DNA from: Nocardioides anomalus
GTDB lineage: Bacteria; Actinomycetota; Actinomycetes; Propionibacteriales; Nocardioidaceae
DNA: 64,000 bases
Assembly: GCF_011046535.1 (NCBI RefSeq)
Contig: NZ_CP049257.1
Location: forward strand, 4,278,001-4,342,000
Direction: 5' to 3'
In this document: piece after piece, positions 1 to 64,000 of the stretch
Layout: each line of letters starts with the position of its first letter
How positions within the stretch are numbered: the stretch's first letter is position 1
Position numbers and translations under genes: made by a program
The notes under the pieces: model-generated
What the model saw: the letters and a program-made list of their open reading frames with translations, nothing else
Database searches by the model: none
What the model was told of the DNA's origin: nothing

Positions 1-66
1 CTGCGGTGATCTCGACCCACAGCGAGCCAGCGTTGAGCGTCTGGATGTGGTTCATCATGTAGCCCT

Positions 67-590
67 GCCGCGTCCGCGCTCGGGCCGGTGCTCGGCGGAC
101 TGATCGTCGCCGCGGCCGGGGCGGAGGACGAGTGGCGCTGGCTCTTCCTCCTCAACCTGCCGATCGGGGTCGTCGCCTTCGCCGGGTCTGGCGGGTGGTC
201 CCGCGACGGGCGATCGAGAACCGCGAAACCGACGCCCGCATCGACGTCGTCGGTGCCCTGCTGCTGGGCCTCGCGGTGCTGTGCCTGCTCTATCCCGTCG
301 TGCGGGTCGAGAGCGGCGCCAGGCTGCCGCTCGTGCTGCTCGTCGGCGTGCCTCTCTTCGCGCTCGCCTTCGTCCGGTGGGAGCACCGGCTCGTACGCCG
401 CGAGCACCCGCCACTGCTCGACCTCACCCTCCTGCGCGGGCTGCCCGGCTACGTCAACGGGCTGCTGGTCAGCACGCTCTACTTCACCGGCTACACCGGG
501 CTGGTGCACGTGGTCTACCTCCAGGAGGGGCTCGGCTACTCCGCACTCCGCACCGGCCTCCTGCTGATGCCCTTCGCGGTCCGCTCCGCC
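67..590 (+). pseudogene. DHA2-type MFS drug transporter remnant (truncated both ends, frameshifted)
   Basis: This is a decayed middle piece of an EmrB/QacA-like major facilitator. The first frame reads a GPVLGG-type motif followed by a WRW..NLPIG motif, which is typical of the TM5/TM6 region of DHA2 transporters. Near position 185-190 the reading shifts to another frame, which continues through three or four hydrophobic segments (LLLGLAVLCLLYP, LLVGVPLFALAFV, STLYFTGYTGLVH) and stops at 594-596. In-frame stops lie just upstream of the homology, around 34-36. A full-length family member has 450-500 residues and 12-14 membrane spans; here only about 170 residues remain. Nothing recognisable was seen in bases 1-66. 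Confidence 0.75.
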
Positions 591-600
591 CGCTGACCGG

Positions 601-647
601 TACGCCGACCCGTCGCTACTGCTCATCGGTAACGACGGGTCGGCGTA
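601..647. terminator. Perfect 15-bp inverted repeat, candidate bidirectional terminator
   Basis: Bases 601-615 (tacgccgacccgtcg) are the exact reverse complement of 633-647, and three further pairs are possible inside the loop after one mismatch. It sits just after the broken MFS remnant and before the collagen-like gene. No U-tract follows it, as is usual in high-GC actinobacteria. It could also be a scar of the rearrangement that truncated the transporter. Confidence 0.5.
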
Positions 648-743
648 GTCATCCCTGGCCCGGACGGCTCATTGGCACGCGTGGACCCGTGTGGGACGTT
701 CCTGTCCTCCGACCCGCGTCCACCTTCCCGAACGGATCCCGCC

Positions 744-1760
744 ATGCCTCTCGTCCGCCGCAGCCTCGCCCGCCGCAGCCTCGCCACCGTCGCCACCCGG
801 CTGACGTACGCCAACGTCGTCGCCACCCTCGTGCTCGTGCTCGTGCTCGGTGGCGCGACGGCGTACGCCACGACCGGTCGGGACAGGGGCGCCGGCTCCG
901 ACCAGGTCTCGATGTGCGCCGCCAAGCGGACCGGCGAGCTCCGGCTGCTCACCAAGGGGTCCTGCGCCAAGGGCGAGCGGCTCGTGAACGTCGCGGCGCA
1001 GGGTGCGCCCGGTCCGAAGGGCGACCCCGGGCCTGAGGGTGACCCCGGGCCGAAGGGCGACCCCGGCGCGTCCGGGATCGTCACCAGCCCCGACGGGAAG
1101 TTCACGGTCACGGCGACCAACGCGGGCATCGTCATGACCGGCCCCAGCGGCCAGCTCACGTTCGACGGCACCCACCTGACCGCGGACCAGGGCCTGGCCA
1201 TCTCGGCCGACGCGGGGATGACGGTCCACAGCGGTGGCAACCTGACGGTCACCACCGACGCCTCGTTCGCGCAGACCACTGGCCTCAACAGCACCGTGAC
1301 GACCGGAGTCAACTCCACCGAGTCCGTGGGCGCCGCGCTGGAGCAGAACGTCGGAGCCGCCATGACCCAGACCGTCGGCGCGACGATGAACCAGACCGTC
1401 GGCGCGGCGATGAGCCAGACCGTCGGTGCCGGTCTCACCGAGTCGATCGGTACCAACTACACCCAGACGGTCGGCAACAACGCCAGCGTGTCGATCGGCA
1501 AGGACTACAGCCAGTCCATCGGCGGCGGCCTCGTCCAGGACATCACCAAGTCGTTCGCCCTGACGGTCCAGGCCGCGCTCACCGCCCAGATCGGCGGCAA
1601 CCTCTCGATGGAGTCCAGCGCCGCCACGATCCTCAACGGAGCCACGGTGCGGCTCGGCGGTCCCAACGGATGCACGCCGGCCCCGAAGACCGGCAGCGTC
1701 GTCGACGGCACACTGCACGTCACGTCGGCCGGCGGCTCGAGCAAGGTGTCGGTCTGCTGA
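744..1760 (+). CDS. Membrane-anchored collagen-like protein with octad beta-helix-type repeats
   Basis: This is a protein of 338 residues if it starts at the ATG at 744; an in-frame ATG at 672 would add 24 residues that resemble non-coding sequence. Residues about 23-41 form one hydrophobic segment (NVVATLVLVLVLGG), like the anchor of many actinobacterial surface proteins. A CxxxK-type Cys-containing linker follows. Residues about 87-111 are strict Gly-X-Y triplets rich in PKGD/PEGD, a collagen-like helix. From about 180 to 265 there is an eight-residue repeat with V/I-G at a fixed position (QTVGAAMT, QTVGATMN, QTVGAAMS, ESIGTNYT and so on). The period resembles the triple-stranded beta-helix of phage gp5/VgrG spikes. 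The function is unknown; I infer a trimeric surface fibre. The Shine-Dalgarno sequence is weak. Confidence 0.75.
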   Translation: MPLVRRSLARRSLATVATRLTYANVVATLVLVLVLGGATAYATTGRDRGAGSDQVSMCAAKRTGELRLLTKGSCAKGERLVNVAAQGAPGPKGDPGPEGDPGPKGDPGASGIVTSPDGKFTVTATNAGIVMTGPSGQLTFDGTHLTADQGLAISADAGMTVHSGGNLTVTTDASFAQTTGLNSTVTTGVNSTESVGAALEQNVGAAMTQTVGATMNQTVGAAMSQTVGAGLTESIGTNYTQTVGNNASVSIGKDYSQSIGGGLVQDITKSFALTVQAALTAQIGGNLSMESSAATILNGATVRLGGPNGCTPAPKTGSVVDGTLHVTSAGGSSKVSVC

Positions 1761-1784
1761 GCGCCGGCCGGTGACAGGGCCTGG

Positions 1785-2045
1785 CTAGCAGCCCAGACCC
1801 TCGCGGTAGCCCGTCGGCAGCTGCCCCTTCGCCATGGCGTCGGCGTAGTCCCACACGACCTCGGAGAAGTCGCCGTCGGCGTCCATCTCCTTCAGGATCG
1901 GCCAGTCACGCGACGACGACCTCCGCAGCGCGGAGCTAGCCAACAGCGAGCGCGCACTCGACCCAGGTGCGGCACGGTCCAAGACGGCCTCCACGGCTTG
2001 GGATCGCCGAATGGCGAACGTAGAACACAACGGCCGGCGCTGACG
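1785..2045 (-). pseudogene. C-terminal remnant of an unidentified gene next to tRNA-Ser
   Basis: The minus-strand frame ending with TAG at 1785-1787 closes with a plausible soluble protein tail: an acidic stretch (KEMDADGDFSEVVWDYADAM), then KGQLP and GYREGLGC. The upstream part of the frame reads like non-coding sequence and runs into the tRNA gene without a credible start. I do not recognise the family. I interpret it as the 3' end of a gene cut off by a rearrangement; the upstream limit is approximate. The rest of the 1761-2133 interval holds only the inverted repeat noted separately. Confidence 0.3.
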
Positions 2046-2060
2046 ACGCCGTCCGGGGTG

Positions 2061-2105
2061 GATCGACAGAAAGCCACCCGTTCCTCGGATGTCTTTCTGT
2101 CGATC
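2061..2105. terminator. Perfect 13-bp inverted repeat downstream of tRNA-Ser
   Basis: Bases 2061-2073 (gatcgacagaaag) pair perfectly with 2093-2105 around a 19-base loop. The element lies about 30 bases past the 3' end of the minus-strand tRNA-Ser, where a terminator would be expected, but it lacks a clear U-tract. The AT-richer stem differs from its surroundings, so a leftover from an integrated element is also possible. Confidence 0.4.
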
Positions 2106-2133
2106 GGTTGGCCAACAATCTGTCGAAGGCCCT

Positions 2134-2223
2134 TGGCGGTGGCGGTGGGATTTGAACCCACGGTGGGCTTGCACCCACACACGCTTTCGAGGCGTGCTCC
2201 TTAGGCCGCTCGGACACGCCACC
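2134..2223 (-). tRNA. tRNA-Ser (anticodon CGA), CCA encoded
   Basis: Read on the minus strand from 2223, the gene has a 7-bp acceptor stem (GGTGGCG with CGCCACC), a D-arm (TCCGAGCGGCC), a five-pair anticodon stem with loop CTCGAAA (anticodon CGA, reading UCG), a long variable arm typical of serine tRNAs, and a T-arm with loop TTCAAAT between GTGGG and CCCAC. The discriminator base is G73, as expected for tRNA-Ser, and the CCA end is encoded at 2136-2134. Long-arm tRNAs such as this are common integration sites, and the DNA on its 3' side (lower coordinates) is degraded. Confidence 0.95.
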
Positions 2224-2279
2224 GCCGGAGAATGTACCCGAGCGCCGGCGCACCGCGGAAACCGGCGGCGGGGTGCGGC

Positions 2280-2865
2280 TCAGGGCGTCCAGGCAGGGTC
2301 GCGGCCGGTGGCGCCGATCAGCCGGTCGAGGGACGACGCGCCGGCCGGGACGGCGACGGGCGGGCCGAACAGGCCGCCGTCGTCAGCGGCGCCGCCGGGC
2401 GGGGGGCTCGAACGAGGCGACGAAGGCGCGGCAGGCGTCGACGGCGACGGGGTCGGCCGGGTAGGGCTGGCCCGTCGCGACGGCCAGGTCCCAGGCGTGC
2501 ACGGTCACCTCGTCCAGGGCGACGAGGGCGGCCTGGACGGCGGGGAGCTCGACGGGACCGGCCATCGTGGTCCCGCCGTACGCCGCGCGGTCCTGCCAGG
2601 CCTCGCCGAGCTCGGTGAGCGCGGCGGCGATCCGGTCGCGGAAGCCGTCCTCGAGGCGGGCACCGTCGGCGGAGGGGGCGTGCCCCTCGCGGGAGTCCTT
2701 GCGGGCGGCCGAGGTGAAGGCCACGGCGAGACCGCCGATGTGGTCGACCAGGTCGCCGACGGAGTACGCCGGGCAGGGGGTCGGGTCACCGAGCTGGTCG
2801 TCGCGGACACCGCGGACCAGGTCGGCCAGGGCCGCGGTGGTGGGTCGCAAGTCGACGTGTGCCAT
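2280..2865 (-). CDS. TIGR03086 family metal-binding protein (DinB/mycothiol-dependent isomerase-like), apparent C-terminal frameshift
   Basis: The four-helix DinB/maleylpyruvate-isomerase-like fold is suggested by the N-terminal DQLGDPTPC motif, by GDLVDHIGG with a likely metal-ligand His, and by a later VTVHAWDLA motif with another His. These His positions are typical of TIGR03086 proteins, which are probably thiol-dependent enzymes of unknown substrate. The continuous frame stops at 2383 after four consecutive Arg codons. Removing one C from the six-C run near 2401-2406 restores an ending typical of the family (GGLFGPPV..., then LIGATGRDPAWTP) and a stop at 2280-2282. It follows tadA; an alternative ATG at 2898 overlaps the tadA stop as ATGA. 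Confidence 0.75.
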
Positions 2866-2894
2866 GGCGGACCGACCCCGGCGACGGGGCGGAC

Positions 2895-3350
2895 TCATCG
2901 GTGGGCGGCGAAGAACTCCTCGAGCAGCGCGGTGGACTCCTCCGCGCGCACGCCGGTGACCACCTCGGGCCGGTGGTTGAGGCGGCGGTCGCGGACCACG
3001 TCCCAGAGCGAGCCGACGGCACCGGCCTTGGGGTCGTGCGCGGCGTACACCACCCGGGCCACGCGGGCCAGGACGGCGGCGCCCGCGCACATGGTGCAGG
3101 GCTCGAGGGTGACCACGAGCGTGCAGCCGTCCAGGCGCCACTCGCCGCGAGCGGCAGCCGCGGCGCGCAGGGCGACGACCTCGGCGTGCCCGGTGGGGTC
3201 GGCGACGGCCTCGCGGACGTTGCGACCGGTGGCCAGCACCGCGCCGTCGGGTCCGAGGACCACCGCGCCGATCGGCACGTCGCCGGTGGCCAGCGCGGCG
3301 CGCGCCTCGTCGAGCGCGGCCCCCATGGCCGCGTCCCAGGGTCGGGTCAT
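2895..3350 (-). CDS. tadA: tRNA adenosine(34) deaminase TadA
   Basis: This 151-residue enzyme deaminates A34 to inosine in tRNA-Arg(ACG), which widens wobble decoding. The zinc-dependent cytidine/deoxycytidylate deaminase signature is complete: TGHAEVVAL supplies the His ligand and the catalytic Glu, and LEPCTMCAGA supplies the two Cys ligands. The length matches bacterial TadA. It starts with ATG 10 nt after the stop of the TadA-associated protein gene and ends in an ATGA overlap with a possible start of the TIGR03086 gene, so the three are probably one transcript. Confidence 0.95.
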   Translation of the reverse strand: MTRPWDAAMGAALDEARAALATGDVPIGAVVLGPDGAVLATGRNVREAVADPTGHAEVVALRAAAAARGEWRLDGCTLVVTLEPCTMCAGAAVLARVARVVYAAHDPKAGAVGSLWDVVRDRRLNHRPEVVTGVRAEESTALLEEFFAAHR

Positions 3351-3360
3351 CGGCAGGGCA

Positions 3361-3846
3361 TCAGGCGGTGGTGAAGCCGACGACGTCGTCGAACTGCTCG
3401 CCGAACCCGAGCCGGGCGGCGACGTCGGAGAGCAGCTCGTCCGGGTAGGCGTCGGTGTCCTCGAGCAGCTCGGTCAGGTCCAGGTCGGACAGGCCCAGGT
3501 CGCCGAGCAGGTCGAGGTCGCCGGCGGGGACGGCCTCGTCGTCGTCGACCTCGAGGTCGGTCAGGCCCAGGAAGTCCAGCGCGGACTCGGCCAGGTCCCA
3601 GTCGTCGGCCGCACTGGCGTCGGAGAGGAGCACACGGGTGGTCGGGCCGACGGTGCGCACGATGAGGAAGAAGTCCTCGTCGACGCCGACCATGGCCACC
3701 GCGCCGTCGCCGGGGAGCCGGCGCAGTGCCGCGGCGATGGACTCGACGTCCTCGAGGTGGTCGGGGACGAGCTCCTGCACGCTCCACCCCGCGCCGTCGC
3801 GGTAGGCCGCGACCGCGAAGTCGATGTCGTCCTCCGCCACGGCCAC
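3361..3846 (-). CDS. tRNA adenosine deaminase-associated protein (TIGR03941-like)
   Basis: This is an acidic protein of about 160 residues, starting near AEDDIDFAVAAYRDG and ending in EQFDDVVGFTTA. Its C-terminal half is very rich in Asp and Leu (DLDLLGDLGLSDLDL). Proteins of this type are encoded immediately upstream of tadA in many actinobacteria and are named for that linkage; their biochemical role is not established. The start is uncertain: GTG codons at 3846 and 3840 fit the family better than the ATG at 3903, whose extra N-terminus looks non-coding and lies over the divergent promoter region of the secreted GH16-like gene. Confidence 0.85.
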   Translation of the reverse strand: MAVAEDDIDFAVAAYRDGAGWSVQELVPDHLEDVESIAAALRRLPGDGAVAMVGVDEDFFLIVRTVGPTTRVLLSDASAADDWDLAESALDFLGLTDLEVDDDEAVPAGDLDLLGDLGLSDLDLTELLEDTDAYPDELLSDVAARLGFGEQFDDVVGFTTA

Positions 3847-3927
3847 GACCCCAGAGTGACAGAGGGAGGGGGAGCCGCACCAGCGTGGAATCGACCATTC
3901 CACCGGTGTTCGCTAGGTTCGAATGCC

Positions 3928-4776
3928 ATGTTCCACCGGCTCTCCACCCTGCCCCGTTCCGCCGCCGCCGGCGTCGCCGTCCTGGCCGCCGTCTCGCTGG
4001 CCGTCCCCCTGGCCTCGCCGGCCGGCGCCGAGCGGTCCGAGACCGCCCGCCAGGCGCCCGGCCCGATCCACGCCGGCAACACCTTCGGCTGGTACGGCCA
4101 CGGCGGCCTGGTGTACGACGAGACCTTCGTCGGCCCGCTCAACCGCAAGCGCTGGCACGTCGAGGGCCCGGGCAACGTCCGCACCCAGCACGGCATGCTC
4201 ACGCTCAACACCGCGAGCAAGGGCACCGTCTCGGCCCAGATGACGATCCCCGGTCGCGCGTACGGCCGCTGGGAGACCCGCCTGCGCCAGCGGCAGTACG
4301 GCCGCGGCCACGCGCCGTACCGCGTGCTCACCGAGCTCGTCCCCGTGACCAAGGCCGGCGAGGGCTGCGGCGAGCAGAACATCGCGCTCAACAAGTTCAC
4401 GATGGGCAAGAACAAGGTCAACTTCTACATCCGCAGCCGCCCCGACCACCTGTTCCAGGCCTCGATGAAGCGCGGCTTCGGCCAGGACCAGTGGCACACC
4501 TTCGCGGTCGAGGTCACCCGCACGCGGATCTCGTGGTTCGTCGACTCGCGCGTCATCCGCTCCGAGACCCGTCCGGCCGCGCTGACCGGCCGCAAGTTCC
4601 AGGTCCGGTTCACCATGCAGGCCGAGAAGGGCAAGCAGATGAACAAGGCGCGCATGCAGATGGACTGGCTGCGCTACTGGACGCTGCAGGCCAAGAACGA
4701 GCGCTCGACCAAGGCCCCCAAGACGAAGATGACGACGTACACGCAGTCCTGCGTCGGCACCCAGGGCGACGACTAG
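3928..4776 (+). CDS. Secreted GH16-like (concanavalin A-like) protein lacking the catalytic motif
   Basis: This protein has 282 residues. A Sec signal peptide covers residues 1-34 (basic start, Ala/Val-rich core, ASPAGA cleavage region). The mature part has the beta-jelly-roll features of family 16 glycosidases: [19 protein letters not shown] at the start, the strand [28 protein letters not shown], and a C-terminal MQMDWLRYW strand. The catalytic ExDxxE signature expected after the ALVAL-like strand is missing; the equivalent region reads [14 protein letters not shown]. It may bind rather than cleave polysaccharide. The 3' end lies 10 nt before the GTG start of upp. Confidence 0.75.
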
Positions 4777-4786
4777 GGTTCTGCGC

Positions 4787-5428
4787 GTGCGCACCCACGT
4801 CGTCGACCACCCGCTCGTCGCCCACAAGCTGACCGCCCTGCGCGACGAGACCACCGACTCGCCGACGTTCCGACGCCTGGCCGACGAGCTGGTCACGCTG
4901 CTGGCCTACGAGGCGACCCGCGAGGTGCGCGTCGACCCGCACGACATCACCACCCCCGTCGCCCCGACCACCGGCGTCAAGCTGGCCACGCCCAAGCCGC
5001 TGGTCGTGCCCATCCTGCGCGCCGGCCTCGGCATGCTCGACGGCATGATGCGCCTGCTGCCCACGGCCGAGGTCGGCTTCCTCGGGATGATGCGCAACGA
5101 GGAGACCCTCGAGGCCACGACGTACGCCGAGCGCCTGCCGGAGGACCTCGCCGGCCGCCAGTGCTACGTGCTCGACCCCATGCTCGCCACGGGCGGCACG
5201 CTCGCCGCCGCGATCCGCTTCCTCACCGACCGCGGCGCCGACCACATCACCGCCATCTGCCTGCTCGCGGCCCCCGAGGGGTGCCAGCGGCTCGAGAACG
5301 ACCTCGCGGGCGTCGACGTGCCGGTCACGATCGTGACCGCGGCGATGGACGAGCGGCTCAACGAGAAGGGCTACATCGTCCCCGGCCTCGGCGACGCCGG
5401 CGACCGGTTGTACGGCGTGGTGGGCTAG
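4787..5428 (+). CDS. upp: Uracil phosphoribosyltransferase
   Basis: This 213-residue cytosolic salvage enzyme makes UMP from uracil and PRPP. It starts with GTG at 4787. Family marks are [14 protein letters not shown], the PRPP-binding loop [16 protein letters not shown] near residues 125-140, and the uracil-recognition segment near the C-terminus ([16 protein letters not shown]). The length matches bacterial Upp. It follows the GH16-like gene by only 10 nt, so it may be co-transcribed with it. The Flp pilin gene is convergent, with its stop at 5430, almost touching the end of upp. Confidence 0.97.
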
Positions 5429-5429
5429 C

Positions 5430-5642
5430 TCAGGAGCAGCTCTTGACCGTCGCCGAGGCGGTCACCTTGGAGCAGGTCGAGGTGAAGATGCCCTTGAGGC
5501 TGCCGCCGAAGGCGAACACCACGACGACGATGAGCGCGGCGATGCCCGCGATCAGCAGCCCGTACTCGACGGCGGAGGCGCCTCGCTCGTCGTCCGCACG
5601 CCGGTCGTGAGGGCGCGCGGGGATCCAGGTGGGGTCGGCCAT
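5430..5642 (-). CDS. Flp family type IVb pilin
   Basis: This is a 70-residue pre-pilin. A polar leader ends in ERGASAVEYGLLIAGIAAL, the type IVb signature: a Gly cleavage site with the essential Glu five residues into the mature N-terminus, followed by a single hydrophobic helix (IVVVVFAFGG). Two Cys (TSTCSK and VKSCS) near the C-terminus could form a disulfide. Flp subunits are exported and assembled by a Tad machine, but no tad/cpa genes are seen in this window, so this is an orphan pilin. The 140 bases upstream must hold its promoter; I could not fix a -10/-35 pair. Confidence 0.9.
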   Translation of the reverse strand: MADPTWIPARPHDRRADDERGASAVEYGLLIAGIAALIVVVVFAFGGSLKGIFTSTCSKVTASATVKSCS

Positions 5643-5779
5643 GGTGTGTGCTCCCAGAGGTCTGCGGCGTGGTCGCCACGTGGTCAGATCCGTCGCAGAC
5701 CATGGTCGCGGAAGGAGGCCACCCGTGTGGGCTAATCCCCAAGAACGCTCTCAGTCGGGGGGTCGGTGGACCGTCCGCC

Positions 5780-7171
5780 TCAGAGCGCCTTGACCGCCGA
5801 GAGCACCTTGGCCAGCGAGTCCTTGGCGTCGCCGAACAGCAGCGTTGTCTCGGGGTTGAAGAGCAGCTCGTTCTCGATGCCGGCGAAGCCCGGGCGCATG
5901 GAGCGCTTGAGGAAGACGACCTGCTTGGCCTCGTCGGCGTTGAGGATCGGCATGCCGTAGATCGGGGCCGAAGGGGTGTCGCGGGCGGCGGGGTTGACCA
6001 CGTCGTTGGCGCCGACGACCAGGACGACGTCGGCGTCCTTGAACTCGCCGTTGATGTCGTCCATCTCGACCAGCTGCTCGTAGGGGACCTGGGCCTCGGC
6101 GAGCAGCACGTTCATGTGTCCGGGCATCCGGCCGGCGACGGGGTGGATGGCGTAGTCGACCTCGACGCCGCGGGAGATGAGCAGGTCGACGAGCTCGCGC
6201 AGCGTGTGCTGGGCCTGGGCGACGGCGAGGCCGTAGCCGGGCACGATGATCACGCGCTCGGCGTAGGCCAGCATGATGCCGACGTCCTCGGGGCCGGCGG
6301 ACTTCACCGGTCGGTCCGAGGCCTCGCCGGACCCGAGGGTGGAGCCGCCCTTGAGGGCGCCGAAGAGGATGTTGCTCACCGAGCGGCCCATGGCGCTGGC
6401 CATGAGCAGGGTCAGGAACGTGCCGGACGCGCCGACCAGGGTGCCGGCGACGAGCAGCAGCGTGTTGGACAGCACGTAGCCGCCCGCGGCGACGGTCAGT
6501 CCGGTGAAGGCGTTGAGCAGCGAGATGACGATCGGCACGTCGGCGCCGCCGACCGGCAGCACGAGGAGGACGCCGACCAGGAGGCCGAGCAGAGCGATCA
6601 CGATCCCGGCCCACATGGTCGGCTCGCGGACCAGCAGCACGGCGAGGACCAGGGCGGCGAGGAAGCCGCCGCCGAAGAGCACGGGGAAGCCGGGGATGAT
6701 GACCGGCCGCGAGGTCATCAGCTCCTGGAGCTTGGCGAAGGTGATGACCGAGCCCGCGAAGGACACCGAGCCGACCAGCACGGTGAAGGCCGTCGCCACC
6801 AGCACGAACTTCTCGGTGTCGAAGCCGGCGTCGTGCAGCTCGACGAGCTCGTGCAGCTCGAGCAGGGCCACCAGCGCGGCCGCGCCGCCGCCGACGCCGT
6901 TGAACAGGGCGACCATCTGCGGCATCTGGGTCATCTGGACCCGGCGGGCGCCGTACACGCCGCCGACCGTGCCGACCGCGATCGCCGCGACGATGAGCGG
7001 GACGTGGTCGAGGTCGGCGTAGAAGAACGGGATCACGCAGGCCAGCACGGCGGCGAACGCACCGATCAGGTTGCCGTTGCGAGCCGTCTTGGGCCCGGAG
7101 AGCCCCTTGAGCGCCAGGATGAAGCAGACCGCGCCGAAGAGGTAGAGCAGCTGCGCCCAGGTGGGGATCAC
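5780..7171 (-). CDS. pntB: NAD(P) transhydrogenase subunit beta (PntB)
   Basis: This 463-residue membrane subunit combines the dII proton channel with the dIII NADP(H) domain. The N-terminal two thirds contain about eight or nine membrane segments (for example LYLFGAVCFILALKGL, FAAVLACVIPFFY, LIALLGLLVGVLLVLP). The C-terminal domain has the NADP-binding GYGLAVAQAQ loop, HPVAGRMPGHMNVLLAEA, and VVGANDVVNPAA, all diagnostic of dIII. Together with PntAA and PntAB it couples proton flow to hydride transfer from NADH to NADP+. It starts with ATG at 7171, overlapping the end of pntAB by 4 nt, as the last gene of the operon. Confidence 0.96.
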   Translation of the reverse strand: MIPTWAQLLYLFGAVCFILALKGLSGPKTARNGNLIGAFAAVLACVIPFFYADLDHVPLIVAAIAVGTVGGVYGARRVQMTQMPQMVALFNGVGGGAAALVALLELHELVELHDAGFDTEKFVLVATAFTVLVGSVSFAGSVITFAKLQELMTSRPVIIPGFPVLFGGGFLAALVLAVLLVREPTMWAGIVIALLGLLVGVLLVLPVGGADVPIVISLLNAFTGLTVAAGGYVLSNTLLLVAGTLVGASGTFLTLLMASAMGRSVSNILFGALKGGSTLGSGEASDRPVKSAGPEDVGIMLAYAERVIIVPGYGLAVAQAQHTLRELVDLLISRGVEVDYAIHPVAGRMPGHMNVLLAEAQVPYEQLVEMDDINGEFKDADVVLVVGANDVVNPAARDTPSAPIYGMPILNADEAKQVVFLKRSMRPGFAGIENELLFNPETTLLFGDAKDSLAKVLSAVKAL

Positions 7172-7482
7172 GCGTCGCGGCCCTTCTCGGGAGCGGTCGC
7201 GGGCTTCTTGCGCACGAACATCTGCAGCATCCGGTCGGTGACCACGAAGCCGCCGACCATGTTGACCGCGGCCAGCACGATCGCGATCAGCCCGACGACG
7301 AGCGCGAGGTCGTTGTCGGTGCTGCCGGTCACCAGGATCGCGCCGAGCAGGATCACGCCGTGGATCGCGTTGGCGCCGGACATCAGCGGCGTGTGCAGCG
7401 TCGAGGACACCTTGGAGATCACCTCGATGCCGACGAAGACGCTGAGGATGAAGATCGTCAGCCAGACGACGCCCTCGCTCAT
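7168..7482 (-). CDS. pntAB: NAD(P) transhydrogenase subunit alpha part 2 (PntAB, membrane)
   Basis: This 104-residue protein carries three membrane spans (VVWLTIFILSVFVGIEVI, GVILLGAILVTG, LALVVGLIAIVLAAVNMVGGF). It corresponds to the membrane portion of the alpha subunit in species with a split enzyme. The HTPLMSGANAIHGVI motif is characteristic of the family. It starts with ATG at 7482, overlapping pntAA by 4 nt (ATGA), and overlaps pntB by 4 nt at its end, so the three subunits are probably translationally coupled. Confidence 0.94.
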   Translation of the reverse strand: MSEGVVWLTIFILSVFVGIEVISKVSSTLHTPLMSGANAIHGVILLGAILVTGSTDNDLALVVGLIAIVLAAVNMVGGFVVTDRMLQMFVRKKPATAPEKGRDA

Positions 7483-8609
7483 GCCGTGGCCCCTCCCTCG
7501 ATCGCGGCTCTGGTGGGTTCGTGCCGGATCGCGCCGTCGTGCGTCACGCACGAGCCGACCACGATCTCGTCCTCGAAGTCCGGCGCGAACGCCCCGTCCT
7601 TCGTCATGAGCGTGAGCAGGTTGACCACGTTCTGCGCGTAGAGCCGGGACGCCGGGCCGGGCATCGACGACGGCACGTTCTTGCCGCCCCACACCGAGGC
7701 GTTGCCGATCCGCACGACCTCGCCGGCCACCGCGCCCTCGACGTTGCCCCCGGACTCCGCGGCCAGGTCCACCACGACCGAGCCGGGCTTCATCGCCTCG
7801 ACCATCGCGGCGGTGACCAGGCGGGGTGCGGTGCGGCCCGGCACGGCGGCCGTGGTGATGAGCGCGTCCGCGGCGGCGACGTACGGCGCGAGCAGCTCCA
7901 TCTGCCGGGCGGCGCGGTCCTCGGTCATCTCGCGGGCGTAGCCGCCCGCGCCCTCGAGCGTCTCCAGCTCAAGCTCGATGGCCTTGGCGCCCATCGACCG
8001 GATCTCCTCGGCGGCGGCCGCGCGGACGTCGTAGGCGCGGACGACGGCGCCGAGCCGCTTGCACGTCGCGATGGTCTGCAGCCCGGCCACGCCCGCGCCG
8101 AGCACGACGACCTCGGCCGGCTGGACGGTGCCGGCCGCGGTCATGTTGAGGGGGAAGAAGCGGCGCAGCATCCCGGCGGCGACGACCGCGCACCGGTAGC
8201 CGCTGACCAGCGCCTGCGACGACAGGGCGTCCATCGACTGCGCGCGGGAGATGCGCGGCACCAGCTCCATGGCGAACGCCGTCGCGCCGACGTCACGCAG
8301 GTCGACGACCAGCCCCCGCTCCTGGTTGACCGGCAGGAAGCTGATGGTCGCGGCCCCGCGCCGGAGCCGGCGCACGGTGCTGGGGTCCAGCGGCTGGACG
8401 GACAGGACGACGTCGGCGGTCGAGACCGCGTCGGCGTCGACGGCGGCCCCGGCCTCGGCGTACTCCTCGTCGGCGAGCAGCGCGTGCCGCCCGGCGTCGG
8501 GCTCGACCGCGACCTCGTAGCCGAGCGCGGTGAGCTTGCCCACCAGCTCGGGCACCAGCGCGACCCGCGTCTCGCCCTCGCGGGTCTCCCGGACCACGGC
8601 GATCTTCAC
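7479..8609 (-). CDS. pntAA: NAD(P) transhydrogenase subunit alpha part 1 (PntAA, NAD-binding)
   Basis: This 376-residue cytosolic dI domain is related to alanine dehydrogenase. The N-terminus (KIAVVRETREGETRVALVP) is the family signature. VVVLGAGVAGLQTIATCKRLGA forms the NAD-binding Rossmann turn, and a RDQ-loop-like sequence (RISRAQSMDALSSQ) is present. It lacks membrane spans, which are supplied by the separate pntAB gene, so the enzyme is the three-polypeptide form. First gene of the operon; start ATG at 8609. The next gene upstream (MFS) ends at 8652 on the same strand, so co-transcription with it is possible. Confidence 0.95.
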   Translation of the reverse strand: MKIAVVRETREGETRVALVPELVGKLTALGYEVAVEPDAGRHALLADEEYAEAGAAVDADAVSTADVVLSVQPLDPSTVRRLRRGAATISFLPVNQERGLVVDLRDVGATAFAMELVPRISRAQSMDALSSQALVSGYRCAVVAAGMLRRFFPLNMTAAGTVQPAEVVVLGAGVAGLQTIATCKRLGAVVRAYDVRAAAAEEIRSMGAKAIELELETLEGAGGYAREMTEDRAARQMELLAPYVAAADALITTAAVPGRTAPRLVTAAMVEAMKPGSVVVDLAAESGGNVEGAVAGEVVRIGNASVWGGKNVPSSMPGPASRLYAQNVVNLLTLMTKDGAFAPDFEDEIVVGSCVTHDGAIRHEPTRAAIEGGATA

Positions 8610-8651
8610 GCGCCGGACCCTACCGACTCCCGGCCCTCGGGCGGCTGAGGC

Positions 8652-9770
8652 TCATCTCACAACGGCCCGCGTCCCGGCCAGCGCGACCAGGCACAGCACC
8701 GGTACGACGAGCAGCCCGGTCCGCAGGTCCGCCACCTGGGCGACGACCCCGGCCGTCAGCGGTCCGACCACCTGACCGACCGCGGCCACGGCGAGCACCT
8801 GGCCCACCGCCTCGTCGGCCCTGAGCGGGCTCGCCTGCACGTGCAGCGACGACGTCAGCGGGAACGTCGCGCCCATCCCGACGCCAACCACGACGATGCC
8901 GAGGCCGGCCACCAGGGCCCCCGGCGCGAGGAGCAGGAGCGGCGTCCCGGCCACACTCAGCAGGAGCGCCGCCACCAGCAACGGCGCCGCTCCCCAGCGC
9001 CGGGCCAGCGCGCTGACCAGGAGCCGCCCGAGCAGCGCGGCGGCGTACAGCAGGCTGACCATCGTCGCCGCGAGGTCGCGGCCCAGCCCGACCTCGTCGT
9101 CGAGGTAGCTGGCCAGCCAGAAGGTCAGCGAGAACTCCAGCGCCACGACGGCCACGACGACCAGCAGCGTTGCCTGGCGCCACCCGCGGGCGGCCGGGGC
9201 GGCCGGTCGGGCCTCGACCGGCAGGGGCGTGAGCGCCGCGGTGAGCGCGGTCGCGGCGACCAGCACCGCCCCGACGAGGAACATCCCCCGCCAGGTCAGC
9301 GCGGTCCCGGCGACCGCCCCGATGAGCAGCGGGGTGAGGATCCCGGCCAGGCTGACCCAGACCTCGCCCTCGCTCATCGCCACCGTGCGGTGCTCACGGT
9401 GCAGGTCGGCGAGGAGGGCCCACACCCGGATGAGCGCCGACGTGCCGGCCAGGCTGACGACGAAGGCCGCCGCCACCGTCAACACCGGCGTCCCGCCGTA
9501 CGCGATGCCGAGGCTGGCCACCGCGGCCACGAGCAGACCCACGGCGATGCCCCGGCGGCGCGAGAGCCGCCGGCTCGTCGCCGCGGTGAGCAGACCGGCG
9601 CAGCCACCCCCGACGGCGTAGCCCACCTGGTGGATCGACGCGGTCAGGTAGCCGATGCCCTCCTCGGCGCGCAGGTAGGGCAGCGCCGGACCGAGCGCCG
9701 CGTTGAGCACCCCGAAGCCGAACAGACAGCCGAACGCCACCCACGTCGTGCGGTCGCGGCGGTAGGGCAC
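8652..9770 (-). CDS. MFS transporter
   Basis: This 372-residue integral membrane protein of the major facilitator superfamily has about 11-12 hydrophobic segments. After TM2 it carries a basic loop (SRRLSRRRG) in the place of the MFS motif A loop. The fold repeats in the second half (GRLLVSALARRWG). It is shorter than the drug exporters at 11.1 and 46.1 kb and shows no substrate-specific motif I recognise. The start is GTG at 9770, 4 nt after the thpR stop, so it is probably the third gene of a VIT1-thpR-MFS transcript. Confidence 0.85.
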   Translation of the reverse strand: MPYRRDRTTWVAFGCLFGFGVLNAALGPALPYLRAEEGIGYLTASIHQVGYAVGGGCAGLLTAATSRRLSRRRGIAVGLLVAAVASLGIAYGGTPVLTVAAAFVVSLAGTSALIRVWALLADLHREHRTVAMSEGEVWVSLAGILTPLLIGAVAGTALTWRGMFLVGAVLVAATALTAALTPLPVEARPAAPAARGWRQATLLVVVAVVALEFSLTFWLASYLDDEVGLGRDLAATMVSLLYAAALLGRLLVSALARRWGAAPLLVAALLLSVAGTPLLLLAPGALVAGLGIVVVGVGMGATFPLTSSLHVQASPLRADEAVGQVLAVAAVGQVVGPLTAGVVAQVADLRTGLLVVPVLCLVALAGTRAVVR

Positions 9771-9774
9771 CGGG

Positions 9775-10347
9775 TCAGGTACCCGGCGTCAGCGCGAAGG
9801 TCTCGACCACCTGGTGGCGCGGCCGACCGCGGGCGCCCTCGCCGAGGTACGACGCCACGAGGGCCATCTCCTCGGCCACCCACGCCGGCCCGCGGTAGGT
9901 GTCGAGCAGCCGGACCCAGGCGCTCACGTCGTGCGGCGCGCGCGTCCGCGCGACCGTCAGGTGCGGGCGGAAGCGCGTCCCGTCGACCGGTACGCCGGCC
10001 CGGTTGGCCGCCGCCCGGCAGCCGGTCGCGAGCCGGTCCAGCTCGGTGCGCCCGTCCTCCTCGAGCTGCAGGCCCGCCCACACCACGCGGGCGCGCGCGG
10101 CGTCGGGGAAGGCGCCGCCCCCGGCGATCGCGGTCGGGAACGCCGTCCGCTTCGCCGCGGCCCGGCCGAGGCGCTCGACGAGGTCGTCCAGCCTGCGGTC
10201 CGGCACGTCACCCAGGAACGCCAGCGTGGCGTGCACCTGGTCGGCCTGGACCCAGCGCAGGTCGCCGACCTCGCGGCGCACCTCGAGGAAGGTGTCGAGG
10301 TCCTCGAGCGCCTCGACGGGCGGCACCAGCGCGACGAACGCCCGCAT
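9775..10347 (-). CDS. thpR: RNA 2',3'-cyclic phosphodiesterase (ThpR / 2H phosphoesterase)
   Basis: This 190-residue cytosolic enzyme has the two catalytic His-x-Thr motifs of 2H phosphoesterases: HATLAFLG near residue 39 and HLTVAR near residue 129. Members open 2',3'-cyclic phosphates on RNA ends and were first described as 2'-5' RNA ligases. The N-terminus MRAFVALVPP is typical. It starts with ATG directly abutting the stop of the VIT1 gene (TGAATG). Confidence 0.92.
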   Translation of the reverse strand: MRAFVALVPPVEALEDLDTFLEVRREVGDLRWVQADQVHATLAFLGDVPDRRLDDLVERLGRAAAKRTAFPTAIAGGGAFPDAARARVVWAGLQLEEDGRTELDRLATGCRAAANRAGVPVDGTRFRPHLTVARTRAPHDVSAWVRLLDTYRGPAWVAEEMALVASYLGEGARGRPRHQVVETFALTPGT

Positions 10348-11091
10348 TCAGATGTGCGTGCCCAGCGCGGTGCCGATCGCGAAGGTGACGGCCATGGCGA
10401 AGAGCCCGCCGAGCACGTTGCGCGTCACGGCCCGGCCCCACGGCCCGTAGCCGAAGCGCGCGCTGGCCCAGCCGGTGACGCCGAGCGCGGCGGTCACCGA
10501 CAGCACGGTGACCACGATGCGCAGCGTCGGGCCGAACAGCGTGATGGTCAGCAGCGGCAGGACGGCGCCGACGGTGAAGGCGACCATCGAGGCGAGCGCG
10601 GCGTTCCAGGGGCTGGTGATGTCGTCGGGGTCGATGCCCAGCTCGGCCTCGGCGTGCGCGCCGAGCGCGTCGTGTGCGGTGAGCTGCCTGGCCACCTCGA
10701 GGGCGAGGTCCTCGGTGAGCCCCTTCTCGACGTACAGCCCCGCGAGCTCCTCGAGCTCCTCCTCGGGCTCCTCGCGCAGCTCGCGGCGCTCCTTGTCGAG
10801 CAGGGCGAGCTCGGAGTCCTTCTGGGTGCTGACCGAGACGTACTCCCCGGCCGCCATGCTCAGCGCGCCCGCGGCGAGCCCGGCCACGCCCGCCACCAGG
10901 ATCGTGCCGCGGTCGGTGGTGGCGCCGGCCACGCCCATGACGATGCCGGCGGTGGACACGATGCCGTCGTTGGCGCCGAGCACCCCGGCACGCAGCCAGT
11001 TGAGCCGGTTGTTGAGCCCGCCCGCGTGGGGCTCGTCCTCGTGGGGGCGCGCGTGCAGGTCGGACACGTCGACCTCGTCGGGCAGGGTCAT
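10348..11091 (-). CDS. VIT1/CCC1 family transporter (iron/manganese)
   Basis: This 247-residue membrane protein carries family marks: NWLRAGVLGANDGIVSTAG in the first span, AAGEYVSVSTQKDSE at the end of the second, a cytosolic acidic helical metal-binding domain rich in Glu (REEPEEELEELAGLY), and three C-terminal spans. Relatives move Fe2+ or Mn2+ out of the cytosol, as the vacuolar CCC1/VIT1 proteins do. It is the first gene of a set with thpR and an MFS gene. About 50 nt separates it from the upstream drug exporter on the same strand. Confidence 0.92.
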   Translation of the reverse strand: MTLPDEVDVSDLHARPHEDEPHAGGLNNRLNWLRAGVLGANDGIVSTAGIVMGVAGATTDRGTILVAGVAGLAAGALSMAAGEYVSVSTQKDSELALLDKERRELREEPEEELEELAGLYVEKGLTEDLALEVARQLTAHDALGAHAEAELGIDPDDITSPWNAALASMVAFTVGAVLPLLTITLFGPTLRIVVTVLSVTAALGVTGWASARFGYGPWGRAVTRNVLGGLFAMAVTFAIGTALGTHI

Positions 11092-11143
11092 GGCCGCATG
11101 GTGACCGCCGCGGCGGTACGCCGCAACGAAGGCCAGGCTGGGC

Positions 11144-12622
11144 TCATCCGGCCCGCTCGACCCGCCGCGGCACGAGGAGGCTGACCGCGACGAGGGCGAC
11201 CGCGACGATGGCCGACCACACGAACGTCGTGTGGATGGACGGCTCCAGCACGCTCGCCGAGAGGTGCTCGAGGTCCTGGGTCGCGTGGCCGAGCCGGTCG
11301 GTGATCTGAGCGTTGACCAGGGCGCCGAAGACCGCGACGCCGACGGCGCTGCCCACCGAGCGCGCGAACATGGTCGCGCCGGTGGTGACGCCGCGCGACT
11401 GCCAGTCGACGGCCGACTGCGCGAGGATCACGGCCGGTGCGGCGGCGAAGCCGAACCCGAAGCCCATGACGAAGCACGGCACCGCGACGTACCAGAGCGA
11501 GCTGTGAGCGTCGATCGGGAGCAGCAGCAGCGTCCCGATCAAGGCGATGACCGCGCCGATGACGATCGTGGCCCGGAAGCCGATGGTCAGGTAGAGCCGT
11601 CCGGCGTTGGAGGCCGCGAGCGGCCAGCCCAGGGTCAGGGCGGCCAGGGCGAAGCCCGAGGTGACCGCGCCGTGGCCGAGCACGGTCTGGGCGAAGAGCG
11701 GGATGTAGGTCGTGAGCCCCATGAGCAGCACGCCGATGACCAGCGAGACCAGGATCGCGGACAGGATCACGCGCTGCCGGAAGACCCACAGGGGCAGCAC
11801 CGGCTCGGCGGCGCGGGTCTGCACCAGCACGAAGCCGGCCAGCAGGGCGACCGCGACCGCGAAGAGCACGATGCTCGTGCCGGAGGTCCACCCCCACTCG
11901 ACCCCGCCCTCGAGCAGGGCCAGCAGGAGCAGCACCCCGCCGCCCGTCAGCATCGTCGCGCCGAGGAGGTCGAAGCGGTGGTGGGCCCGCTCGACGCGCT
12001 CCTCGAAGCGGCGCCACAGCATGAACGCCGCCGCCGCCCCGATGGGCAGGTTGACGAAGAAGATCCAGCGCCAGGAGACGTAGTCGGCGAAGACGCCGCC
12101 GAGGGTGGGCCCGACCACCGCGGCGATGGCCCACACGCTGGCCAGGTAGCCCTGGACCTTGGCCCGCTCCTCGAGGGAGTAGATGTCGCCGACGATCGTC
12201 ATGGAGATCGGCATGACCGCACCGGCGCCCAGCCCCTGCACGGCGCGGAAGACGATCAGGCTGAGCATGCTCCAGCCGAACCCGCACAGCAGCGAGCCCA
12301 GGAGGAAGAGCCCGACGCCGATGAGCATCATCGGCTTGCGGCCGTACTGGTCGGCCAGCTTGGAGTAGAGCGGCACCGACACCGCCTGGCCGAGCAGGTA
12401 GACCGAGAACAGCCACGGGAACTGCGTGAAGCCGCCGAGGTCGTCGACCACCGACGGCACCGCGGTGGCCAGGATCGTGGAGTCGATCGCCACCAGACCG
12501 ACGCTCAGCATCACCGCGAGCAGGATCGGACCGCGCTCGCTGCGCAGCCCCACGTCGGCACGGCTGACGGCAGGCGTCGTACTGGTCACGTACGGCGCCA
12601 ACCCGTTGCCGTCGTCATCCAT
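11144..12622 (-). CDS. MFS transporter, DHA2 family (14-TM drug exporter)
   Basis: This 492-residue membrane protein has about 14 spans. It has motif A-like LADQYGRKPMMLIG after TM2, the TM5 motif C-like sequence AIAAVVGPTLGGVFADYVSWRWIF, then NLPIGAAAAF, all typical of EmrB/QacA-like proton-coupled multidrug exporters. VDWQSRGVTTGATMFARSVGSAVG in the second half is also a DHA2 mark. It starts with ATG at 12622. No TetR-type regulator sits beside it. The pseudogene at 67-590 is a remnant of the same superfamily subgroup but clearly a different gene. Confidence 0.92.
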   Translation of the reverse strand: MDDDGNGLAPYVTSTTPAVSRADVGLRSERGPILLAVMLSVGLVAIDSTILATAVPSVVDDLGGFTQFPWLFSVYLLGQAVSVPLYSKLADQYGRKPMMLIGVGLFLLGSLLCGFGWSMLSLIVFRAVQGLGAGAVMPISMTIVGDIYSLEERAKVQGYLASVWAIAAVVGPTLGGVFADYVSWRWIFFVNLPIGAAAAFMLWRRFEERVERAHHRFDLLGATMLTGGGVLLLLALLEGGVEWGWTSGTSIVLFAVAVALLAGFVLVQTRAAEPVLPLWVFRQRVILSAILVSLVIGVLLMGLTTYIPLFAQTVLGHGAVTSGFALAALTLGWPLAASNAGRLYLTIGFRATIVIGAVIALIGTLLLLPIDAHSSLWYVAVPCFVMGFGFGFAAAPAVILAQSAVDWQSRGVTTGATMFARSVGSAVGVAVFGALVNAQITDRLGHATQDLEHLSASVLEPSIHTTFVWSAIVAVALVAVSLLVPRRVERAG

Positions 12623-12652
12623 TCCCCGCCGCGGGCGGGACCGGGAGGGGCG

Positions 12653-13075
12653 TCAGCCGGCCAGCACGATCGACAGCGACGCGGACTTGGCGGCGATGCA
12701 GGCGTCGGTCGCCGGGACGGCGACCTGGTAGCGCGCCTTCTTGTTGACCACCGTCTTGAACTTGTAGTTGCCGCTGCCGTCGGTCGTGACCTGGTCCAGG
12801 GCGTGGTAGACCGCGCCCTTGGTCGAGCGCTCGAGGGTGACCTCGACGCCCCCCGAGCAGGCCGGCGCGTCCGGAGCGACCAGGGCGCCGGAGAAGGCCA
12901 CCTTCTTGCCCTTGCGGACCGCCTTCTTGCTGAACTTGATGGTGAGGTAGCGCTGCGCCGGCTCCAGGGCCCGCACCCCGGTGGGCGCGGCGTCGTCGGC
13001 CGGCGCGGCGGACGTCGGGCCGGACAGGAGGACGGGGGCGGCGAGCCCGACGAGGGCGAGCGCGAGACGCGGCAT
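12653..13075 (-). CDS. Small secreted protein with Ig-like fold
   Basis: This 140-residue protein starts MPRLALALVGLAAP with a Sec signal peptide ending near SAA/APA (residues 1-24). The mature part has short beta strands separated by Lys-rich turns (LTIKFSKKAVRKGKKVAFSG) and a paired Cys (PACSGG and TDACIA). GSGNYKFKT resembles the Ig-like repeats of actinobacterial surface proteins (carboxypeptidase-regulatory-like / Big domains). The function is unknown. A GTG at 13087 is an alternative start. It is divergent from glgX; the 110 bases between must hold both promoters. Confidence 0.65.
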   Translation of the reverse strand: MPRLALALVGLAAPVLLSGPTSAAPADDAAPTGVRALEPAQRYLTIKFSKKAVRKGKKVAFSGALVAPDAPACSGGVEVTLERSTKGAVYHALDQVTTDGSGNYKFKTVVNKKARYQVAVPATDACIAAKSASLSIVLAG

Positions 13076-13189
13076 GAGGGAGGTCACGCCGCAGACGGTA
13101 TGCGATCTCTTCTGGCGCCGCTGGAAGGCCGAGGGATCGGGTACTCCCGGGTCCTGCCCCGCCCGCTGCGTCACCCATAGGAGTGTGCT

Positions 13190-15435
<2,246 letters not shown>

Positions 15436-15453
15436 CGGGGTACCTGCACCGCC

Positions 15454-17688
15454 GTGACCCGCACACCACGCAGCACCTACCGGCTCCAGCTCACCTCGTC
15501 GTTCGACCTGCACGAGGCGGCCCGGCGTCTGCCCTACCTGCACGACCTGGGGGTGGACTGGGTCTACCTCTCGCCCATCCTGACCGCCGAGGACGGCAGC
15601 GAGCACGGCTACGACGTGCGCACCCACGAGAGCGTCGACGCCTCGCGTGGGGGCGCCGACGGGCTGGCCGCGCTCTCCGCGGAGGCGCGGCGGCTCGGGA
15701 TGGGGGTGCTGGTCGACATCGTCCCCAACCACGTCGGCGTGGCCGCCCCGGCGCCCGGCACCTGGTGGTGGGACGTGCTCGAGCACGGCCGCTCGTCCCG
15801 CTTCGCGTCGTACTTCGACATCGACTGGGAGGCCGGCGGCGACAAGGTGCTGCTCCCGGTCGTGGGCTCGGACGACTTCGGCTCGATCTCCGTCGACGCC
15901 TCCCGGCGCGAGGTGGTCTACCACGACCTGCGGCTGCCGATGGCGCCCGACACCTCGACGCTGGAGGAGCAGCACTACGAGCTGGCGGACTGGCGGCGCG
16001 GGGACACCGACCTCAACTACCGCCGCTTCTTCACCGTGACGACCCTGGCCGGCGTACGCGTGGAGGAGCGGGAGGTCTTCGACGCCTCGCACCGCGAGAT
16101 CGGCCGGTGGTTCTCCGAGGGGCTGGTCGACGGCTTGCGCGTCGACCACCCCGACGGGCTGCGCGACCCCGGTCGCTACCTCGCCGACCTGGCCACGCTG
16201 ACCGACGGGTCCTACGTCCTGGTCGAGAAGATCCTCGAGCCCGGCGAGTCGCTGCCCGCCTCCTGGGCGACCGCAGGCACGACGGGGTACGACGTGCTCG
16301 CGCTGGTCGACCGGGTGCTCACCGACCCGGCCGGCGAGGCGCCGCTCGCGGCGCTGGACGACGCCGACTACGTGGCGATGGTCCACGACACCAAGCGGGC
16401 GGTGGCCGACGGCTCGCTCCAGGCCGAGGTCCGGCGCATCGTGCGCGAGCTGCCGACCCTCGAGCCGTCCACCGACGAGCTGCGCGACGCGGTGGCCGAG
16501 GTGCTGGCCTGCTTCCCGGTGTACCGCTCCTACCTGCCGGAGGGTCGTGAGCACCTCACCGCGGCGGTGGGCGCCGCGCGCTCGCACCGGCCGGACCTGT
16601 CGCCCGTCCTCGACGTGCTCGAGCCGGTGCTGGCCGATCCGGACCAGCCCGCGGCGCAGCGCTTCCAGCAGACCAGCGGCATGGTGATGGCCAAGGGCGT
16701 GGAGGACTGCGCGTTCTACCGCTACTCGCGGCTGACCTCGCTCAACGAGGTCGGCGGCGACCCGGCCGTCTTCTCGCTGCCGGTGGCCGAGTTCCACGAG
16801 GCCATGCAGCGGCGGCAGGCGGAGTGGCCGGACGCGATGACCACCCTGTCCACCCACGACACCAAGCGCAGCGAGGACGTCCGCGCGCGGATCACGGTGC
16901 TGGCCGAGGCGCCCGGCGCGTGGCAGGAGGCGCTGGGCGGCCTGCTCGACGCCGCCCCCGTGCCGGACCGGGCCTTCGGCAACCTGCTCTGGCAGGCGGC
17001 GTACGGCGCGTGGCCGATCACCCGCGAGCGCCTGCACGCCTACGCCGAGAAGGCAATGCGCGAGGCCGGCGACCACACCACGTGGACCGACCCCGACGAG
17101 GCCTACGAGCAGGCCGTGCACGCGGCCGTCGACGCGGCGTACGACGACGAGCGCGTGCGCACGGTCCTCGAGCAGCTCGACACCGAGCTGGCCGAGGCCG
17201 GTCGGACCAACGCGCTGGCCGCCAAGCTGCTGGCGCTGACCCTGCCGGGTGTGCCCGACGTCTACCAGGGCAGCGAGCTCGGCGACCTGAGCCTGGTCGA
17301 CCCCGACAACCGGCGTCCGGTGGACTTCGATGCGGCCGCTGCGTCCCTGGCCGACGGCTCCAACGACAAGCAGCGGATCACCGCCCGCGCCCTGCGGCTG
17401 CGGCGGGACCGGCCCGAGCTGTTCACCTCCTACACGCCACTGGTGGCCGAGGGCCCGGCCGCCGAGCACGTCCTGGCCTACGACCGCGGTGGCGCGGTGG
17501 CCGTGGTGACCCGGCTGCCTCTCGGGCTCGCGGCCCGGGGCGGGTGGGGCGAGACGTCGCTGCGGCTGCCGGACGGGACGGTGCGGCTGGTCTCCGAGCT
17601 GCTGGGCGGCGACCCGGTGGCGCTGCTGGCACCCGAGCCGGACCCCGGCACCGGTGTCCCCGGATCATCCACAGGAGCGGAGTCATGA
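15454..17688 (+). CDS. treY: Malto-oligosyltrehalose synthase TreY
   Basis: This 744-residue GH13 enzyme (GH13_26) converts the reducing end of a maltodextrin to a trehalosyl unit by intramolecular transglycosylation. N-terminal [36 protein letters not shown] is the family signature. [11 protein letters not shown] carries the nucleophile Asp and [10 protein letters not shown] the acid Glu; [15 protein letters not shown] follows. The length fits TreY. It starts with GTG 18 nt after glgX and overlaps treZ (TGA within ATGA at 17685-17688), so the three are one operon. Confidence 0.96.
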
Positions 17689-19460
17689 GCGGTTCTCCCC
17701 AGCGCGGTCCCTTCGACGTCTGGGCGCCGCGCGCCGAGCGCATCCTGTTGCAGGTGGACAGCGCGACTGTCCCGATGCTCCGCGGCCCCGGCGACTGGTG
17801 GGCGCCGAGCGACCTGGACCTGAGCGACCTGCGAGAGGAGACCGACTACGGCTACCTGATCGACGACACGGACACGCCTCGACCCGACCCGCGGTCGCGG
17901 CGTCAGCCGGCGGGCGTCCACCAGCGCTCGCGAACCTTCGACCCGTCCCGCTTCGCCTGGACCGACCAGGCCTGGACCGGCCGGCAGCTGGCCGGTGCGG
18001 TGGTCTACGAGCTCCACGTCGGGACGTTCACGCCCGAGGGCACCTTCGACGCCGCGCTCGGCAGGCTCGACCACCTGCGCGACATCGGGGTGGACTTCGT
18101 CGAGCTGATGCCGGTCAACGCCGTCAACGGTGACCACAACTGGGGCTACGACGGCGTCCTCTGGTACGCCGTGCACGAGCCGTACGGCGGCCCGGAGGGC
18201 TACCAGCGCTTCGTCGACGGCTGCCACGCGGCCGGGCTCGGCGTGATCCAGGACGTGGTCTACAACCACCTCGGTCCCTCGGGGAACTACCTGCCCGAGT
18301 TCGGCCCCTACCTCAAGGAGGGGGCCAACACCTGGGGCGACCTCATCAACCTCGACGGCGAGGGCTCGGCGGAGGTCCGCCGCTACATCATCGACAACGC
18401 GCTGATGTGGCTCGGCGACTACCACGTCGACGGGCTGCGGCTCGACGCCGTGCACGCGCTGGAGGACTCCTCCGACCCGCACCTGCTCGAGGAGCTGGCC
18501 GTGGAGGTCGCGTCGCTCTCGGCGCACGTGCGCCGGCCGTTGACGCTGATCGCCGAGTCCGACCTCAACGACCCGGTGATGGTGACGCCGCGCGAGGCGG
18601 GCGGCTACGGGCTGGACGCCCAGTGGAGCGACGACTTCCACCACGCGGTGCACGTGGCGCTGACGCGGGAGACGGCGGGCTACTACGCCGACTTCGAGCC
18701 GCTCGGCGCGCTGGCCAAGGTGTGCGAGCGCGGGTTCTTCCACGACGGGACGTACTCGTCGTTCCGCGGTCGCGACCACGGCGCGCCGATCGACACCCGG
18801 GCGATGCCGACCTGGCGGCTGGTCGTGGCCAGCCAGAACCACGACCAGATCGGCAACCGGGCGGCCGGCGACCGGCTGAGCGACCACCTGGACGACGACC
18901 AGCTCGCGTGCGCCGCGCTGCTCACGCTGTGCGGGCCGTTCACGCCGATGCTGTTCCAGGGCGAGGAGTGGGCGGCGTCGACGCCGTTCCAGTTCTTCAC
19001 CTCCCACCCGGAGCCGGAGCTGGGCCGGGCGGTGGCCGAGGGCCGGACCCGGGAGTTCGCCGAGCACGGCTGGGACCCCGAAGCGGTGCCCGACCCGCAG
19101 GACCCGGCGACCTTCGAGCGCTCCAAGCTGGACTGGTCAGAGCGCGAGGGCGAGCGGGGCCGGCGGATGCTCGGCATCTACCGCGAGCTGGCGCGGCTGC
19201 GCCGCGAGCTGCCGGAGCTGACCGACCCGTCGTTCACCCATGTGCGGTGCCGGGCCGACGAGGAGGCGCGCTTCTTCACCATGGAGCGTGACGAGGTCAC
19301 GGTCCTGGTGAACTTCGGCGACCAGCCGATGGCCGCCGAGATCGGGGCGGCCGAGCTGCTCTTCGAGACCGAGTCCGGGGTGGAGCTGTCCGGTGGGGTG
19401 CTGACGCTGCCGGCGCACGCCGGTGCGCTGGTGCGGCCGACCCCTGCGGTCGGCCGCTGA
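17685..19460 (+). CDS. treZ: Malto-oligosyltrehalose trehalohydrolase TreZ
   Basis: This 591-residue GH13 enzyme (GH13_10) cleaves trehalose from the maltooligosyl-trehalose made by TreY. An N-terminal CBM48-like beta domain ([16 protein letters not shown]) precedes the barrel with [27 protein letters not shown], the nucleophile in [11 protein letters not shown], the acid Glu in LIAESDLND, and [15 protein letters not shown], which is strongly TreZ-like. It starts with ATG at 17685 overlapping the treY stop. The last codons contain a perfect 10-bp hairpin, annotated separately. Confidence 0.96.
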
Positions 19461-19482
19461 GCCTCAGCCGAGCTGGCTGAGG
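19433..19482. terminator. Double hairpin terminating treZ and the convergent lipoprotein gene
   Basis: There are two adjacent perfect stems. Bases 19433-19442 pair with 19448-19457 (10 bp, 5-nt loop) inside the final treZ codons. Bases 19462-19469 (cctcagcc) pair with 19475-19482 (8 bp, 5-nt loop) at the end of the opposing lipoprotein gene. With only 3 nt between the two stop codons, these probably work as a bidirectional terminator. No long U-tract is present. Confidence 0.6.
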
Positions 19483-20303
19483 TCGGCGACCTCGTCCGGG
19501 GTCGGGGCGTCGACGTCGAAGTCCTCGTCGAACTCGCTGAACTCGACGGCGCCCTGGTCGTCGCCGGCGGTCTTCTCGACCTTGAGGACGTAGTGCGGGT
19601 CGTCGAGCAGGATGTAGGCGGTGGCCGTGCCCCCGTCGGCGGAGGTGTTGTCCACGGCGACGACGTCCTGGTCGTCGAGCTGGTCGGTGCCCTTGACGTC
19701 GTACTGCTCGTCGGCGCTGTCGTCGGTGAAGATGCCCGAGAAGAACTCGTCGAGGTCGCAGAACTGCGTGAACTGGTTGTCGGTGTCGAGGACCCACTTG
19801 TCGCCGACCGCGGCGATGATCTGGTCGGCGGTGTCGGGCACCTGCTGGCGCCAGAACGCCTCGTCCGGGCGGAACCAGCTCGTGCCGTCCTGGGAGGCGA
19901 CCTCGGCGCTGCCCTGGCCGAGCGTGACCGTGCCCTGGCAGTCGCCGCTGGAGCTGGCCCGCATGTCCAGTCCGACGTCGCTGCCGCCGGAGGAGAGGGC
20001 GCCGGAGTAGCGGACCGCGTCGAGGCCGAGCATGTCCTCCTTGGCCGCGTCGGCGATGTTCGCCGCCGGCTGCTGGGCGAACTCCTCGCCCGTGGCGTCA
20101 CCGGCGGACGAGCCGCCGTCGTCGCTGCTGTCGGCCGAGGCCGAGCTGTCCGACGAGACGTCGGCGCTGCTGTCGGAGCTGGTGTCGGAGCTGCTGTCGG
20201 CGCGGCTGGCGCTCGAGTCGCTGCCGCTGTCGTCACCGCCGCAGCCGGCCAGGAGGGCGAGCAGGGCGAGAGCGGCGGCCGCACCGACGCGAGGAGACCT
20301 CAT
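19464..20303 (-). CDS. Ser/Asp-rich lipoprotein (LppX/LprG-like architecture suspected)
   Basis: This 279-residue secreted lipoprotein has a signal peptide with lipobox LLAGC at Cys21. It is followed by a low-complexity Ser/Asp linker to about residue 75 (SSDTSSDSSADVSSDSS), a typical spacer through the cell wall. The globular part (about 80-279) has SWFRPDEAFW and DDPHYVLKVEK-type strands, suggestive of LppX/LprAFG or DUF-type beta sheets seen in actinobacteria; I cannot fix the family. Its ATG overlaps the stop of the hxlR-type gene (ATGA at 20300-20303), so it is translationally coupled to a transcription regulator, an odd pairing. Confidence 0.8.
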   Translation of the reverse strand: MRSPRVGAAAALALLALLAGCGGDDSGSDSSASRADSSSDTSSDSSADVSSDSSASADSSDDGGSSAGDATGEEFAQQPAANIADAAKEDMLGLDAVRYSGALSSGGSDVGLDMRASSSGDCQGTVTLGQGSAEVASQDGTSWFRPDEAFWRQQVPDTADQIIAAVGDKWVLDTDNQFTQFCDLDEFFSGIFTDDSADEQYDVKGTDQLDDQDVVAVDNTSADGGTATAYILLDDPHYVLKVEKTAGDDQGAVEFSEFDEDFDVDAPTPDEVADLSQLG

Positions 20304-20698
20304 GGCTGGGCATCATAGGAGTCGCGGGCGGTCAGGACCTGATCCATGTGCGCCTCGGCCCAGTCCTTGAGCTGGGCCATCAGCTGCTGCAGCGAGCGGC
20401 CGAGCGGCGTCAGCTCGTAGGTCACGGTGACCGGCACCGAGGCGGTGACGGTGCGCGTGAGCAGGCCGTCGCGCTCGAGGGTGCGCAGGGTCTGGGTCAG
20501 CATCTTCTGGCTCACGCCGGCGATGGTCCGGCTGAGCTCGGAGTAGCGGCGTGGCCCCTCCTCCAGGCCGACCAGGACCAGCGTCACCCACTTGTCGGAC
20601 AGCCGGTCCAGGAGCTGCCGGCTGGGACAGGCGGCGAGGAACGCGTCGTACTCCGCCTTGTCGGCGGCCCGGCGCTGGGCGGCGGTCATCGTGGGCAC
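20300..20698 (-). CDS. HxlR-type winged helix transcriptional regulator
   Basis: This MarR/HxlR-like DNA-binding protein has about 132 residues. The N-terminal Cys of HxlR proteins is present (ACPSRQLLDRLSDKWVTLVLVGL), followed by GPRRYSELSRTIAGVSQKMLTQTLRTLERDGLLTR, the winged helix, and VTYELTPLGRSLQQLM. I chose GTG at 20698 because AGGAGG lies four nt upstream; ATG at 20689 is the alternative. It is divergent from a quinone-reductase-like gene, the arrangement expected of a redox or electrophile sensor controlling its neighbour and itself. Confidence 0.92.
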   Translation of the reverse strand: MPTMTAAQRRAADKAEYDAFLAACPSRQLLDRLSDKWVTLVLVGLEEGPRRYSELSRTIAGVSQKMLTQTLRTLERDGLLTRTVTASVPVTVTYELTPLGRSLQQLMAQLKDWAEAHMDQVLTARDSYDAQP

Positions 20699-20721
20699 GG
20701 GTCCTCCTGCGGGTGAGTTAC

Positions 20722-20735
20722 GCACTTCAAGGTGC
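20722..20735. promoter_or_regulatory. Candidate HxlR operator (imperfect palindrome)
   Basis: The sequence gcacttcaaggtgc is a near-perfect 14-bp palindrome 24 nt upstream of the HxlR start and in the 119-nt divergent region shared with the oxidoreductase gene. Its position between the two starts is what a dual-acting operator would need. It is assigned only from symmetry and location. Confidence 0.4.
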
Positions 20736-20817
20736 CTGCTCTCCAACGGGAAGCGCAAGTCCGCCGTCCGGTGTTCGGGCGGACAGGAAGCCACACCCAC
20801 CCCTCGAGGAGGACGAC

Positions 20818-21759
20818 ATGAGCACCAGCCCCACCCCCGAGAGCACCACCGCCACCACCACCTACCGCGCCGCCGTGGTGACCCGGCCCGGCGAGCCCGA
20901 CGCGATCGCGCTGCTCGACCTGCCGGTGCCGCCGCTCGGCGCCGGTCAGGTCCGGGTCCGGGTCGCCGCCGCGACCGTGAACCCCGTCGACCTGGCCGTG
21001 CGCGACGGCGTGTTCCACGGCGCCGGCGTCATCCACCAGCCGGAGCACACCGGCCTGGGCTGGGACTTCGCCGGCACCGTGCTCGAGGCCGGCGCGGGCG
21101 TCGACCTGGCCCCCGGCACGCCCGTGGCCGGGCTGGTCGCCGGGCTCGACCGCGACTTCGGCACCTACGCCGCCCAGGTCGTCGTCCCGGCCGACGCCGT
21201 CGCCGTCGTGCCCGACGGACTCGACCTCACCGAGGCCGCCACCGTGCCGCTCAACGCGCTCACCGCCGCCCAGCTGAGCGACCTCCTCGGCGACGGCGAG
21301 GGCCGCACCCTGCTGGTCACCGGCGCCGCGGGTGCCGTCGGTGCGTACACGATCCCCTTCGCCCTCCAGCGCGGCTGGCGGGTGACCGGGCTCGCGCGAC
21401 CCGCGGACGAGGCGTACGTCCGCGGCCTCGGCGCCGACTTCACCGCCGAGCCCACGCCCGGCTGGGACGCCGTGGTCGACCCGGCCGGGCTGCAGGACGC
21501 CGCCGTGGCCCTGGTCCGCGACGGCGGCCGTTTCATCGGCGTGCTCCCGGCGTTCCCCCCGGCGTCCGAGCGCGGCGTGGGCGTCGAGGTCGTCAGCGTG
21601 GTCCCGGACAGCACCCGCCTGGCCGACCTGCTGCACCGCACGGCGTCCGGCGAGCTCCCGGCGCGGGTGGCCGCGGTGCTCCCGCTGGAGCAGTACGCCG
21701 ACGCGCACGCCGCGGTGGCCCGTGGCGGCGTGCGCGGTCGCTACGTCCTCCAGCCCTGA
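20818..21759 (+). CDS. NADP-dependent quinone oxidoreductase-like protein (MDR superfamily)
   Basis: This 313-residue cytosolic enzyme of the zinc-independent medium-chain dehydrogenase family has an N-terminal GroES-like domain (VRVRVAAATVNPVDLAVRDG, then GWDFAGTVLEAG), then a Rossmann domain with LLVTGAAGAVGAYTIPFALQRGWRVTG. The catalytic zinc ligands of alcohol dehydrogenases are absent, as in QOR/CurA-like proteins. The start ATG at 20818 is well fixed by GAGGAGG 7-10 nt upstream. It is divergent from the HxlR gene, suggesting induction by quinones or electrophiles. Confidence 0.92.
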   Translation: MSTSPTPESTTATTTYRAAVVTRPGEPDAIALLDLPVPPLGAGQVRVRVAAATVNPVDLAVRDGVFHGAGVIHQPEHTGLGWDFAGTVLEAGAGVDLAPGTPVAGLVAGLDRDFGTYAAQVVVPADAVAVVPDGLDLTEAATVPLNALTAAQLSDLLGDGEGRTLLVTGAAGAVGAYTIPFALQRGWRVTGLARPADEAYVRGLGADFTAEPTPGWDAVVDPAGLQDAAVALVRDGGRFIGVLPAFPPASERGVGVEVVSVVPDSTRLADLLHRTASGELPARVAAVLPLEQYADAHAAVARGGVRGRYVLQP

Positions 21760-21935
21760 CCGGCGCGGCTGGGCAGACAGCGGCTGGCGCGCGGAGCTGC
21801 ACGCGGGACCCGGTCACGACCTGCTCAGTCGGTGTGACCGGCCCACCGAGGGCTCGCGGTCGGGGTCGACGGTCACCTTCACCGCGCCGACCACCGCCAA
21901 GAGCTGCAGCGCGGTCTTCGGCGCCTGAGCCGGGC

Positions 21936-22562
21936 TCAGCCCAGGACGCCGTAGTTGGGCAGTCGGTAGGCCCGCTCGTAGCCGTCACCGACGAAGTCGG
22001 TGTCGTTGTTGCCCACGTTGGCGATCAGCGTGTAGCCGTCGGCGGCGAAGCCGTCGCGGCAGCGCTGCTTGCCGACGGGGAGCGTCTCGCCCTTGGCGCG
22101 CAGGCAGACGTCGGCGACGTCGAAGCCGGCGCGGGTCAGCTGGGTGACGGTGCGGTTGCGCTGGTTGGCCAGCCGGCCGGTGTTGAAGACCAGGTCGACG
22201 TCGAGGCGACCGAGCAGCCGGGCGAAGCGCTTCATCAGCGGGATGGCGCCGCCACCGTCGTAGTAGGTGGCGATGACGGTGTTGTCGATGTCGAAGTTGA
22301 CCGCGAGGCGCTCGCCGGGGGCCGCGTCGGCGGCGCGCTGCTTGACGTACGCGCGGGAGCCGGCCATCGCCGTCTTCACGTCGGCCAGCCACTGCTCGCG
22401 GGTCGGGACCTTGCGCTTGGCCGCGGCGGCGCTGCCGGTGGCGCTGTCGCTGGCGCGGTCGGCGGCACGGCCCTGCTGGGCGGCCTGGGCCGCGGCCTCC
22501 ACGGCCGTCGCCGGGCCGAGGGAGACGACCAGGGCGAGGAGCAGTCCGAGCAGCCGCGTCAT
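21936..22562 (-). CDS. Secreted HAD-family acid phosphatase
   Basis: This protein of about 208 residues has a signal peptide (TRLLGLLLALVVSLGPATAVEA). The mature domain carries the HAD motif I as VNFDIDNTV (Asp nucleophile and second Asp), a motif II-like VFNTGR, a Lys-rich segment, and motif III-like NVGNNDTDFVGDGY, the layout of class B / plant-type acid phosphatases. The substrate is unknown; exported phosphomonoesters are likely. ATG at 22562 is used; GTG at 22571 would add three residues. It is the last gene of the same-strand cluster with a sirtuin and two methyltransferases. Confidence 0.85.
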   Translation of the reverse strand: MTRLLGLLLALVVSLGPATAVEAAAQAAQQGRAADRASDSATGSAAAAKRKVPTREQWLADVKTAMAGSRAYVKQRAADAAPGERLAVNFDIDNTVIATYYDGGGAIPLMKRFARLLGRLDVDLVFNTGRLANQRNRTVTQLTRAGFDVADVCLRAKGETLPVGKQRCRDGFAADGYTLIANVGNNDTDFVGDGYERAYRLPNYGVLG

Positions 22563-22588
22563 GCGCCCCACGGTAACGGCGGGCGGGC

Positions 22589-23280
<692 letters not shown>

Positions 23281-23284
<4 letters not shown>

Positions 23285-24225
23285 TGACCGCCCTGGTAGT
23301 AGTCGATGATCTCAGCGCCGCCGATGGGGTGCTCGGTGCGGCGACCGAGGAAGAAGACGCTGCTGGCCGCGTCCACGGAGTGCCGCCGGTCCAGGAACCG
23401 GTCGGTCCAGCTGAGCCAGAAGAAGGCCAGGGCCACGATGCGGCCGAGCGGGACCGAGCGGGTCAGCGCGCGGACCCAGTGGTCGACGGACCAGCGCAGC
23501 GCGGTGCCCGCCCCCGCGACGGCACCGGAGTCGATGCGCTCGAAGCGGCGGAACAGGAACCGGTGCCCGCTGTCGGTGAACCGGGTGAAGTCGTAGGCGC
23601 CCTCGTGGACCTGCTGCAGGAACGGCGTGTCCGCGTAGACGATCCCGCCCACGCGCAGCACCCGCTCGATCTCCGCGGCGACGACGGTCGGCTCCAGCAC
23701 GTGCTCGAGCACGGCCTGCACGACGACGCCGTCGACGCTGGCGTCGGCGAGCGGGATCGCGTGACCGTCGCCGATGAACTGGGTGACCGGGCTGGCGTAG
23801 ACGTCGAAGGAGATGAGGTCGACCCCCGGGTCGGCGTACAGGTCCTCGAGGCCGTCGCCGACGGTGCCGCCGCCCACGACGAGGACCCGCGGGCGTCCTC
23901 CTCCGGCCTTCAGGAGCGAGACCAGCCGCGCGACCTGGGTGGGCGCGGTGGTGTTGGCCGGGTGGACCAGGCGCCGCAGCAGCCCGGCCAGCCCGGAACG
24001 CTGCACCTCGCTGGCCCCGGCCACCGCCCGCAGGCGGTCGGCGTCGAGGACGCTGTGCTCGAAGTCGACCAGGGCCGGGACGCCACCGACCACCGGGAAC
24101 GCCTCCTGCGCGTAGCGGCAGGACGCACCCGCACAGTGCCACGCCCCGTCCTCGGGCCGCACCGGGCTGGCGCACCGGGGACAGACGAACAGGGCCTGGT
24201 CGACCATCGCGTCGAGGGCGAGCAC
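23281..24225 (-). CDS. Class I SAM-dependent methyltransferase with N-terminal zinc ribbon
   Basis: This protein has about 308-314 residues. The N-terminal 45 residues hold two Cys pairs (CPRCASP and a CAGASC stretch), a Trm112-like ribbon with a FPVVGGVPALVD motif. The methyltransferase core follows with VLVVGGGTVGDGLEDL as motif I, DGHAIPLADASVDGVVVQAVLEHV as motifs II-III and IERVLRVGGIVYADTPF. A hydrophobic helix near residue 265 (IVALAFFWLSW) suggests membrane association. The substrate is unknown. Starts possible at GTG 24225 or ATG 24207. It is coupled to the sirtuin gene by a GTGA overlap. Confidence 0.85.
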
Positions 24226-24234
24226 GAGGCGAGC

Positions 24235-24867
24235 CTAGGCGCGGGTGTCGCGGGTGGTGGCGCTGCGGTCGTCGACGGTGACGACGTAGCCGCCCCCGTC
24301 GTACGGCGCGCGGTCCCACGAGGCGTACCGCGTCACCGGCGCGAGCCCGGCCGCGGCGAAGGCGGCGTCGACCTCGGCCAGCGTCGTGACCGGGCAGCCA
24401 CCGGGCAGGTGCGCCTCGTCGAGCCCGAACCCGCAGACCAGCAGCCCGCCCTCGTCGAGCTGGGCGGCCAGGTGGGTGGCGGCGGACCCGAGCGTGCCCG
24501 GCTCGAGCAGCGGGATGGTGTTGCCGGCGACCAGGACGACGTCGAAGAGCTGGCCCGTGTCGAGCGCGGCCAGGTCCCCCACCCGCCAGTCCAGCTCCGG
24601 GGCCTGGTCGCGCGCCTCGAGGAGCATCGAGGCGTCCACGTCGACGCCGACCACGTCGTAGCCGAGCTCGGCCAGCCGGATCGCCACCCGCCCGGTCCCG
24701 CACCCGGCGTCGAGCACGCGCGCCGGCGGCTCGACCAGCCCGGCCACGAACGTCGCCTCGCCGTGCACGTCGTCGCCGCGCTCGGCCAGCCGCCGGAACC
24801 GCTCGGCGTAGCGCCGCGCGTAGTCCGGGCCCACCGACGTGCGCGCGATCTGCTGCCAACGGGTCAC
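24235..24867 (-). CDS. Class I SAM-dependent methyltransferase
   Basis: This 210-residue cytosolic methyltransferase has motif I VLDAGCGTGRVAIRLAELGYDVVGVDVD (SAM-binding Gly loop and acidic residue), motif II-like DLAALDTGQLFDVVLVAG and a later LDEGGLLVCGFG. The substrate is not evident. I chose GTG at 24867 (VTRWQQIARTS) over the ATG at 24885 because upstream codons look non-coding. Nine nt separates it from the next methyltransferase gene, so both belong to one transcript with the sirtuin and HAD genes. Confidence 0.85.
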   Translation of the reverse strand: MTRWQQIARTSVGPDYARRYAERFRRLAERGDDVHGEATFVAGLVEPPARVLDAGCGTGRVAIRLAELGYDVVGVDVDASMLLEARDQAPELDWRVGDLAALDTGQLFDVVLVAGNTIPLLEPGTLGSAATHLAAQLDEGGLLVCGFGLDEAHLPGGCPVTTLAEVDAAFAAAGLAPVTRYASWDRAPYDGGGYVVTVDDRSATTRDTRA

Positions 24868-24901
24868 CCGACCATGATCGCGCACCTGCGGCGCAGACGG
24901 T

Positions 24902-24944
24902 CGCCGACGGCGGGCCCGGCACGGAGCCGGACCCGCCGTCGGCG
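24902..24944. terminator. Strong GC-rich hairpin downstream of phoA
   Basis: Bases 24902-24920 pair with 24926-24944 over 19 positions with a single G-T wobble and a 5-nt loop (acgga). The element lies about 36 nt past the phoA stop and separates phoA from the methyltransferase cluster read on the same strand. It is the strongest hairpin I found in the window. Confidence 0.75.
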
Positions 24945-24980
24945 GTCACGCGGTGGAGCGGTGCTGCTGGTCGCGCGGGG

Positions 24981-26651
24981 TCAGCAGAGCTTGCTGAGGT
25001 ACTTCACACCGGAGATCTCGCCCTTGAGCCGGGCGATCTTGTTGCTCTGGTGCTTCTTCTTGGCCTTCTTCAGCTTGTCTTGCAGCTTGTCGAGCAGGGC
25101 CAGCGCCGCGGCGCAGGCCTTGTTCGGCGGCGTGGGCTGCACGACCGGGCCGGTCGGGGCCGGGTCGAGCCCGACGCCGCTCAGCGCACCCTTGATGGTG
25201 TTGAACAGGTCGGTCTGGTCGGACAGGCCGACCACGTTGGCCGCACCCGGGCCGAAGCCCGCGACGCGGAGCTGGGTGCCGGTGTGCTGCTGCGAGCCGC
25301 CGATCTGGGCGGTGCCGTAGGCCACGGTCTCCGTGGTGCCGTCCGCGGTCAGCAGGTTGAACGTCGCCGCGAGCGGGACGCTGCTGGTGCCGTCGGTGAT
25401 GTCAGCCGCGTTGATGATCTGGCTGGTGTGGGCGTGGTCCGCGGTGACGATGACCAGGGTGTCGCCGTGGGTCTTGGCGAAGTTCATGCCGACCTGGACG
25501 GCCTCGTCGAGGTCCTGGGTCTCACCGACCTGGCCGCACGCGTTGGCGGCGTGGTCCTGCTTGTCGATCGACGCGCCCTCGACCTGGAGGAAGAAGCCGT
25601 TCGGGTTGTCCAGCAGCTGCAGGGACTTCGTGGTCATCTCGGCCAGCGTCGGCTGGTTGCCCGGGAAGGTCTGCGGGGCGGCCGGGTCGGGCGCGACGTC
25701 GTTGGTCACGCACTTCGCCGACGGCTGCTTGTAGCCCGTGGCCGTGGCCGGGGTGGCCTTGTAGCGCGTCTGCATGTTGCCCGAGGCGAACAGACCGAGG
25801 ACCGGGTGGGTCTGGTCGGCGGTCGTGACGCCCTGCAGCGCGGTCTTCGTCTGCGGGACGTTGAAGCCCGCGTCGATCGCGTTCTGGTAGACCGACTTGC
25901 CGTTCGCGGCCTGTGCGTCGAACCAGCCGCGCCCGCCGCCCATGACCACGTCGGCACGGGTGTCGAGGATCTGCTCCGAGATCGACTTCTGGCCCGGGCA
26001 CTTGGTCGTGTCCTTCTTCTGGGCCTTGCCGTCGACGGTGACCGTCTGGCCGAGCGGGGTGTAGCAGCCGCGGTCGGCGACGTGCGCGAGCTGCACGGCC
26101 GGGGTGGCGTCCTGCACCTCGGCGGTGGTGATGTCACCGGTCTTCTTGCCCGCGGACTTGGCCCACTCGATGAGGCTCTGCTTGGGGGTGGTGCCGTCCA
26201 TGCCCACACCGATGGCGCCGTTGTAGGTCTTGGTGCCCGTCGCCCACCCGGTGCCGGTCGCCGCGGAGTCCGGCACGTAGTCGGGCTTGTTGGTGTCGTC
26301 GGTCGGGGTCAGCGGGTCGTCGCCCTTGTGCAGCGCGTACGTCGTGTACTGACCGGTCAGCGGGAGGCTGTCGATGCCCGCGAGCGTGCCGTTGGCGCCG
26401 ACGAGGTAGTTGCGCGCGACGGTGATCTCGGAGTCGCCCATGCCGTCACCGATGAAGAGGATGACGTTCTTGGCCTTGCCGTACTTGATCTGGGCGGCGA
26501 CCTCCGCGGTCTGGTCGCCGTTGTGGCGGTTGGCGCCGCCGGTGTCCTTCAGGTCGGCGTACGCCGCGCCGGAGGCGGCCGCCACGACCGCGAGGGCGGC
26601 CGTGCCGACGAGCAGGCGCGAGCTGCGCCGGCTGACGAGGGTGTGGGGCAT
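24981..26651 (-). CDS. phoA: Secreted alkaline phosphatase (PhoA family)
   Basis: This 556-residue enzyme releases phosphate from organic esters outside the cell. A twin-arginine-like signal (SRRSSRLLVGTAALAVVAAAS) covers about residues 1-35. FIGDGMGDSE gives the first metal Asp. PDSAATGTGWATG contains the Ser nucleophile, and GASIDKQDHAANACG and VTADHAHTS give the metal His/Asp ligands. A Lys-rich helical tail (LQDKLKKAKKKHQSNK) may hold it to the anionic cell wall. The start ATG 26651 has a GAAGAAGG Shine-Dalgarno; the ATG at 26684 is less likely. A PHO box lies about 85-105 nt upstream. Confidence 0.95.
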   Translation of the reverse strand: MPHTLVSRRSSRLLVGTAALAVVAAASGAAYADLKDTGGANRHNGDQTAEVAAQIKYGKAKNVILFIGDGMGDSEITVARNYLVGANGTLAGIDSLPLTGQYTTYALHKGDDPLTPTDDTNKPDYVPDSAATGTGWATGTKTYNGAIGVGMDGTTPKQSLIEWAKSAGKKTGDITTAEVQDATPAVQLAHVADRGCYTPLGQTVTVDGKAQKKDTTKCPGQKSISEQILDTRADVVMGGGRGWFDAQAANGKSVYQNAIDAGFNVPQTKTALQGVTTADQTHPVLGLFASGNMQTRYKATPATATGYKQPSAKCVTNDVAPDPAAPQTFPGNQPTLAEMTTKSLQLLDNPNGFFLQVEGASIDKQDHAANACGQVGETQDLDEAVQVGMNFAKTHGDTLVIVTADHAHTSQIINAADITDGTSSVPLAATFNLLTADGTTETVAYGTAQIGGSQQHTGTQLRVAGFGPGAANVVGLSDQTDLFNTIKGALSGVGLDPAPTGPVVQPTPPNKACAAALALLDKLQDKLKKAKKKHQSNKIARLKGEISGVKYLSKLC

Positions 26652-26734
26652 CGTGCCTTCTTCCTGCGAGCACGCCCGAGCCACTCCCGGGCGTCAGCCG
26701 GAACGTAGGCAGCGGCGCGGGCCAGCCGGGGGTG

Positions 26735-26756
26735 GCGCCCTGAACCCCGGGTGAAC
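26735..26756 (-). promoter_or_regulatory. PHO box: two 11-bp direct repeats upstream of phoA
   Basis: On the phoA strand the sequence reads gttcacccggg followed at once by gttcagggcgc. This matches the actinobacterial PhoP box, tandem 11-bp units starting G(G/T)TCA. It is 84-105 nt before the phoA start, so phosphate-starvation induction by PhoR-PhoP is predicted. It lies between phoA and menB, whose stop is at 26795. Confidence 0.75.
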
Positions 26757-26794
26757 AGCGCCTTTACGGAGAGGACCGGGCCCCGCTGGGAGGC

Positions 26795-27712
26795 TCAGTA
26801 GTACCAGGGGTACGGCGACCAGTCCGGCTCGCGCTTCTCCAGGAACTGGTCGCGGCCCTCCTGGGCCTCATCGGTCATGTACGCCAGCCGGGTGGTCTCG
26901 CCGGCGAAGAGCTGCTGGCCGACCAGGCCGTCGTCGATGAGGTTGAAGGAGTACTTGAGCATCCGCTGGGCGGTGGGGCTCTTGCCGTTGATGAGCCGGC
27001 CCCACTCCAGGGCGGTGGCCTCGAGCTCGGCGTGCGGGACGGCGCGGTTGACGGTGCCCATGCGCACGCCGTCCTCGGCGGAGTACTCCTGGCCGAGGAA
27101 GAAGATCTCGCGGGCGAACTTCTGGCCCACCTGCCGCGCGAGGTACGCCGAGCCGAAGCCGCCGTCGAAGGAGCCGACGTCGGCGTCGGTCTGCTTGAAG
27201 CGCGCCTCCTCGCGCGAGGCGATGGTGAGGTCGCAGACGACGTGGAGGGAGTGGCCGCCGCCGGCGGTCCAGCCGGGGACGACGCAGACGACGACCTTGG
27301 GCATGAAGCGGATCAGCCGCTGGCACTCGAGGATGTGCAGGCGGCCCAGGCGCGCCTTGTCCACGGTGTCGGCGGTCTCGCCCTCGGCGTACTGGTAGCC
27401 CGCCTTGCCGCGGATCCGCTGGTCGCCGCCGGAGCAGAAGGCCCACTTGCCGTTCTTCTCGCTGGGGCCGTTGCCGGTGAGCAGGACGCAGCCGACGTCG
27501 CTGGTGGTGCGGGCGTGCTCGAGGACGCGCAGCAGCTCGTCGACGGTGTGCGGGCGGAACGCGTTGAGCACGTCGGGCCGGTCGAAGGCGATGCGGACCG
27601 TGCCGTGCGCCCTGGCCCGGTGGTAGGTCAGGTCGGTCAGGTCCTCGAAGCCGCGGACGACGTCCCAGGCATCGGGGTCGAAGGTCTGCGACACTGCGTC
27701 GATCGCGCTCAC
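26795..27712 (-). CDS. menB: 1,4-dihydroxy-2-naphthoyl-CoA synthase
   Basis: This 305-residue crotonase-fold enzyme of menaquinone synthesis cyclises O-succinylbenzoyl-CoA. It has the MenB marks FCSGGDQRIRGKAGY (oxyanion hole), VVPGWTAGGGHSLHVVCDLTIAS and DADVGSFDGGFGSAYLARQVG with the catalytic Asp. The C-terminus SPYPWYY is also typical. The GTG start at 27712 is in a divergent region with the F420-type oxidoreductase gene. No other men gene is in the window. Confidence 0.96.
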   Translation of the reverse strand: MSAIDAVSQTFDPDAWDVVRGFEDLTDLTYHRARAHGTVRIAFDRPDVLNAFRPHTVDELLRVLEHARTTSDVGCVLLTGNGPSEKNGKWAFCSGGDQRIRGKAGYQYAEGETADTVDKARLGRLHILECQRLIRFMPKVVVCVVPGWTAGGGHSLHVVCDLTIASREEARFKQTDADVGSFDGGFGSAYLARQVGQKFAREIFFLGQEYSAEDGVRMGTVNRAVPHAELEATALEWGRLINGKSPTAQRMLKYSFNLIDDGLVGQQLFAGETTRLAYMTDEAQEGRDQFLEKREPDWSPYPWYY

Positions 27713-27773
27713 GGGGGGTCACGCTAGTCGGCCCGGAGGAATGGCGACCGGCGCCGCCGGGTTACTGGGGGAC

Positions 27774-28220
27774 GTGACCCTTGAAGGCGAGTACGAGCCC
27801 AGCCCCGAGCAGTGGGTGCGCGACCAGGTCGAGGAGTTCGAGGCCTCCGACGGCCAGCGCGCCAACACCCTGAAGGACCACCCCGAGTGGCCGATCGTCG
27901 TCATCACCTCGCGCGGCGCCAAGTCCGGCAAGCTGCGCAAGAACCCGGTCATGCGGGTCGAGCACGACGGCGTGTACGCCGCGGTCGCGTCCAAGGGCGG
28001 TGCGCCGGAGCACCCGACCTGGTACCACAACTTCGTGGCCCACCCCGAGGTCGACCTCCAGGACGGCGCGGACAAGAGGACCTACTCGGTCCGGGTGGCC
28101 GAGGGCGACGAGCGCGCCGAGTGGTGGGAGCGCTCGGTGGCGGCGTACTCGCCGTACGCGGAGTACCAGCAGAACACCGACCGCGAGATCCCGGTGTTCC
28201 TGCTCGAGCCGATCAGCTAG
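27774..28220 (+). CDS. Nitroreductase family deazaflavin (F420)-dependent oxidoreductase
   Basis: This 148-residue split-barrel protein of the Ddn family uses coenzyme F420 or a similar deazaflavin. It has TLEGEYEPSPEQWVRDQVE at the start, TSRGAKSGKLRKNPVMRVEHDGVYAAVASKGGAPEHPTWYHN as the F420-phosphate and cofactor pocket, and YQQNTDREIPVFLLEP at the end. GTG 27774 gives the usual family N-terminus; an ATG at 27741 would add 11 residues. Its 3' end overlaps the convergent NodB gene by 8 nt. Confidence 0.92.
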   Translation: MTLEGEYEPSPEQWVRDQVEEFEASDGQRANTLKDHPEWPIVVITSRGAKSGKLRKNPVMRVEHDGVYAAVASKGGAPEHPTWYHNFVAHPEVDLQDGADKRTYSVRVAEGDERAEWWERSVAAYSPYAEYQQNTDREIPVFLLEPIS

Positions 28221-28839
28221 CCGGACCCGCCCACCCCACGGGCCGGACGAAGGTCCAGCCCTCGGCCAGCCAGCGCGGCAGCTCGCGCCGGAGCGCGGCG
28301 AGCGTGCCCGACCGGTCGCCGCCACCGTCGTGCACCAGCAGCAGGCCGCCCGGCCGGCGTGCGGCGCGCAGCCGCTCGACGAGCGTGTCCGCGTCCTGGG
28401 TCAGCCAGTCGTCGATGGTGCCCGTGACGGCGAGCGGCCGCATCCCCTGGGCCGCGGCGACGTCCGCCGAGCAGCCCCAGCTGCCGTTGGGCGCACGGTA
28501 GAACGGCACGGGTACGTCGGGGTCCCCGGCCGCGGCCCGGATCGCCGCCGTCGTGCGGGCCAGCTCGTCCGCGACCCGGGGCACGGGCGCCGCCCCGAGG
28601 TCGTCGTAGGACCACCCGTGGTTGGCCAGCACGTGGCCCTCGGCCACCACCCGCCGCACGAGCGGTGCGGCGCCCGGACCGGCGGCCCGCTCCCCGACCA
28701 GGCAGAACGTCGCGGGCACGGCGTGCTCGGCCAGCAGGTCCAGCAGGGCCGCGGTCGTCGCGCCCGCGGGCCCGTCGTCGACGGTCAGGGCCACGCACCG
28801 GCCCCGGCCGTCGGCCCGCGCCACCTCGATCTGCGTCAT
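28213..28839 (-). CDS. Polysaccharide deacetylase (NodB domain) family protein
   Basis: This 208-residue carbohydrate esterase family 4-like protein has ALTVDDGP with the two acidic residues of the active site, EGHVLANHGWSYDDL where the metal-binding HxxxH motif is expected but the second His is Tyr, and the RAPNGSWG arginine motif. TGTIDDWL and LLLVHDGGGDR follow. No signal peptide is visible, so it may be cytosolic. It is divergent from the sugar ABC operon with the LacI operator between them, suggesting shared control. Confidence 0.85.
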   Translation of the reverse strand: MTQIEVARADGRGRCVALTVDDGPAGATTAALLDLLAEHAVPATFCLVGERAAGPGAAPLVRRVVAEGHVLANHGWSYDDLGAAPVPRVADELARTTAAIRAAAGDPDVPVPFYRAPNGSWGCSADVAAAQGMRPLAVTGTIDDWLTQDADTLVERLRAARRPGGLLLVHDGGGDRSGTLAALRRELPRWLAEGWTFVRPVGWAGPAS

Positions 28840-28843
28840 CCTT

Positions 28844-28858
28844 GGAAAACGATATCGA
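28844..28858. promoter_or_regulatory. LacI-type operator at the sugar ABC operon
   Basis: The 15-mer ggaaaacgatatcga has the central CG and flanking A/T half-sites typical of LacI/GalR operators. The same 15-mer with one change occurs at 35392-35406 just upstream of the lacI-type gene. A further gataacg half-site follows at 28858-28864. A TTGACA-like -35 hexamer at 28865-28870 abuts the site, so binding there would block transcription of the transport operon. It could also control the divergent deacetylase gene, whose start is 5 nt away. Confidence 0.75.
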
Positions 28859-28864
28859 TAACGA

Positions 28865-28894
28865 TTGACAAGCCCCGCGAGGGGCTGGCACCGT
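28865..28894 (+). promoter_or_regulatory. Candidate promoter of the sugar ABC operon
   Basis: A perfect TTGACA -35 hexamer lies at 28865-28870 directly beside the LacI operator. A weak -10 (caccgt) follows after 18 nt, with a 6-bp hairpin (agcccc/ggggct) in the spacer. A transcript would start about 30 nt before the substrate-binding protein gene. The -10 is poor, so the exact start is uncertain. Confidence 0.45.
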
Positions 28895-28929
28895 CCGTGT
28901 GCAACAGGTCACACCAGGAGGAGCGCCCC

Positions 28930-30213
28930 ATGAAGAGGTCCCCGATCATCCCCGCCCTGGCCCTCGTCGCCGCCTCGGTCGGGCTGGCCGCGTGCGGTTC
29001 CGACGACTCGACGTCGGCCGACGGCAAGACCGTGGTCACCTGGTGGCACAACTCCAACAACGACCCCGGGAAGTCCTACTACGAGCAGGTGGCCCAGGAC
29101 TTCGAGGCCGACCACCCGGACGTCGACATCAAGGTCGAGGCCATGCAGCACGAGGACATGCTGACCAAGCTCGACGCGGCCTTCCAGAGCGGCGACGCGC
29201 CCGACGTCTACATGGAACGCGGCGGCGGCGAGCTGGCCGAGCACGTCGACGCGGGGCTGACCAAGGACCTCTCGGAGTCGTCCGCCGACATCATCGGCAA
29301 GCTCGGCGGCTCGGTGGCCGGCTGGCAGGTCGACGACAAGACCTACGCGCTGCCGTTCTCGGTCGGCGTGGTCGGCTTCTGGTACAGCAAGTCGATGATG
29401 GCCCAGGCCGGTGTGACCACGATGCCGACGACCTGGGACGAGATGGACGACACCATCGCCCAGGTCAAGGCGGCGGGCATGGAGCCGCTCTCGGTCGGCG
29501 CCGGCGACAAGTGGCCGGCCGCCCACTACTGGTACTACTTCGCGGTCCGCGAGTGCAGCCAGGACGTGCTCACCGACGCGGTGACCAGCCTGGACTTCTC
29601 CGACGACTGCTTCCTGCGGGCCGGGCAGGACCTCGAGCACCTGGTCGGGGAGGAGCCCTTCAACAAGGGCTTCCTCTCCACCGGCGCCCAGGACGGGCCG
29701 AGCAGCGCGTCCGGGCTGCTGGCCACCGGCAAGGTCGCCATGGAGCTCCAGGGGCACTGGGAGCCGGGCGTGATGCAGGGGCTCACCGACGACGGCTTGG
29801 GGCTGGGCGACGACCTCGGCTGGTTCCCGTTCCCGACCGTCGAGGGCGGCGAGGGCGACCCCACCGCCGCGCTCGGCGGCGGCGACGCCTGGGCGGTGTC
29901 CGAAGGAGCGCCCGACGCCGCGGTCGACTTCGTGGACTACCTGCTCTCCGACGAGGTCCAGCAGGGCTTCGCCGAGCGCGACATGGGGCTGCCCACCAAC
30001 CCGGCGGCGACCGGCTCGGTCAAGGACCCGGCCCTGGCCGGCCTGATCAAGGTGCGCGACGCGGCGCCGTACGTCCAGCTCTACTTCGACACCGCGTTCG
30101 GCCAGTCGGTCGGTGGGGCGATGAACGACGAGATCGCGCTGCTCTTCGCCGACCAGGCCTCGCCCGAGGACATCGTCTCGGCGACCCAGGACGCTGCTGA
30201 CGCAGAGAAGTGA
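28930..30213 (+). CDS. ABC transporter sugar-binding lipoprotein
   Basis: This 427-residue extracellular solute-binding protein (family 1) has a lipoprotein signal with lipobox LAAC at Cys21. VVTWWHNSNNDPGKSYYEQVAQDFEADHPDVDI is a typical beginning; many aromatic residues (WYYFAVRE, AHYWYYF) line the sugar pocket of such proteins. It starts with ATG 8 nt after AGGAGG and is the first gene of an operon with two permeases and a GH3 glycosidase. The ligand is probably a beta-linked oligosaccharide. Confidence 0.94.
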   Translation: MKRSPIIPALALVAASVGLAACGSDDSTSADGKTVVTWWHNSNNDPGKSYYEQVAQDFEADHPDVDIKVEAMQHEDMLTKLDAAFQSGDAPDVYMERGGGELAEHVDAGLTKDLSESSADIIGKLGGSVAGWQVDDKTYALPFSVGVVGFWYSKSMMAQAGVTTMPTTWDEMDDTIAQVKAAGMEPLSVGAGDKWPAAHYWYYFAVRECSQDVLTDAVTSLDFSDDCFLRAGQDLEHLVGEEPFNKGFLSTGAQDGPSSASGLLATGKVAMELQGHWEPGVMQGLTDDGLGLGDDLGWFPFPTVEGGEGDPTAALGGGDAWAVSEGAPDAAVDFVDYLLSDEVQQGFAERDMGLPTNPAATGSVKDPALAGLIKVRDAAPYVQLYFDTAFGQSVGGAMNDEIALLFADQASPEDIVSATQDAADAEK

Positions 30214-31190
30214 CGGTCTCCCTCGAGCGTGTGGCCGGGGCGGGGCCCTCCCCCGCCCCGGCTGCGCCCGCCCGGCCGCCGCGGGCGCGGCGTTCGGCCG
30301 GCGCCCGCGTGCGCACCGCGGCCGAGGTCCTGTTCTTCGTCAGCCCAGCGCTGGCGCTGTTCCTGCTCTTCGTGGTCTGGCCGATCGTCAAGGCCGCGCA
30401 GTTCTCGCTCTACCGCTGGCGGGGCTTCGGCCCGCTCAGCGACTTCGTCGGGCTGCAGAACTACTCGACCGTGCTGCACGACGAGGTCTTCCGGGGTGCG
30501 TTCTCGCACAACCTGTTCATCGTCGTCGGCTCGATCGTGCTGCAGCTGCCGCTCGGCCTGGCCGTGGCGCTGCTGCTCAACCGGCGGATCCGCGGCCAGG
30601 GGCTGCTCCGCACCATCGTCTTCGTCCCCTACGTCCTGGCCGAGGTCATCGCGGCGGTCGTCTGGCTGCAGCTGCTCCAGCCGGAGTACGGCGCGGTCGA
30701 CTCCCTGCTCTCCGGCGTCGGCGTGCCCGTGCCCGACCAGGGCTGGCTGGGCTCCCCCGACCGAGCGCTGTGGACCGTGCTCATCGTCCTGACGTGGAAG
30801 TACCTCGGACTGGCCGTGCTCCTGTTCCTCGCCGGCCTGCAGGGCGTGCCGCAGGACGTGGTCGAGGCCGCCGAGATCGACGGCGCGAGCTGGTGGCAGG
30901 TCCAGCGCTGGATCACCGTGCCGCTGCTCGGGCCGACCGTGCGGATCTGGGTGTTCCTGTCGATGATCGGCTCGCTGCAGTGCTTCGACATGGTGTGGGT
31001 GCTCACCGGCGGCGGCCCGGCCAACTCGACGACGACCATGGCGACGTTCCTGGTCAACGAGGGCACCAAGCGGCACAACTACGGCATCGCCGCCGCGGCC
31101 TCGGTGATCCTCTTCGTGGTCGCGTTGTTCTTCGCGCTCGCCTACCAGCTGCTCGTGCTGCGTCGCGACACCAAGGGGGCGGCGCGGTGA
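30210..31190 (+). CDS. Sugar ABC transporter permease (MalF-type)
   Basis: This 326-residue inner-membrane permease with six spans has a cytosolic EAA loop: EAAEIDGASWWQVQRWITVPLL. A Pro/Arg-rich cytosolic N-terminus precedes the first span (LFFVSPALALFLLFVVWPIVKA). The start GTG overlaps the stop of the binding-protein gene as GTGA. Its partner is the next gene; no ATPase gene is present, so a shared MsiK-like ATPase is expected elsewhere in the genome. Confidence 0.94.
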   Translation: MTVSLERVAGAGPSPAPAAPARPPRARRSAGARVRTAAEVLFFVSPALALFLLFVVWPIVKAAQFSLYRWRGFGPLSDFVGLQNYSTVLHDEVFRGAFSHNLFIVVGSIVLQLPLGLAVALLLNRRIRGQGLLRTIVFVPYVLAEVIAAVVWLQLLQPEYGAVDSLLSGVGVPVPDQGWLGSPDRALWTVLIVLTWKYLGLAVLLFLAGLQGVPQDVVEAAEIDGASWWQVQRWITVPLLGPTVRIWVFLSMIGSLQCFDMVWVLTGGGPANSTTTMATFLVNEGTKRHNYGIAAAASVILFVVALFFALAYQLLVLRRDTKGAAR

Positions 31191-32077
31191 CCGACACGCT
31201 GCCCGACGTCACCCCGCCGGCACCGGCCCGGCCCGCGCCGCGGCGTACGACGTCCGTGCGCGGGGGCGGCGGCTCGCCGCTGGTGTACCTCGGGGCGCTC
31301 GTCGTCGTCGCGCTCACCCTCGGCCCCGTCGTGTACGGCGTGCTGGGCGGCTTCCGCAGCAACGCGCAGCTGGCCGACTCCCCGGCCGGGCTGCCCGACC
31401 CGTGGCTGCTCGACAACTACCGCCGGGTGCTGACCAGCCCGACGTTCTGGCGCTACGCCCTCAACTCCACCGTGGTCGCCGGGCTCACCACGCTGCTGGT
31501 CGTGGTCTTCGGGCTGATGGCGGCCTACCCCCTGGCGCGCTACCGCTTCCCCGGGCGCGAGGCGCTCTACAGCGTCTTCCTCGTGGGTCTGCTCTTCCCG
31601 GCGACGGTGGCGATCATCCCGCTGTTCATCCTCGTCAGCCGGGACCTGCAGCTGGGCAACACCTGGTGGGGCGTGGCCCTGCCGCAGGCGGCGTTCGGGC
31701 TGCCGATGACCGTGGTGATCCTGCGCCCGTTCCTCGTCGCGATCCCCGACGAGCTCGAGGAGGCCGCGCTCATGGACGGCGCCTCGCGGATCGGCTTCTT
31801 CTTCCGCGTGGTCGTGCCGCTGTCGGCCCCGGCCACCATCACCGTCGGGGTGCTCGCCTTCGTCGCGTCCTGGAACGCCTACCTGCTCCCGCTGCTGCTG
31901 CTCCAGGGCGACATGAAGACGCTGCCGCTCGGTGTGGCCGACTACTCCACGCAGTACTCCTCCGACACCGCCGGCGTCCTCGCCTTCACCACCCTGGCCA
32001 TGGTCCCCGCCCTCGTCTTCTTCCTCGCCGTGCAGCGCCGCATCGTCAGCGGCCTCCAGGGCGCGGTGAAGGGCTGA
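31187..32077 (+). CDS. Sugar ABC transporter permease (MalG-type)
   Basis: This 296-residue permease with six spans has the EAA loop EEAALMDGASRIGFFFRVVVPL. A Pro/Arg-rich N-terminal tail comes before the first span (VYLGALVVVALTLGPVVYG). GTG 31187 overlaps the stop of the upstream permease gene (GTGA), and its own stop overlaps the ATG of the GH3 gene (TGATG), a fully coupled operon. Confidence 0.94.
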   Translation: MTDTLPDVTPPAPARPAPRRTTSVRGGGGSPLVYLGALVVVALTLGPVVYGVLGGFRSNAQLADSPAGLPDPWLLDNYRRVLTSPTFWRYALNSTVVAGLTTLLVVVFGLMAAYPLARYRFPGREALYSVFLVGLLFPATVAIIPLFILVSRDLQLGNTWWGVALPQAAFGLPMTVVILRPFLVAIPDELEEAALMDGASRIGFFFRVVVPLSAPATITVGVLAFVASWNAYLLPLLLLQGDMKTLPLGVADYSTQYSSDTAGVLAFTTLAMVPALVFFLAVQRRIVSGLQGAVKG

Positions 32078-34380
32078 TGTCCGTGTCCACCACGACCCCT
32101 CACCCAGGAGGCCCCGTGACCGAGACCGCCGCCGGCGAGGACCCGCGGGTCGCCGACCTCCTGGCGCAGATGACGCTGGAAGAGAAGCTGGCCCAGCTCG
32201 TCGGCTACTGGGAGAAGGACGCGACGGGCTCCGACGTCGCGCCGCTCGCGGGAGCCTTCGACAGCGGTCCCGGCCTGGAGGAGTTCAGCCGGCACGGCCT
32301 CGGCCACCTGTCCCGGCCCTACGGCACCCGGCCGGTCGAGCCGGCCGACCGGGCCGCGTGGCTGTGGGGGTTCCAGCGGCACCTGGTCGAGCAGACCCGG
32401 CTCGGCGTACCGGCGATCGTGCACGAGGAGTGCCTCACCGGCCTGGCCGCGTGGCGGGCCGCGACCTTCCCCGCGCCGCTGTCGTGGGGCGCGTCGTTCG
32501 ACCCCGGGCTGGTCGAGCAGGTCGGCGCCGCCATCGGCCGCTCGATGCGCGAGCTCGGCGTGCACCAGGGCCTGGCGCCGGTGCTCGACGTCATCCGCGA
32601 CCCGCGCTGGGGGCGGGTCGAGGAGTGCATCTCCGAGGACCCGTACGCCGTGGGCACCATCGCCACGGCGTACGTCACCGGGCTGCAGTCGGCCGGGGTG
32701 CACGCGACGCTCAAGCACTTCGTCGGCTACTCCGGCTCGCAGGCGGGCCGGAACTTCGGGCCGGTGCACGCCGGGCCACGCGAGCTGGCCGACGTGTTCC
32801 TGGTGCCGTTCGAGATGGCCGTGCGCGCCGGGGCGCGATCGGTGATGAACGCCTACACCGAGATCGACGGCGTGCCGGTCGCCGCCGACCGGTCGCTGCT
32901 GACCGGGCTGCTGCGTGAGCAGTGGGGCTTCGACGGCACGTGCGTGGCCGACTACTACGCCGTCGCCTTCCTGCACCTGCTGCACGGGGTGGCCGCCGAC
33001 CCCGGCGACGCCGCCGGGCAGGCGCTGTGCGCGGGCATCGACGTGGAGCTGCCCACCGGCGACACCTACCTCGCGCCGCTGGCCAAGGCGGTCCGCAGCG
33101 GGGCCGTCGAGATGGACGCCGTCGACCGGGCCGTGACGCGGGTGCTCCGACAGAAGGCCGACCTCGGGCTGCTCGACGCCACCTTCACCGACCCGCCGCC
33201 CACGGCCGTGGACCTCGACGACGACGAGCACCGCGCGCTGGCCCGGCGGCTGGCCGAGGAGTCGGTGGTGCTGCTGGCCAACGACGGCACGCTGCCGCTG
33301 CGCTCCCCCGGCCGCGTCGCGGTCATCGGCCCGAACGCCGACCGCTCCGCCGCGCTCTTCGGGTGCTACTCCTTCGCCAACCACGTGCTGCCCGACCACC
33401 CCGGCACCGAGCTCGGGATCGCCGCACCCACCGTCCTCGCCGCTCTCGCGGACGAGCTGGGCGACGTCACCCACGTCGAGGGCTGCTCGGTCGACGGCCC
33501 CGACACCGCCGGCCTCGCGGACGCCCGCGCCGCGGCCTCCGACGCCGACCTGGCCGTGGTGGTGGTCGGCGACCGGGCCGGGCTCTTCGGGCGCGGCACG
33601 GTCGGTGAGGGCTGCGACCGCGACGACCTCGAGCTGCCCGGCGTGCAGCGGCAGCTGGTGGAGGAGGTGCTGGCCACCGGGACGCCGGTGGTGCTCGTGC
33701 TCCTCACCGGTCGGCCGTACGCCGTGGGCTGGGCTCTCGCCCGATGTGCGGCCGTCGTGCAGGCGTTCTTCCCCGGCGAGGAGGGCGGTCCGGCCATCGC
33801 CGGGGTCCTCTCGGGGCGCGTGAACCCGTCCGGACGGCTGCCCGTGAGCATCCCGCGCTCGGCCGGTGCGCAGCCCTACGGCTACCTGCGCCCGCCGCTG
33901 GCCGGGCCGGGCGAGGTGACCAGCCTGGACAGCACCCCGGCGCGGCCGTTCGGCTTCGGGCTGTCGTACTCGACGTTCGTCCACGACCAGCTCGTCGCCG
34001 GGCCCACCGCCGCGACCTCCGAGGGCGTCGCCGTCGAGGTGCGCGTCACCAACACCGGCGACCGGGCCGGGGCCGACGTCGTGCAGCTCTACGGTCGCGA
34101 CGTGGTGGCCAGCGTGACCCGGCCGGTCGCGCAGCTGCTCGGCTTCGCGCGCGTCGAGCTCGAGCCCGGGGAGAGCCGGACGGTGGCGTTCGACGTACCT
34201 CCCGCGAGGCTGGCCTTCACCGGCGCCGCCGGCGTGAAGGTGGTCGAGCCCGGGGACCTGGTGCTGTGGGTGGGTGCGTCGTGCGACGACCGCGAGGTCA
34301 CCGCCACCGTGGCCCTGACCGGGCCGGTGCACGAGGTGCCGTCCGGGTCGCCGCTCGGCACCGGGGTCCGGGTCAGCTAG
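32077..34380 (+). CDS. Cytosolic GH3 beta-glycosidase (beta-glucosidase/xylosidase type)
   Basis: This 767-residue glycoside hydrolase family 3 enzyme has no signal peptide, so it acts on imported sugars. The N-terminal barrel holds MTLEEKLAQL, SLDP-like DVIRDPRWGRVEEC, LKHFVGYSGSQAGRN and the nucleophile in TCVADYYAV. The second alpha/beta domain contains VLLANDGTLPLRS and the C-terminal fibronectin-like domain VRVTNTGDRAGADVVQLY. The KHF/PVHAGPREL pattern occurs in xylosidase-like members, but glucoside specificity is equally possible. The 3' end overlaps the convergent lacI-type gene by 8 nt. Confidence 0.93.
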   Translation: MSVSTTTPHPGGPVTETAAGEDPRVADLLAQMTLEEKLAQLVGYWEKDATGSDVAPLAGAFDSGPGLEEFSRHGLGHLSRPYGTRPVEPADRAAWLWGFQRHLVEQTRLGVPAIVHEECLTGLAAWRAATFPAPLSWGASFDPGLVEQVGAAIGRSMRELGVHQGLAPVLDVIRDPRWGRVEECISEDPYAVGTIATAYVTGLQSAGVHATLKHFVGYSGSQAGRNFGPVHAGPRELADVFLVPFEMAVRAGARSVMNAYTEIDGVPVAADRSLLTGLLREQWGFDGTCVADYYAVAFLHLLHGVAADPGDAAGQALCAGIDVELPTGDTYLAPLAKAVRSGAVEMDAVDRAVTRVLRQKADLGLLDATFTDPPPTAVDLDDDEHRALARRLAEESVVLLANDGTLPLRSPGRVAVIGPNADRSAALFGCYSFANHVLPDHPGTELGIAAPTVLAALADELGDVTHVEGCSVDGPDTAGLADARAAASDADLAVVVVGDRAGLFGRGTVGEGCDRDDLELPGVQRQLVEEVLATGTPVVLVLLTGRPYAVGWALARCAAVVQAFFPGEEGGPAIAGVLSGRVNPSGRLPVSIPRSAGAQPYGYLRPPLAGPGEVTSLDSTPARPFGFGLSYSTFVHDQLVAGPTAATSEGVAVEVRVTNTGDRAGADVVQLYGRDVVASVTRPVAQLLGFARVELEPGESRTVAFDVPPARLAFTGAAGVKVVEPGDLVLWVGASCDDREVTATVALTGPVHEVPSGSPLGTGVRVS

Positions 34381-35377
34381 GCGGGGCCGTCGAGGCCCGC
34401 TCGACGAGCGAGACCGGCATCCGCACGTCGGGGGGACGGGTGCCGGGCTCCTCGAGCATGCGCACGAGCAGGTCGAGGGCGGCCGCGCCCATCTCGTGCA
34501 ACGGCTGGTGGATGGTGGTGAGCGGCGGGGTGCCGCCGACCGCCTCGGGGACGTCGTCGAAGCCGACCACCGAGAGGTCCTCGGGCACGCGCAGGCCCAG
34601 CCCGGCCGCGACCTCCATGGTGCGCAGCGCCATCAGGTCGTTGCCGCCGAAGACGGCCGTCGGCCGGTCCTCGCGCGTGAGCAGCGCCCGGGCCGGGCCC
34701 TCGGCGGTCTCGGCGCGGTAGTCGCCGTTGCCGACCAGCGACTCGTCGACGGGTACGCCGGCCGCGGCCATCGCCTGCCGGAACCCCTGCTCGCGCAGCC
34801 GCGCCGACTCCAGGTCCTGGCGACCGCTCAGCAGCGCGATCCTCCGGTGGCCGAGGCCCAGCAGGTGCTCGGTGGCCAGCACCGCGCCGGCCAGGTTGTC
34901 GGAGTCCACGCTGGGCGCGTCGGCCGGGCCGGTGTGCGGGTCCACGGCGACGACCGGGATGCCCGCGCCGGCGTCGACCACGGTCGGCGTGACCAGGATC
35001 GCCCCGTCGATGAGCGTCCCTCCCAGCCGCGCCAGCGACCGGCGCTCCCACCCGACGGCGTCCTCGCGGTGACCGCCGGACCAGGCCAGCAGCTCGTAGC
35101 CCGTCCCGCCCATCGCCGCCGACACGCCCTTGAGCAGCTCGGTGCTGAACGGCTCGAACTCGGCCACCAGCACGCCCAGCACGCCCGTGCGGCTGCTGCG
35201 CAGGCTGCGCGCCCCGAGGCTCGCCTCGTAGCCCAGCTCCGCCACCGCCGCCGACACCCGGTCGACGGTCGCCGGCGCGATCCCGTAGCGACCGTTGACC
35301 ACCTTGGACACCGTGGCCACCGAGACACCGGCCGCGCGGGCCACGTCGGCCATCTTCACGCGCTCACCGGTGGCCAT
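34373..35377 (-). CDS. LacI family transcriptional regulator
   Basis: This 334-residue repressor has the N-terminal HTH MADVARAAGVSVATVSKVVNG, then the hinge, then a periplasmic-binding-protein-like sugar domain (LGVLVAEFEPFSTELLKGV, LSVVGFDDVPEAVGGTPPLTTIHQP). It is convergent with the GH3 gene and shares its operator sequence with the ABC operon promoter. A copy of the operator lies about 15 nt upstream of its own start, so autoregulation is likely. The inducer is expected to be the imported sugar or its product. Confidence 0.95.
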   Translation of the reverse strand: MATGERVKMADVARAAGVSVATVSKVVNGRYGIAPATVDRVSAAVAELGYEASLGARSLRSSRTGVLGVLVAEFEPFSTELLKGVSAAMGGTGYELLAWSGGHREDAVGWERRSLARLGGTLIDGAILVTPTVVDAGAGIPVVAVDPHTGPADAPSVDSDNLAGAVLATEHLLGLGHRRIALLSGRQDLESARLREQGFRQAMAAAGVPVDESLVGNGDYRAETAEGPARALLTREDRPTAVFGGNDLMALRTMEVAAGLGLRVPEDLSVVGFDDVPEAVGGTPPLTTIHQPLHEMGAAALDLLVRMLEEPGTRPPDVRMPVSLVERASTAPPS

Positions 35378-35391
35378 GGGCGCAGCCTATT

Positions 35392-35406
35392 GGAAAACGT
35401 TATCGA
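35392..35406. promoter_or_regulatory. LacI-type operator upstream of lacI-type gene
   Basis: The 15-mer ggaaaacgttatcga is identical to the site at 28844-28858 except for one base. It is 15 nt upstream of the LacI start codon. Finding the same site at both ends of the same gene cluster supports one regulon with autoregulation. Confidence 0.75.
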
Positions 35407-35467
35407 CGGTGGGGTCGGCGCACCGGCCGGTCGCGCGGTGCGGGCCGGCGGGGCGGCAGCCGCGCGG

Positions 35468-36073
35468 TCAGGGCCGGGCGAGGGAGGCGGCGAGGCCGAC
35501 GAGGTGGCCGAGGCGCGCGAGCTCCGACTCGACGTACTCGGGTCCGCCCCGGCGGCAGAGGACGACGACGTCGTTGCCGTCGATGCGGGCGCCGGCGTAG
35601 AGGTTGACCTCGTCGCCGTCGACGTCGACGCGGGAGGCGCGCTCGATCTCCAGGAACGGCCAGTCGGTGGGGGCGGCGTCGGTGCGGTGGACGACGCCCT
35701 GGCTGCGGTGGACGCGCAGGGCCCAGTCGGCGCGGAAGGCCACGGGCAGGAGGTCGACCACGCGGTCGAGGGCCTGCTCCGGGTCGGTGGTGAGCTCCTC
35801 GACGACCTCGAGGTCGAGGAAGAGGTTGCCGCCGGCGGCGTACCGGCTGATCCACATGACCTGCACGCCGTCGAGGGTGTTGCAGGCCGAGACGATGGAG
35901 TCCGGCATGGCGCCGCCGTGCATCTCCAGGAGCACGTCGTCGACCGCGGTGCCGTCACCCTTCTCGACGATCTCGATGGCCTCGATGTCGCCGCCGGCCT
36001 CACCGATCGCGGTCGCGACGCGGCCCAGCGACCCCGGGACGTCGGGGAGCTCGACACGCAGCAGGAACGGCAC
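35468..36073 (-). CDS. ACT domain-containing protein
   Basis: This 201-residue cytosolic protein has an N-terminal ACT domain: LLRVELPDVPGSLGRVATAIGEAGGDIEAIEIVEKGDG, the usual ligand-binding amino-acid sensing fold. The middle part (QALDRVVDLLPVAFRADWALRV) and the C-terminus (VVVLCRRGGPEYVESELARL) look like a second small domain. Close relatives are conserved in actinobacteria without a known role; a regulator of amino-acid metabolism is likely but not shown. It starts with ATG; no operon partner. Confidence 0.85.
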   Translation of the reverse strand: MPFLLRVELPDVPGSLGRVATAIGEAGGDIEAIEIVEKGDGTAVDDVLLEMHGGAMPDSIVSACNTLDGVQVMWISRYAAGGNLFLDLEVVEELTTDPEQALDRVVDLLPVAFRADWALRVHRSQGVVHRTDAAPTDWPFLEIERASRVDVDGDEVNLYAGARIDGNDVVVLCRRGGPEYVESELARLGHLVGLAASLARP

Positions 36074-36225
36074 TCCTCGACCCTAGGGCACCTGCGTGAC
36101 GCTGCTGTTGCGGCCGGCTCGCCCTCCGGAACGCGACCACGGGCGCTCGCGGCTCCTCCTTTCGTCTGCTCGAGCAGGTGCCGCGGTCTCTGTCCGGGTG
36201 CGACGCAGGCTGCGAGCGTCGGGGC

Positions 36226-36660
36226 ATGGAGAAGGACGTGGCCGCGCAGGGCGCGGTGGCGCAGGCGCTGGCGCGGGCCCGCACGCTCGCACGAGGCTTC
36301 GTGGTGTGGAACGACGTCGTCCTGGTCGTGGTGCTGGTCGTCGTCCTGGTCGCACACGGAAGCATCGCGCGGGACGCGGAGGCCACCGTGGTGCTGCGGG
36401 CCGGCGTCTTCGCCGTCGGCGGCTTCGTGCTGCTGGCCCTGCTGCGCGGCATGGCCCAGGGCAAGCGGAGCTCGTGGCTGCGGCTCGCGGTGATCTCGGT
36501 GCTGGCGCCGCTCGGGACCGTGGTGTTCGTCAGCGCCACTCGGGAGCTGCCGTGGTGGTTCGTCGTCGCCCAGCTCGTGAGTGCCGTGCTGCTGGCGGGG
36601 ATCGCGGTCTGCGTGCTGCGGCGCGAGGTGCGGGCGGCCTACCCGAAGCTCAGCGGTTGA
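36226..36660 (+). CDS. Small integral membrane protein
   Basis: This 144-residue protein has four hydrophobic segments (WNDVVLVVVLVVVLVAHG, VVLRAGVFAVGGFVLLALL, LRLAVISVLAPLGTVVFV, WWFVVAQLVSAVLLAGIAVCVL) joined by short charged loops. It starts at ATG 36226 (MEKDVAAQG). No family is recognised. Its 3' end overlaps the convergent recD gene by about 11 nt. Confidence 0.75.
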   Translation: MEKDVAAQGAVAQALARARTLARGFVVWNDVVLVVVLVVVLVAHGSIARDAEATVVLRAGVFAVGGFVLLALLRGMAQGKRSSWLRLAVISVLAPLGTVVFVSATRELPWWFVVAQLVSAVLLAGIAVCVLRREVRAAYPKLSG

Positions 36661-38449
36661 ACCGTTGGCGCAGGCCGGTCGCGCGGAGAGCGCGGCGGTC
36701 GACGGCGGCTCGTACGTCGGCCGGCGAGCCCACGACCACCACACGCTGCCGGGCGCGGGTGAGGGCGGTGTAGAAGAGCTCGCGGGTGAGCAGGCGGGAG
36801 TCGGGCGGGGGCAGGACGACCACGACCTCGTCGGCCTGGGAGCCCTGGCTCTTGTGGATGGTGAGGGCGTGCATGGTCTCGACCTGGCCGAGGCGGCTGG
36901 GGGCCAGGTCGAGGAGGCCGGCGCTGCCCGCGACGGCGGCGCGCAGGCCGCGGGTCGCGGCGGTGGCGGGGGCGCGGACGGCCACGCCGGTGTCGCCGTT
37001 GTAGACGCCGAGGCCGTAGTCGTTGGCGGTGACGAGGAGCGGGCGGCCGGCGTACCACTGGGTGTGCACGGGCTCGCCGGTCTCCTCGCCGAGCCAGCGC
37101 TCGACCTGCGCGTTCCACTGGCGGACGCCGAACGGGCCCTCGCGGTGGGCGCAGAGCAGCCGCTGCCGGTCGAGCAGCGCCAGGGCGGTCGCGGCGTCGC
37201 CGGCCTCGGCCGCGCGGAGCACGTCGAGGGCGTGCGGCACGACGAGGGCCCGGACGTGTGCGGCGTTGTCGTCGGTGTCGACCAGGCGGACGTGGTCGCC
37301 GCCCGCCTCGAGGAGCTCGACGGCGCGGTCGGCGTCGCCGGTCCGCACGGCCTCGGCCAGCTCGCCGATGGAGGCGCCGAAGCGGTGCGAGGTGATCAGG
37401 GCCGCCACGCCGACCTGCGTCGTCTCCTGCACGGTCTCGACCAGGTCGGCGAGTACGGCGCCGGCCTCGACCGAGGCCAGCTGGAACGGGTCGCCGACCA
37501 GGATCAGCCGGGCACCGGGCCGCACGGCCTCGAGCAGCCGGGCCATCATCGTCAGCGACACCATCGAGCTCTCGTCGACCACGACCACGTCGTGCGGCAG
37601 CCGGTTGTCGCGGTGGTGGCGGAACCGCGACGCGGTGTCCGGGCGCGCGCCGAGGAGCCGGTGCAGCGTGACGGCGCGTACGCCGAGCAGCCGGTCGCGG
37701 TCCGAGGACGGCAGCTTGGCCACCTCCTCCTCGACGGCCTGCTGGAGCCGGGCGGCGGCCTTGCCGGTCGGCGCGGCCAGCGCGATGCGCAGCGGCGGCG
37801 CACCGGCCAGCGACGCCTGCTCGGCACAGAGGGCCAGCAGCGCCGCGACGGTGGTGGTCTTGCCGGTGCCGGGGCCGCCGGTGAGCACGGTGGTGGCGTG
37901 GGTCAGGGCGACGCGGGCGGCGGCGCGCTGCTCGTCGTACCCCTCGGGCGGGAAGACCCGGTCGAGCGCCGCGGCCAGCCACGCCTCGGCCGGCGGAGCC
38001 GTGCCGGACGGACGGCCGACCAGGTCGGCGTGCACCTGCTCCTCCTCCCGCCAGTAGCGGTCGAGGTAGAGCAGCCGGACCCCCTCGTGCTCGAGCAGCC
38101 GCAGCACCGGCGCGGGCGCCGTGACCAGGGCGCTGGCGGTGACGGCGGCGTGCCACTCGTCGGTCTCGGGCCACGGGAGGTCGGGGACCGGGTCGACGTC
38201 GGCCACCGTGGCCAGGTCGACGCAGACCGAGCCGCCGCGCACCGCGCGGACCACGCAGGCCACGGCCAGCGCGACCCGCTCGTCGTCCTCCTCGGCCAGC
38301 GCGCAGAGCCGCCGGGCCACGTGCACGTCCGCGGCGTCGAGGACGCCGGCCTCGTTGAAGGTGCGCAACAGCCCCTCGGCGCCGCGGGCCAACCGCGGGT
38401 CGTGGGCGTCGTCGAGACCGGCCGTCGGGTCCGGCGTCACCACCGTCAC
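36650..38449 (-). CDS. recD: Exodeoxyribonuclease V subunit alpha RecD
   Basis: This 599-residue SF1B helicase subunit of RecBCD is the faster 5'-3' motor. Motif I VLTGGPGTGKTTTVAALL, motif Ia APTGKAAARLQ, motif II VVVDESSMVSLTMM, motif III ILVGDPFQLASVEAGAVL and motif VI (ALTRARQRVVVVG) are present. The N-terminal about 120 residues have the RecD-specific lead-in. The start GTG at 38449 overlaps the recB stop as GTGA. It is the last gene of the recC-recB-recD operon. Confidence 0.93.
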   Translation of the reverse strand: MTVVTPDPTAGLDDAHDPRLARGAEGLLRTFNEAGVLDAADVHVARRLCALAEEDDERVALAVACVVRAVRGGSVCVDLATVADVDPVPDLPWPETDEWHAAVTASALVTAPAPVLRLLEHEGVRLLYLDRYWREEEQVHADLVGRPSGTAPPAEAWLAAALDRVFPPEGYDEQRAAARVALTHATTVLTGGPGTGKTTTVAALLALCAEQASLAGAPPLRIALAAPTGKAAARLQQAVEEEVAKLPSSDRDRLLGVRAVTLHRLLGARPDTASRFRHHRDNRLPHDVVVVDESSMVSLTMMARLLEAVRPGARLILVGDPFQLASVEAGAVLADLVETVQETTQVGVAALITSHRFGASIGELAEAVRTGDADRAVELLEAGGDHVRLVDTDDNAAHVRALVVPHALDVLRAAEAGDAATALALLDRQRLLCAHREGPFGVRQWNAQVERWLGEETGEPVHTQWYAGRPLLVTANDYGLGVYNGDTGVAVRAPATAATRGLRAAVAGSAGLLDLAPSRLGQVETMHALTIHKSQGSQADEVVVVLPPPDSRLLTRELFYTALTRARQRVVVVGSPADVRAAVDRRALRATGLRQRFNR

Positions 38450-41400
38450 GCCGCACCGTCCAGCAGGTCGCTCAGCGCGGTCACCAGCGCCACCGGCGGC
38501 CGCCAGGAGAACACGCCGGCCGGGTGGCCGTCCTCCTGCGGCGTCTGCGGCCCGCACATGCCGCGGACGTAGAGGTAGAGCACGCCGCCGAGGTGCGTGG
38601 CCGGGTCGTAGCCGGGTTGGCGCCAGCGCAGGTAGCGGTGCGCGACGACGACGTAGAGCAGCGCCTGGAGCGGGTAGTCCGAGTGGAGCATGGCCTCGAC
38701 CAGCCGCGGGCGGGAGTACGCCGCCGCCGTGAGCGGCTGGTCGACCGGCCCCAGCCAGTTGGTCTTGTAGTCGACGACCAGGTAGCGCGGCCCCGGCACC
38801 CGCAGCACCACGTCGATGGAGCCCGACAGGTAGCCGCGCAGCGGCTGGCCACCGAGCGCCGGCGTGCGCAGGCGGTCGGCGTAGGGGCGCAGCGGGTCGT
38901 CGGCCGGCAGGTGCTCGGCCAGCAGCTCGCCCACGTCGGCCAGCGCGACGTCGGGGCCGGACGGGGCGTCGCCGCCGGCCAGCGGGATCTCGAAGTCGAG
39001 CTCGCAGAGCCGGTCGGCCAGCCCCAGCTCGCCCAGGGTCAGCCCGTCGGCCAGCGGCCCGAGCGGGGTGTGGTGCAGCGGGACCAGCGCCGCGGCCAGC
39101 TCGGCGGGCGGCGCCGCGACCGGCCACCACACGCGCTGCTCCTCGACGTGGCGCAGCAGCTCGGCCTCGAGGTCGGGCGCGTGCGGATCGGCCACCTCGA
39201 GCACGCCGTGGACCAGCGAGCCGAACGCCGCACCGGAGGGCAGGTCGGCCATCGGCGACGGCACCGAGTCGGGCTCGGTGTCCGGGGCGGCCGCCACGAC
39301 TCCTCCGTCCGAGGACTCGTCGGCCAACTCCTCGACCAGCTCGTCGTCGCGGGCCGAGAGCTCGGGCTCGGAGCTGACGCCGACGGTCTCCTCGGCGGCG
39401 CGGACCAGGGCGGAGTACGACGTGCGGCGCCAGGCCACGTCGATGGCCCGGTCGAAGCGGCGCACGCCGAGCCCGCGCGGTGGGCCGGACGACGGGGGCT
39501 CGGGCACGTCGCGGGCCGGCTCGGCGCGCTCGAGGTGCGGGCCGCCGACGCCCTCCCACTTGCGCAGGTGCTCCAGGGCCTCGGCGTCGCTGACCTTGGG
39601 GTCGAGGGAGTCCGGCACCGCGGCCTGGCGCGGCACGCGGCCGCGCAGCAGCCGGGACAGCCCGCCGTTGACCTCGTCCCACGACGGCGCCCACCAGGCC
39701 ACGACCTGCGACTGTGCGCGGGTGAGCGCGACGTAGGTCAGCCGGATGTCGTCGCCGGCCGCCTCGGCGCGGCCCTTCGCGGTGACTGCGGCGTACCCCG
39801 GCGAGCCGGAGCCGCCGATGTCGAGGCAGCGGGTGTCGTCGGGCTCGTGGTAGAGCACGGCCTCGCCGAGGCGGACGTTGCGGTTGAAGGCGAAGGGCAG
39901 GTAGACGAGGGGGTACTGCAGCCCCTTGCTGACCCACACGGTCATGATCTGCACCGCCGCGGCGTCGCGGTCGAGGCGCCGGTTGCGCTCCGCGGCACCG
40001 CCCCGCTCCTCGCGCTGGTCGCGCAGCCACTGCAGCAGCGCGGGCAGCCCGAGCCCGTCGCGGTGGGCCACCTCGTGCAGCAGCTGGGTGAGGTGCTCGA
40101 CGTCGGTGAGGTGGCGCTCGCCGCCGCGGTGGGCGAGGACGCGGGTGGCCATGCCGGCGACGTACGCCGCCTCGAGGACCGCCGCGATGCCCCGGGCCCG
40201 GGCGTGGTCGGCCCAGCGGCGCAGGGTCTCGGCGACCTCGTCGGTGAGCCGGTCGCCGCTGTCGGCGGCGAGCTCGGCCACCGTGCGGCCGAAGAACATG
40301 GTGGTCGCCGCGGCGCGCACCAGCCCGGCCCGGCCCGGCTGCTCGAAGGCCTCGAGCAGGCACTGCCAGTCGGCGGCGGCCTGGGAGGCGAAGACGTCGG
40401 TGTCACCGGTGTAGACCGCAGGCACCCCGGCCGCGGCCAGCGCGTCGCGGCAGGCCCGCGCGTCGCGGTGGCTCTCCACGATGACCGCCACGTCACGGGC
40501 CTGGACCGGGCGGGGTCCGGCCCCGTCGTCGTAGGTCGCGTCGGAGGCCAGCAGCGCGCGCACGTCGGCGGCCAGGTCGGCCGCGATGAACGGCCGCAGC
40601 TCGTCCATGGGGATGGTGCGGGTGCCGCGGATGCCGAAGGACTCGCGGGAGACCACGCGCAGCCGGAACGGGTCGTTGCACGGTGCGTCGGCGAGCCGGT
40701 GGCTGGTCCGGTCGGCCTCGACCGGTCGCACCACGATGTCGGGGTGGCCGAGCGCGGCGCCGTCGAGCACGCGCAGCAGCCGCTGGACCAGCGGCGCGTC
40801 GGAGCGGTAGTTGGTGTCGAGGGTGAGCAGCGCGTCGGCGGCCTCGCGGGCGCGCAGGTAGGTGACCACGTCACCGCCGCGGAAGGCGTAGATGGCCTGC
40901 TTGGGGTCGCCGATCAGCACGAGCGTGACCCGGCCGAGGAAGGCCCGCTCGATGACCTCCCACTGCACCGGGTCGGTGTCCTGGAACTCGTCGACCATGA
41001 CGATCGACCAGCGCCGGGCCATCCGATCGCGGGCCGGGGCGTCGTCGGCCTCGAGGGCGACGGCCAGCCGGGACAGCAGGTCGTCGAAGCCGAGGACGCC
41101 GAGCAGCCGCTTGCGCCGCTCGAGCTCGCGCAGCACCTCGTCGGCGAAGGCGCGCCGCACGCCCGCGGTGGTCTCGGCCAGCGGGTCGGTGGGCGTCAGG
41201 CGGGTGCGGGGGTTGCGCACCACCTCGTGGGCCAGCTCGAGCGCCTGGGCCCGGGTGAGCACCGGGGTCTCCCGGTCGTCGCCGAAGCGCTGGAGGTAGC
41301 GGTCGTCGACGATCTCGCCGACCAGGTCGTCGAGGTTCTCGACCAGGGTCACGCCGGCGTCGGTGTCGCCGGCCACGCCGAGCGAGCGCAGCACCAGCTG

Positions 41401-41793
41401 GCAGAACTGGTGGGTGGTGGCGATGGTCGCGGTGTCGAACGCCGCCAGGGCGTCGCCCAGCCGGCGGCGCCGCTCGACCAGCTCCTCGGGCGGCCCCGCG
41501 ACGAGGGCGCGGAGGAGCTCGTCGTCGGCGCGGCTCGGGTCGTCGAGGGCCTCGGCCGCGGTGACCAGCTGCCGGCGCACCCGCTCGCGCAGCTCCTGGC
41601 TCGCGGCCCGGCTGAAGGTGATGAGCAGCATGTCGTCGAGGCGGGCCCGGCCCTCGGCGACGTAGCGCGTGACCAGGGCAGCGAGCGCGTAGGTCTTGCC
41701 GGTGCCGGCGCTGGCCTCGAGCACGGTCGTGGTCGGCCCCTCGGGCAGCGGGGCGTGGAGGTCGAACGGACCCGTGGTCGGGGGCCGGGTCAC
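38446..41793 (-). CDS. recB: Exodeoxyribonuclease V subunit beta RecB
   Basis: This 1115-residue protein joins an SF1A 3'-5' helicase to a RecB nuclease. Walker A is EASAGTGKTYALAALV near residue 30. TFSRAASQELRERVR, the Walker B sequence VMVDEFQDTD, GDPKQAIYAFRGGDV and TVWVSKGLQYPLVYLPF are helicase motifs. The nuclease domain ends with YLVVDYKTN, the essential Asp and Lys of the RecB family. GTG 41793 overlaps the recC stop. It repairs double-strand breaks with RecC and RecD. Confidence 0.95.
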   Translation of the reverse strand: MTRPPTTGPFDLHAPLPEGPTTTVLEASAGTGKTYALAALVTRYVAEGRARLDDMLLITFSRAASQELRERVRRQLVTAAEALDDPSRADDELLRALVAGPPEELVERRRRLGDALAAFDTATIATTHQFCQLVLRSLGVAGDTDAGVTLVENLDDLVGEIVDDRYLQRFGDDRETPVLTRAQALELAHEVVRNPRTRLTPTDPLAETTAGVRRAFADEVLRELERRKRLLGVLGFDDLLSRLAVALEADDAPARDRMARRWSIVMVDEFQDTDPVQWEVIERAFLGRVTLVLIGDPKQAIYAFRGGDVVTYLRAREAADALLTLDTNYRSDAPLVQRLLRVLDGAALGHPDIVVRPVEADRTSHRLADAPCNDPFRLRVVSRESFGIRGTRTIPMDELRPFIAADLAADVRALLASDATYDDGAGPRPVQARDVAVIVESHRDARACRDALAAAGVPAVYTGDTDVFASQAAADWQCLLEAFEQPGRAGLVRAAATTMFFGRTVAELAADSGDRLTDEVAETLRRWADHARARGIAAVLEAAYVAGMATRVLAHRGGERHLTDVEHLTQLLHEVAHRDGLGLPALLQWLRDQREERGGAAERNRRLDRDAAAVQIMTVWVSKGLQYPLVYLPFAFNRNVRLGEAVLYHEPDDTRCLDIGGSGSPGYAAVTAKGRAEAAGDDIRLTYVALTRAQSQVVAWWAPSWDEVNGGLSRLLRGRVPRQAAVPDSLDPKVSDAEALEHLRKWEGVGGPHLERAEPARDVPEPPSSGPPRGLGVRRFDRAIDVAWRRTSYSALVRAAEETVGVSSEPELSARDDELVEELADESSDGGVVAAAPDTEPDSVPSPMADLPSGAAFGSLVHGVLEVADPHAPDLEAELLRHVEEQRVWWPVAAPPAELAAALVPLHHTPLGPLADGLTLGELGLADRLCELDFEIPLAGGDAPSGPDVALADVGELLAEHLPADDPLRPYADRLRTPALGGQPLRGYLSGSIDVVLRVPGPRYLVVDYKTNWLGPVDQPLTAAAYSRPRLVEAMLHSDYPLQALLYVVVAHRYLRWRQPGYDPATHLGGVLYLYVRGMCGPQTPQEDGHPAGVFSWRPPVALVTALSDLLDGAA

Positions 41794-44700
41794 AGGGGCC
41801 CCCGCTCGCTGTCGAGCAGCGGGGCCCACAGCCGTTCGGCGAGGGCCGGCAGCTCGGACAGGTCGTCGAGGTCGGCGTGCTCGCCCCAGACCCGGACGTG
41901 CGCGGCGTCGGCGTCCTCGCCGGGGTAGCGGCTGGACTTCCACTTCTTCAGCGCCTCGGGGCGCGGGTCCTGGCCCATCCGGGCCGCGGAGGCCCAGGCG
42001 AACGACGTCTTGAGGGGCAGGTGCAGCGGCGCGCGGCGACCCTCGTCGTAGAGCTCGACCAGGCCGTTCAGCAGCTTCAGCGGCTCGTCGCCGGGCGGGC
42101 CGAGCAGTCGCTGGGCGGCCTGGGAGCCGCGCGGCGCCCGGCCGATGGTGAGCGCGGTCCAGTTGTGGTCGGGGTGGCCGGCGGCCAGGGCCAGCAGGCG
42201 GACCCACGACTCGAGCAGGTGCTTGCCGTCGAGGCGGGAGTAGCCGACCGAGACCAGCCGGTCGGCGTACACCGGGGTGAGGGTGCCGGTGAGCCGCCGG
42301 CCGCCGGGCAGCGCGACGTCGACGTCGTAGGCCTTGGGCTCGACCTGGCGGTGGGTGAGCGCGGCGAGGGCGAGGTTCATCGCCGTCTCGCGGACCTCGG
42401 TCGCCTTGCGCCAGCCGAGCTGGCCGGGCGGCAGCGCGCCGCGGCGCCACTCGATCTCGCGGGCGGTGTCGGGGTGGATGCCGCGGACCATGTCGTCGAG
42501 CATCCGGTCGCCCACGCCCCACGTCTCCAGCTGGTCGATCTCGACCGGCATCGCGTCGCTGACCGCGTCGACGTCCCAGGGCAGGGTGAGGTCGAGGGCC
42601 CGGAAGAAGCCCTTGACCGGGTGGCCGAAGAAGCGGACCAGGTCGGCCAGCGCGATCTCCTCGACGCCGGCGGCCGGCTCGGTGAGCGGCCGCTCGAAGA
42701 ACGCCGGCGGGTCCTGGCGCGGTCCGGTGACGGCGCGCGCGGCGGCCAGCATCTGGGGGTCGAAGGTGAACGGCGTGGGCGTGCCGAGCCGCCCGGGCTC
42801 GACGTTGCGCAGGTCGAAGCCCTGGAGCGGGTGCTTGACGACGACGTCGGCCCGCACCGGCGCCTCGGTGGTGCGGTCGAGGGCGTCGAGCAGCTCGCCG
42901 AGGGGTACGGCGGGCGGTCGCTCCTGCCCGCTGTGCGGGTCGGCCCCGGTGTAGGTGACGACCAGCCGCTCGGTCGCGGCGCCGATCGCGTCGAGGAGCA
43001 GCTGGCGGTCCTCGGCGCGCACGTCGCGCTCGCCGGTCACCGGCTCGCGAGCCAGCACGTCGTCGCCGTCGACCGTGCGCTGACGCGGGAAGACGCCGTC
43101 GTCCACGCCGAGCAGGCAGACCACCCGGTGCGGCACCGAGCGCATCGGCACCATGGTGCAGACGGTGAGGCTCCCGGCGCGGAAGTTGGCGCGGGTGGGC
43201 CGCCCGGCCAGGTGGTCCTCGAGCATCGCGCGGACGTCGGTGAGCCGCAGCGGGCTCGCCCCGCGCTCGCCCGCCTCGACCCCGACACGGGCCAGCTCGC
43301 GCTGCACCTGGCCGACCTGCCACTGGTCGTCGCCGTCGACGCGGGTCAGGTCGGCCACGCCGGCCACCAGCCCGTCGAGCCAGTCGGCCAGGGGCCGGGT
43401 CCCGGTGAGCCGGTCGGTGGCGGCGACCAGCCGGTCGACGTACTCGGCGAACCGGCCGGCCAGCTCGACCCGGTTGCTGCCGACGTCGTCGAGCGGCAGC
43501 GCGGTGCCGAGCCAGGCCTGGGAGTCGTCGGACATGGCCACGCCGACCAGGACGCGGTCGAGGCCGAAGCGCCAGGTGTTCTGCAGGTAGCGGACGCCGA
43601 ACGGCTCGCGGTGCGCGGCGTCGAAGCCCCACCGCACGCCGGCCTCGCGGACCCAGTCGGCCAGGGTGTCGAGGTCGTCGTCGACGAAGCCGAACCGGCG
43701 CCGCACCGGCGGGCTCTGGGCCAGGTCGAGGACCGCGCTGGCCGTGGCCCGGCTGCCGGCCACGTCGAGGAGCTGGGCCGCCACCCCCAGCAGCGGGTTG
43801 GTCTGGGTCAGCGACCGGTCGGCCAGCTGGACGCGCAGCCGGTGGGCGGGGTGGCCGCCCTCGACGACGTCACCCAGGCCGAACGACGCGGTGATGAGCG
43901 GTGCGTAGCTCTCGATGTCGGGGCACATCACGAGGATGTCGCGCGGCTCGAGGGTCGGGTCGTCGGCGAGCAGCCCGAGCAGCACCTCGCGCAGGACCTG
44001 GACCTGCCGGGCCGGGCCGTGGCAGCGGTGCACCTGCACCGAGCGGTCGGCCGGGTCGTGGCGGCGACCGGCCGGTCGCACCTGGTCGGCGCGCAGGTCG
44101 GACTGGAGCCGGCCGAGCAGGGTGTCGGGCAGGTCGCCGGCCGGCACCGCCTGGTCGTGAGCAGCCGGTCCGAGCCCGCGCTGGAGCTCGCGCAGGTCGC
44201 GGCCCAGCGAGGCCAGCAGCGGGTGGCGGACCTCGCGGTGGCTGTGGTCGGCGCGCCGTGGCACCGGGCCGGCCGCCGCACCGAGCCGAGCCCAGAGGTC
44301 GGCGCTCGGGTGGGGCAGCCACAGGTGCAGGTCGTGGTGGGTGGCCAGCGCGCGCAGCAGCTCGATCTCGGTGGCCGGCATCCGGGTGTGGCCGAACAGC
44401 GACAGGCGCTCGGGCAGGTCGGCCGGCCCGTCGCTGAGGCGCCGCAGCGTCGCGGCGTGCCGCGCGGCCGGCACGGGGGCGTCGACGCTCGCGGCCAGGG
44501 CTCGCCACAGGGGTGGCTGCCAGCGCAGGTCGGCGTCGAGCTCGCCGCCCAGCCCGTCGGTCTCGCGCCCCGTCGACCAGTCGGCGAGCAGCTGCGGCCG
44601 CTGGGCGGCGTACGACGCGAAGAGGCCGGCCAGGCGCCGGGCCACGGCGTAGCGCCGGCCGCGCCGGAACTCCGCCTCGTCGCCGGTGTCGCGGTGCCCG

Positions 44701-45053
44701 AGGTGCGCCGCGAGTGTCGCCGCCCACGGCTCGTCGAGACAGGTGTCGAGCACCGACAGCAGCGGCCAGGCCAGCGCGTCGGGCGCCCACGGGTCCTCGT
44801 CGCGGGTGCCGGTGAGCTCGGCGACCAGCGAGCGGGGGAACCGGAACTCCACGCCCGCGCACACCCCGTCCGCGCCGCCGGACGACGTGCCGAGCCGGTG
44901 GGACAGCCGCTGGCTCAGCCACCGCTCCACCCCGCGCGCGGGCACCAGCACCAGCTCGGTCGCGAACGGGTCGCCCAGCGGGGTCGACAACAGCTCGCCG
45001 AGGGCATCGGCGAGCAGGTCGGTCCGCGGGGCGCGGTGGAGGTGGAGCACCAC
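41790..45053 (-). CDS. recC: Exodeoxyribonuclease V subunit gamma RecC
   Basis: This 1087-residue subunit is a dead helicase/nuclease that splits DNA strands and recognises Chi. It begins VLHLHRAPRTDLLADALGELL and has VPARGVERWLSQRLSHRLG, LFGHTRMPATEIELLRALA and DILVMCPDIESYAPLITASFG, all characteristic of RecC. GTG start at 45053. First gene of the operon, ahead of recB and recD with 4-nt overlaps. Confidence 0.93.
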   Translation of the reverse strand: MVLHLHRAPRTDLLADALGELLSTPLGDPFATELVLVPARGVERWLSQRLSHRLGTSSGGADGVCAGVEFRFPRSLVAELTGTRDEDPWAPDALAWPLLSVLDTCLDEPWAATLAAHLGHRDTGDEAEFRRGRRYAVARRLAGLFASYAAQRPQLLADWSTGRETDGLGGELDADLRWQPPLWRALAASVDAPVPAARHAATLRRLSDGPADLPERLSLFGHTRMPATEIELLRALATHHDLHLWLPHPSADLWARLGAAAGPVPRRADHSHREVRHPLLASLGRDLRELQRGLGPAAHDQAVPAGDLPDTLLGRLQSDLRADQVRPAGRRHDPADRSVQVHRCHGPARQVQVLREVLLGLLADDPTLEPRDILVMCPDIESYAPLITASFGLGDVVEGGHPAHRLRVQLADRSLTQTNPLLGVAAQLLDVAGSRATASAVLDLAQSPPVRRRFGFVDDDLDTLADWVREAGVRWGFDAAHREPFGVRYLQNTWRFGLDRVLVGVAMSDDSQAWLGTALPLDDVGSNRVELAGRFAEYVDRLVAATDRLTGTRPLADWLDGLVAGVADLTRVDGDDQWQVGQVQRELARVGVEAGERGASPLRLTDVRAMLEDHLAGRPTRANFRAGSLTVCTMVPMRSVPHRVVCLLGVDDGVFPRQRTVDGDDVLAREPVTGERDVRAEDRQLLLDAIGAATERLVVTYTGADPHSGQERPPAVPLGELLDALDRTTEAPVRADVVVKHPLQGFDLRNVEPGRLGTPTPFTFDPQMLAAARAVTGPRQDPPAFFERPLTEPAAGVEEIALADLVRFFGHPVKGFFRALDLTLPWDVDAVSDAMPVEIDQLETWGVGDRMLDDMVRGIHPDTAREIEWRRGALPPGQLGWRKATEVRETAMNLALAALTHRQVEPKAYDVDVALPGGRRLTGTLTPVYADRLVSVGYSRLDGKHLLESWVRLLALAAGHPDHNWTALTIGRAPRGSQAAQRLLGPPGDEPLKLLNGLVELYDEGRRAPLHLPLKTSFAWASAARMGQDPRPEALKKWKSSRYPGEDADAAHVRVWGEHADLDDLSELPALAERLWAPLLDSERGPL

Positions 45054-45097
45054 GGGACGACCCTAGGCGGAGGGTCCGACAGACGCGGGGGGCGTCG

Positions 45098-45589
45098 TCA
45101 GCTGCCCCAGAACCCGCTGCGGTCGTCGTCCTCGGAGGCCGAGGAGACGACCTTCTCGATCTCCTCGGGCTTGCCGTGGAACTTGCGGAAGCTCCAGACG
45201 AGCAGGACGACCACGATGATCGCGGACAGGAACTGCGAGATGCTCGTGGCCTTGCCGCCGGGCAGCCACCACTTCTCCGAGAGCGGGTACCAGCCCGGCA
45301 TCGCCGGGCCGACGAACCACAGCACGCCGGCGGCCGCGATGAGCACGGCCATGAGCGCGGTGGCCACCACCCGGGGCCAGGTCTCGACCGAGCGGGCGGC
45401 GCCCTTGAGGGCCTCGCGCTTGACCGGCTCCACGCGCCGCTCGGCCCATTCGTACTGCTGGGACAAGATCACGAGCCCGCCGGCGATCATGAGCAGGCCG
45501 GGTCCGGGCAGGATCAGTGCCGCGATGCCGGCCACCACCAGGAGCCAGCCCACGGCCTCGAGACCGACCCGCTTGGCTGCGCCCTTCAT
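45098..45589 (-). CDS. TIGR02611/PGPGW family transmembrane protein
   Basis: This 163-residue membrane protein has an N-terminal PGPGW-type motif: VAGIAALILPGPGLLMIAGGLVIL, then EWAERRVEPVKREA. Two more hydrophobic segments (ATALMAVLIAAAGVLWFVG, ISQFLSAIIVVVLLVWSF) and an acidic C-terminal tail follow. The family is widespread in actinobacteria without a known function. ATG 45589 is chosen; an ATG 22 codons upstream adds a low-quality leader. Confidence 0.8.
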   Translation of the reverse strand: MKGAAKRVGLEAVGWLLVVAGIAALILPGPGLLMIAGGLVILSQQYEWAERRVEPVKREALKGAARSVETWPRVVATALMAVLIAAAGVLWFVGPAMPGWYPLSEKWWLPGGKATSISQFLSAIIVVVLLVWSFRKFHGKPEEIEKVVSSASEDDDRSGFWGS

Positions 45590-45629
45590 GGGGTGAGCCT
45601 GCCAGAGCGGGGCAAGACCGGTGTGGACC

Positions 45630-46127
45630 TCAGCCGAACTGCTCGAGGTACGCACGACCCTCGTCGTCGAGGCGGCCGTGGGCCTCCGCGATGCGCGCCC
45701 ACCGCACCGACATCCGGGCGAAGCGGAGCGGGTTGTAGACGTCCTCCTCGCGCGCGAAGAGCCCGTCGCCGGCGTAGGTCATGATCGTCAGGTTCGACTC
45801 CTCCAGCGCCGTGCCGTCGCCGGGGTCGGGCATCAGGTTGCGCACCTCGCAGATCAGTCGCGACGTCGGCGCGTCCACCACCTGCCAGGCCAGCGGGAAG
45901 CCGGTCATCACCGAGCCCGGGAACGACGTCATGGTCCGCACCGACCAGGCCCGGATCTCCTCGCGGCCGCGGAAGGTGCCGAAGGCGTGCTCGACGTACG
46001 TCGCGTCCTCGGTGAAGCTGTCGGCGAAGCCGGTCCAGTCGCCGCTCGCGGCGTGCTGCTGGACCCGGGCGTGCAGGGCGGCGTACGCCTCGGTGATCTC
46101 CTCGGCGCGGTGCACCCCGCGATCCAA
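45630..46127 (-). CDS. Nuclear transport factor 2 (SnoaL-like) family protein
   Basis: This protein of about 165 residues has the alpha+beta cone fold of SnoaL/NTF2: AYAALHARVQQHAASGDWTGFADSFTEDATYVEHAFGTFRGREEIRAW is a classic N-terminal half. These small domains serve as isomerases, hydratases or binding subunits. TTG at 46127 and GTG at 46115 are possible starts. It lies 6 nt after the MFS stop on the same strand and is probably co-transcribed. Confidence 0.85.
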   Translation of the reverse strand: MDRGVHRAEEITEAYAALHARVQQHAASGDWTGFADSFTEDATYVEHAFGTFRGREEIRAWSVRTMTSFPGSVMTGFPLAWQVVDAPTSRLICEVRNLMPDPGDGTALEESNLTIMTYAGDGLFAREEDVYNPLRFARMSVRWARIAEAHGRLDDEGRAYLEQFG

Positions 46128-46133
46128 CCAGGC

Positions 46134-47486
46134 TCAGCCGGTGCGCCGCGAGACCAGCACCGCGCCCACGGCCAGCGCGGTGGTGAGCGTCAGCGCGGCG
46201 AGGAACGGCGCGAGGTCGGCCGAGGTGCCGACGGCAGTGAACAGCAGCCCCGACAGCGAGATGGCGGTGGCGCCGCCGACCGCGTCGGAGATCGAGACCG
46301 CCGCGGAGTTGCCGCCCTGCTCGCGCTCGGACGAGGCGGCCAGGACGGCGGAGGTGATGCGCGGGAACATCAGGCCCATGCCGGCCCCGGCCAGCACCCA
46401 GGCCGCACCGATGAGCACGGGGCTCAGCCGCAGGGCCGCCGCGGCGAGCTCGGCGCCCACGCCCACGGCGAGGAGGGTCGAGCCGGTCCGCAGGGCGGCG
46501 GCGTGGGTGAGCCGGGAGCCCAGCCGGGCCTGGACCTCGGACGCGGCCGACCAGCCGAGCGCGCCGACGGTGAGCGTGGCGCCGGAGAGCCACGGGCGGA
46601 CGTCGTACTGCTCCTGGAGCAGGTAGGGCAGGTAGATCTCGGTGGCGAAGAACGTCGCCGCGATCACGCCGCGCAGCGCGACGACGGCGGGCAGGCCCCG
46701 GCGCAGCAGCAGGGTGCCGGCCGGCAGCAGGGGTCGTACGGCGAGCAGCACGACGACCACCGCCCCGGCGGCGACGACCGAGCCGAGGGCCGCCGAGGCC
46801 CGGCCCGCCAGGTCGAGGACCACCACCGCGCCCGCGACGACGACGGCGAGGACCAGCCGGCCGCCGGTGGCGACCGGCGTCGGCGAGGGGTCGTCGACCA
46901 TCGTGCGCAGCGCCGGCACCAGGGTGACCGCGGAGAGCAGCGCGAGGCCGACCACCCCGAGGAAGACCCAGCGCCAGCCGACGGTGTCGTTGACCACCCC
47001 GGCCAGCGTCGGGCCGACCATCGAGGGGATCACCCAGGCCGCCGCGAAGGCACCGAAGATCCGCGGGTGGTCGACCGGCGCGAAGATCCGCGCGACGGCG
47101 ACGTACACCGCGACGATGGCCGCGCCCGAGCCGAGCCCCTGCAGGAACCGCGCGGCCACGAAGAGCTCGATGTTCGGCGCCAGCCCGGCCAGCAGCAGCC
47201 CGAGCACGAAGACCAGCGTGGAGACCACCAGGGGCCGCCGCGGCCCGGTGCGGTCGGCCCACAGCCCGCCCGCGACCATGCCCACCACGCTCGCGGCCAG
47301 GGTCGCCGAGAACGCTGCTGAGAACCACGCCCGACCGTCCAGGTCCGCGCTGACCGACGGCATGATCGTGGTGACCGCGAGGGCCTCGAAGGCGGCCAGG
47401 AAGATCAGCCCGACCATGCCGATGGTCGCCGAGCGGTACGGCGCCGCGAGCAGCGGCGTGGTCGCCGGCTCCTCGGTCGCGGTCAC
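46134..47486 (-). CDS. MFS transporter
   Basis: This 450-residue membrane protein of the major facilitator superfamily has about 14 hydrophobic segments; FEALAVTTIMPSVSADLDG in TM1, the motif A-like LWADRTGPRRPLVV, and a motif C-like IPSMVGPTLAGVVND place it near DHA2-type drug or metabolite exporters. Second-half SEREQGGNSAAVSISDAVGGA is typical of this group. It is the first gene of a likely pair with the NTF2 protein; its start is 34 nt from the end of the FMO gene on the same strand. Confidence 0.9.
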   Translation of the reverse strand: MTATEEPATTPLLAAPYRSATIGMVGLIFLAAFEALAVTTIMPSVSADLDGRAWFSAAFSATLAASVVGMVAGGLWADRTGPRRPLVVSTLVFVLGLLLAGLAPNIELFVAARFLQGLGSGAAIVAVYVAVARIFAPVDHPRIFGAFAAAWVIPSMVGPTLAGVVNDTVGWRWVFLGVVGLALLSAVTLVPALRTMVDDPSPTPVATGGRLVLAVVVAGAVVVLDLAGRASAALGSVVAAGAVVVVLLAVRPLLPAGTLLLRRGLPAVVALRGVIAATFFATEIYLPYLLQEQYDVRPWLSGATLTVGALGWSAASEVQARLGSRLTHAAALRTGSTLLAVGVGAELAAAALRLSPVLIGAAWVLAGAGMGLMFPRITSAVLAASSEREQGGNSAAVSISDAVGGATAISLSGLLFTAVGTSADLAPFLAALTLTTALAVGAVLVSRRTG

Positions 47487-47519
47487 CTCGCCACGGTAGG
47501 ACGTGGACCGCGGTGGAGC

Positions 47520-49349
47520 TCAAGCCAGGTGGTGCACCTCCTGCTTGCCGTACACCGGCGTCGCGATCCCCTCGTGCCGCGCCTTGAGCTGGAGCGCGAG
47601 GTAGAGCGAGTAGTGCCGCGACTGGTGCAGGTTGCCGCCGTGGAACCACAGGCTCTCGACCTGGGTCGGCTTCCACATGTTGCGCTGCTCGCCCTCCCAC
47701 GGTCCGGGGTCCTTGGTGGTGTCCGAGCCGAGCCCCCACACCTTGCCGACCCGGTCGGCGACCTCCTGCGAGATCAGGTCGGCGGCCCAGCCGTTCATCG
47801 AGCCGTAGCCGGTCGCGTAGACGACCAGGTCCGCGGGCAGCTCGGTGCCGTCGTCGAGCACCACCGAGTCCTCGGTCAGGTGGGTGACCTGGCCGTGCAC
47901 CAGCTTCACGTCGCCGTTGGCCACCAGGTCGGCGGCACCCACGTCGATGTAGTAGCCGGAGCCGCGGCGCAGGTACTTCATGAACAACCCCGAGCCGTCG
48001 TCGCCCCAGTCGTGCCAGAAGCCGGACGCCTCGAGCCGCTCGTAGAAGTCCTTGTCCTTCTCCGCCATCGCCTCGTACGCCGGGATCTGGAACTCGTGCA
48101 GGATCCGGTACGGCAGCGAGGCGAAGATCAGGTCGGCCTTCTCGGTCGTCACTCCGGCCTCGAGCGCACGCTCGGAGTAGAGGTCGCCGAGGCCGTACTC
48201 CATGAGCGAGTCCGACTTCACGATGTGCGTCGAGGACCGCTGCACCATCGTCACGTCGGCGCCGTGCTCCCACAGCGCCCCGCAGATGTCGAAGGCCGAG
48301 TTGTTCGAGCCGATGACGACGCACCTCTTGCCGGCGTACGCGTCGGGGCCGGGGTGCTGCGAGGAGTGGTGCTGGTCGCCTCGGAAGGCGTCCTGGCCGG
48401 GCAGCGTCGGGATGTTCGGCTTGCCGGACATGCCGGTGGCGAGCACCAGCTGCTGCGGACGGAGGGTGAGCGGCTGGCCCTCGCGCTCCACCTCGACGGT
48501 CCACTCCCCGGTCTCCTCCGAGTACGTCGCGGAGGTGGCGACGGTGGAGGACCAGTACGGCACCTCCATCGTGGTGACGTAGGACTCGAGCCAGTCGCCG
48601 ATCTTGTCCTTGGGCGCGAAGACCGGCCAGTTGTCGGGGAACTTGAGGTAGGGCAGGTGGTCGTACCAGACCGGGTCGTGCAGGCACAGCGACTTGTAGC
48701 GGTTGCGCCACTGGTCGCCGGGGCGCGGGTGCTTGTCGATGACCAGGGCCGGTACGTCGAGCTGGCGCAGCCGGGAGCCGAGCGCGATGCCGCCCTGACC
48801 GCCGCCGACCACCAGCACGTACGGCTGGGTGGTCGAGCCCAGCGACTCCGCCTCCTCCTGGCGCCGCTCCTTCCAGGTCTGCCGGTCACGGTCCGCGCCG
48901 TGCTGGGCGCCCATCGGCCGCCTCGTGCCGCGCGGCTCCTCGTGGCCCTTGAGCTCCTGGAGCGAGGTGAGGAAGGTCCAGGCCCTGTCCCGGCCGTCCT
49001 CGCTGACCAGCCGGGCCAGCCCGACGCCGCGGCCGACCGCGGTGTCGAAGCGGAACCACGCGGTGACGACACCGTCCTCCTCGGTGGCCGACTCGGTGAG
49101 GGCGAAGCCGCTCGGGTCGGTGGCCTCGAGGGTCTGGGTGAGCAGGTCGGCGACGCCGCCGGGGTCCTCGACGGTCTTGAGGTTCCAGGTGAAGGAGACC
49201 AGGTCGCGCCAGAAGCTGGTCGCGGCGAACAGGCTGGACGCCCGGTCCACGTCGCGCGCACGGAGGGCGTCCTCGAAGGCCGCGAACCAGGCCGTGGCCC
49301 GGTCGTCGGCGGTGGTCGCGGCGCTGGGCCGCTCCTCGGTCTGGGTCAT
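47520..49349 (-). CDS. Flavin-containing monooxygenase with N-terminal NTF2-like domain
   Basis: This protein has 609 residues. Residues about 15-140 form a SnoaL/NTF2-like domain (WFAAFEDALRARDVDRASSLFA and SFWRDLVSFTWNLKT). The FAD motif VLVVGGGQGGIALGSRL lies near residue 180, the NADPH motif VVIGSNNSAFDICGALW near 350, and the FMO-type sequence LVVYATGYGSMN near 515. It should oxygenate a soft nucleophile or carbonyl compound using NAD(P)H and O2. ATG 49349 is used. It is divergent from a GAF-domain regulator, which likely controls it. Confidence 0.9.
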   Translation of the reverse strand: MTQTEERPSAATTADDRATAWFAAFEDALRARDVDRASSLFAATSFWRDLVSFTWNLKTVEDPGGVADLLTQTLEATDPSGFALTESATEEDGVVTAWFRFDTAVGRGVGLARLVSEDGRDRAWTFLTSLQELKGHEEPRGTRRPMGAQHGADRDRQTWKERRQEEAESLGSTTQPYVLVVGGGQGGIALGSRLRQLDVPALVIDKHPRPGDQWRNRYKSLCLHDPVWYDHLPYLKFPDNWPVFAPKDKIGDWLESYVTTMEVPYWSSTVATSATYSEETGEWTVEVEREGQPLTLRPQQLVLATGMSGKPNIPTLPGQDAFRGDQHHSSQHPGPDAYAGKRCVVIGSNNSAFDICGALWEHGADVTMVQRSSTHIVKSDSLMEYGLGDLYSERALEAGVTTEKADLIFASLPYRILHEFQIPAYEAMAEKDKDFYERLEASGFWHDWGDDGSGLFMKYLRRGSGYYIDVGAADLVANGDVKLVHGQVTHLTEDSVVLDDGTELPADLVVYATGYGSMNGWAADLISQEVADRVGKVWGLGSDTTKDPGPWEGEQRNMWKPTQVESLWFHGGNLHQSRHYSLYLALQLKARHEGIATPVYGKQEVHHLA

Positions 49350-49387
49350 GGCGTCAGCAGACGCCTCCGGGGTCGGGCGAGGACAGG

Positions 49388-49402
49388 GTTGCATTGAGTT
49401 GC
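49388..49402. promoter_or_regulatory. GTTGC direct repeat between FMO and GAF regulator
   Basis: Two gttgc copies start 10 bp apart (49388 and 49398), one helical turn, in the 78-nt divergent region. A regulator bound to one face of the DNA would see such spacing. It is assigned only from repetition and position; no consensus for this regulator family was used. Confidence 0.4.
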
Positions 49403-49427
49403 GACGTGGCCGGCGTCACACTGGGTC

Positions 49428-50591
49428 ATGCCCTCCTTCGGCGCGGTCGCGCCGGGCACCGACCTGTCGCAGCACGCGCGCGAGCTGGTGCGCATCCACG
49501 ACGCGGTGCTCTCCGGCGCGCGGCCACCGGAGCGGCCGCGGGCCCTGGTCGCCCGCTCCTGGGCCCGGGTCATGGGGCTGGGCCTGGCCGCCGACCGGGT
49601 CAACCAGCGCCGGCCGCTGCCCACCGCCGAGCTCGAGCGCCGCCGTCGTACGTCGCGGCTCTCGCTGGTCGTCGACGAGCTGCGCCGGGTCCTGACCAGC
49701 GTCGCGGACGCCTCGATGTTCCTGGTCGTGGTGACCGACGCCGACGGCGTGGTGCTGTGGCGCGAGGGCTCGGCGCGGGTGCAGCGGACCGCGGACCGGC
49801 TCGGCTTCCTCGAGGGCATGGACTGGACCGAGCAGGTCGTCGGCACCAACGCGATCGGCACCGCGCTGGCCGAGGCGGCGCCGGTGCAGCTGTTCTCGGC
49901 CGAGCACTTCGAGGCGCAGCAGCACCCGTGGTACTGCACGGCCGCGCCGGTCCACGACCCGCGCGACGGCACGCTGCTCGGCGTGGTCGACGTGAGCGGT
50001 CCCGCGCTGACCCTGCACCCGGCCATCGGCGCGCTCGTGGAGAGCGCCGTCCGGCTGGCCGAGGGCGCGCTGTGGCGCCAGCACCAGGAGGGGCTCGAGG
50101 CGCTGCGCCGCTCGACCGAGTCCGTGGTCAGCACGACGTCCGGGCCGCTGCTCGTCGTCGACGACCACGGGTGGGTGGCCCACCGCACCGGGGTCGCCGT
50201 CCGCGACCGGATCGACGTGCCCCAGGCCGACCGGCCCGTCGCGGTCCCCGGCCTCGGGCTCTGCCTGCCCGAGCGGCTCGGCGCCGGGTGGCTGGTGCGT
50301 CCGCACGACCGGGCCACCACCATCCACGCCACGCTGACCGGCACCGTGCTCGAGGTGCACGCCGACGGCGGCGCGTGGCGGGCGGTGCTGACCCCCCGGC
50401 ACGCCCAGATCCTGCGACTGCTGGCCACGGGGCCGATGACCGCGGCCGTGCTCAGCACCCGGCTGTTCGGCGACGACGCCCACGTGGTCACCGCGCGGGC
50501 CGAGGTCTCGCGGCTGCGACGCGTGGTCGGGGCCCTGGTGGCGACCGGTCCCTACCGGCTCGCGGACGGGGTGCTGCTCACTCCTCGCTGA
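49428..50591 (+). CDS. GAF domain-containing transcriptional regulator (AcoR-like N-terminus, no AAA+ domain)
   Basis: This protein has 387 residues. A helical lead (LVARSWARVMGLGLAADRVNQ) precedes a GAF domain (FLVVVTDADGVVLWREG and TEQVVGTNAIGTALAEAAPVQLFSAEHF, typical of AcoR-type sensors). A middle region and a C-terminal winged helix (TPRHAQILRLLATGPMTAAVLSTRLFG, EVSRLRRVVG) follow. AcoR-like proteins usually carry a sigma-54 AAA+ module here, which is missing; this is the actinobacterial type that pairs with monooxygenases. Its 3' end overlaps the convergent VWA gene by 14 nt. Confidence 0.88.
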   Translation: MPSFGAVAPGTDLSQHARELVRIHDAVLSGARPPERPRALVARSWARVMGLGLAADRVNQRRPLPTAELERRRRTSRLSLVVDELRRVLTSVADASMFLVVVTDADGVVLWREGSARVQRTADRLGFLEGMDWTEQVVGTNAIGTALAEAAPVQLFSAEHFEAQQHPWYCTAAPVHDPRDGTLLGVVDVSGPALTLHPAIGALVESAVRLAEGALWRQHQEGLEALRRSTESVVSTTSGPLLVVDDHGWVAHRTGVAVRDRIDVPQADRPVAVPGLGLCLPERLGAGWLVRPHDRATTIHATLTGTVLEVHADGGAWRAVLTPRHAQILRLLATGPMTAAVLSTRLFGDDAHVVTARAEVSRLRRVVGALVATGPYRLADGVLLTPR

Positions 50592-51744
50592 GCGGCGCCG
50601 CCGTGACCACGTCGTTCGCGGCCGCCCACTGGCCGAGGTCGCGGCGCTCGATGGCCGCCGCCATCAGGTCGGGGAAGAGGTCGGGGGTGCAGGCGAACGC
50701 CGGCACGCCGATGCCGGCCAGTGCGGCGGCGTGCTCCACGTCGTACGACGGCGCACCGGAGTCGCTCAGCGCCAGCAGCGCCACCATGGTCGCGCCGGAG
50801 CCCACGACCTCGGCCGCTCGCCGCAGCATCTCCTCGGCGATCCCGCCCTCGTAGAGGTCGCTGATGAGCACGAAGACGGTGTCGACCGGGTCGCGGACCA
50901 GCCCCTGGCAATAGGCGATGGCGCGGTTGATGTCGGTGCCGCCGCCGAGCTGGACGCCGAAGAGCACGTCGACCGGGTCGTCGACCTCGTCGGTGAGGTC
51001 GACGACCTCGGTGTCGAAGAGGACCAGGCTGGTCTCGACCGAGCGCAGGGAGGCCAGGACCGCCCCGAAGACGCTGGAGTAGACGACCGACTCCGCCATC
51101 GACCCGGACTGGTCGACGCAGAGGATGACGTGTCGCTCGACCCGCGTCGTGCGCCGGGCGTGGCCGACGAGCCGCTCGGGCACGACCGTGCGGTGCTCGG
51201 GCAGGTAGTGCTTGAGGTTGGCCGCGATGGTCCGGCCCCAGTCGATGTCGGCCGCGCGCGGTCGGCGGGTGCGTGCGGCGCGGTTGAGCGCACCGGTCAC
51301 GGCCTGGACCGTCTCGGCCCGCAGCCGCTCCTCGAGCTGGTCGGTGACCGTGCGGACGACGGCACGAGCGGTGGCGCGGCTGGCCTCGGGGATGGCGTGG
51401 TTGAGCCCGACCAGCGTGGTGACCATGCCGATGTCGGGCTGGACCGCCTCCATCAGCTCGGGCTCGAGCAGCAGCTGGTGCAGCCCGAGCCGGTCCATGG
51501 CGTCGGCCTGCATGACCTGGACCACCGAGGACGGGAAGTAGGTGCGGATGTCGCCCAGCCACCGCGCCACCCGCGGCGCGCTCGTGCCCATGCCGCCGCG
51601 CCGGTCGCCGTCGTAGAGCTCCGACAGCGCGCGGTCGCGCTCGAGGTCCTCGGCCTCGAGCCCGCCGCCGACGCCGGTGCCGTCGGCGTCCTCACCGCCC
51701 AGCACCAGCCGCCAGCGGGTGAGCCGGTCCCGGTCCTCAGCCAC
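50578..51744 (-). CDS. VWA domain-containing protein (CoxE/YehP-like)
   Basis: This 388-residue cytosolic protein has a helical N-terminal half and a C-terminal von Willebrand A domain with a complete MIDAS: ILCVDQSGSMAESV (DxSxS), GGTDINRAIAY (Thr) and ISDLYEGG (Asp). Proteins of this kind are the adaptor partners of MoxR-family AAA+ ATPases, as CbbO or NorD and ViaA are. It is the last gene of a five-gene operon; GTG 51744 overlaps the DUF5682 stop by 8 nt. Confidence 0.9.
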   Translation of the reverse strand: MAEDRDRLTRWRLVLGGEDADGTGVGGGLEAEDLERDRALSELYDGDRRGGMGTSAPRVARWLGDIRTYFPSSVVQVMQADAMDRLGLHQLLLEPELMEAVQPDIGMVTTLVGLNHAIPEASRATARAVVRTVTDQLEERLRAETVQAVTGALNRAARTRRPRAADIDWGRTIAANLKHYLPEHRTVVPERLVGHARRTTRVERHVILCVDQSGSMAESVVYSSVFGAVLASLRSVETSLVLFDTEVVDLTDEVDDPVDVLFGVQLGGGTDINRAIAYCQGLVRDPVDTVFVLISDLYEGGIAEEMLRRAAEVVGSGATMVALLALSDSGAPSYDVEHAAALAGIGVPAFACTPDLFPDLMAAAIERRDLGQWAAANDVVTAAPLSEE

Positions 51745-53932
51745 GGGTCAGTCCGATCAGCTCGGCCACCCGGCGTACGGCGGGCAGCGCGCGCTCGACG
51801 TCCCACTCGGCCGCTGCGGTGAGCGGCGCGGGGCCGCCCTCGCCGAGCTGGCGCAGGCGGGTGCCGAGCCGGCGCCGCTCGGCCACCGCGAAGCGCGCGA
51901 AGGTCCGGCGCAGCAGCGGGAGCAGGTCCTCGAAGGAGTCCTCGGCCACCGTGGTCACCCACTCGTCCACGATCCGCAGCAGCTCCGGATCGTGCAGCAG
52001 CAGCACCGCGTCGCCCTCGAGGAAGCCGTCCAGCCACGCGGCGCCGGCGATCGGCGTGGTGCCGACCGAGAGCCGCCGGCTCAGCCGCGCCGCCGCGTCC
52101 TCGGACGTGAGCACGCCGAGGTCGAGCAGGATCCGGTTCACCCGGCCGGAGACCAGGCCGTGCACGCCGTCGTCGGCGGCCACCGCGACCAGCGCCTCGC
52201 GCCAGACCGGTGGCTCGTCCTGGACCAGGCTGATGCCGCGCTGGGCCGCGTCGACGGCCGCCCGCATCCGGGTGGCCGCGTCGTCGTCCAGCGAGGCGCA
52301 GCCCGGCCGCAGGTCGACCGACGCGCGGGCCACGACCGTGTCGAGGACCTCGGCGACCCGGCCGGTGTCGGCGTCGCGCACGTCGCCGTACCTCCGCGTC
52401 CGCGCCAGTGGCTCGATGGCCTCGAGGAGCCCGACCACGTCCTGCTGGCGGGCCGTCGCGGCGGCGAGCGCGGTGACCACCTCGTCCAGGGCCTCGGGCA
52501 GGTCGGCCAGGAAGCACTGCTCGACGAGCGCGCCGAGGGCGTCGAGGTCGGCGGCGTCGCGGGCCCTCTCCGAGACCAGCGCGGTGGTCGCCGACACGAC
52601 GGTGGTGCCGTGGAGCCCGGCCTCGACCAGCGACACCGCGAACTCCGGGCGCCACTCCAGCTGCCAGCCCTCCTTGAACGTCCCGGTGGTGCGGCCGGCG
52701 TCGGCCGGCGTGCCCCACGGCACGCCGAGCAGCCGCAGCCGGTGCAGCAGCACCGAGCGGTCGCGCTGGCTCTCCTTGCGCAGGTCGAGCACCACGGTGG
52801 TCGGCGTCGGGGACGGCTTGAGCCGGAGCGAGCGCTGGAGCCGGTCCAGGTCGCGGGCCAGCGGGATCATCGGCGTCTCGTCGGGAACCGAGCCGAGCTG
52901 CTCGCCGACCACCAGCCGGCGGTCGATGAGGGCCAGCGGCACGTCGGAGCCCTCGCAGAGCACCGACCGGGTGGCGTCGGTCAGCTCGCTCAGCCCGACC
53001 GACGGGCGGCCGCGGACGGCGGCCAGGGCCTCGGCCAGCCGGACCGCCTCGACCACCGTGGCCGGTGCCGCGGGCAGCCCCTCGTCGCGCAACGCGCGGG
53101 CCACCCTGGTCAGCCAGGACGGCACGACGGCGGCTGGGTCCTGCTCCCAGGTGACGAAGAGGTGCTGGTACCAGCCCGGCGAGGTGACGCCGGCGCCGTA
53201 CCCGCTCGCCGTGGCCAGCCGGTCGGCCGTCCACGGTGCCCAGGTCACCGCGACCTTGGTGCGCGGCAGCCTGGTCAGCATCCGGTTGTCGTGGGTGGCC
53301 GGCGGGAACGCGTCGGGGTGCAGCACCGGGGCGTGGTAGGCGCCGCACACCACCGCGATCCGGGCGAACCCCTCCTTGAGCGAGGCCCGCAGCACCCGGC
53401 GCATCGCAGCCTCGCGGCGCTGGTTCTCGGTGTCGTCGTCGTCGCCGGCGCGGACCTCGGCCATCGCCTCGCGGATCATCGCGAACTGCTCGAGCGTCGA
53501 GCTGTCGCGGTGCTCGACCGCGTCCTCCCACCAGCGCTCGGGGTCGTCGTAGCCGGCCACCCGGGCCAGCGTGGCGATGGCGTCGGACCCTCGCCCCTCC
53601 GCGCGGTCGTGCTCGGCGAGCGAGTGCGCGGCGGGCAGGTCCGCGAACCGCACCGGTACGCCGCGCGCGAGGGCCCAGCGCAGGGCCACCCACTCCGGCG
53701 AGAAGACGGCCAGCGGGTAGAAGGCCGCGCGGCGGGGCGCGTCGACGGCGTACACCAGCCCGGCCACCGGCGGGACCAGGTCGGGGTGGCCGGCCAGCGG
53801 CAGCAGCGCGTCGAGCTCGGGCGCGCCCTCGATGACGACCAGGTCGGGCTCGAGCTCCGCGAGCGCGCCGGCCACGGACCGGGCCGAGCCCGGTCCGTGG
53901 TGGCGCACGCCGAGGACCTCGAGGTCGGTCAC
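51737..53932 (-). CDS. DUF5682 family protein (YehM-like, TraB/EreA-like N-terminal motifs)
   Basis: This 731-residue protein of unknown function is seen only with MoxR and VWA genes. The N-terminus reads VLGVRHHGPGSARSV, then ELEPDLVVIEGAPE; near residue 182 a REAAMRRVLRASLKEG helix leads to VVCGAYHAPVL. This order (GxxH..S, PDxVxxE, basic helix, GxxH) is that of TraB/EreA/ChaN-like proteins. The C-terminal 500 residues are helical with repeats of Arg/Leu-rich segments. No signal peptide is present. GTG start at 53932, 13 nt after the MoxR gene. Confidence 0.85.
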   Translation of the reverse strand: MTDLEVLGVRHHGPGSARSVAGALAELEPDLVVIEGAPELDALLPLAGHPDLVPPVAGLVYAVDAPRRAAFYPLAVFSPEWVALRWALARGVPVRFADLPAAHSLAEHDRAEGRGSDAIATLARVAGYDDPERWWEDAVEHRDSSTLEQFAMIREAMAEVRAGDDDDTENQRREAAMRRVLRASLKEGFARIAVVCGAYHAPVLHPDAFPPATHDNRMLTRLPRTKVAVTWAPWTADRLATASGYGAGVTSPGWYQHLFVTWEQDPAAVVPSWLTRVARALRDEGLPAAPATVVEAVRLAEALAAVRGRPSVGLSELTDATRSVLCEGSDVPLALIDRRLVVGEQLGSVPDETPMIPLARDLDRLQRSLRLKPSPTPTTVVLDLRKESQRDRSVLLHRLRLLGVPWGTPADAGRTTGTFKEGWQLEWRPEFAVSLVEAGLHGTTVVSATTALVSERARDAADLDALGALVEQCFLADLPEALDEVVTALAAATARQQDVVGLLEAIEPLARTRRYGDVRDADTGRVAEVLDTVVARASVDLRPGCASLDDDAATRMRAAVDAAQRGISLVQDEPPVWREALVAVAADDGVHGLVSGRVNRILLDLGVLTSEDAAARLSRRLSVGTTPIAGAAWLDGFLEGDAVLLLHDPELLRIVDEWVTTVAEDSFEDLLPLLRRTFARFAVAERRRLGTRLRQLGEGGPAPLTAAAEWDVERALPAVRRVAELIGLTRG

Positions 53933-53945
53933 TGCTCACCCACGG

Positions 53946-55046
53946 TCAGCCGATCTCCCGGCAGGCGCGGTAGAGGTCGGTCCACTCCGCGCGGTCCTTG
54001 ACCACGGTCTCGAGGTACTCCTGCCACACGATCCGGTCCTGGACCGGGTCCTTGACCACCGCGCCGGTCAGGGAGGCGGCCACGTCGGCCGCCCGCAGCA
54101 CGCCGTCGCCGAAGTGGGCCGCGAGGGCGACGCCGTTGGTCATCACCGAGATGGCCTCGGCGGTCGACAGCGTCGCGCTCGGCGACTTGAGCTGGGTGCG
54201 CTGGTCGGCGGTCCGGCCCGAGCGCAGCTCGCGGAAGATCGTCACCACCCGCTCGATCTCCGACAGCGCCTCGACGTCGGCGGGCAGCTGGAGCGAGCGC
54301 CCGATCGCGGCGACGCGGGTGCGCACGATCTCGACCTCCTGGTCGAGGGTGTCCGGCAGCGGCAGCACCAGCGTGTTGAACCGGCGGCGCAGCGCCGAGG
54401 AGAGGTCGTTGACGCCCTTGTCGCGGTTGTTGGCCGTGGCGATGACGTTGAACCCCTGGAGCGCCTGCACCTCGTCGTCGAGCTCGGGGATCGGCAGCGC
54501 CTTCTCGGACAGGATCGAGATGAGCGCGTCCTGGACGTCGGCGGGGATGCGGGTCAGCTCCTCGATCCGCACCACCGCACCGGCCTGCATCCCCCGCATC
54601 ACCGGGCTCGGGACCAGCGCGTCGCGGCTCGGCCCCTCGGCCAACAGCCGGGCGTAGTTCCAGCCGTAGCGCAGCGACTCCTCCGGCGTGCCCGCGGTGC
54701 CCTGGACCACGAGCGTGGAGTCGCCGGACACCGCGGCGGCCAGGTGCTCGCTCACCCAGGTCTTGGCCGTGCCGGGCACGCCCAGGAGCAGCAGCGCACG
54801 GTCGGTGGCCAGGCTGGCCACGGCGACCTCGATGAGCCGGCGCGCGCCGAGGTACTTCGGCGTGATGGTGGTGCCGTCGGGGAGCTCGCCGCCGAGGAGG
54901 TACGTCGAGACGGCCCACGGCGACAGCCGCCACCGCGGCGGCCGGGGCCGGTCGTCGGCCGCCGCGAGCGCGGCCAGCTCGGCGGCGTACTCGTCCTCGG
55001 CGTGGGCGCGGAGCAGATCCGTGGGCAGGTCGGGCGTGACGGTCAT
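53946..55046 (-). CDS. MoxR family AAA+ ATPase (YehL-like)
   Basis: This 366-residue AAA+ protein has Walker A LLLLGVPGTAKTWVSEHL near residue 90, the Walker B-like VVRIEELTRIPADVQDALISILSEK with Glu-Glu in place of the usual Asp-Glu, sensor 1 FNVIATANNRDKGVNDLSSALRRRF with an Arg finger, and a helical C-terminal lid. MoxR ATPases remodel protein complexes together with a VWA partner, encoded two genes downstream. ATG 55046 overlaps the DUF5691 stop (ATGA). Confidence 0.93.
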   Translation of the reverse strand: MTVTPDLPTDLLRAHAEDEYAAELAALAAADDRPRPPRWRLSPWAVSTYLLGGELPDGTTITPKYLGARRLIEVAVASLATDRALLLLGVPGTAKTWVSEHLAAAVSGDSTLVVQGTAGTPEESLRYGWNYARLLAEGPSRDALVPSPVMRGMQAGAVVRIEELTRIPADVQDALISILSEKALPIPELDDEVQALQGFNVIATANNRDKGVNDLSSALRRRFNTLVLPLPDTLDQEVEIVRTRVAAIGRSLQLPADVEALSEIERVVTIFRELRSGRTADQRTQLKSPSATLSTAEAISVMTNGVALAAHFGDGVLRAADVAASLTGAVVKDPVQDRIVWQEYLETVVKDRAEWTDLYRACREIG

Positions 55047-56425
55047 CGGAAGGCCTCCGGGATCTCGGTGACGAGGGTGAGGTACTGGATCACGCGGCTG
55101 ACCCGGTCGCGGGCGCCGGGGTCGTCGAGCGTGCGGGCCCACGCCTCGAGGGCCGGGCGGGCGAGCGGGTCGAGCCCGGTGGCCAGGCGGGTGCCGAGCT
55201 GGCCCAGGAGGAGCGCCGGCTGCCGGTCCGAGCCGAGCCGCTGGAGCACCGCACGGCTGAAGACGGGCCCCCACGGCGCGGGGACCGCGTTGACCACCAC
55301 GACGACCTGCTGCGGCGACGTCGCCCGGGCCAGCTGGCTCGCCGCGACCGCGTCGCGCTGCTCGGGCGGGACGAGCGCGACCAGGTCGGGGTGCCAGACG
55401 TCCTCGACCAGGGCGGCCGCCCAGGTGGTGTCGCGGCGGGCCAGCACGGCCTCGGCGATGCCGACCTTGGCGTCCTGGCTGGCCAGCCGGCGCCACGCGC
55501 TCGGCTCGCCCCAGACGTCGAGGGGCGCGCCGGCGGCCAGCCGCTGGAGCCACCAGCCCCGGACCGAGCCGACGCGCTTGGGTCGGACCAGCCCGTCGCG
55601 CACGCCCGCGGGATCGGGATCACCCGGCAGCTCGACGTCGACGGTCCTGCGGAGCAGGCCGCCGCTCGTGATGAGCGGCCGCAGGCGCGCGGCCATCCGC
55701 GCGGCCCGCGCCGAGCCGGGCAGCGCGTCGAGCAGGCCCGCGGCGAGCTCGCGGACCCGCGCGGACCGGTCGTCGAGCGCGCGCTCCAGGAGCGGCTCGT
55801 CCTCGGGAGCGACGACCGGCCGGAGCCGGTCGAGCAGCTCGGCCCGGCCGCCGGCGGTGGCCCGGTCCCAGGTCTCGGCCAGGAGCGCGCGGACGTCACC
55901 GCCGTCGGCCACCGGCTGCTCCTCCTCGGGCAGCCACGCCCAGACCGGGTTGGCCGCGGCCAGCCAGGCGCCGCGCTGGTCGGCCACGCGGCGGGTGCCG
56001 GGGCGGAGGTCGGTCCGGCCGCTGGCCAGGTCGAGCAGCTCGGGCAGCAGGTGGTGCGGCAGGCGGGCGCCGGCCACGTCGGCCGCCTCCAGCCACCGCC
56101 GGACCAGCTCGGGGGCCAGGTGCGGCCCGACCGGCGACTGGCGGACCAACAGCTCGAGCAGCTGCACCGCGCGGGCGGGTGCCGCAGGCCGGTCGTCGGG
56201 CGCGGCCGGGTCGACGGCCTCCGGCTCCCCCGGTCGCACGCCGGCGCGGCGCAGCGCGCTGCCCAGGGCGGCGGCGTCGAGCAGCGCGACCTCACGGGGC
56301 GCGTCGGGACGACCCGCTCCGAGCGCGGCGGGCAGGGCCGGGACCGGGCGGCGCGCCGTGCCGATGAGCGCCGCGGCGGACACCTCCTCCCACCACGAGC
56401 CCACCCCCTCGACGCGCTCGCTCAC
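55043..56425 (-). CDS. DUF5691 family protein
   Basis: This 460-residue all-helical protein has a Trp-rich opening (GSWWEEVSAAALIGTARRPVP) and Leu/Ala/Arg repeats that look like HEAT-type pairs (LEALDDRSARVRELAAGLLDALPGS). VGSVRGWWLQRLAAGAPLDVWGEPSAWRRL and WAAALVEDVWHPDLVALVPPEQRDAV are conserved-looking blocks. The function is unknown; relatives are linked to SWIM and MoxR genes. GTG 56425 overlaps the SWIM gene stop. Confidence 0.85.
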   Translation of the reverse strand: MSERVEGVGSWWEEVSAAALIGTARRPVPALPAALGAGRPDAPREVALLDAAALGSALRRAGVRPGEPEAVDPAAPDDRPAAPARAVQLLELLVRQSPVGPHLAPELVRRWLEAADVAGARLPHHLLPELLDLASGRTDLRPGTRRVADQRGAWLAAANPVWAWLPEEEQPVADGGDVRALLAETWDRATAGGRAELLDRLRPVVAPEDEPLLERALDDRSARVRELAAGLLDALPGSARAARMAARLRPLITSGGLLRRTVDVELPGDPDPAGVRDGLVRPKRVGSVRGWWLQRLAAGAPLDVWGEPSAWRRLASQDAKVGIAEAVLARRDTTWAAALVEDVWHPDLVALVPPEQRDAVAASQLARATSPQQVVVVVNAVPAPWGPVFSRAVLQRLGSDRQPALLLGQLGTRLATGLDPLARPALEAWARTLDDPGARDRVSRVIQYLTLVTEIPEAFR

Positions 56426-57687
56426 ACCGCCACCAGCCCGGTGTCGGTGCCCACGCTCAGCACCCGGAAGCCGGTCCGCTCCAGCTCGCCGACCAGCGTG
56501 GTGGGCCGGCCGCCGGTCAGGGCCAGCGCGGCCCACGGGGTCGCGTCGGCCAGCAGCGGGACGGCGGCACCGGCGGCGTCCACGACCTGGCCCGGCAGCA
56601 CGGCGGCCTCGAGCACGACGGGCACCCGCCCGCCCCACGCGTTGTCGGCTACGGTCGCGGCCAGGGCGTCCAGCCCGTCGGCGAGGCTGCCGCCGGCCGG
56701 CAGCGCGGCCGGCGTCTCCCGGACCACCGGCTCGTCCACGACCAGCGCGCGCCGCGGGCGGCTGCCGGGGTAGAGCGCGAGCGTGGCCTCCAGCGTCGAG
56801 CCCGCGAGGTGGGCGATGGGCAGCGGGTTGCCGCCGGCCGCGAAGTCCAGCAGCTGCACGACCTCGCCGCTCGCCTCGCCGCGCAGCCAGGTGCGCTGCT
56901 GGAGCAGGCGTCCGTCGTCGGTGCGGTGCGCGCCGAGCACCAGCCAGGCGTCCGTCAGCGTCTCGCCGGCCCGGACGTCCTCGGAGGCCTGCGGCCAACC
57001 GACGTACGCGCGGAGGTCGGCGCGGGTGCGCTCGTCGAGGTCGTCCCACCGCTCCCAGGAGCGGACCGCCGACCACCAGCGCCCCAGCTCGCTGAGCAGG
57101 TGGTCGGCCCAGTCCTCGCGCCGGCTCACCTCCGAGCCCATGGTCCGGACCCGGTCGGCCAGCCCGGGCAGCTGCGCGTCGACCAGCCGGGCCGCGGCGG
57201 AGTCCCACCAGCCCCACGGCTGGCGTCGCGCCTGGACCGTTCCGCTGCGCACCAGGTCGGCCAGCCAGAGCGAGAAGTCACCGATCCCGGCGCTCATCAG
57301 TGCGAACCGCTCGGCCTGCCGCCTCGCCCGCGCCTCGGGGTCGACGGGCTTGGTGGTCCGCGCCGGCCGCTCGGCCGCGGGCTCGGCGAAGGGCGGCGGG
57401 TCGCCGGCGCCGATCTCACCGTGCCCGGACACCCAGCGCAGCAGCAGGGCCAGCGCGTGCTTGCACGGGAACTTCCGGCTCGGGCAGCTGCAGCGGTACG
57501 CCGGCCCGGTGAGGTCGATGCTGACCTGGTAGGGCTGCCGGCCGGAGCCCTGGCACTTGCCCCACACCAGGGTCTCGCTGCTGCCGGTGTCCGACCACGG
57601 CCCCGGCACGGCCAGCCGGTGGGCAGCCTTGAGCGAGGCCGCGTCGGGCGCGGCCTTCTCGACCGACGCGAGGTTCCACCGGGGCAT
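56422..57687 (-). CDS. SWIM zinc finger protein (YehQ-like)
   Basis: This 421-residue cytosolic protein carries the SWIM motif YRCSCPSRKFPCKHALALLL near residues 62-80 (CxC-x6-CxH), a zinc fold that binds DNA or proteins. KCQGSGRQPYQVSIDLTGPA leads into it. The rest is a Trp-rich helical domain and beta strands (WLVLGAHRTDDGRLLQQRTWL). It is the first gene of the five-gene operon; ATG 57687 has GGAG five nt upstream. Confidence 0.9.
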   Translation of the reverse strand: MPRWNLASVEKAAPDAASLKAAHRLAVPGPWSDTGSSETLVWGKCQGSGRQPYQVSIDLTGPAYRCSCPSRKFPCKHALALLLRWVSGHGEIGAGDPPPFAEPAAERPARTTKPVDPEARARRQAERFALMSAGIGDFSLWLADLVRSGTVQARRQPWGWWDSAAARLVDAQLPGLADRVRTMGSEVSRREDWADHLLSELGRWWSAVRSWERWDDLDERTRADLRAYVGWPQASEDVRAGETLTDAWLVLGAHRTDDGRLLQQRTWLRGEASGEVVQLLDFAAGGNPLPIAHLAGSTLEATLALYPGSRPRRALVVDEPVVRETPAALPAGGSLADGLDALAATVADNAWGGRVPVVLEAAVLPGQVVDAAGAAVPLLADATPWAALALTGGRPTTLVGELERTGFRVLSVGTDTGLVAV

Positions 57688-57759
57688 GGTCGCTCCATCA
57701 TCCTCGACCGCTCCGACAGCGGGCGCCCACCGCCGGGGTGCTTCTGCCACCATGCCGTC

Positions 57760-58593
57760 GTGGGCACGGGGGCGCTGGTGGTCTTCGTCGTCGCGGTCTC
57801 GCTCGAGGGTGCGGCGTGCGTGGTCCTGACCGTGCTGTGGCTGCGGGGCCGACGACGTCAGCGCGTGCTCGAGGGCGACCTGGCCACGGCCCTGGAGGGC
57901 ACCGGCCGCAGGCCGCGCCCGCGCCGACTGGTCCCGACGCCGGACGAGGCGGTCAAGGCGGTCTGGGAGACCGTGGACCGGGTCCGCGAGCAGGGACTCG
58001 GCGGCGCGCTCCGCAGCTCGATCGACGACCTGGCCGGCTGGGCCCAGGTCGAGCGCCCGGCGCTGGTGCAGCTGGCCGGCCCCGACGGCAGCGTGGCGAT
58101 CCTGTTCTCCGACATCGAGGGCTCGACCGAGCTCAACGAGCGGCTCGGCGACCGGGAGTGGGTGCGCCTGCTGGCCCGGCACGACGCGGCCGTGCGCTCG
58201 GCGATCGAGCGGTTCGACGGCCACGTGGTCAAGACCCAGGGCGACGGCTTCATGGCCGCGTTCGCCGCTCCCGAGCAGGCCGTGCGCAGCGCCGTCGCCG
58301 TGCAGCGCGCCTTCGAGCGCGGCCGGACCAAGGGCCCGAACCCCGTGCTCGTCCGCATCGGCATCCACCACGGCGACGTGGTGCACCGCGACAACGACAT
58401 CTTCGGCCGCAACGTCGCCCACGCCGCCCGCGTCGCCGCCCTGGCCGACGGCGGCGAGATCCTCCTCAGCGGCGCCGTCGCCGACGCCGTGGCCGACTGT
58501 GACGACCTCCCGCTCGCCGAGCCCCGCGAGGTCCGGCTCAAGGGGCTGACCGGGGAGCACCAGGTGGTCGCCGTCGAGTGGTCGCGACCCTGA
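57760..58593 (+). CDS. Class III adenylate/guanylate cyclase with an N-terminal membrane anchor
   Basis: This 277-residue protein starts with one hydrophobic span (GALVVFVVAVSLEGAACVVLTVLWL), then a basic stretch (RGRRRQR), a short linker, and the cyclase domain from about residue 105: AILFSDIEGSTELNERLGDREW (first metal Asp), GHVVKTQGDGFMAAF (Lys and second Asp), RIGIHHGDVVHRDNDIFGRNVAHAARVAALADGGEILLS. The Lys and the Asp before it set ATP or GTP choice; ATP is more usual here. No HAMP, so signalling may come from dimerisation. GTG 57760; divergent from the SWIM gene. Confidence 0.93.
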   Translation: MGTGALVVFVVAVSLEGAACVVLTVLWLRGRRRQRVLEGDLATALEGTGRRPRPRRLVPTPDEAVKAVWETVDRVREQGLGGALRSSIDDLAGWAQVERPALVQLAGPDGSVAILFSDIEGSTELNERLGDREWVRLLARHDAAVRSAIERFDGHVVKTQGDGFMAAFAAPEQAVRSAVAVQRAFERGRTKGPNPVLVRIGIHHGDVVHRDNDIFGRNVAHAARVAALADGGEILLSGAVADAVADCDDLPLAEPREVRLKGLTGEHQVVAVEWSRP

Positions 58594-58652
58594 CGCCTCG
58601 CCGTCCGTTTCCCGCCAGCACCGGCAGGGGCCGTGGGACCACCCTGACGACC

Positions 58653-59117
58653 ATGACCTACCGCATCACCGGGGCCGACCCGGACGCCCTTGCCGACCTC
58701 CTGCACCGCTGCGTCGACCACGCCGGCAACCGGGTGGCGCCGTTCGAGGACGACGATGGCGGCTGGGCCCTGCGCTGCTGCCTCACCGACTCGGTCCCGG
58801 GCGACCAGATCGCGGTCGTGGCGTTCTCGCCGTTCCCCTGGCGCAGTGCGTACGCCGAGACCGGGCCGGTCGTCGTGCACGTCGCGGGCTGCCCCGGCCC
58901 ACCGGACGGCACGCTGCCGCCGCAGTTCCACGAGCGTCGCCAGGTGCTGCGCGTCTACGGTCACGACCGCCGGCAGGCCTACGACCTGCACCGCGTGGTC
59001 GAGCCGGGCGGGCTCGCCGAAGCGCTCGAGGCGCTGGTCGCCGACGAACGGGTCGAGTGCGTGCACGCCCGCAACGTGGTCGCGGGCTGCTGGAGCTTCG
59101 CCGCCACCGCGGCGTAG
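58653..59117 (+). CDS. DUF1203 domain-containing protein
   Basis: This 154-residue protein has YRITGADPDALADLLHRCVDHAGNRVAPFEDDDGGWALRCCLTDSVPGDQIAVVAFSPFPW, the typical opening of the family, and YAETGPVVVHVAGC. Function unknown. Cys and His residues in the second half could bind metal. ATG 58653. Terminal part ends close to the convergent ESX-like gene. Confidence 0.85.
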   Translation: MTYRITGADPDALADLLHRCVDHAGNRVAPFEDDDGGWALRCCLTDSVPGDQIAVVAFSPFPWRSAYAETGPVVVHVAGCPGPPDGTLPPQFHERRQVLRVYGHDRRQAYDLHRVVEPGGLAEALEALVADERVECVHARNVVAGCWSFAATAA

Positions 59118-59126
59118 CCCCGAGCC

Positions 59127-60497
59127 TCAGTCCAGCACGCCCGGTGCGGCGTCCTCGTCGTCGACCCAGTCCTTGCCGTCGTCGAACAGGTCGCGCTCCT
59201 CGCCGCGGCGCTCGTCGTCCTTTCGACCGCGACCGCGACCCGCACCGGCGCCAGCGCCAGCGCCGCGCGCGCCGGCCGCGCCCCGAGCGCCTCGCCCGGC
59301 CGCGCTCCCGCGACCGCCACGACCCGTGCCGCGACCGGAGCCGCGTCCGCCGGTGCCACGACCGCCGGTGCCGCCGGCACCGGCCCCGCGCGCGCCGCCG
59401 CCCGCGCCGCCACCGCGGCCCAGGACCGAGCCGGCACCCGCGCCGCGCGCACCGGTGCTGCCGATGCCGCGCACGCCGGCCGCGGAGATCCCGCGTCCAC
59501 CGGCCGAGCCGGGCACGAGCCCACCCAGGCCGGGCTGCAGCCCACCGGTGAGACCACCGGCCAGGCCGGCCGCGGCCGCGCCGCCGAGCGCGCCGCCGGC
59601 AGCGGCACCGAGGCCACCCACGGCCCCGGCCCCTCCGCCGGGCGCGGAGACACCCGGGTTGGCGATGGTCGGGGTAGGCGAGAGCGGACCACCGGGGCCG
59701 GCCGGCGTGCCGTACGGCGGGTGGCCGGTCGGCGGCGTCGACGGGTCGACCGGGGGCTGCGTCGGGTTGGGCAGCGTCGGGTTCGGCGGCTGCGGAGGCT
59801 GGGGCGGCTGGGGCGGGACCGGCGGCTCCGGCGGGATCGGGGGCACGGGCGGCTGCGGCTTCGGCGGCTTGGGCGGGTGCGGCTCGCCCGGGTTGCCGCC
59901 GGGACCGGTCGGGCCCACCGGGGGCTGGGTGCCCGTGGGCGTGCTCGGCGTGCCGGGGTTGGTCGGCGGCGGCGGGGGCGGCGGCTCGCCGTGGATGCTC
60001 TGGAAGACCTCGGCCCGCTTCTGGTGGTGGTTGTCCAGGGTCGTGATGGCGTGGTCCGCCGCGGTCTCGCTGTCGGCGTAGTGGTCCCAGAACAACTTGT
60101 TGTCGGTCTGGAACTTGCTCTGCGCCTTGGCGTCACCGAGGTCCGAGGGCTGGGTCGGCGGCTGCTTGTCGGCGTGCTTGTCGAGCTCGGCGACCTGCTT
60201 CTTGGCGTGGCGCAGGTCCTCGGCGGCGTGGGTGAACGCCTCCGAGCCCTGCTTCATCTGCTCCGAGCGCTTCTGCATCTTTTGCGCCGAGTGCGTGAAC
60301 GCCTTGGACGCGGCCGAGGCCGCCTCACCGCTGAACCGGTCGTCGCTGCCGAAGGAGTGCCCCTTCGTGGCCACCTGCTCGGCGATCTTGCTGAGCAGGT
60401 CGGCGCCCTTCTTCCACTCGGTGCTGGCGTCGTCCAGGTCCTCGGGGCGCGAGTGCTGCACGTACGCCTTGAGCTGCTGGGCCTTGGGTCCGAGCAC
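59127..60497 (-). CDS. WXG100-like type VII secretion substrate with Pro-rich and Gly/Arg-rich tail
   Basis: This protein has 456 residues. The N-terminal 160 residues are helical with an ESX hairpin: STEWKKGADLL, then FSGEAASAASKAF in the place of the WxG turn, and QMKQGSEAFTHAAEDL. Next comes a Pro-rich section (PPPPPPPTNPGTPS), then Gly/Ala, then a Gly-Arg-Gly section (TGGRGTGGRGSGRGTGRGGRG), and an acidic end DDGKDWVDDEDAAPGVLD. This architecture is that of large actinobacterial ESX substrates, whose C-terminus often carries W...APG-type motifs. GTG 60497, two nt after the upstream stop; GGAGG lies 8 nt before it. Confidence 0.8.
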   Translation of the reverse strand: MLGPKAQQLKAYVQHSRPEDLDDASTEWKKGADLLSKIAEQVATKGHSFGSDDRFSGEAASAASKAFTHSAQKMQKRSEQMKQGSEAFTHAAEDLRHAKKQVAELDKHADKQPPTQPSDLGDAKAQSKFQTDNKLFWDHYADSETAADHAITTLDNHHQKRAEVFQSIHGEPPPPPPPTNPGTPSTPTGTQPPVGPTGPGGNPGEPHPPKPPKPQPPVPPIPPEPPVPPQPPQPPQPPNPTLPNPTQPPVDPSTPPTGHPPYGTPAGPGGPLSPTPTIANPGVSAPGGGAGAVGGLGAAAGGALGGAAAAGLAGGLTGGLQPGLGGLVPGSAGGRGISAAGVRGIGSTGARGAGAGSVLGRGGGAGGGARGAGAGGTGGRGTGGRGSGRGTGRGGRGSAAGRGARGAAGARGAGAGAGAGRGRGRKDDERRGEERDLFDDGKDWVDDEDAAPGVLD

Positions 60498-60498
60498 G

Positions 60499-60921
60499 TC
60501 AGCTCCCTCCTCCGTGGCCACCGTGTCCGTGGCTGTGCGGGTGTGCGGCCGCGAAGGAGACCGGGATCATCGAGTCGGCCTTCTTGGTCTGGGCGATGAA
60601 GTCCGCCTCGGCCGCGTCGTCGGTGTCCTTCGCGTCGACGTACAGCTGGTGGATGATCTGCCCGTAGCCGTCGAGACCGCTCGCCATGTCCTTGAGCGCC
60701 TCGACCACGTGCGCACGGGCCTTGCCGGCGTCGCTGGCCAGCTGGACGCTCCCAGGAGTGCCACCGAACGCGGTGTGCGAGACGGTGTTGGGCTTCTGGT
60801 CGGTGAGCTGGTCCGCGCTGTCGGTCAGGAACGACTTCAGCTGCGCAGCCAGGCTCTCGGAGATGCCGAACTCGACGAGGCGGTCCACCATCGCCGCGAT
60901 GTCGCCGAACAAGTTGGCCAT
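60499..60921 (-). CDS. Small ESX-like helical protein with a His/Gly-rich C-terminus
   Basis: This 140-residue helical protein (ANLFGDIAAMVDRLVEFGISESLAAQLKSFL; SVQLASDAGKARAHVVEALKDMASGLDGYGQIIHQLYVDAKDTDDAAEADF) has a predicted WXG100-type hairpin arrangement. The tail HPHSHGHGGHGGGS could bind Zn or Ni. It is upstream of and co-transcribed with the large ESX-like gene; the pair resembles an EsxA/PPE pair. No eccC, mycosin or eccD genes are in the window. Confidence 0.75.
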   Translation of the reverse strand: MANLFGDIAAMVDRLVEFGISESLAAQLKSFLTDSADQLTDQKPNTVSHTAFGGTPGSVQLASDAGKARAHVVEALKDMASGLDGYGQIIHQLYVDAKDTDDAAEADFIAQTKKADSMIPVSFAAAHPHSHGHGGHGGGS

Positions 60922-61100
60922 TGCTGTGTGCTCCCGAGAGGTGTGCGAAGTGCCGGGCAAAGACTCTGCTACCCGGCCTCCGCGGACGCAAAACCCGAGA
61001 GGCCGTGCAACCAGGAGGTGGTCAGGACCGTCGGGTTACGGTGAGGACGCGTTCGCGGTCCCAGGCTGACCGCTGTGCCCGCGTGTGACAGGAGGGACCC

Positions 61101-61736
61101 GTGATCCAGACGGTACGACGCCTCGCCGGGCCCGCCCTGGTGGCCACCCTGGCCCTGGGCGCGGCGGCCTGCGGGGGCGGCTCCGACGACTCGGCCAACA
61201 CGGGCGCCAGCACCGGCGCAAGTGCCGACCCCACGCCCTCCGCCACCGGCAGCAGCGAGCCCGCCTCCTCGCCTCCGACCACCCCCTCGGAGACCGTGGC
61301 CGCTGCCGCCGGTCCCGAGCTCGCCCAGACCGTCGTGGCCGTGAAAGCCCCCACCGGCTGGGAGCCCGACTCGGCCCCCGCCGAGTTCTCCTCCGCGGCG
61401 CGCGGGCCGGGGCGCAGCGACTCGCTGCTGCTCATCGACAACGCGAGCCTGGCCGGGCCCGATGCCACCATCGACGACCTCTACGCGTCCTTCGTGTCGC
61501 TGAACAAGGGCGACAAGAGGCTCACCTACGAGCGGCTGCCGGACCTCGACCTGCAGGGCACGCCCGCGTCGTACGTCCACTCCACCCGCAAGGGCACCAA
61601 GTCCGAGGACTACGTCGTCACGGCGGTGCGCAGCGGTCGCGTCGTCTCCCTCACCTTCACCCTGGACCCGGGCACGTTGGCGCAGGACCCGCAGCTGGTC
61701 GAGTCGGTCCTGGCCACCCTGCGCTGGCTGGGCTGA
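61101..61736 (+). CDS. Ser/Thr-rich lipoprotein
   Basis: This 211-residue secreted lipoprotein has lipobox GAAAC at Cys24, then a Ser/Thr/Pro linker (SANTGASTGASADPTPSATG) and a globular domain with WEPDSAPAEFSS, DATIDDLYASFVSLNKGD and LDPGTLAQDPQLVESVLATLRWLG. The last part resembles the LpqN/LpqT or DUF1795-like proteins that bind lipids or cell-wall material; not certain. GTG 61101, GGAGGGACCC upstream. Divergent from the ESX-like genes, with about 180 nt between; the region carries no clear -10/-35. Confidence 0.8.
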   Translation: MIQTVRRLAGPALVATLALGAAACGGGSDDSANTGASTGASADPTPSATGSSEPASSPPTTPSETVAAAAGPELAQTVVAVKAPTGWEPDSAPAEFSSAARGPGRSDSLLLIDNASLAGPDATIDDLYASFVSLNKGDKRLTYERLPDLDLQGTPASYVHSTRKGTKSEDYVVTAVRSGRVVSLTFTLDPGTLAQDPQLVESVLATLRWLG

Positions 61737-61740
61737 CCGC

Positions 61741-63033
61741 TCAGCGGGCCGGGCGGTCGTCGACGATCCGGCGCATCTTGCCCACCGAGCGCTCGATGCC
61801 GTCGGGGTCGACGACCCGGACCGCGACGGAGACGCCGATGGTGGCCTTGACCAGCCGTTCGAGCTCGGCGCCGGCCGCCACCCCGTCGTCGTACGACGCG
61901 TCGGTGCGACGCTCCACGCGGACCGTCATCTCGTCCAGGGTGCCGGGCCGGGTCAGCACGCACTGGAAGTGCGGCGAGAGCGCGGGCAGGGTGAGCAGCA
62001 GCTCCTCGACCTGGGTCGGGAACAGGTTCACGCCGCGCAGGATGATCATGTCGTCGGTGCGGCCGGTGACCTTCTCCATGCGGCGCATCGTGCGGGCCGT
62101 GCCCGGCAGCAGCCGGGTGAGGTCGCGGGTGCGGTAGCGGATGACCGGCATGGCCTGCTTGGTCAGCGACGTGAAGACCAGCTCGCCGCGCTCGCCGTCC
62201 GGGAGCACCGCGCCGCTCACCGGGTCGATGACCTCGGGGTAGAAGTGGTCCTCCCACACGTGCAGCCCGTCCTTGGTCTCCACGCACTCCTGGGCCACGC
62301 CCGGCCCCATCACCTCCGACAGCCCGTAGATGTCGACGGCGTCGATGCCCAGCACGTCCTCCATCTCGCTGCGCATCTGGTCGGTCCAGGGCTCGGCGCC
62401 GAAGATCCCGATCTCCAGCGAGGTGGACCGCGGGTCGACGCCCTGGCGGCGCATCTCGTCGACGACCGCGAGCATGTACGACGGCGTCACCATGATGACG
62501 CGGGGACCGAAGTCGACGATGAGCCGGACCTGCCGCTCGGTCATGCCGCCGGAGACCGGCACGACGGTGCAGCCCAGCTTCTCCGCGCCGTAGTGCGCGC
62601 CGAGGCCGCCGGTGAACAGGCCGTAGCCGTAGGCGTTGTGCAGCACGTCGCCCGGCCGGCCACCCGCCGCGCGGATGCTGCGGGCCATCACGGTGGCCCA
62701 GGTGTCGATGTCCTCGGCGGTGTAGCCGACGACGGTCGGCTGGCCGGTGGTCCCGCTCGAGGCGTGGACCCGCGCCACCTGCTCGCGGGGCACCGCGAAC
62801 ATGCCGAACGGGTAGTTCTCGCGCAGGTCGGCCTTGGTGGTGAACGGCAGCCTGGCCAGGTCCTCCAGCTCGCGCACGTCGTCGGGATGCACCCCGGCCG
62901 CGTCCCACGCGCGTCGGTAGTGCCCGACGTTCTCGTAGGCGTGGCGCACCGTCCAGCGCAGCCGCTCGGTCTGCAGGGCGCGCAGCTCGTCGACGGAGGC
63001 GGTCTCGATCGGCTCGAGGTCGGCGGTGGTCAT
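61741..63033 (-). CDS. paaK: Phenylacetate--CoA ligase family protein
   Basis: This 430-residue adenylating enzyme has VHASSGTTGQPTVVGYTAED (ATP-binding P-loop), IYGLSEVMGPGVAQEC, RTRDLTRLLPGT and GRTDDMIILRGVNLFPTQVEE, all PaaK marks. It activates phenylacetate to the CoA thioester, or a similar aryl acid. No other paa genes are in the window, so it may belong to another aryl-CoA route. ATG 63033; a TTG at 63042 is alternative. Confidence 0.92.
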   Translation of the reverse strand: MTTADLEPIETASVDELRALQTERLRWTVRHAYENVGHYRRAWDAAGVHPDDVRELEDLARLPFTTKADLRENYPFGMFAVPREQVARVHASSGTTGQPTVVGYTAEDIDTWATVMARSIRAAGGRPGDVLHNAYGYGLFTGGLGAHYGAEKLGCTVVPVSGGMTERQVRLIVDFGPRVIMVTPSYMLAVVDEMRRQGVDPRSTSLEIGIFGAEPWTDQMRSEMEDVLGIDAVDIYGLSEVMGPGVAQECVETKDGLHVWEDHFYPEVIDPVSGAVLPDGERGELVFTSLTKQAMPVIRYRTRDLTRLLPGTARTMRRMEKVTGRTDDMIILRGVNLFPTQVEELLLTLPALSPHFQCVLTRPGTLDEMTVRVERRTDASYDDGVAAGAELERLVKATIGVSVAVRVVDPDGIERSVGKMRRIVDDRPAR

Positions 63034-63056
63034 GCTCCGCAACCTACGCTCGCGGG

Positions 63057-64000
63057 ATGGGGCTGCACACGAGCCGGCGCGGGCTGCTGATCGGCGGCGC
63101 CGCGGTGTCGCTGGCGGCGTGCTCCTCGGAGTCCGACCCCGGCCCGACGAGCACGCCGAACCCCGCCCCGTCCCCCTCCACCGCGCCGGCGAGCAGCGCC
63201 CCGCCCACGCCCACGCCCACGCCGACCCCCACGGCCAGTGCCGCCCCGCGACCGCGCGTGGCCGGCGAGGTCGCCACCGGCCTGGCCGTGCCGTGGGGCG
63301 TCGCCTTCCTGCCCGACGGGTCCGCGCTCGTCGGCGAGCGCGACACCGGACGGCTGCTGCGGGTCACCGGGTCGGGCCTCGACACCGTGGCCACGCTCGA
63401 CGTGCGCAGCCGGCTCGACGAGGGCGGCGAGACCGGCCTCCTCGGCCTGGCCCTGCACCCGGACTTCGCGAGCAACCGGCTGGTCTACGCCTACCTCTCG
63501 ACCGACGACGACAACCGGGTCGTGCGCGCGACGTACGACGGTCGCCTCGGCACGCCCGAGCCGGTCCTCACCGGCATCGCGACGTCGACGCACCACAACG
63601 GCGGTGGGCTGGCCTTCGGTCCGGACGGGTGGCTCTACGTCAGCACCGGCGACGCCGAGGACACCGGCACGGCGCAGGACCGCGCGTCGCTCAACGGCAA
63701 GGTGCTGCGCGTCACCGACACCGGCGCGCCCGCGCCGGACAACCCCTTCGGCAACCGGACCTGGAGCCTCGGGCACCGCAACGTCGAGGGGCTGCGGTTC
63801 GACGACCAGGGCCGGCTGTGGGCCGCCGAGTTCGGCGACAAGGGTGCCGACGAGCTCAACCTGATCCGCCGCGGGAAGGACTACGGCTGGCCCGACGTCG
63901 AGGGCTCCGACGGCGCCGGCGGGTACGCCGACCCGGTCGCGCAGTGGCCGGTCGACCAGTGCTCGCCGAGCGGCGTCGCGGTGGCCGCCGGACGCGCCTG
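63057..64000 (+). CDS. PQQ-dependent sugar dehydrogenase-like lipoprotein (truncated by window end)
   Basis: At least 314 residues are visible; the reading frame is still open at 64000. The N-terminus SRRGLLIGGAAVSLAAC has a twin-arginine-like start and a lipobox ending at Cys22, then a Pro/Thr linker (PTPTPTPTPTAS). The six-bladed propeller shows VPWGVAFLPDGSALVGERD, HHNGGGLAFGPDGWLYVSTGDA, GHRNVEGLRFD and AEFGDKGADELNLIRRGKDYGWP, the soluble-glucose-dehydrogenase (GSDH) pattern. It probably oxidises aldose sugars outside the cell. ATG 63057; about 24 nt separates the starts of this gene and paaK, which are divergent. Confidence 0.92.
   Translation, partial: MGLHTSRRGLLIGGAAVSLAACSSESDPGPTSTPNPAPSPSTAPASSAPPTPTPTPTPTASAAPRPRVAGEVATGLAVPWGVAFLPDGSALVGERDTGRLLRVTGSGLDTVATLDVRSRLDEGGETGLLGLALHPDFASNRLVYAYLSTDDDNRVVRATYDGRLGTPEPVLTGIATSTHHNGGGLAFGPDGWLYVSTGDAEDTGTAQDRASLNGKVLRVTDTGAPAPDNPFGNRTWSLGHRNVEGLRFDDQGRLWAAEFGDKGADELNLIRRGKDYGWPDVEGSDGAGGYADPVAQWPVDQCSPSGVAVAAGRA

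Follow-up and report, generated by a model that had tools for sequence, protein, structure and literature searches.

Five contiguous genes and their conservation

The question raised by this locus is what kind of system is specified by five contiguous Nocardioides anomalus genes encoding SWIM, DUF5691, MoxR, DUF5682 and VWA proteins. These lie on the minus strand of the window, a 64,000-nucleotide stretch of DNA (NZ_CP049257.1, 4,278,001 to 4,342,000) to which all coordinates below refer. In 5'–3' gene order they encode a SWIM zinc-finger protein (56422..57687, 421 aa; Pfam PF04434, E 1.5e-7), a DUF5691 protein (55043..56425, 460 aa; PF18944, E 1.2e-85), a YehL-subfamily MoxR AAA+ ATPase (53946..55046, 366 aa; AAA_5, PF07728, E 5.5e-37), a DUF5682 protein of the YehM family (51737..53932, 731 aa; PF18934, E 7.6e-242) and a VWA_CoxE-type protein of the YehP family (50578..51744, 388 aa; PF05762, E 5.2e-51). 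The successive junctions are overlaps of 4 and 4 nt, a gap of 13 nt and an overlap of 8 nt, exactly as given in the original prediction, and these coordinates support the operon-like layout that it proposed. Identical frames were obtained by positional-GC gene calling, in which the SWIM gene was over-extended into a divergent class III cyclase gene. With the start of the latter taken at the GTG at 57760, the two are separated by a divergent intergenic region of 72 nt (57688..57759, assigned to neither strand), which is probably a promoter region. There were no Rfam matches between 45000 and 64000.

All five genes were found together in 60 of 61 related loci with enough flanking sequence, these loci being a subset of the best 80 of at least 592 matched stretches; loci L017 and L018 were left out owing to a wrong-strand reading. 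When cut contigs were counted, the set was complete in 68/80. Gene order was as in the window in 53 of the 60 five-gene loci, with the SWIM-DUF5691 pair inverted in 7. DUF5691 scored above its family cut-off in 18 of 296 Actinomycetota genomes, all 18 being among the 21 with DUF5682 (hypergeometric P 5e-26). Linkage of the five genes is far beyond chance, and they form a conserved unit. Synteny in related genomes, set beforehand as a refutation test, was thus conserved, and the five-gene form, previously described as an actinobacterial version, is spread over seven phyla: Actinomycetota, Cyanobacteriota, Pseudomonadota, Verrucomicrobiota, Planctomycetota, Chloroflexota (Thermomicrobiales) and Deinococcota, as judged from record titles.

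Gene fusions were also observed, SWIM-DUF5691 being a single protein in 5 other loci and DUF5682-VWA in 7. The DUF5682 gene lies downstream of MoxR on the same strand in 77/80 loci. In 69 of these 77, its start and the MoxR stop are no more than 40 nt apart; gaps of 0.3–3.1 kb are seen in L070, L082, L105 and L096. MoxR was the upstream neighbor of DUF5682 in 13/13 further loci, one of which (L158) has a small ORF between the two. Mirror-tree correlations ranged from 0.67 to 0.87 without a species-tree control and were not used as evidence. The operon is patchy within its own genus (5/37 genomes). When insertion sites were compared at genus level, the flanking genes were themselves poorly conserved.

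Comparison with E. coli yehL-yehM-yehP-yehQ

The kinship with yehL, yehM and yehP suggested by the original prediction was borne out, the proteins being homologous at 41% identity over 349 aa (MoxR and YehL), 27% (DUF5682 and YehM) and 35% (VWA and YehP). The E. coli set carries its MoxR, DUF5682 and VWA genes in the same order as the window, and yehM and yehP overlap by 8 nt as their counterparts do. However, the SWIM gene is last in E. coli and first in the N. anomalus operon, and the E. coli set is without DUF5691 and is adjoined by DUF4132/WGR genes. Only the SWIM finger is detectably common to YehQ and the window SWIM protein, with P 0.12 for the finger alignment in one comparison and P 0.0054 in a second (score 31.4; the highest of 20 shuffles scored 27.7). 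The possibility that YehQ represents SWIM plus DUF5691 was rejected by comparison. Description of the operon as an E. coli-like set with an extra DUF5691 protein is correct as to the absence of DUF5691 from E. coli but incomplete, since the SWIM protein also differs and the E. coli genes have DUF4132/WGR neighbors. DUF4132 (PF13569) is absent from the N. anomalus genome.

YehL is described in excerpts of PMC3893208 as one of seven MoxR subfamilies and one of the two MoxR ATPases of E. coli K-12. A literature search, with subscription papers and preprints outside its range, found no function for YehL or yehLMPQ and no paper on DUF5682. No SWIM domain or DUF5691 paper was among the matches listed for MoxR/VWA, nor a DUF5691 paper among those listed for DUF4132/yehM, and nothing was found joining SWIM zinc finger, MoxR and operon, or MoxR and ChaN-like.

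The MoxR ATPase and its VWA partner

The MoxR protein has a Walker A motif (G89-x-P-G-T-A-K95; 54762-54782, minus strand) together with acidic E162-E163, N206 and R221-R222, and these motifs are invariant. The VWA protein contains the MIDAS pattern DxSxS...T...D as D211-x-S-x-S215 (51100-51114, minus strand), T270 and D296. Judged from sequence, the ATPase residues of MoxR and the MIDAS residues of VWA are kept, and the MoxR-VWA pairing of the original prediction is supported. Midasin, Lon and NorQ were among 10 matches in a PDB sequence search with MoxR, and no significant match was found with VWA. This protein is the closest to YehL in the N. anomalus genome, the three other matches there being partial (28–34%).

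A MoxR ATPase and a VWA co-chaperone with MIDAS are common to this operon and to NorQ/NorD, CbbQ/CbbO and RavA/ViaA, whereas the operon adds a predicted TIKI-fold subunit and a SWIM-DUF5691 module. Scores far under the NCBIfam equivalog cut-offs for ViaA (13.4 of 500 bits) and GvpN (35.9 of 266.8 bits) indicate that the system differs from RavA/ViaA and GvpN.

A predicted TIKI/TraB-fold domain in DUF5682

The DUF5682 protein is predicted to consist of an N-terminal TIKI/TraB-fold domain (residues 1-250; 53183..53932, minus strand), identified from the confident AF2 model ma3c9bcddd021, fold searches and hhalign, followed by a long helical domain. Fold searches with the N-terminal domain matched the TIKI/TraB/ChaN fold, with ChaN among the top structural matches and the common alpha/beta core present in the predicted model and the fold matches; a search with the whole model was swamped by helical repeats. 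Profile comparison (hhalign) related the domain to TIKI/TraB/ChaN/EreA, and six invariant TraB positions were found in it. PDB sequence searches gave no significant match with DUF5682 and, with TraB, matched only designed and other helical proteins.

The superfamily pattern GxxH, E, R, GxxH is present in order, with variants in outliers. On the minus strand, motif 1 (G8-V-R-H11-H12, the first GxxH; 53897..53911) has G8, H11 and H12 identical in all 45 rows of alignment A3 that reach it. Motif 2 is the invariant E35 (53828..53830), motif 3 is R173-E174-x-x-M177 (53402..53416) and the second GxxH is G197-A-Y-H200 (53333..53344), with E35, R173, E174, G197 and H200 identical in 49/49 rows. Four rows (L020, L021, L022 and L027) stop short of motif 1. 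The 45/45 count accordingly leaves aside L021, which has Pro here; Pro in place of the motif 1 Gly is seen in some other DUF5682 proteins. Profile and model together place the N-terminal domain in the TIKI/TraB/ChaN/EreA superfamily, a new assignment. It shares the fold and the GxxH...E...R...GxxH set with TIKI/TraB/PrgY, ChaN and EreA/EreC but differs from them in its long helical domain and in traveling with MoxR and mostly also with VWA. Members described so far are not known to act with MoxR/VWA-type partners.

This predicted hydrolase fold, absent from the earlier reading, suggests how the machine may act on its target and gives a basis to the proposal that DUF5682 processes a client. Two His, E35 and E174 are conserved and are candidates for a 2His/2Glu active site of the TIKI kind (excerpts of PMC6254334). 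TIKI itself cleaves certain Wnt proteins in animals (excerpts of PMC12329661). That the domain is instead a dead scaffold within a plain chaperone has a precedent in PMT, which belongs to the TIKI family but lacks the catalytic 2His/2Glu motif (PMC6254334, in part), but is highly improbable given the identity of the motif residues across A3.

The main rival reading, which we consider unlikely, is a cofactor-insertion chaperone in which MoxR and VWA would open a metalloenzyme and DUF5682 would bind or deliver a metal or cofactor in a ChaN-like manner, with no peptide cutting. NorQD inserts iron (PMC13036017). The VWA protein falls in the VWA_CoxE family, and ChaN, a haem binder, is one of the top structural matches of the DUF5682 N-terminal domain. 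Molybdenum would be the obvious candidate metal. The E. coli locus adjoins WGR and DUF4132 genes, and a 1990 molybdate-utilisation gene, molR, which we take to be the yehF-yehI gene group, is cited for WGR/DUF4132 proteins. Against this reading, DUF4132 is absent from the N. anomalus genome, the operon neighbors listed include no recurrent family of molybdoenzyme or cofactor genes, and the conserved hydrolase-type His/Glu/Arg set suggests catalysis.

A proposed remodelling machine

With moderate confidence, we propose that the operon encodes a MoxR/VWA system of the YehL branch: a remodelling machine driven by ATP, with a TIKI-fold enzyme as one of its parts. On the pattern of NorQ/NorD, MoxR would form a hexameric ring that grips and turns the VWA protein, itself docked on DUF5682, whose long helical domain may serve as lever and whose TIKI-fold domain may provide the active site. 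SWIM-DUF5691 would be an exchangeable recruitment module presenting a particular protein, perhaps one bound to nucleic acid; ATP-driven twisting would open this protein and expose one of its peptide or ester bonds to hydrolysis at the DUF5682 site. More tentatively, the system may be a cytosolic ATP-powered TIKI-family protease machine targeted by SWIM-DUF5691 in one lineage and by SWIM-DUF4132/WGR in the other.

DUF5682/YehM is the constant partner of YehL, and its TIKI/TraB placement names residues to mutate and a chemistry to assay, both accessible in laboratory E. coli. Were the hydrolase reading true, bacteria would link a TIKI-fold enzyme to a twisting motor made of MoxR and VWA; were the protease reading true, nearly all E. 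coli would contain one more, overlooked class of protein processing that depends on energy.

SWIM and DUF5691 proteins and the nucleic acid question

The SWIM zinc-binding motif CxCxnCxH is intact (C66-x-C68-x6-C75-x-H77; 57457-57492, minus strand), its four residues being unchanged in 36 sequences (alignment A5). PDB sequence searches with SWIM and DUF5691 gave no significant match. DUF5691 was rejected as a DUF4132 relative (P 0.37, score 19.0, with 20 shuffles reaching 18.5); comparison with the helical part of DUF5682 gave P 0.057 and a score of 23.6, shuffles reaching 18.5.

An intact finger is consistent with a DNA-damage or nucleic-acid stress machine. In such a machine, nucleic acid that is damaged or foreign would be sensed by the SWIM module, joined by WGR/DUF4132 partners in the E. 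coli type, and would be freed of proteins by the ATPase together with the TIKI-fold enzyme. Depletion of the DNA-damage repressor DdrO strongly upregulates one WGR and one DUF4132 gene in Deinococcus (excerpts of PMC8533742), and a five-gene copy sits on a Deinococcus plasmid. However, no SOS-box-like site was found in 57688-57759, matches across the window numbered 49 against 43 expected, DUF4132 is absent from the N. anomalus genome and the recurrent neighbors listed do not include the RecBCD-like genes that lie close to the window copy. We judge this reading improbable.

Genomic neighbors and the defence question

Among the 25 neighbor clusters listed, no family occurred in more than 10/80 loci as a candidate sixth operon member. 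The larger clusters are chromosomal neighbors in Streptomycetaceae, among them a PcrA/UvrD helicase and a CoA-ligase/ATP-grasp protein resembling succinyl-CoA ligase. MFS, AMP-binding and ABC-transporter families account for three clusters of 8 loci each that extend across genera. The commonest families are metabolic enzymes and transporters.

Least probable of the readings considered, and very unlikely, is an anti-phage or conflict system resembling the vWA-MoxR ternary systems. These systems and a jumbo-phage MoxR/vWA-metallopeptidase pair (excerpts of PMC7159879 and PMC7824862) likewise combine MoxR, VWA and a further component, sometimes a peptidase. The domain of the jumbo-phage pair is described simply as a metallopeptidase in these excerpts. 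The patchy distribution within the genus and the presence of relatives on some plasmids, one adjoining type I restriction genes, would fit such a role. Against it, the window MoxR falls under the cut-off for bpMoxR, one of the ternary types (PF20030, 21 bits against 27), no variable effector is recurrent among the clusters listed and no defence context was seen. A defence island therefore has little support, as has the link to foreign DNA raised in the original prediction: against PADLOC the five proteins reached no better than E 0.005 (to IetA), no PADLOC family matched more than 3/137 flanking proteins, the commonest neighbor families serve metabolism and transport, and 5162/5426 E. coli genomes carry yehL-Q over 80% or more of its length.

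Conservation and linkage of the five-gene operon

The five genes of the operon proposed in the original prediction were confirmed exactly, all five domains being identified: SWIM, DUF5691, MoxR, DUF5682 and VWA genes follow one another in that order on the minus strand, from 57687 to 50578, with successive overlaps of 4 and 4 nt, a 13-nt gap and an 8-nt overlap at their junctions. Upstream, a divergent intergenic region of 72 nt separates the operon from its immediate neighbour, which encodes a class III adenylate/guanylate cyclase (57760–58593, plus strand), and a GAF-domain gene lies downstream in convergent orientation. Among 59 genomes the top other match to the cyclase in the genus shows 69% identity and the next 52–56%. 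Three long overlapping minus-strand genes at 36650–45053 probably represent a RecBCD set, since a domain scan of two of the three detected the UvrD-helicase and Exonuc_V_gamma/RecC_C domains typical of RecB- and RecC-like proteins. The genome is a single contig of 5.12 Mb, and many of the best named DUF5682 relatives are from Nocardioides.

A DUF5682 profile scan of GTDB genomes produced at least 592 matching stretches, of which only the best 80 loci (given L numbers) were retained, and the sample is therefore biased to close relatives. All five genes were present in 60 of the 61 loci with at least 6.2 kb of flank before and 2.5 kb behind DUF5682, 53 of them in the window order, as expected if the set is preserved in other genomes. 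In the other seven (L076, L079, L085, L092, L093, L095 and L100, from Streptomyces and, presumably, other Streptomycetaceae) the DUF5691-SWIM pair was inverted and divergent. The complete set was found in 68 of all 80 loci, with 11 of the remaining 12 on contigs ending early at one or both sides. Linkage profiles were partly derived from the same loci; a nearly identical map was obtained when the proteins of the window were used as simple BLAST queries. The sole eligible exception, L055 from the cyanobacterium Mastigocoleus, carried DUF5682 alone at the locus. VWA was located elsewhere in all three cyanobacterial genomes (L055, L051 and L069, the latter two on contigs cut on one side) and DUF5691 elsewhere in L051 and L069; DUF5691 was not found in the Mastigocoleus genome. 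Judged by the organism name given for each sequence, the set spans Actinomycetota, Cyanobacteriota, Pseudomonadota, Verrucomicrobiota, Planctomycetota, Chloroflexota/Thermomicrobiales and Deinococcota, in the last of these on a plasmid. At four loci (L096, L105, L082 and L070) MoxR and DUF5682 lie 0.3 to 3.1 kb apart.

Across 296 Actinomycetota genomes DUF5691 exceeded the cut-off in 18, all among the 21 with DUF5682 (hypergeometric P 5e-26), and among the matches listed the two lay no more than 5 kb apart in 18 of 18; DUF5691 matches below the cut-off turned up in three more genomes, none of them with DUF5682. The five-gene system is a real, very widely conserved and uncharacterised machine of the MoxR/VWA kind, in the YehL branch, and the five-gene variant was not met in the literature searched.

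Gene fusions and alternative architectures

Stop-start overlaps were frequent: they were observed for SWIM/DUF5691 in 44 of 55 plus-strand loci without a fusion, for DUF5691/MoxR in 55 of 66, for MoxR/DUF5682 in 42 of 77 and for DUF5682/VWA in 67 of 76. Where several starts fitted, the one closest to a 4-nt overlap was chosen, a rule biased towards overlaps. Five loci encode SWIM and DUF5691 as a single ORF (L060 Phytohabitans, L072 from a planctomycete, L101 and L108 Nocardia, L106 Symbioplanes), and seven (L020, L022–L026, L157) do so for DUF5682 and VWA; the machine therefore splits into SWIM-DUF5691, MoxR and DUF5682-VWA. MoxR directly precedes the DUF5682-VWA fusion in L147, L148 and L157, and a DUF4132 gene lies near that on an S. 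atratus plasmid.

E. coli yehL, yehM and yehP are counterparts of MoxR, DUF5682 and VWA (41%, 27% and 35% identity), and yehM/yehP share the 8-nt overlap of the window DUF5682/VWA genes, whereas the SWIM finger is the sole detectable similarity between YehQ and the window SWIM protein. At least 80% of the length of the E. coli set is present in 5162 of 5426 E. coli genomes, making it nearly universal in that species. DUF4132 and a second SWIM type, with no DUF5691, adjoin the set in E. coli, Iodobacter, Sinorhizobium, an E. coli plasmid, L149 and L152 (the SWIM match being weak in L152), with a WGR gene additionally present at the E. coli loci. On the Iodobacter plasmid (L154) the YehQ-type protein is encoded by two overlapping genes (11537–13593), followed by type I restriction genes. 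L150, L151 and L153 show yet another gene order, VWA-MoxR-DUF5682, and form a divergent DUF5682 branch in which Pro replaces the initial Gly of the GxxH motif. In a further group of 13 loci MoxR lay next to DUF5682 on its upstream side in all 13, with a small extra ORF (7765–8001) intervening within the five-gene set of the Deinococcus plasmid L158; MoxR upstream of DUF5682 is the constant element across architectures.

Conserved motifs and proposed mechanism

In 20 sequences including YehL, G89 and P91-K95 of the MoxR Walker A motif (GVPGTAK), E162/E163, N206 and R221/R222 are invariant. The VWA MIDAS residues (D-x-S-x-S, T270 and D296) are likewise invariant in 20 sequences including YehP. 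Midasin and NorQ are among the listed matches to solved structures related to MoxR by sequence. In NorQD a VWA finger is inserted into the ring pore and the arm is twisted by ATP turnover (PMC13036017). By analogy, MoxR would form the ring and act as motor, DUF5682-VWA would be the twisted arm bearing a hydrolytic active site, and SWIM-DUF5691 may be an exchangeable recruiter, with SWIM-DUF4132/WGR in its place in the E. coli type. The linkage, the fusions, the motifs and the predicted fold are observed here, whereas the ring, its twisting, the recruitment and the hydrolysis are inferred. The newly recognised, predicted TIKI-fold domain of DUF5682 makes the function of the machine testable. 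The closest solved fold to this N-domain is a Tetrahymena complex IV subunit (PDB 7w5z_E, 8b6h_DQ, 8bqs_DQ).

The main rival to a TIKI-hydrolase machine is cofactor insertion, which we consider possible though rather unlikely; work from 1990 reportedly tied molR to molybdate. Two published observations bear on E. coli-type partners only: molR deletion interacts with lepA (PMC4245954), and one WGR and one DUF4132 protein rise on depletion of Deinococcus DdrO (PMC8533742). A MoxR/vWA pair of jumbo phages to which a metallopeptidase is fused (PMC7824862) appears to be the nearest published idea to the TIKI-hydrolase machine.

Genomic context and a possible conflict role

The patchy presence of DUF5682 in the window's genus (5 of 37 genomes) and the restriction genes adjoining one plasmid copy would suit an anti-phage system, but such a role appears very improbable. 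No PADLOC model was a good fit to the five proteins (best E 0.005). Flanking genes were sampled as the 137 nearest the operon at 34 loci (up to three on one side and two on the other, excluding products above 700 aa and inverted-block loci); the 25 commonest of their 138 Pfam families were mainly metabolic enzymes and transporters, and each of the best 25 of 36 matching PADLOC families had at most three matches. Relatives were detected in 36 of 72,556 plasmid records, several of them chromosome-sized, and in one of 50,697 phage records. The DUF5682 relative in this phage record (H31, MT835988.1), which is unannotated and from human faeces, shows 30% identity in an alignment covering 93% of the query.
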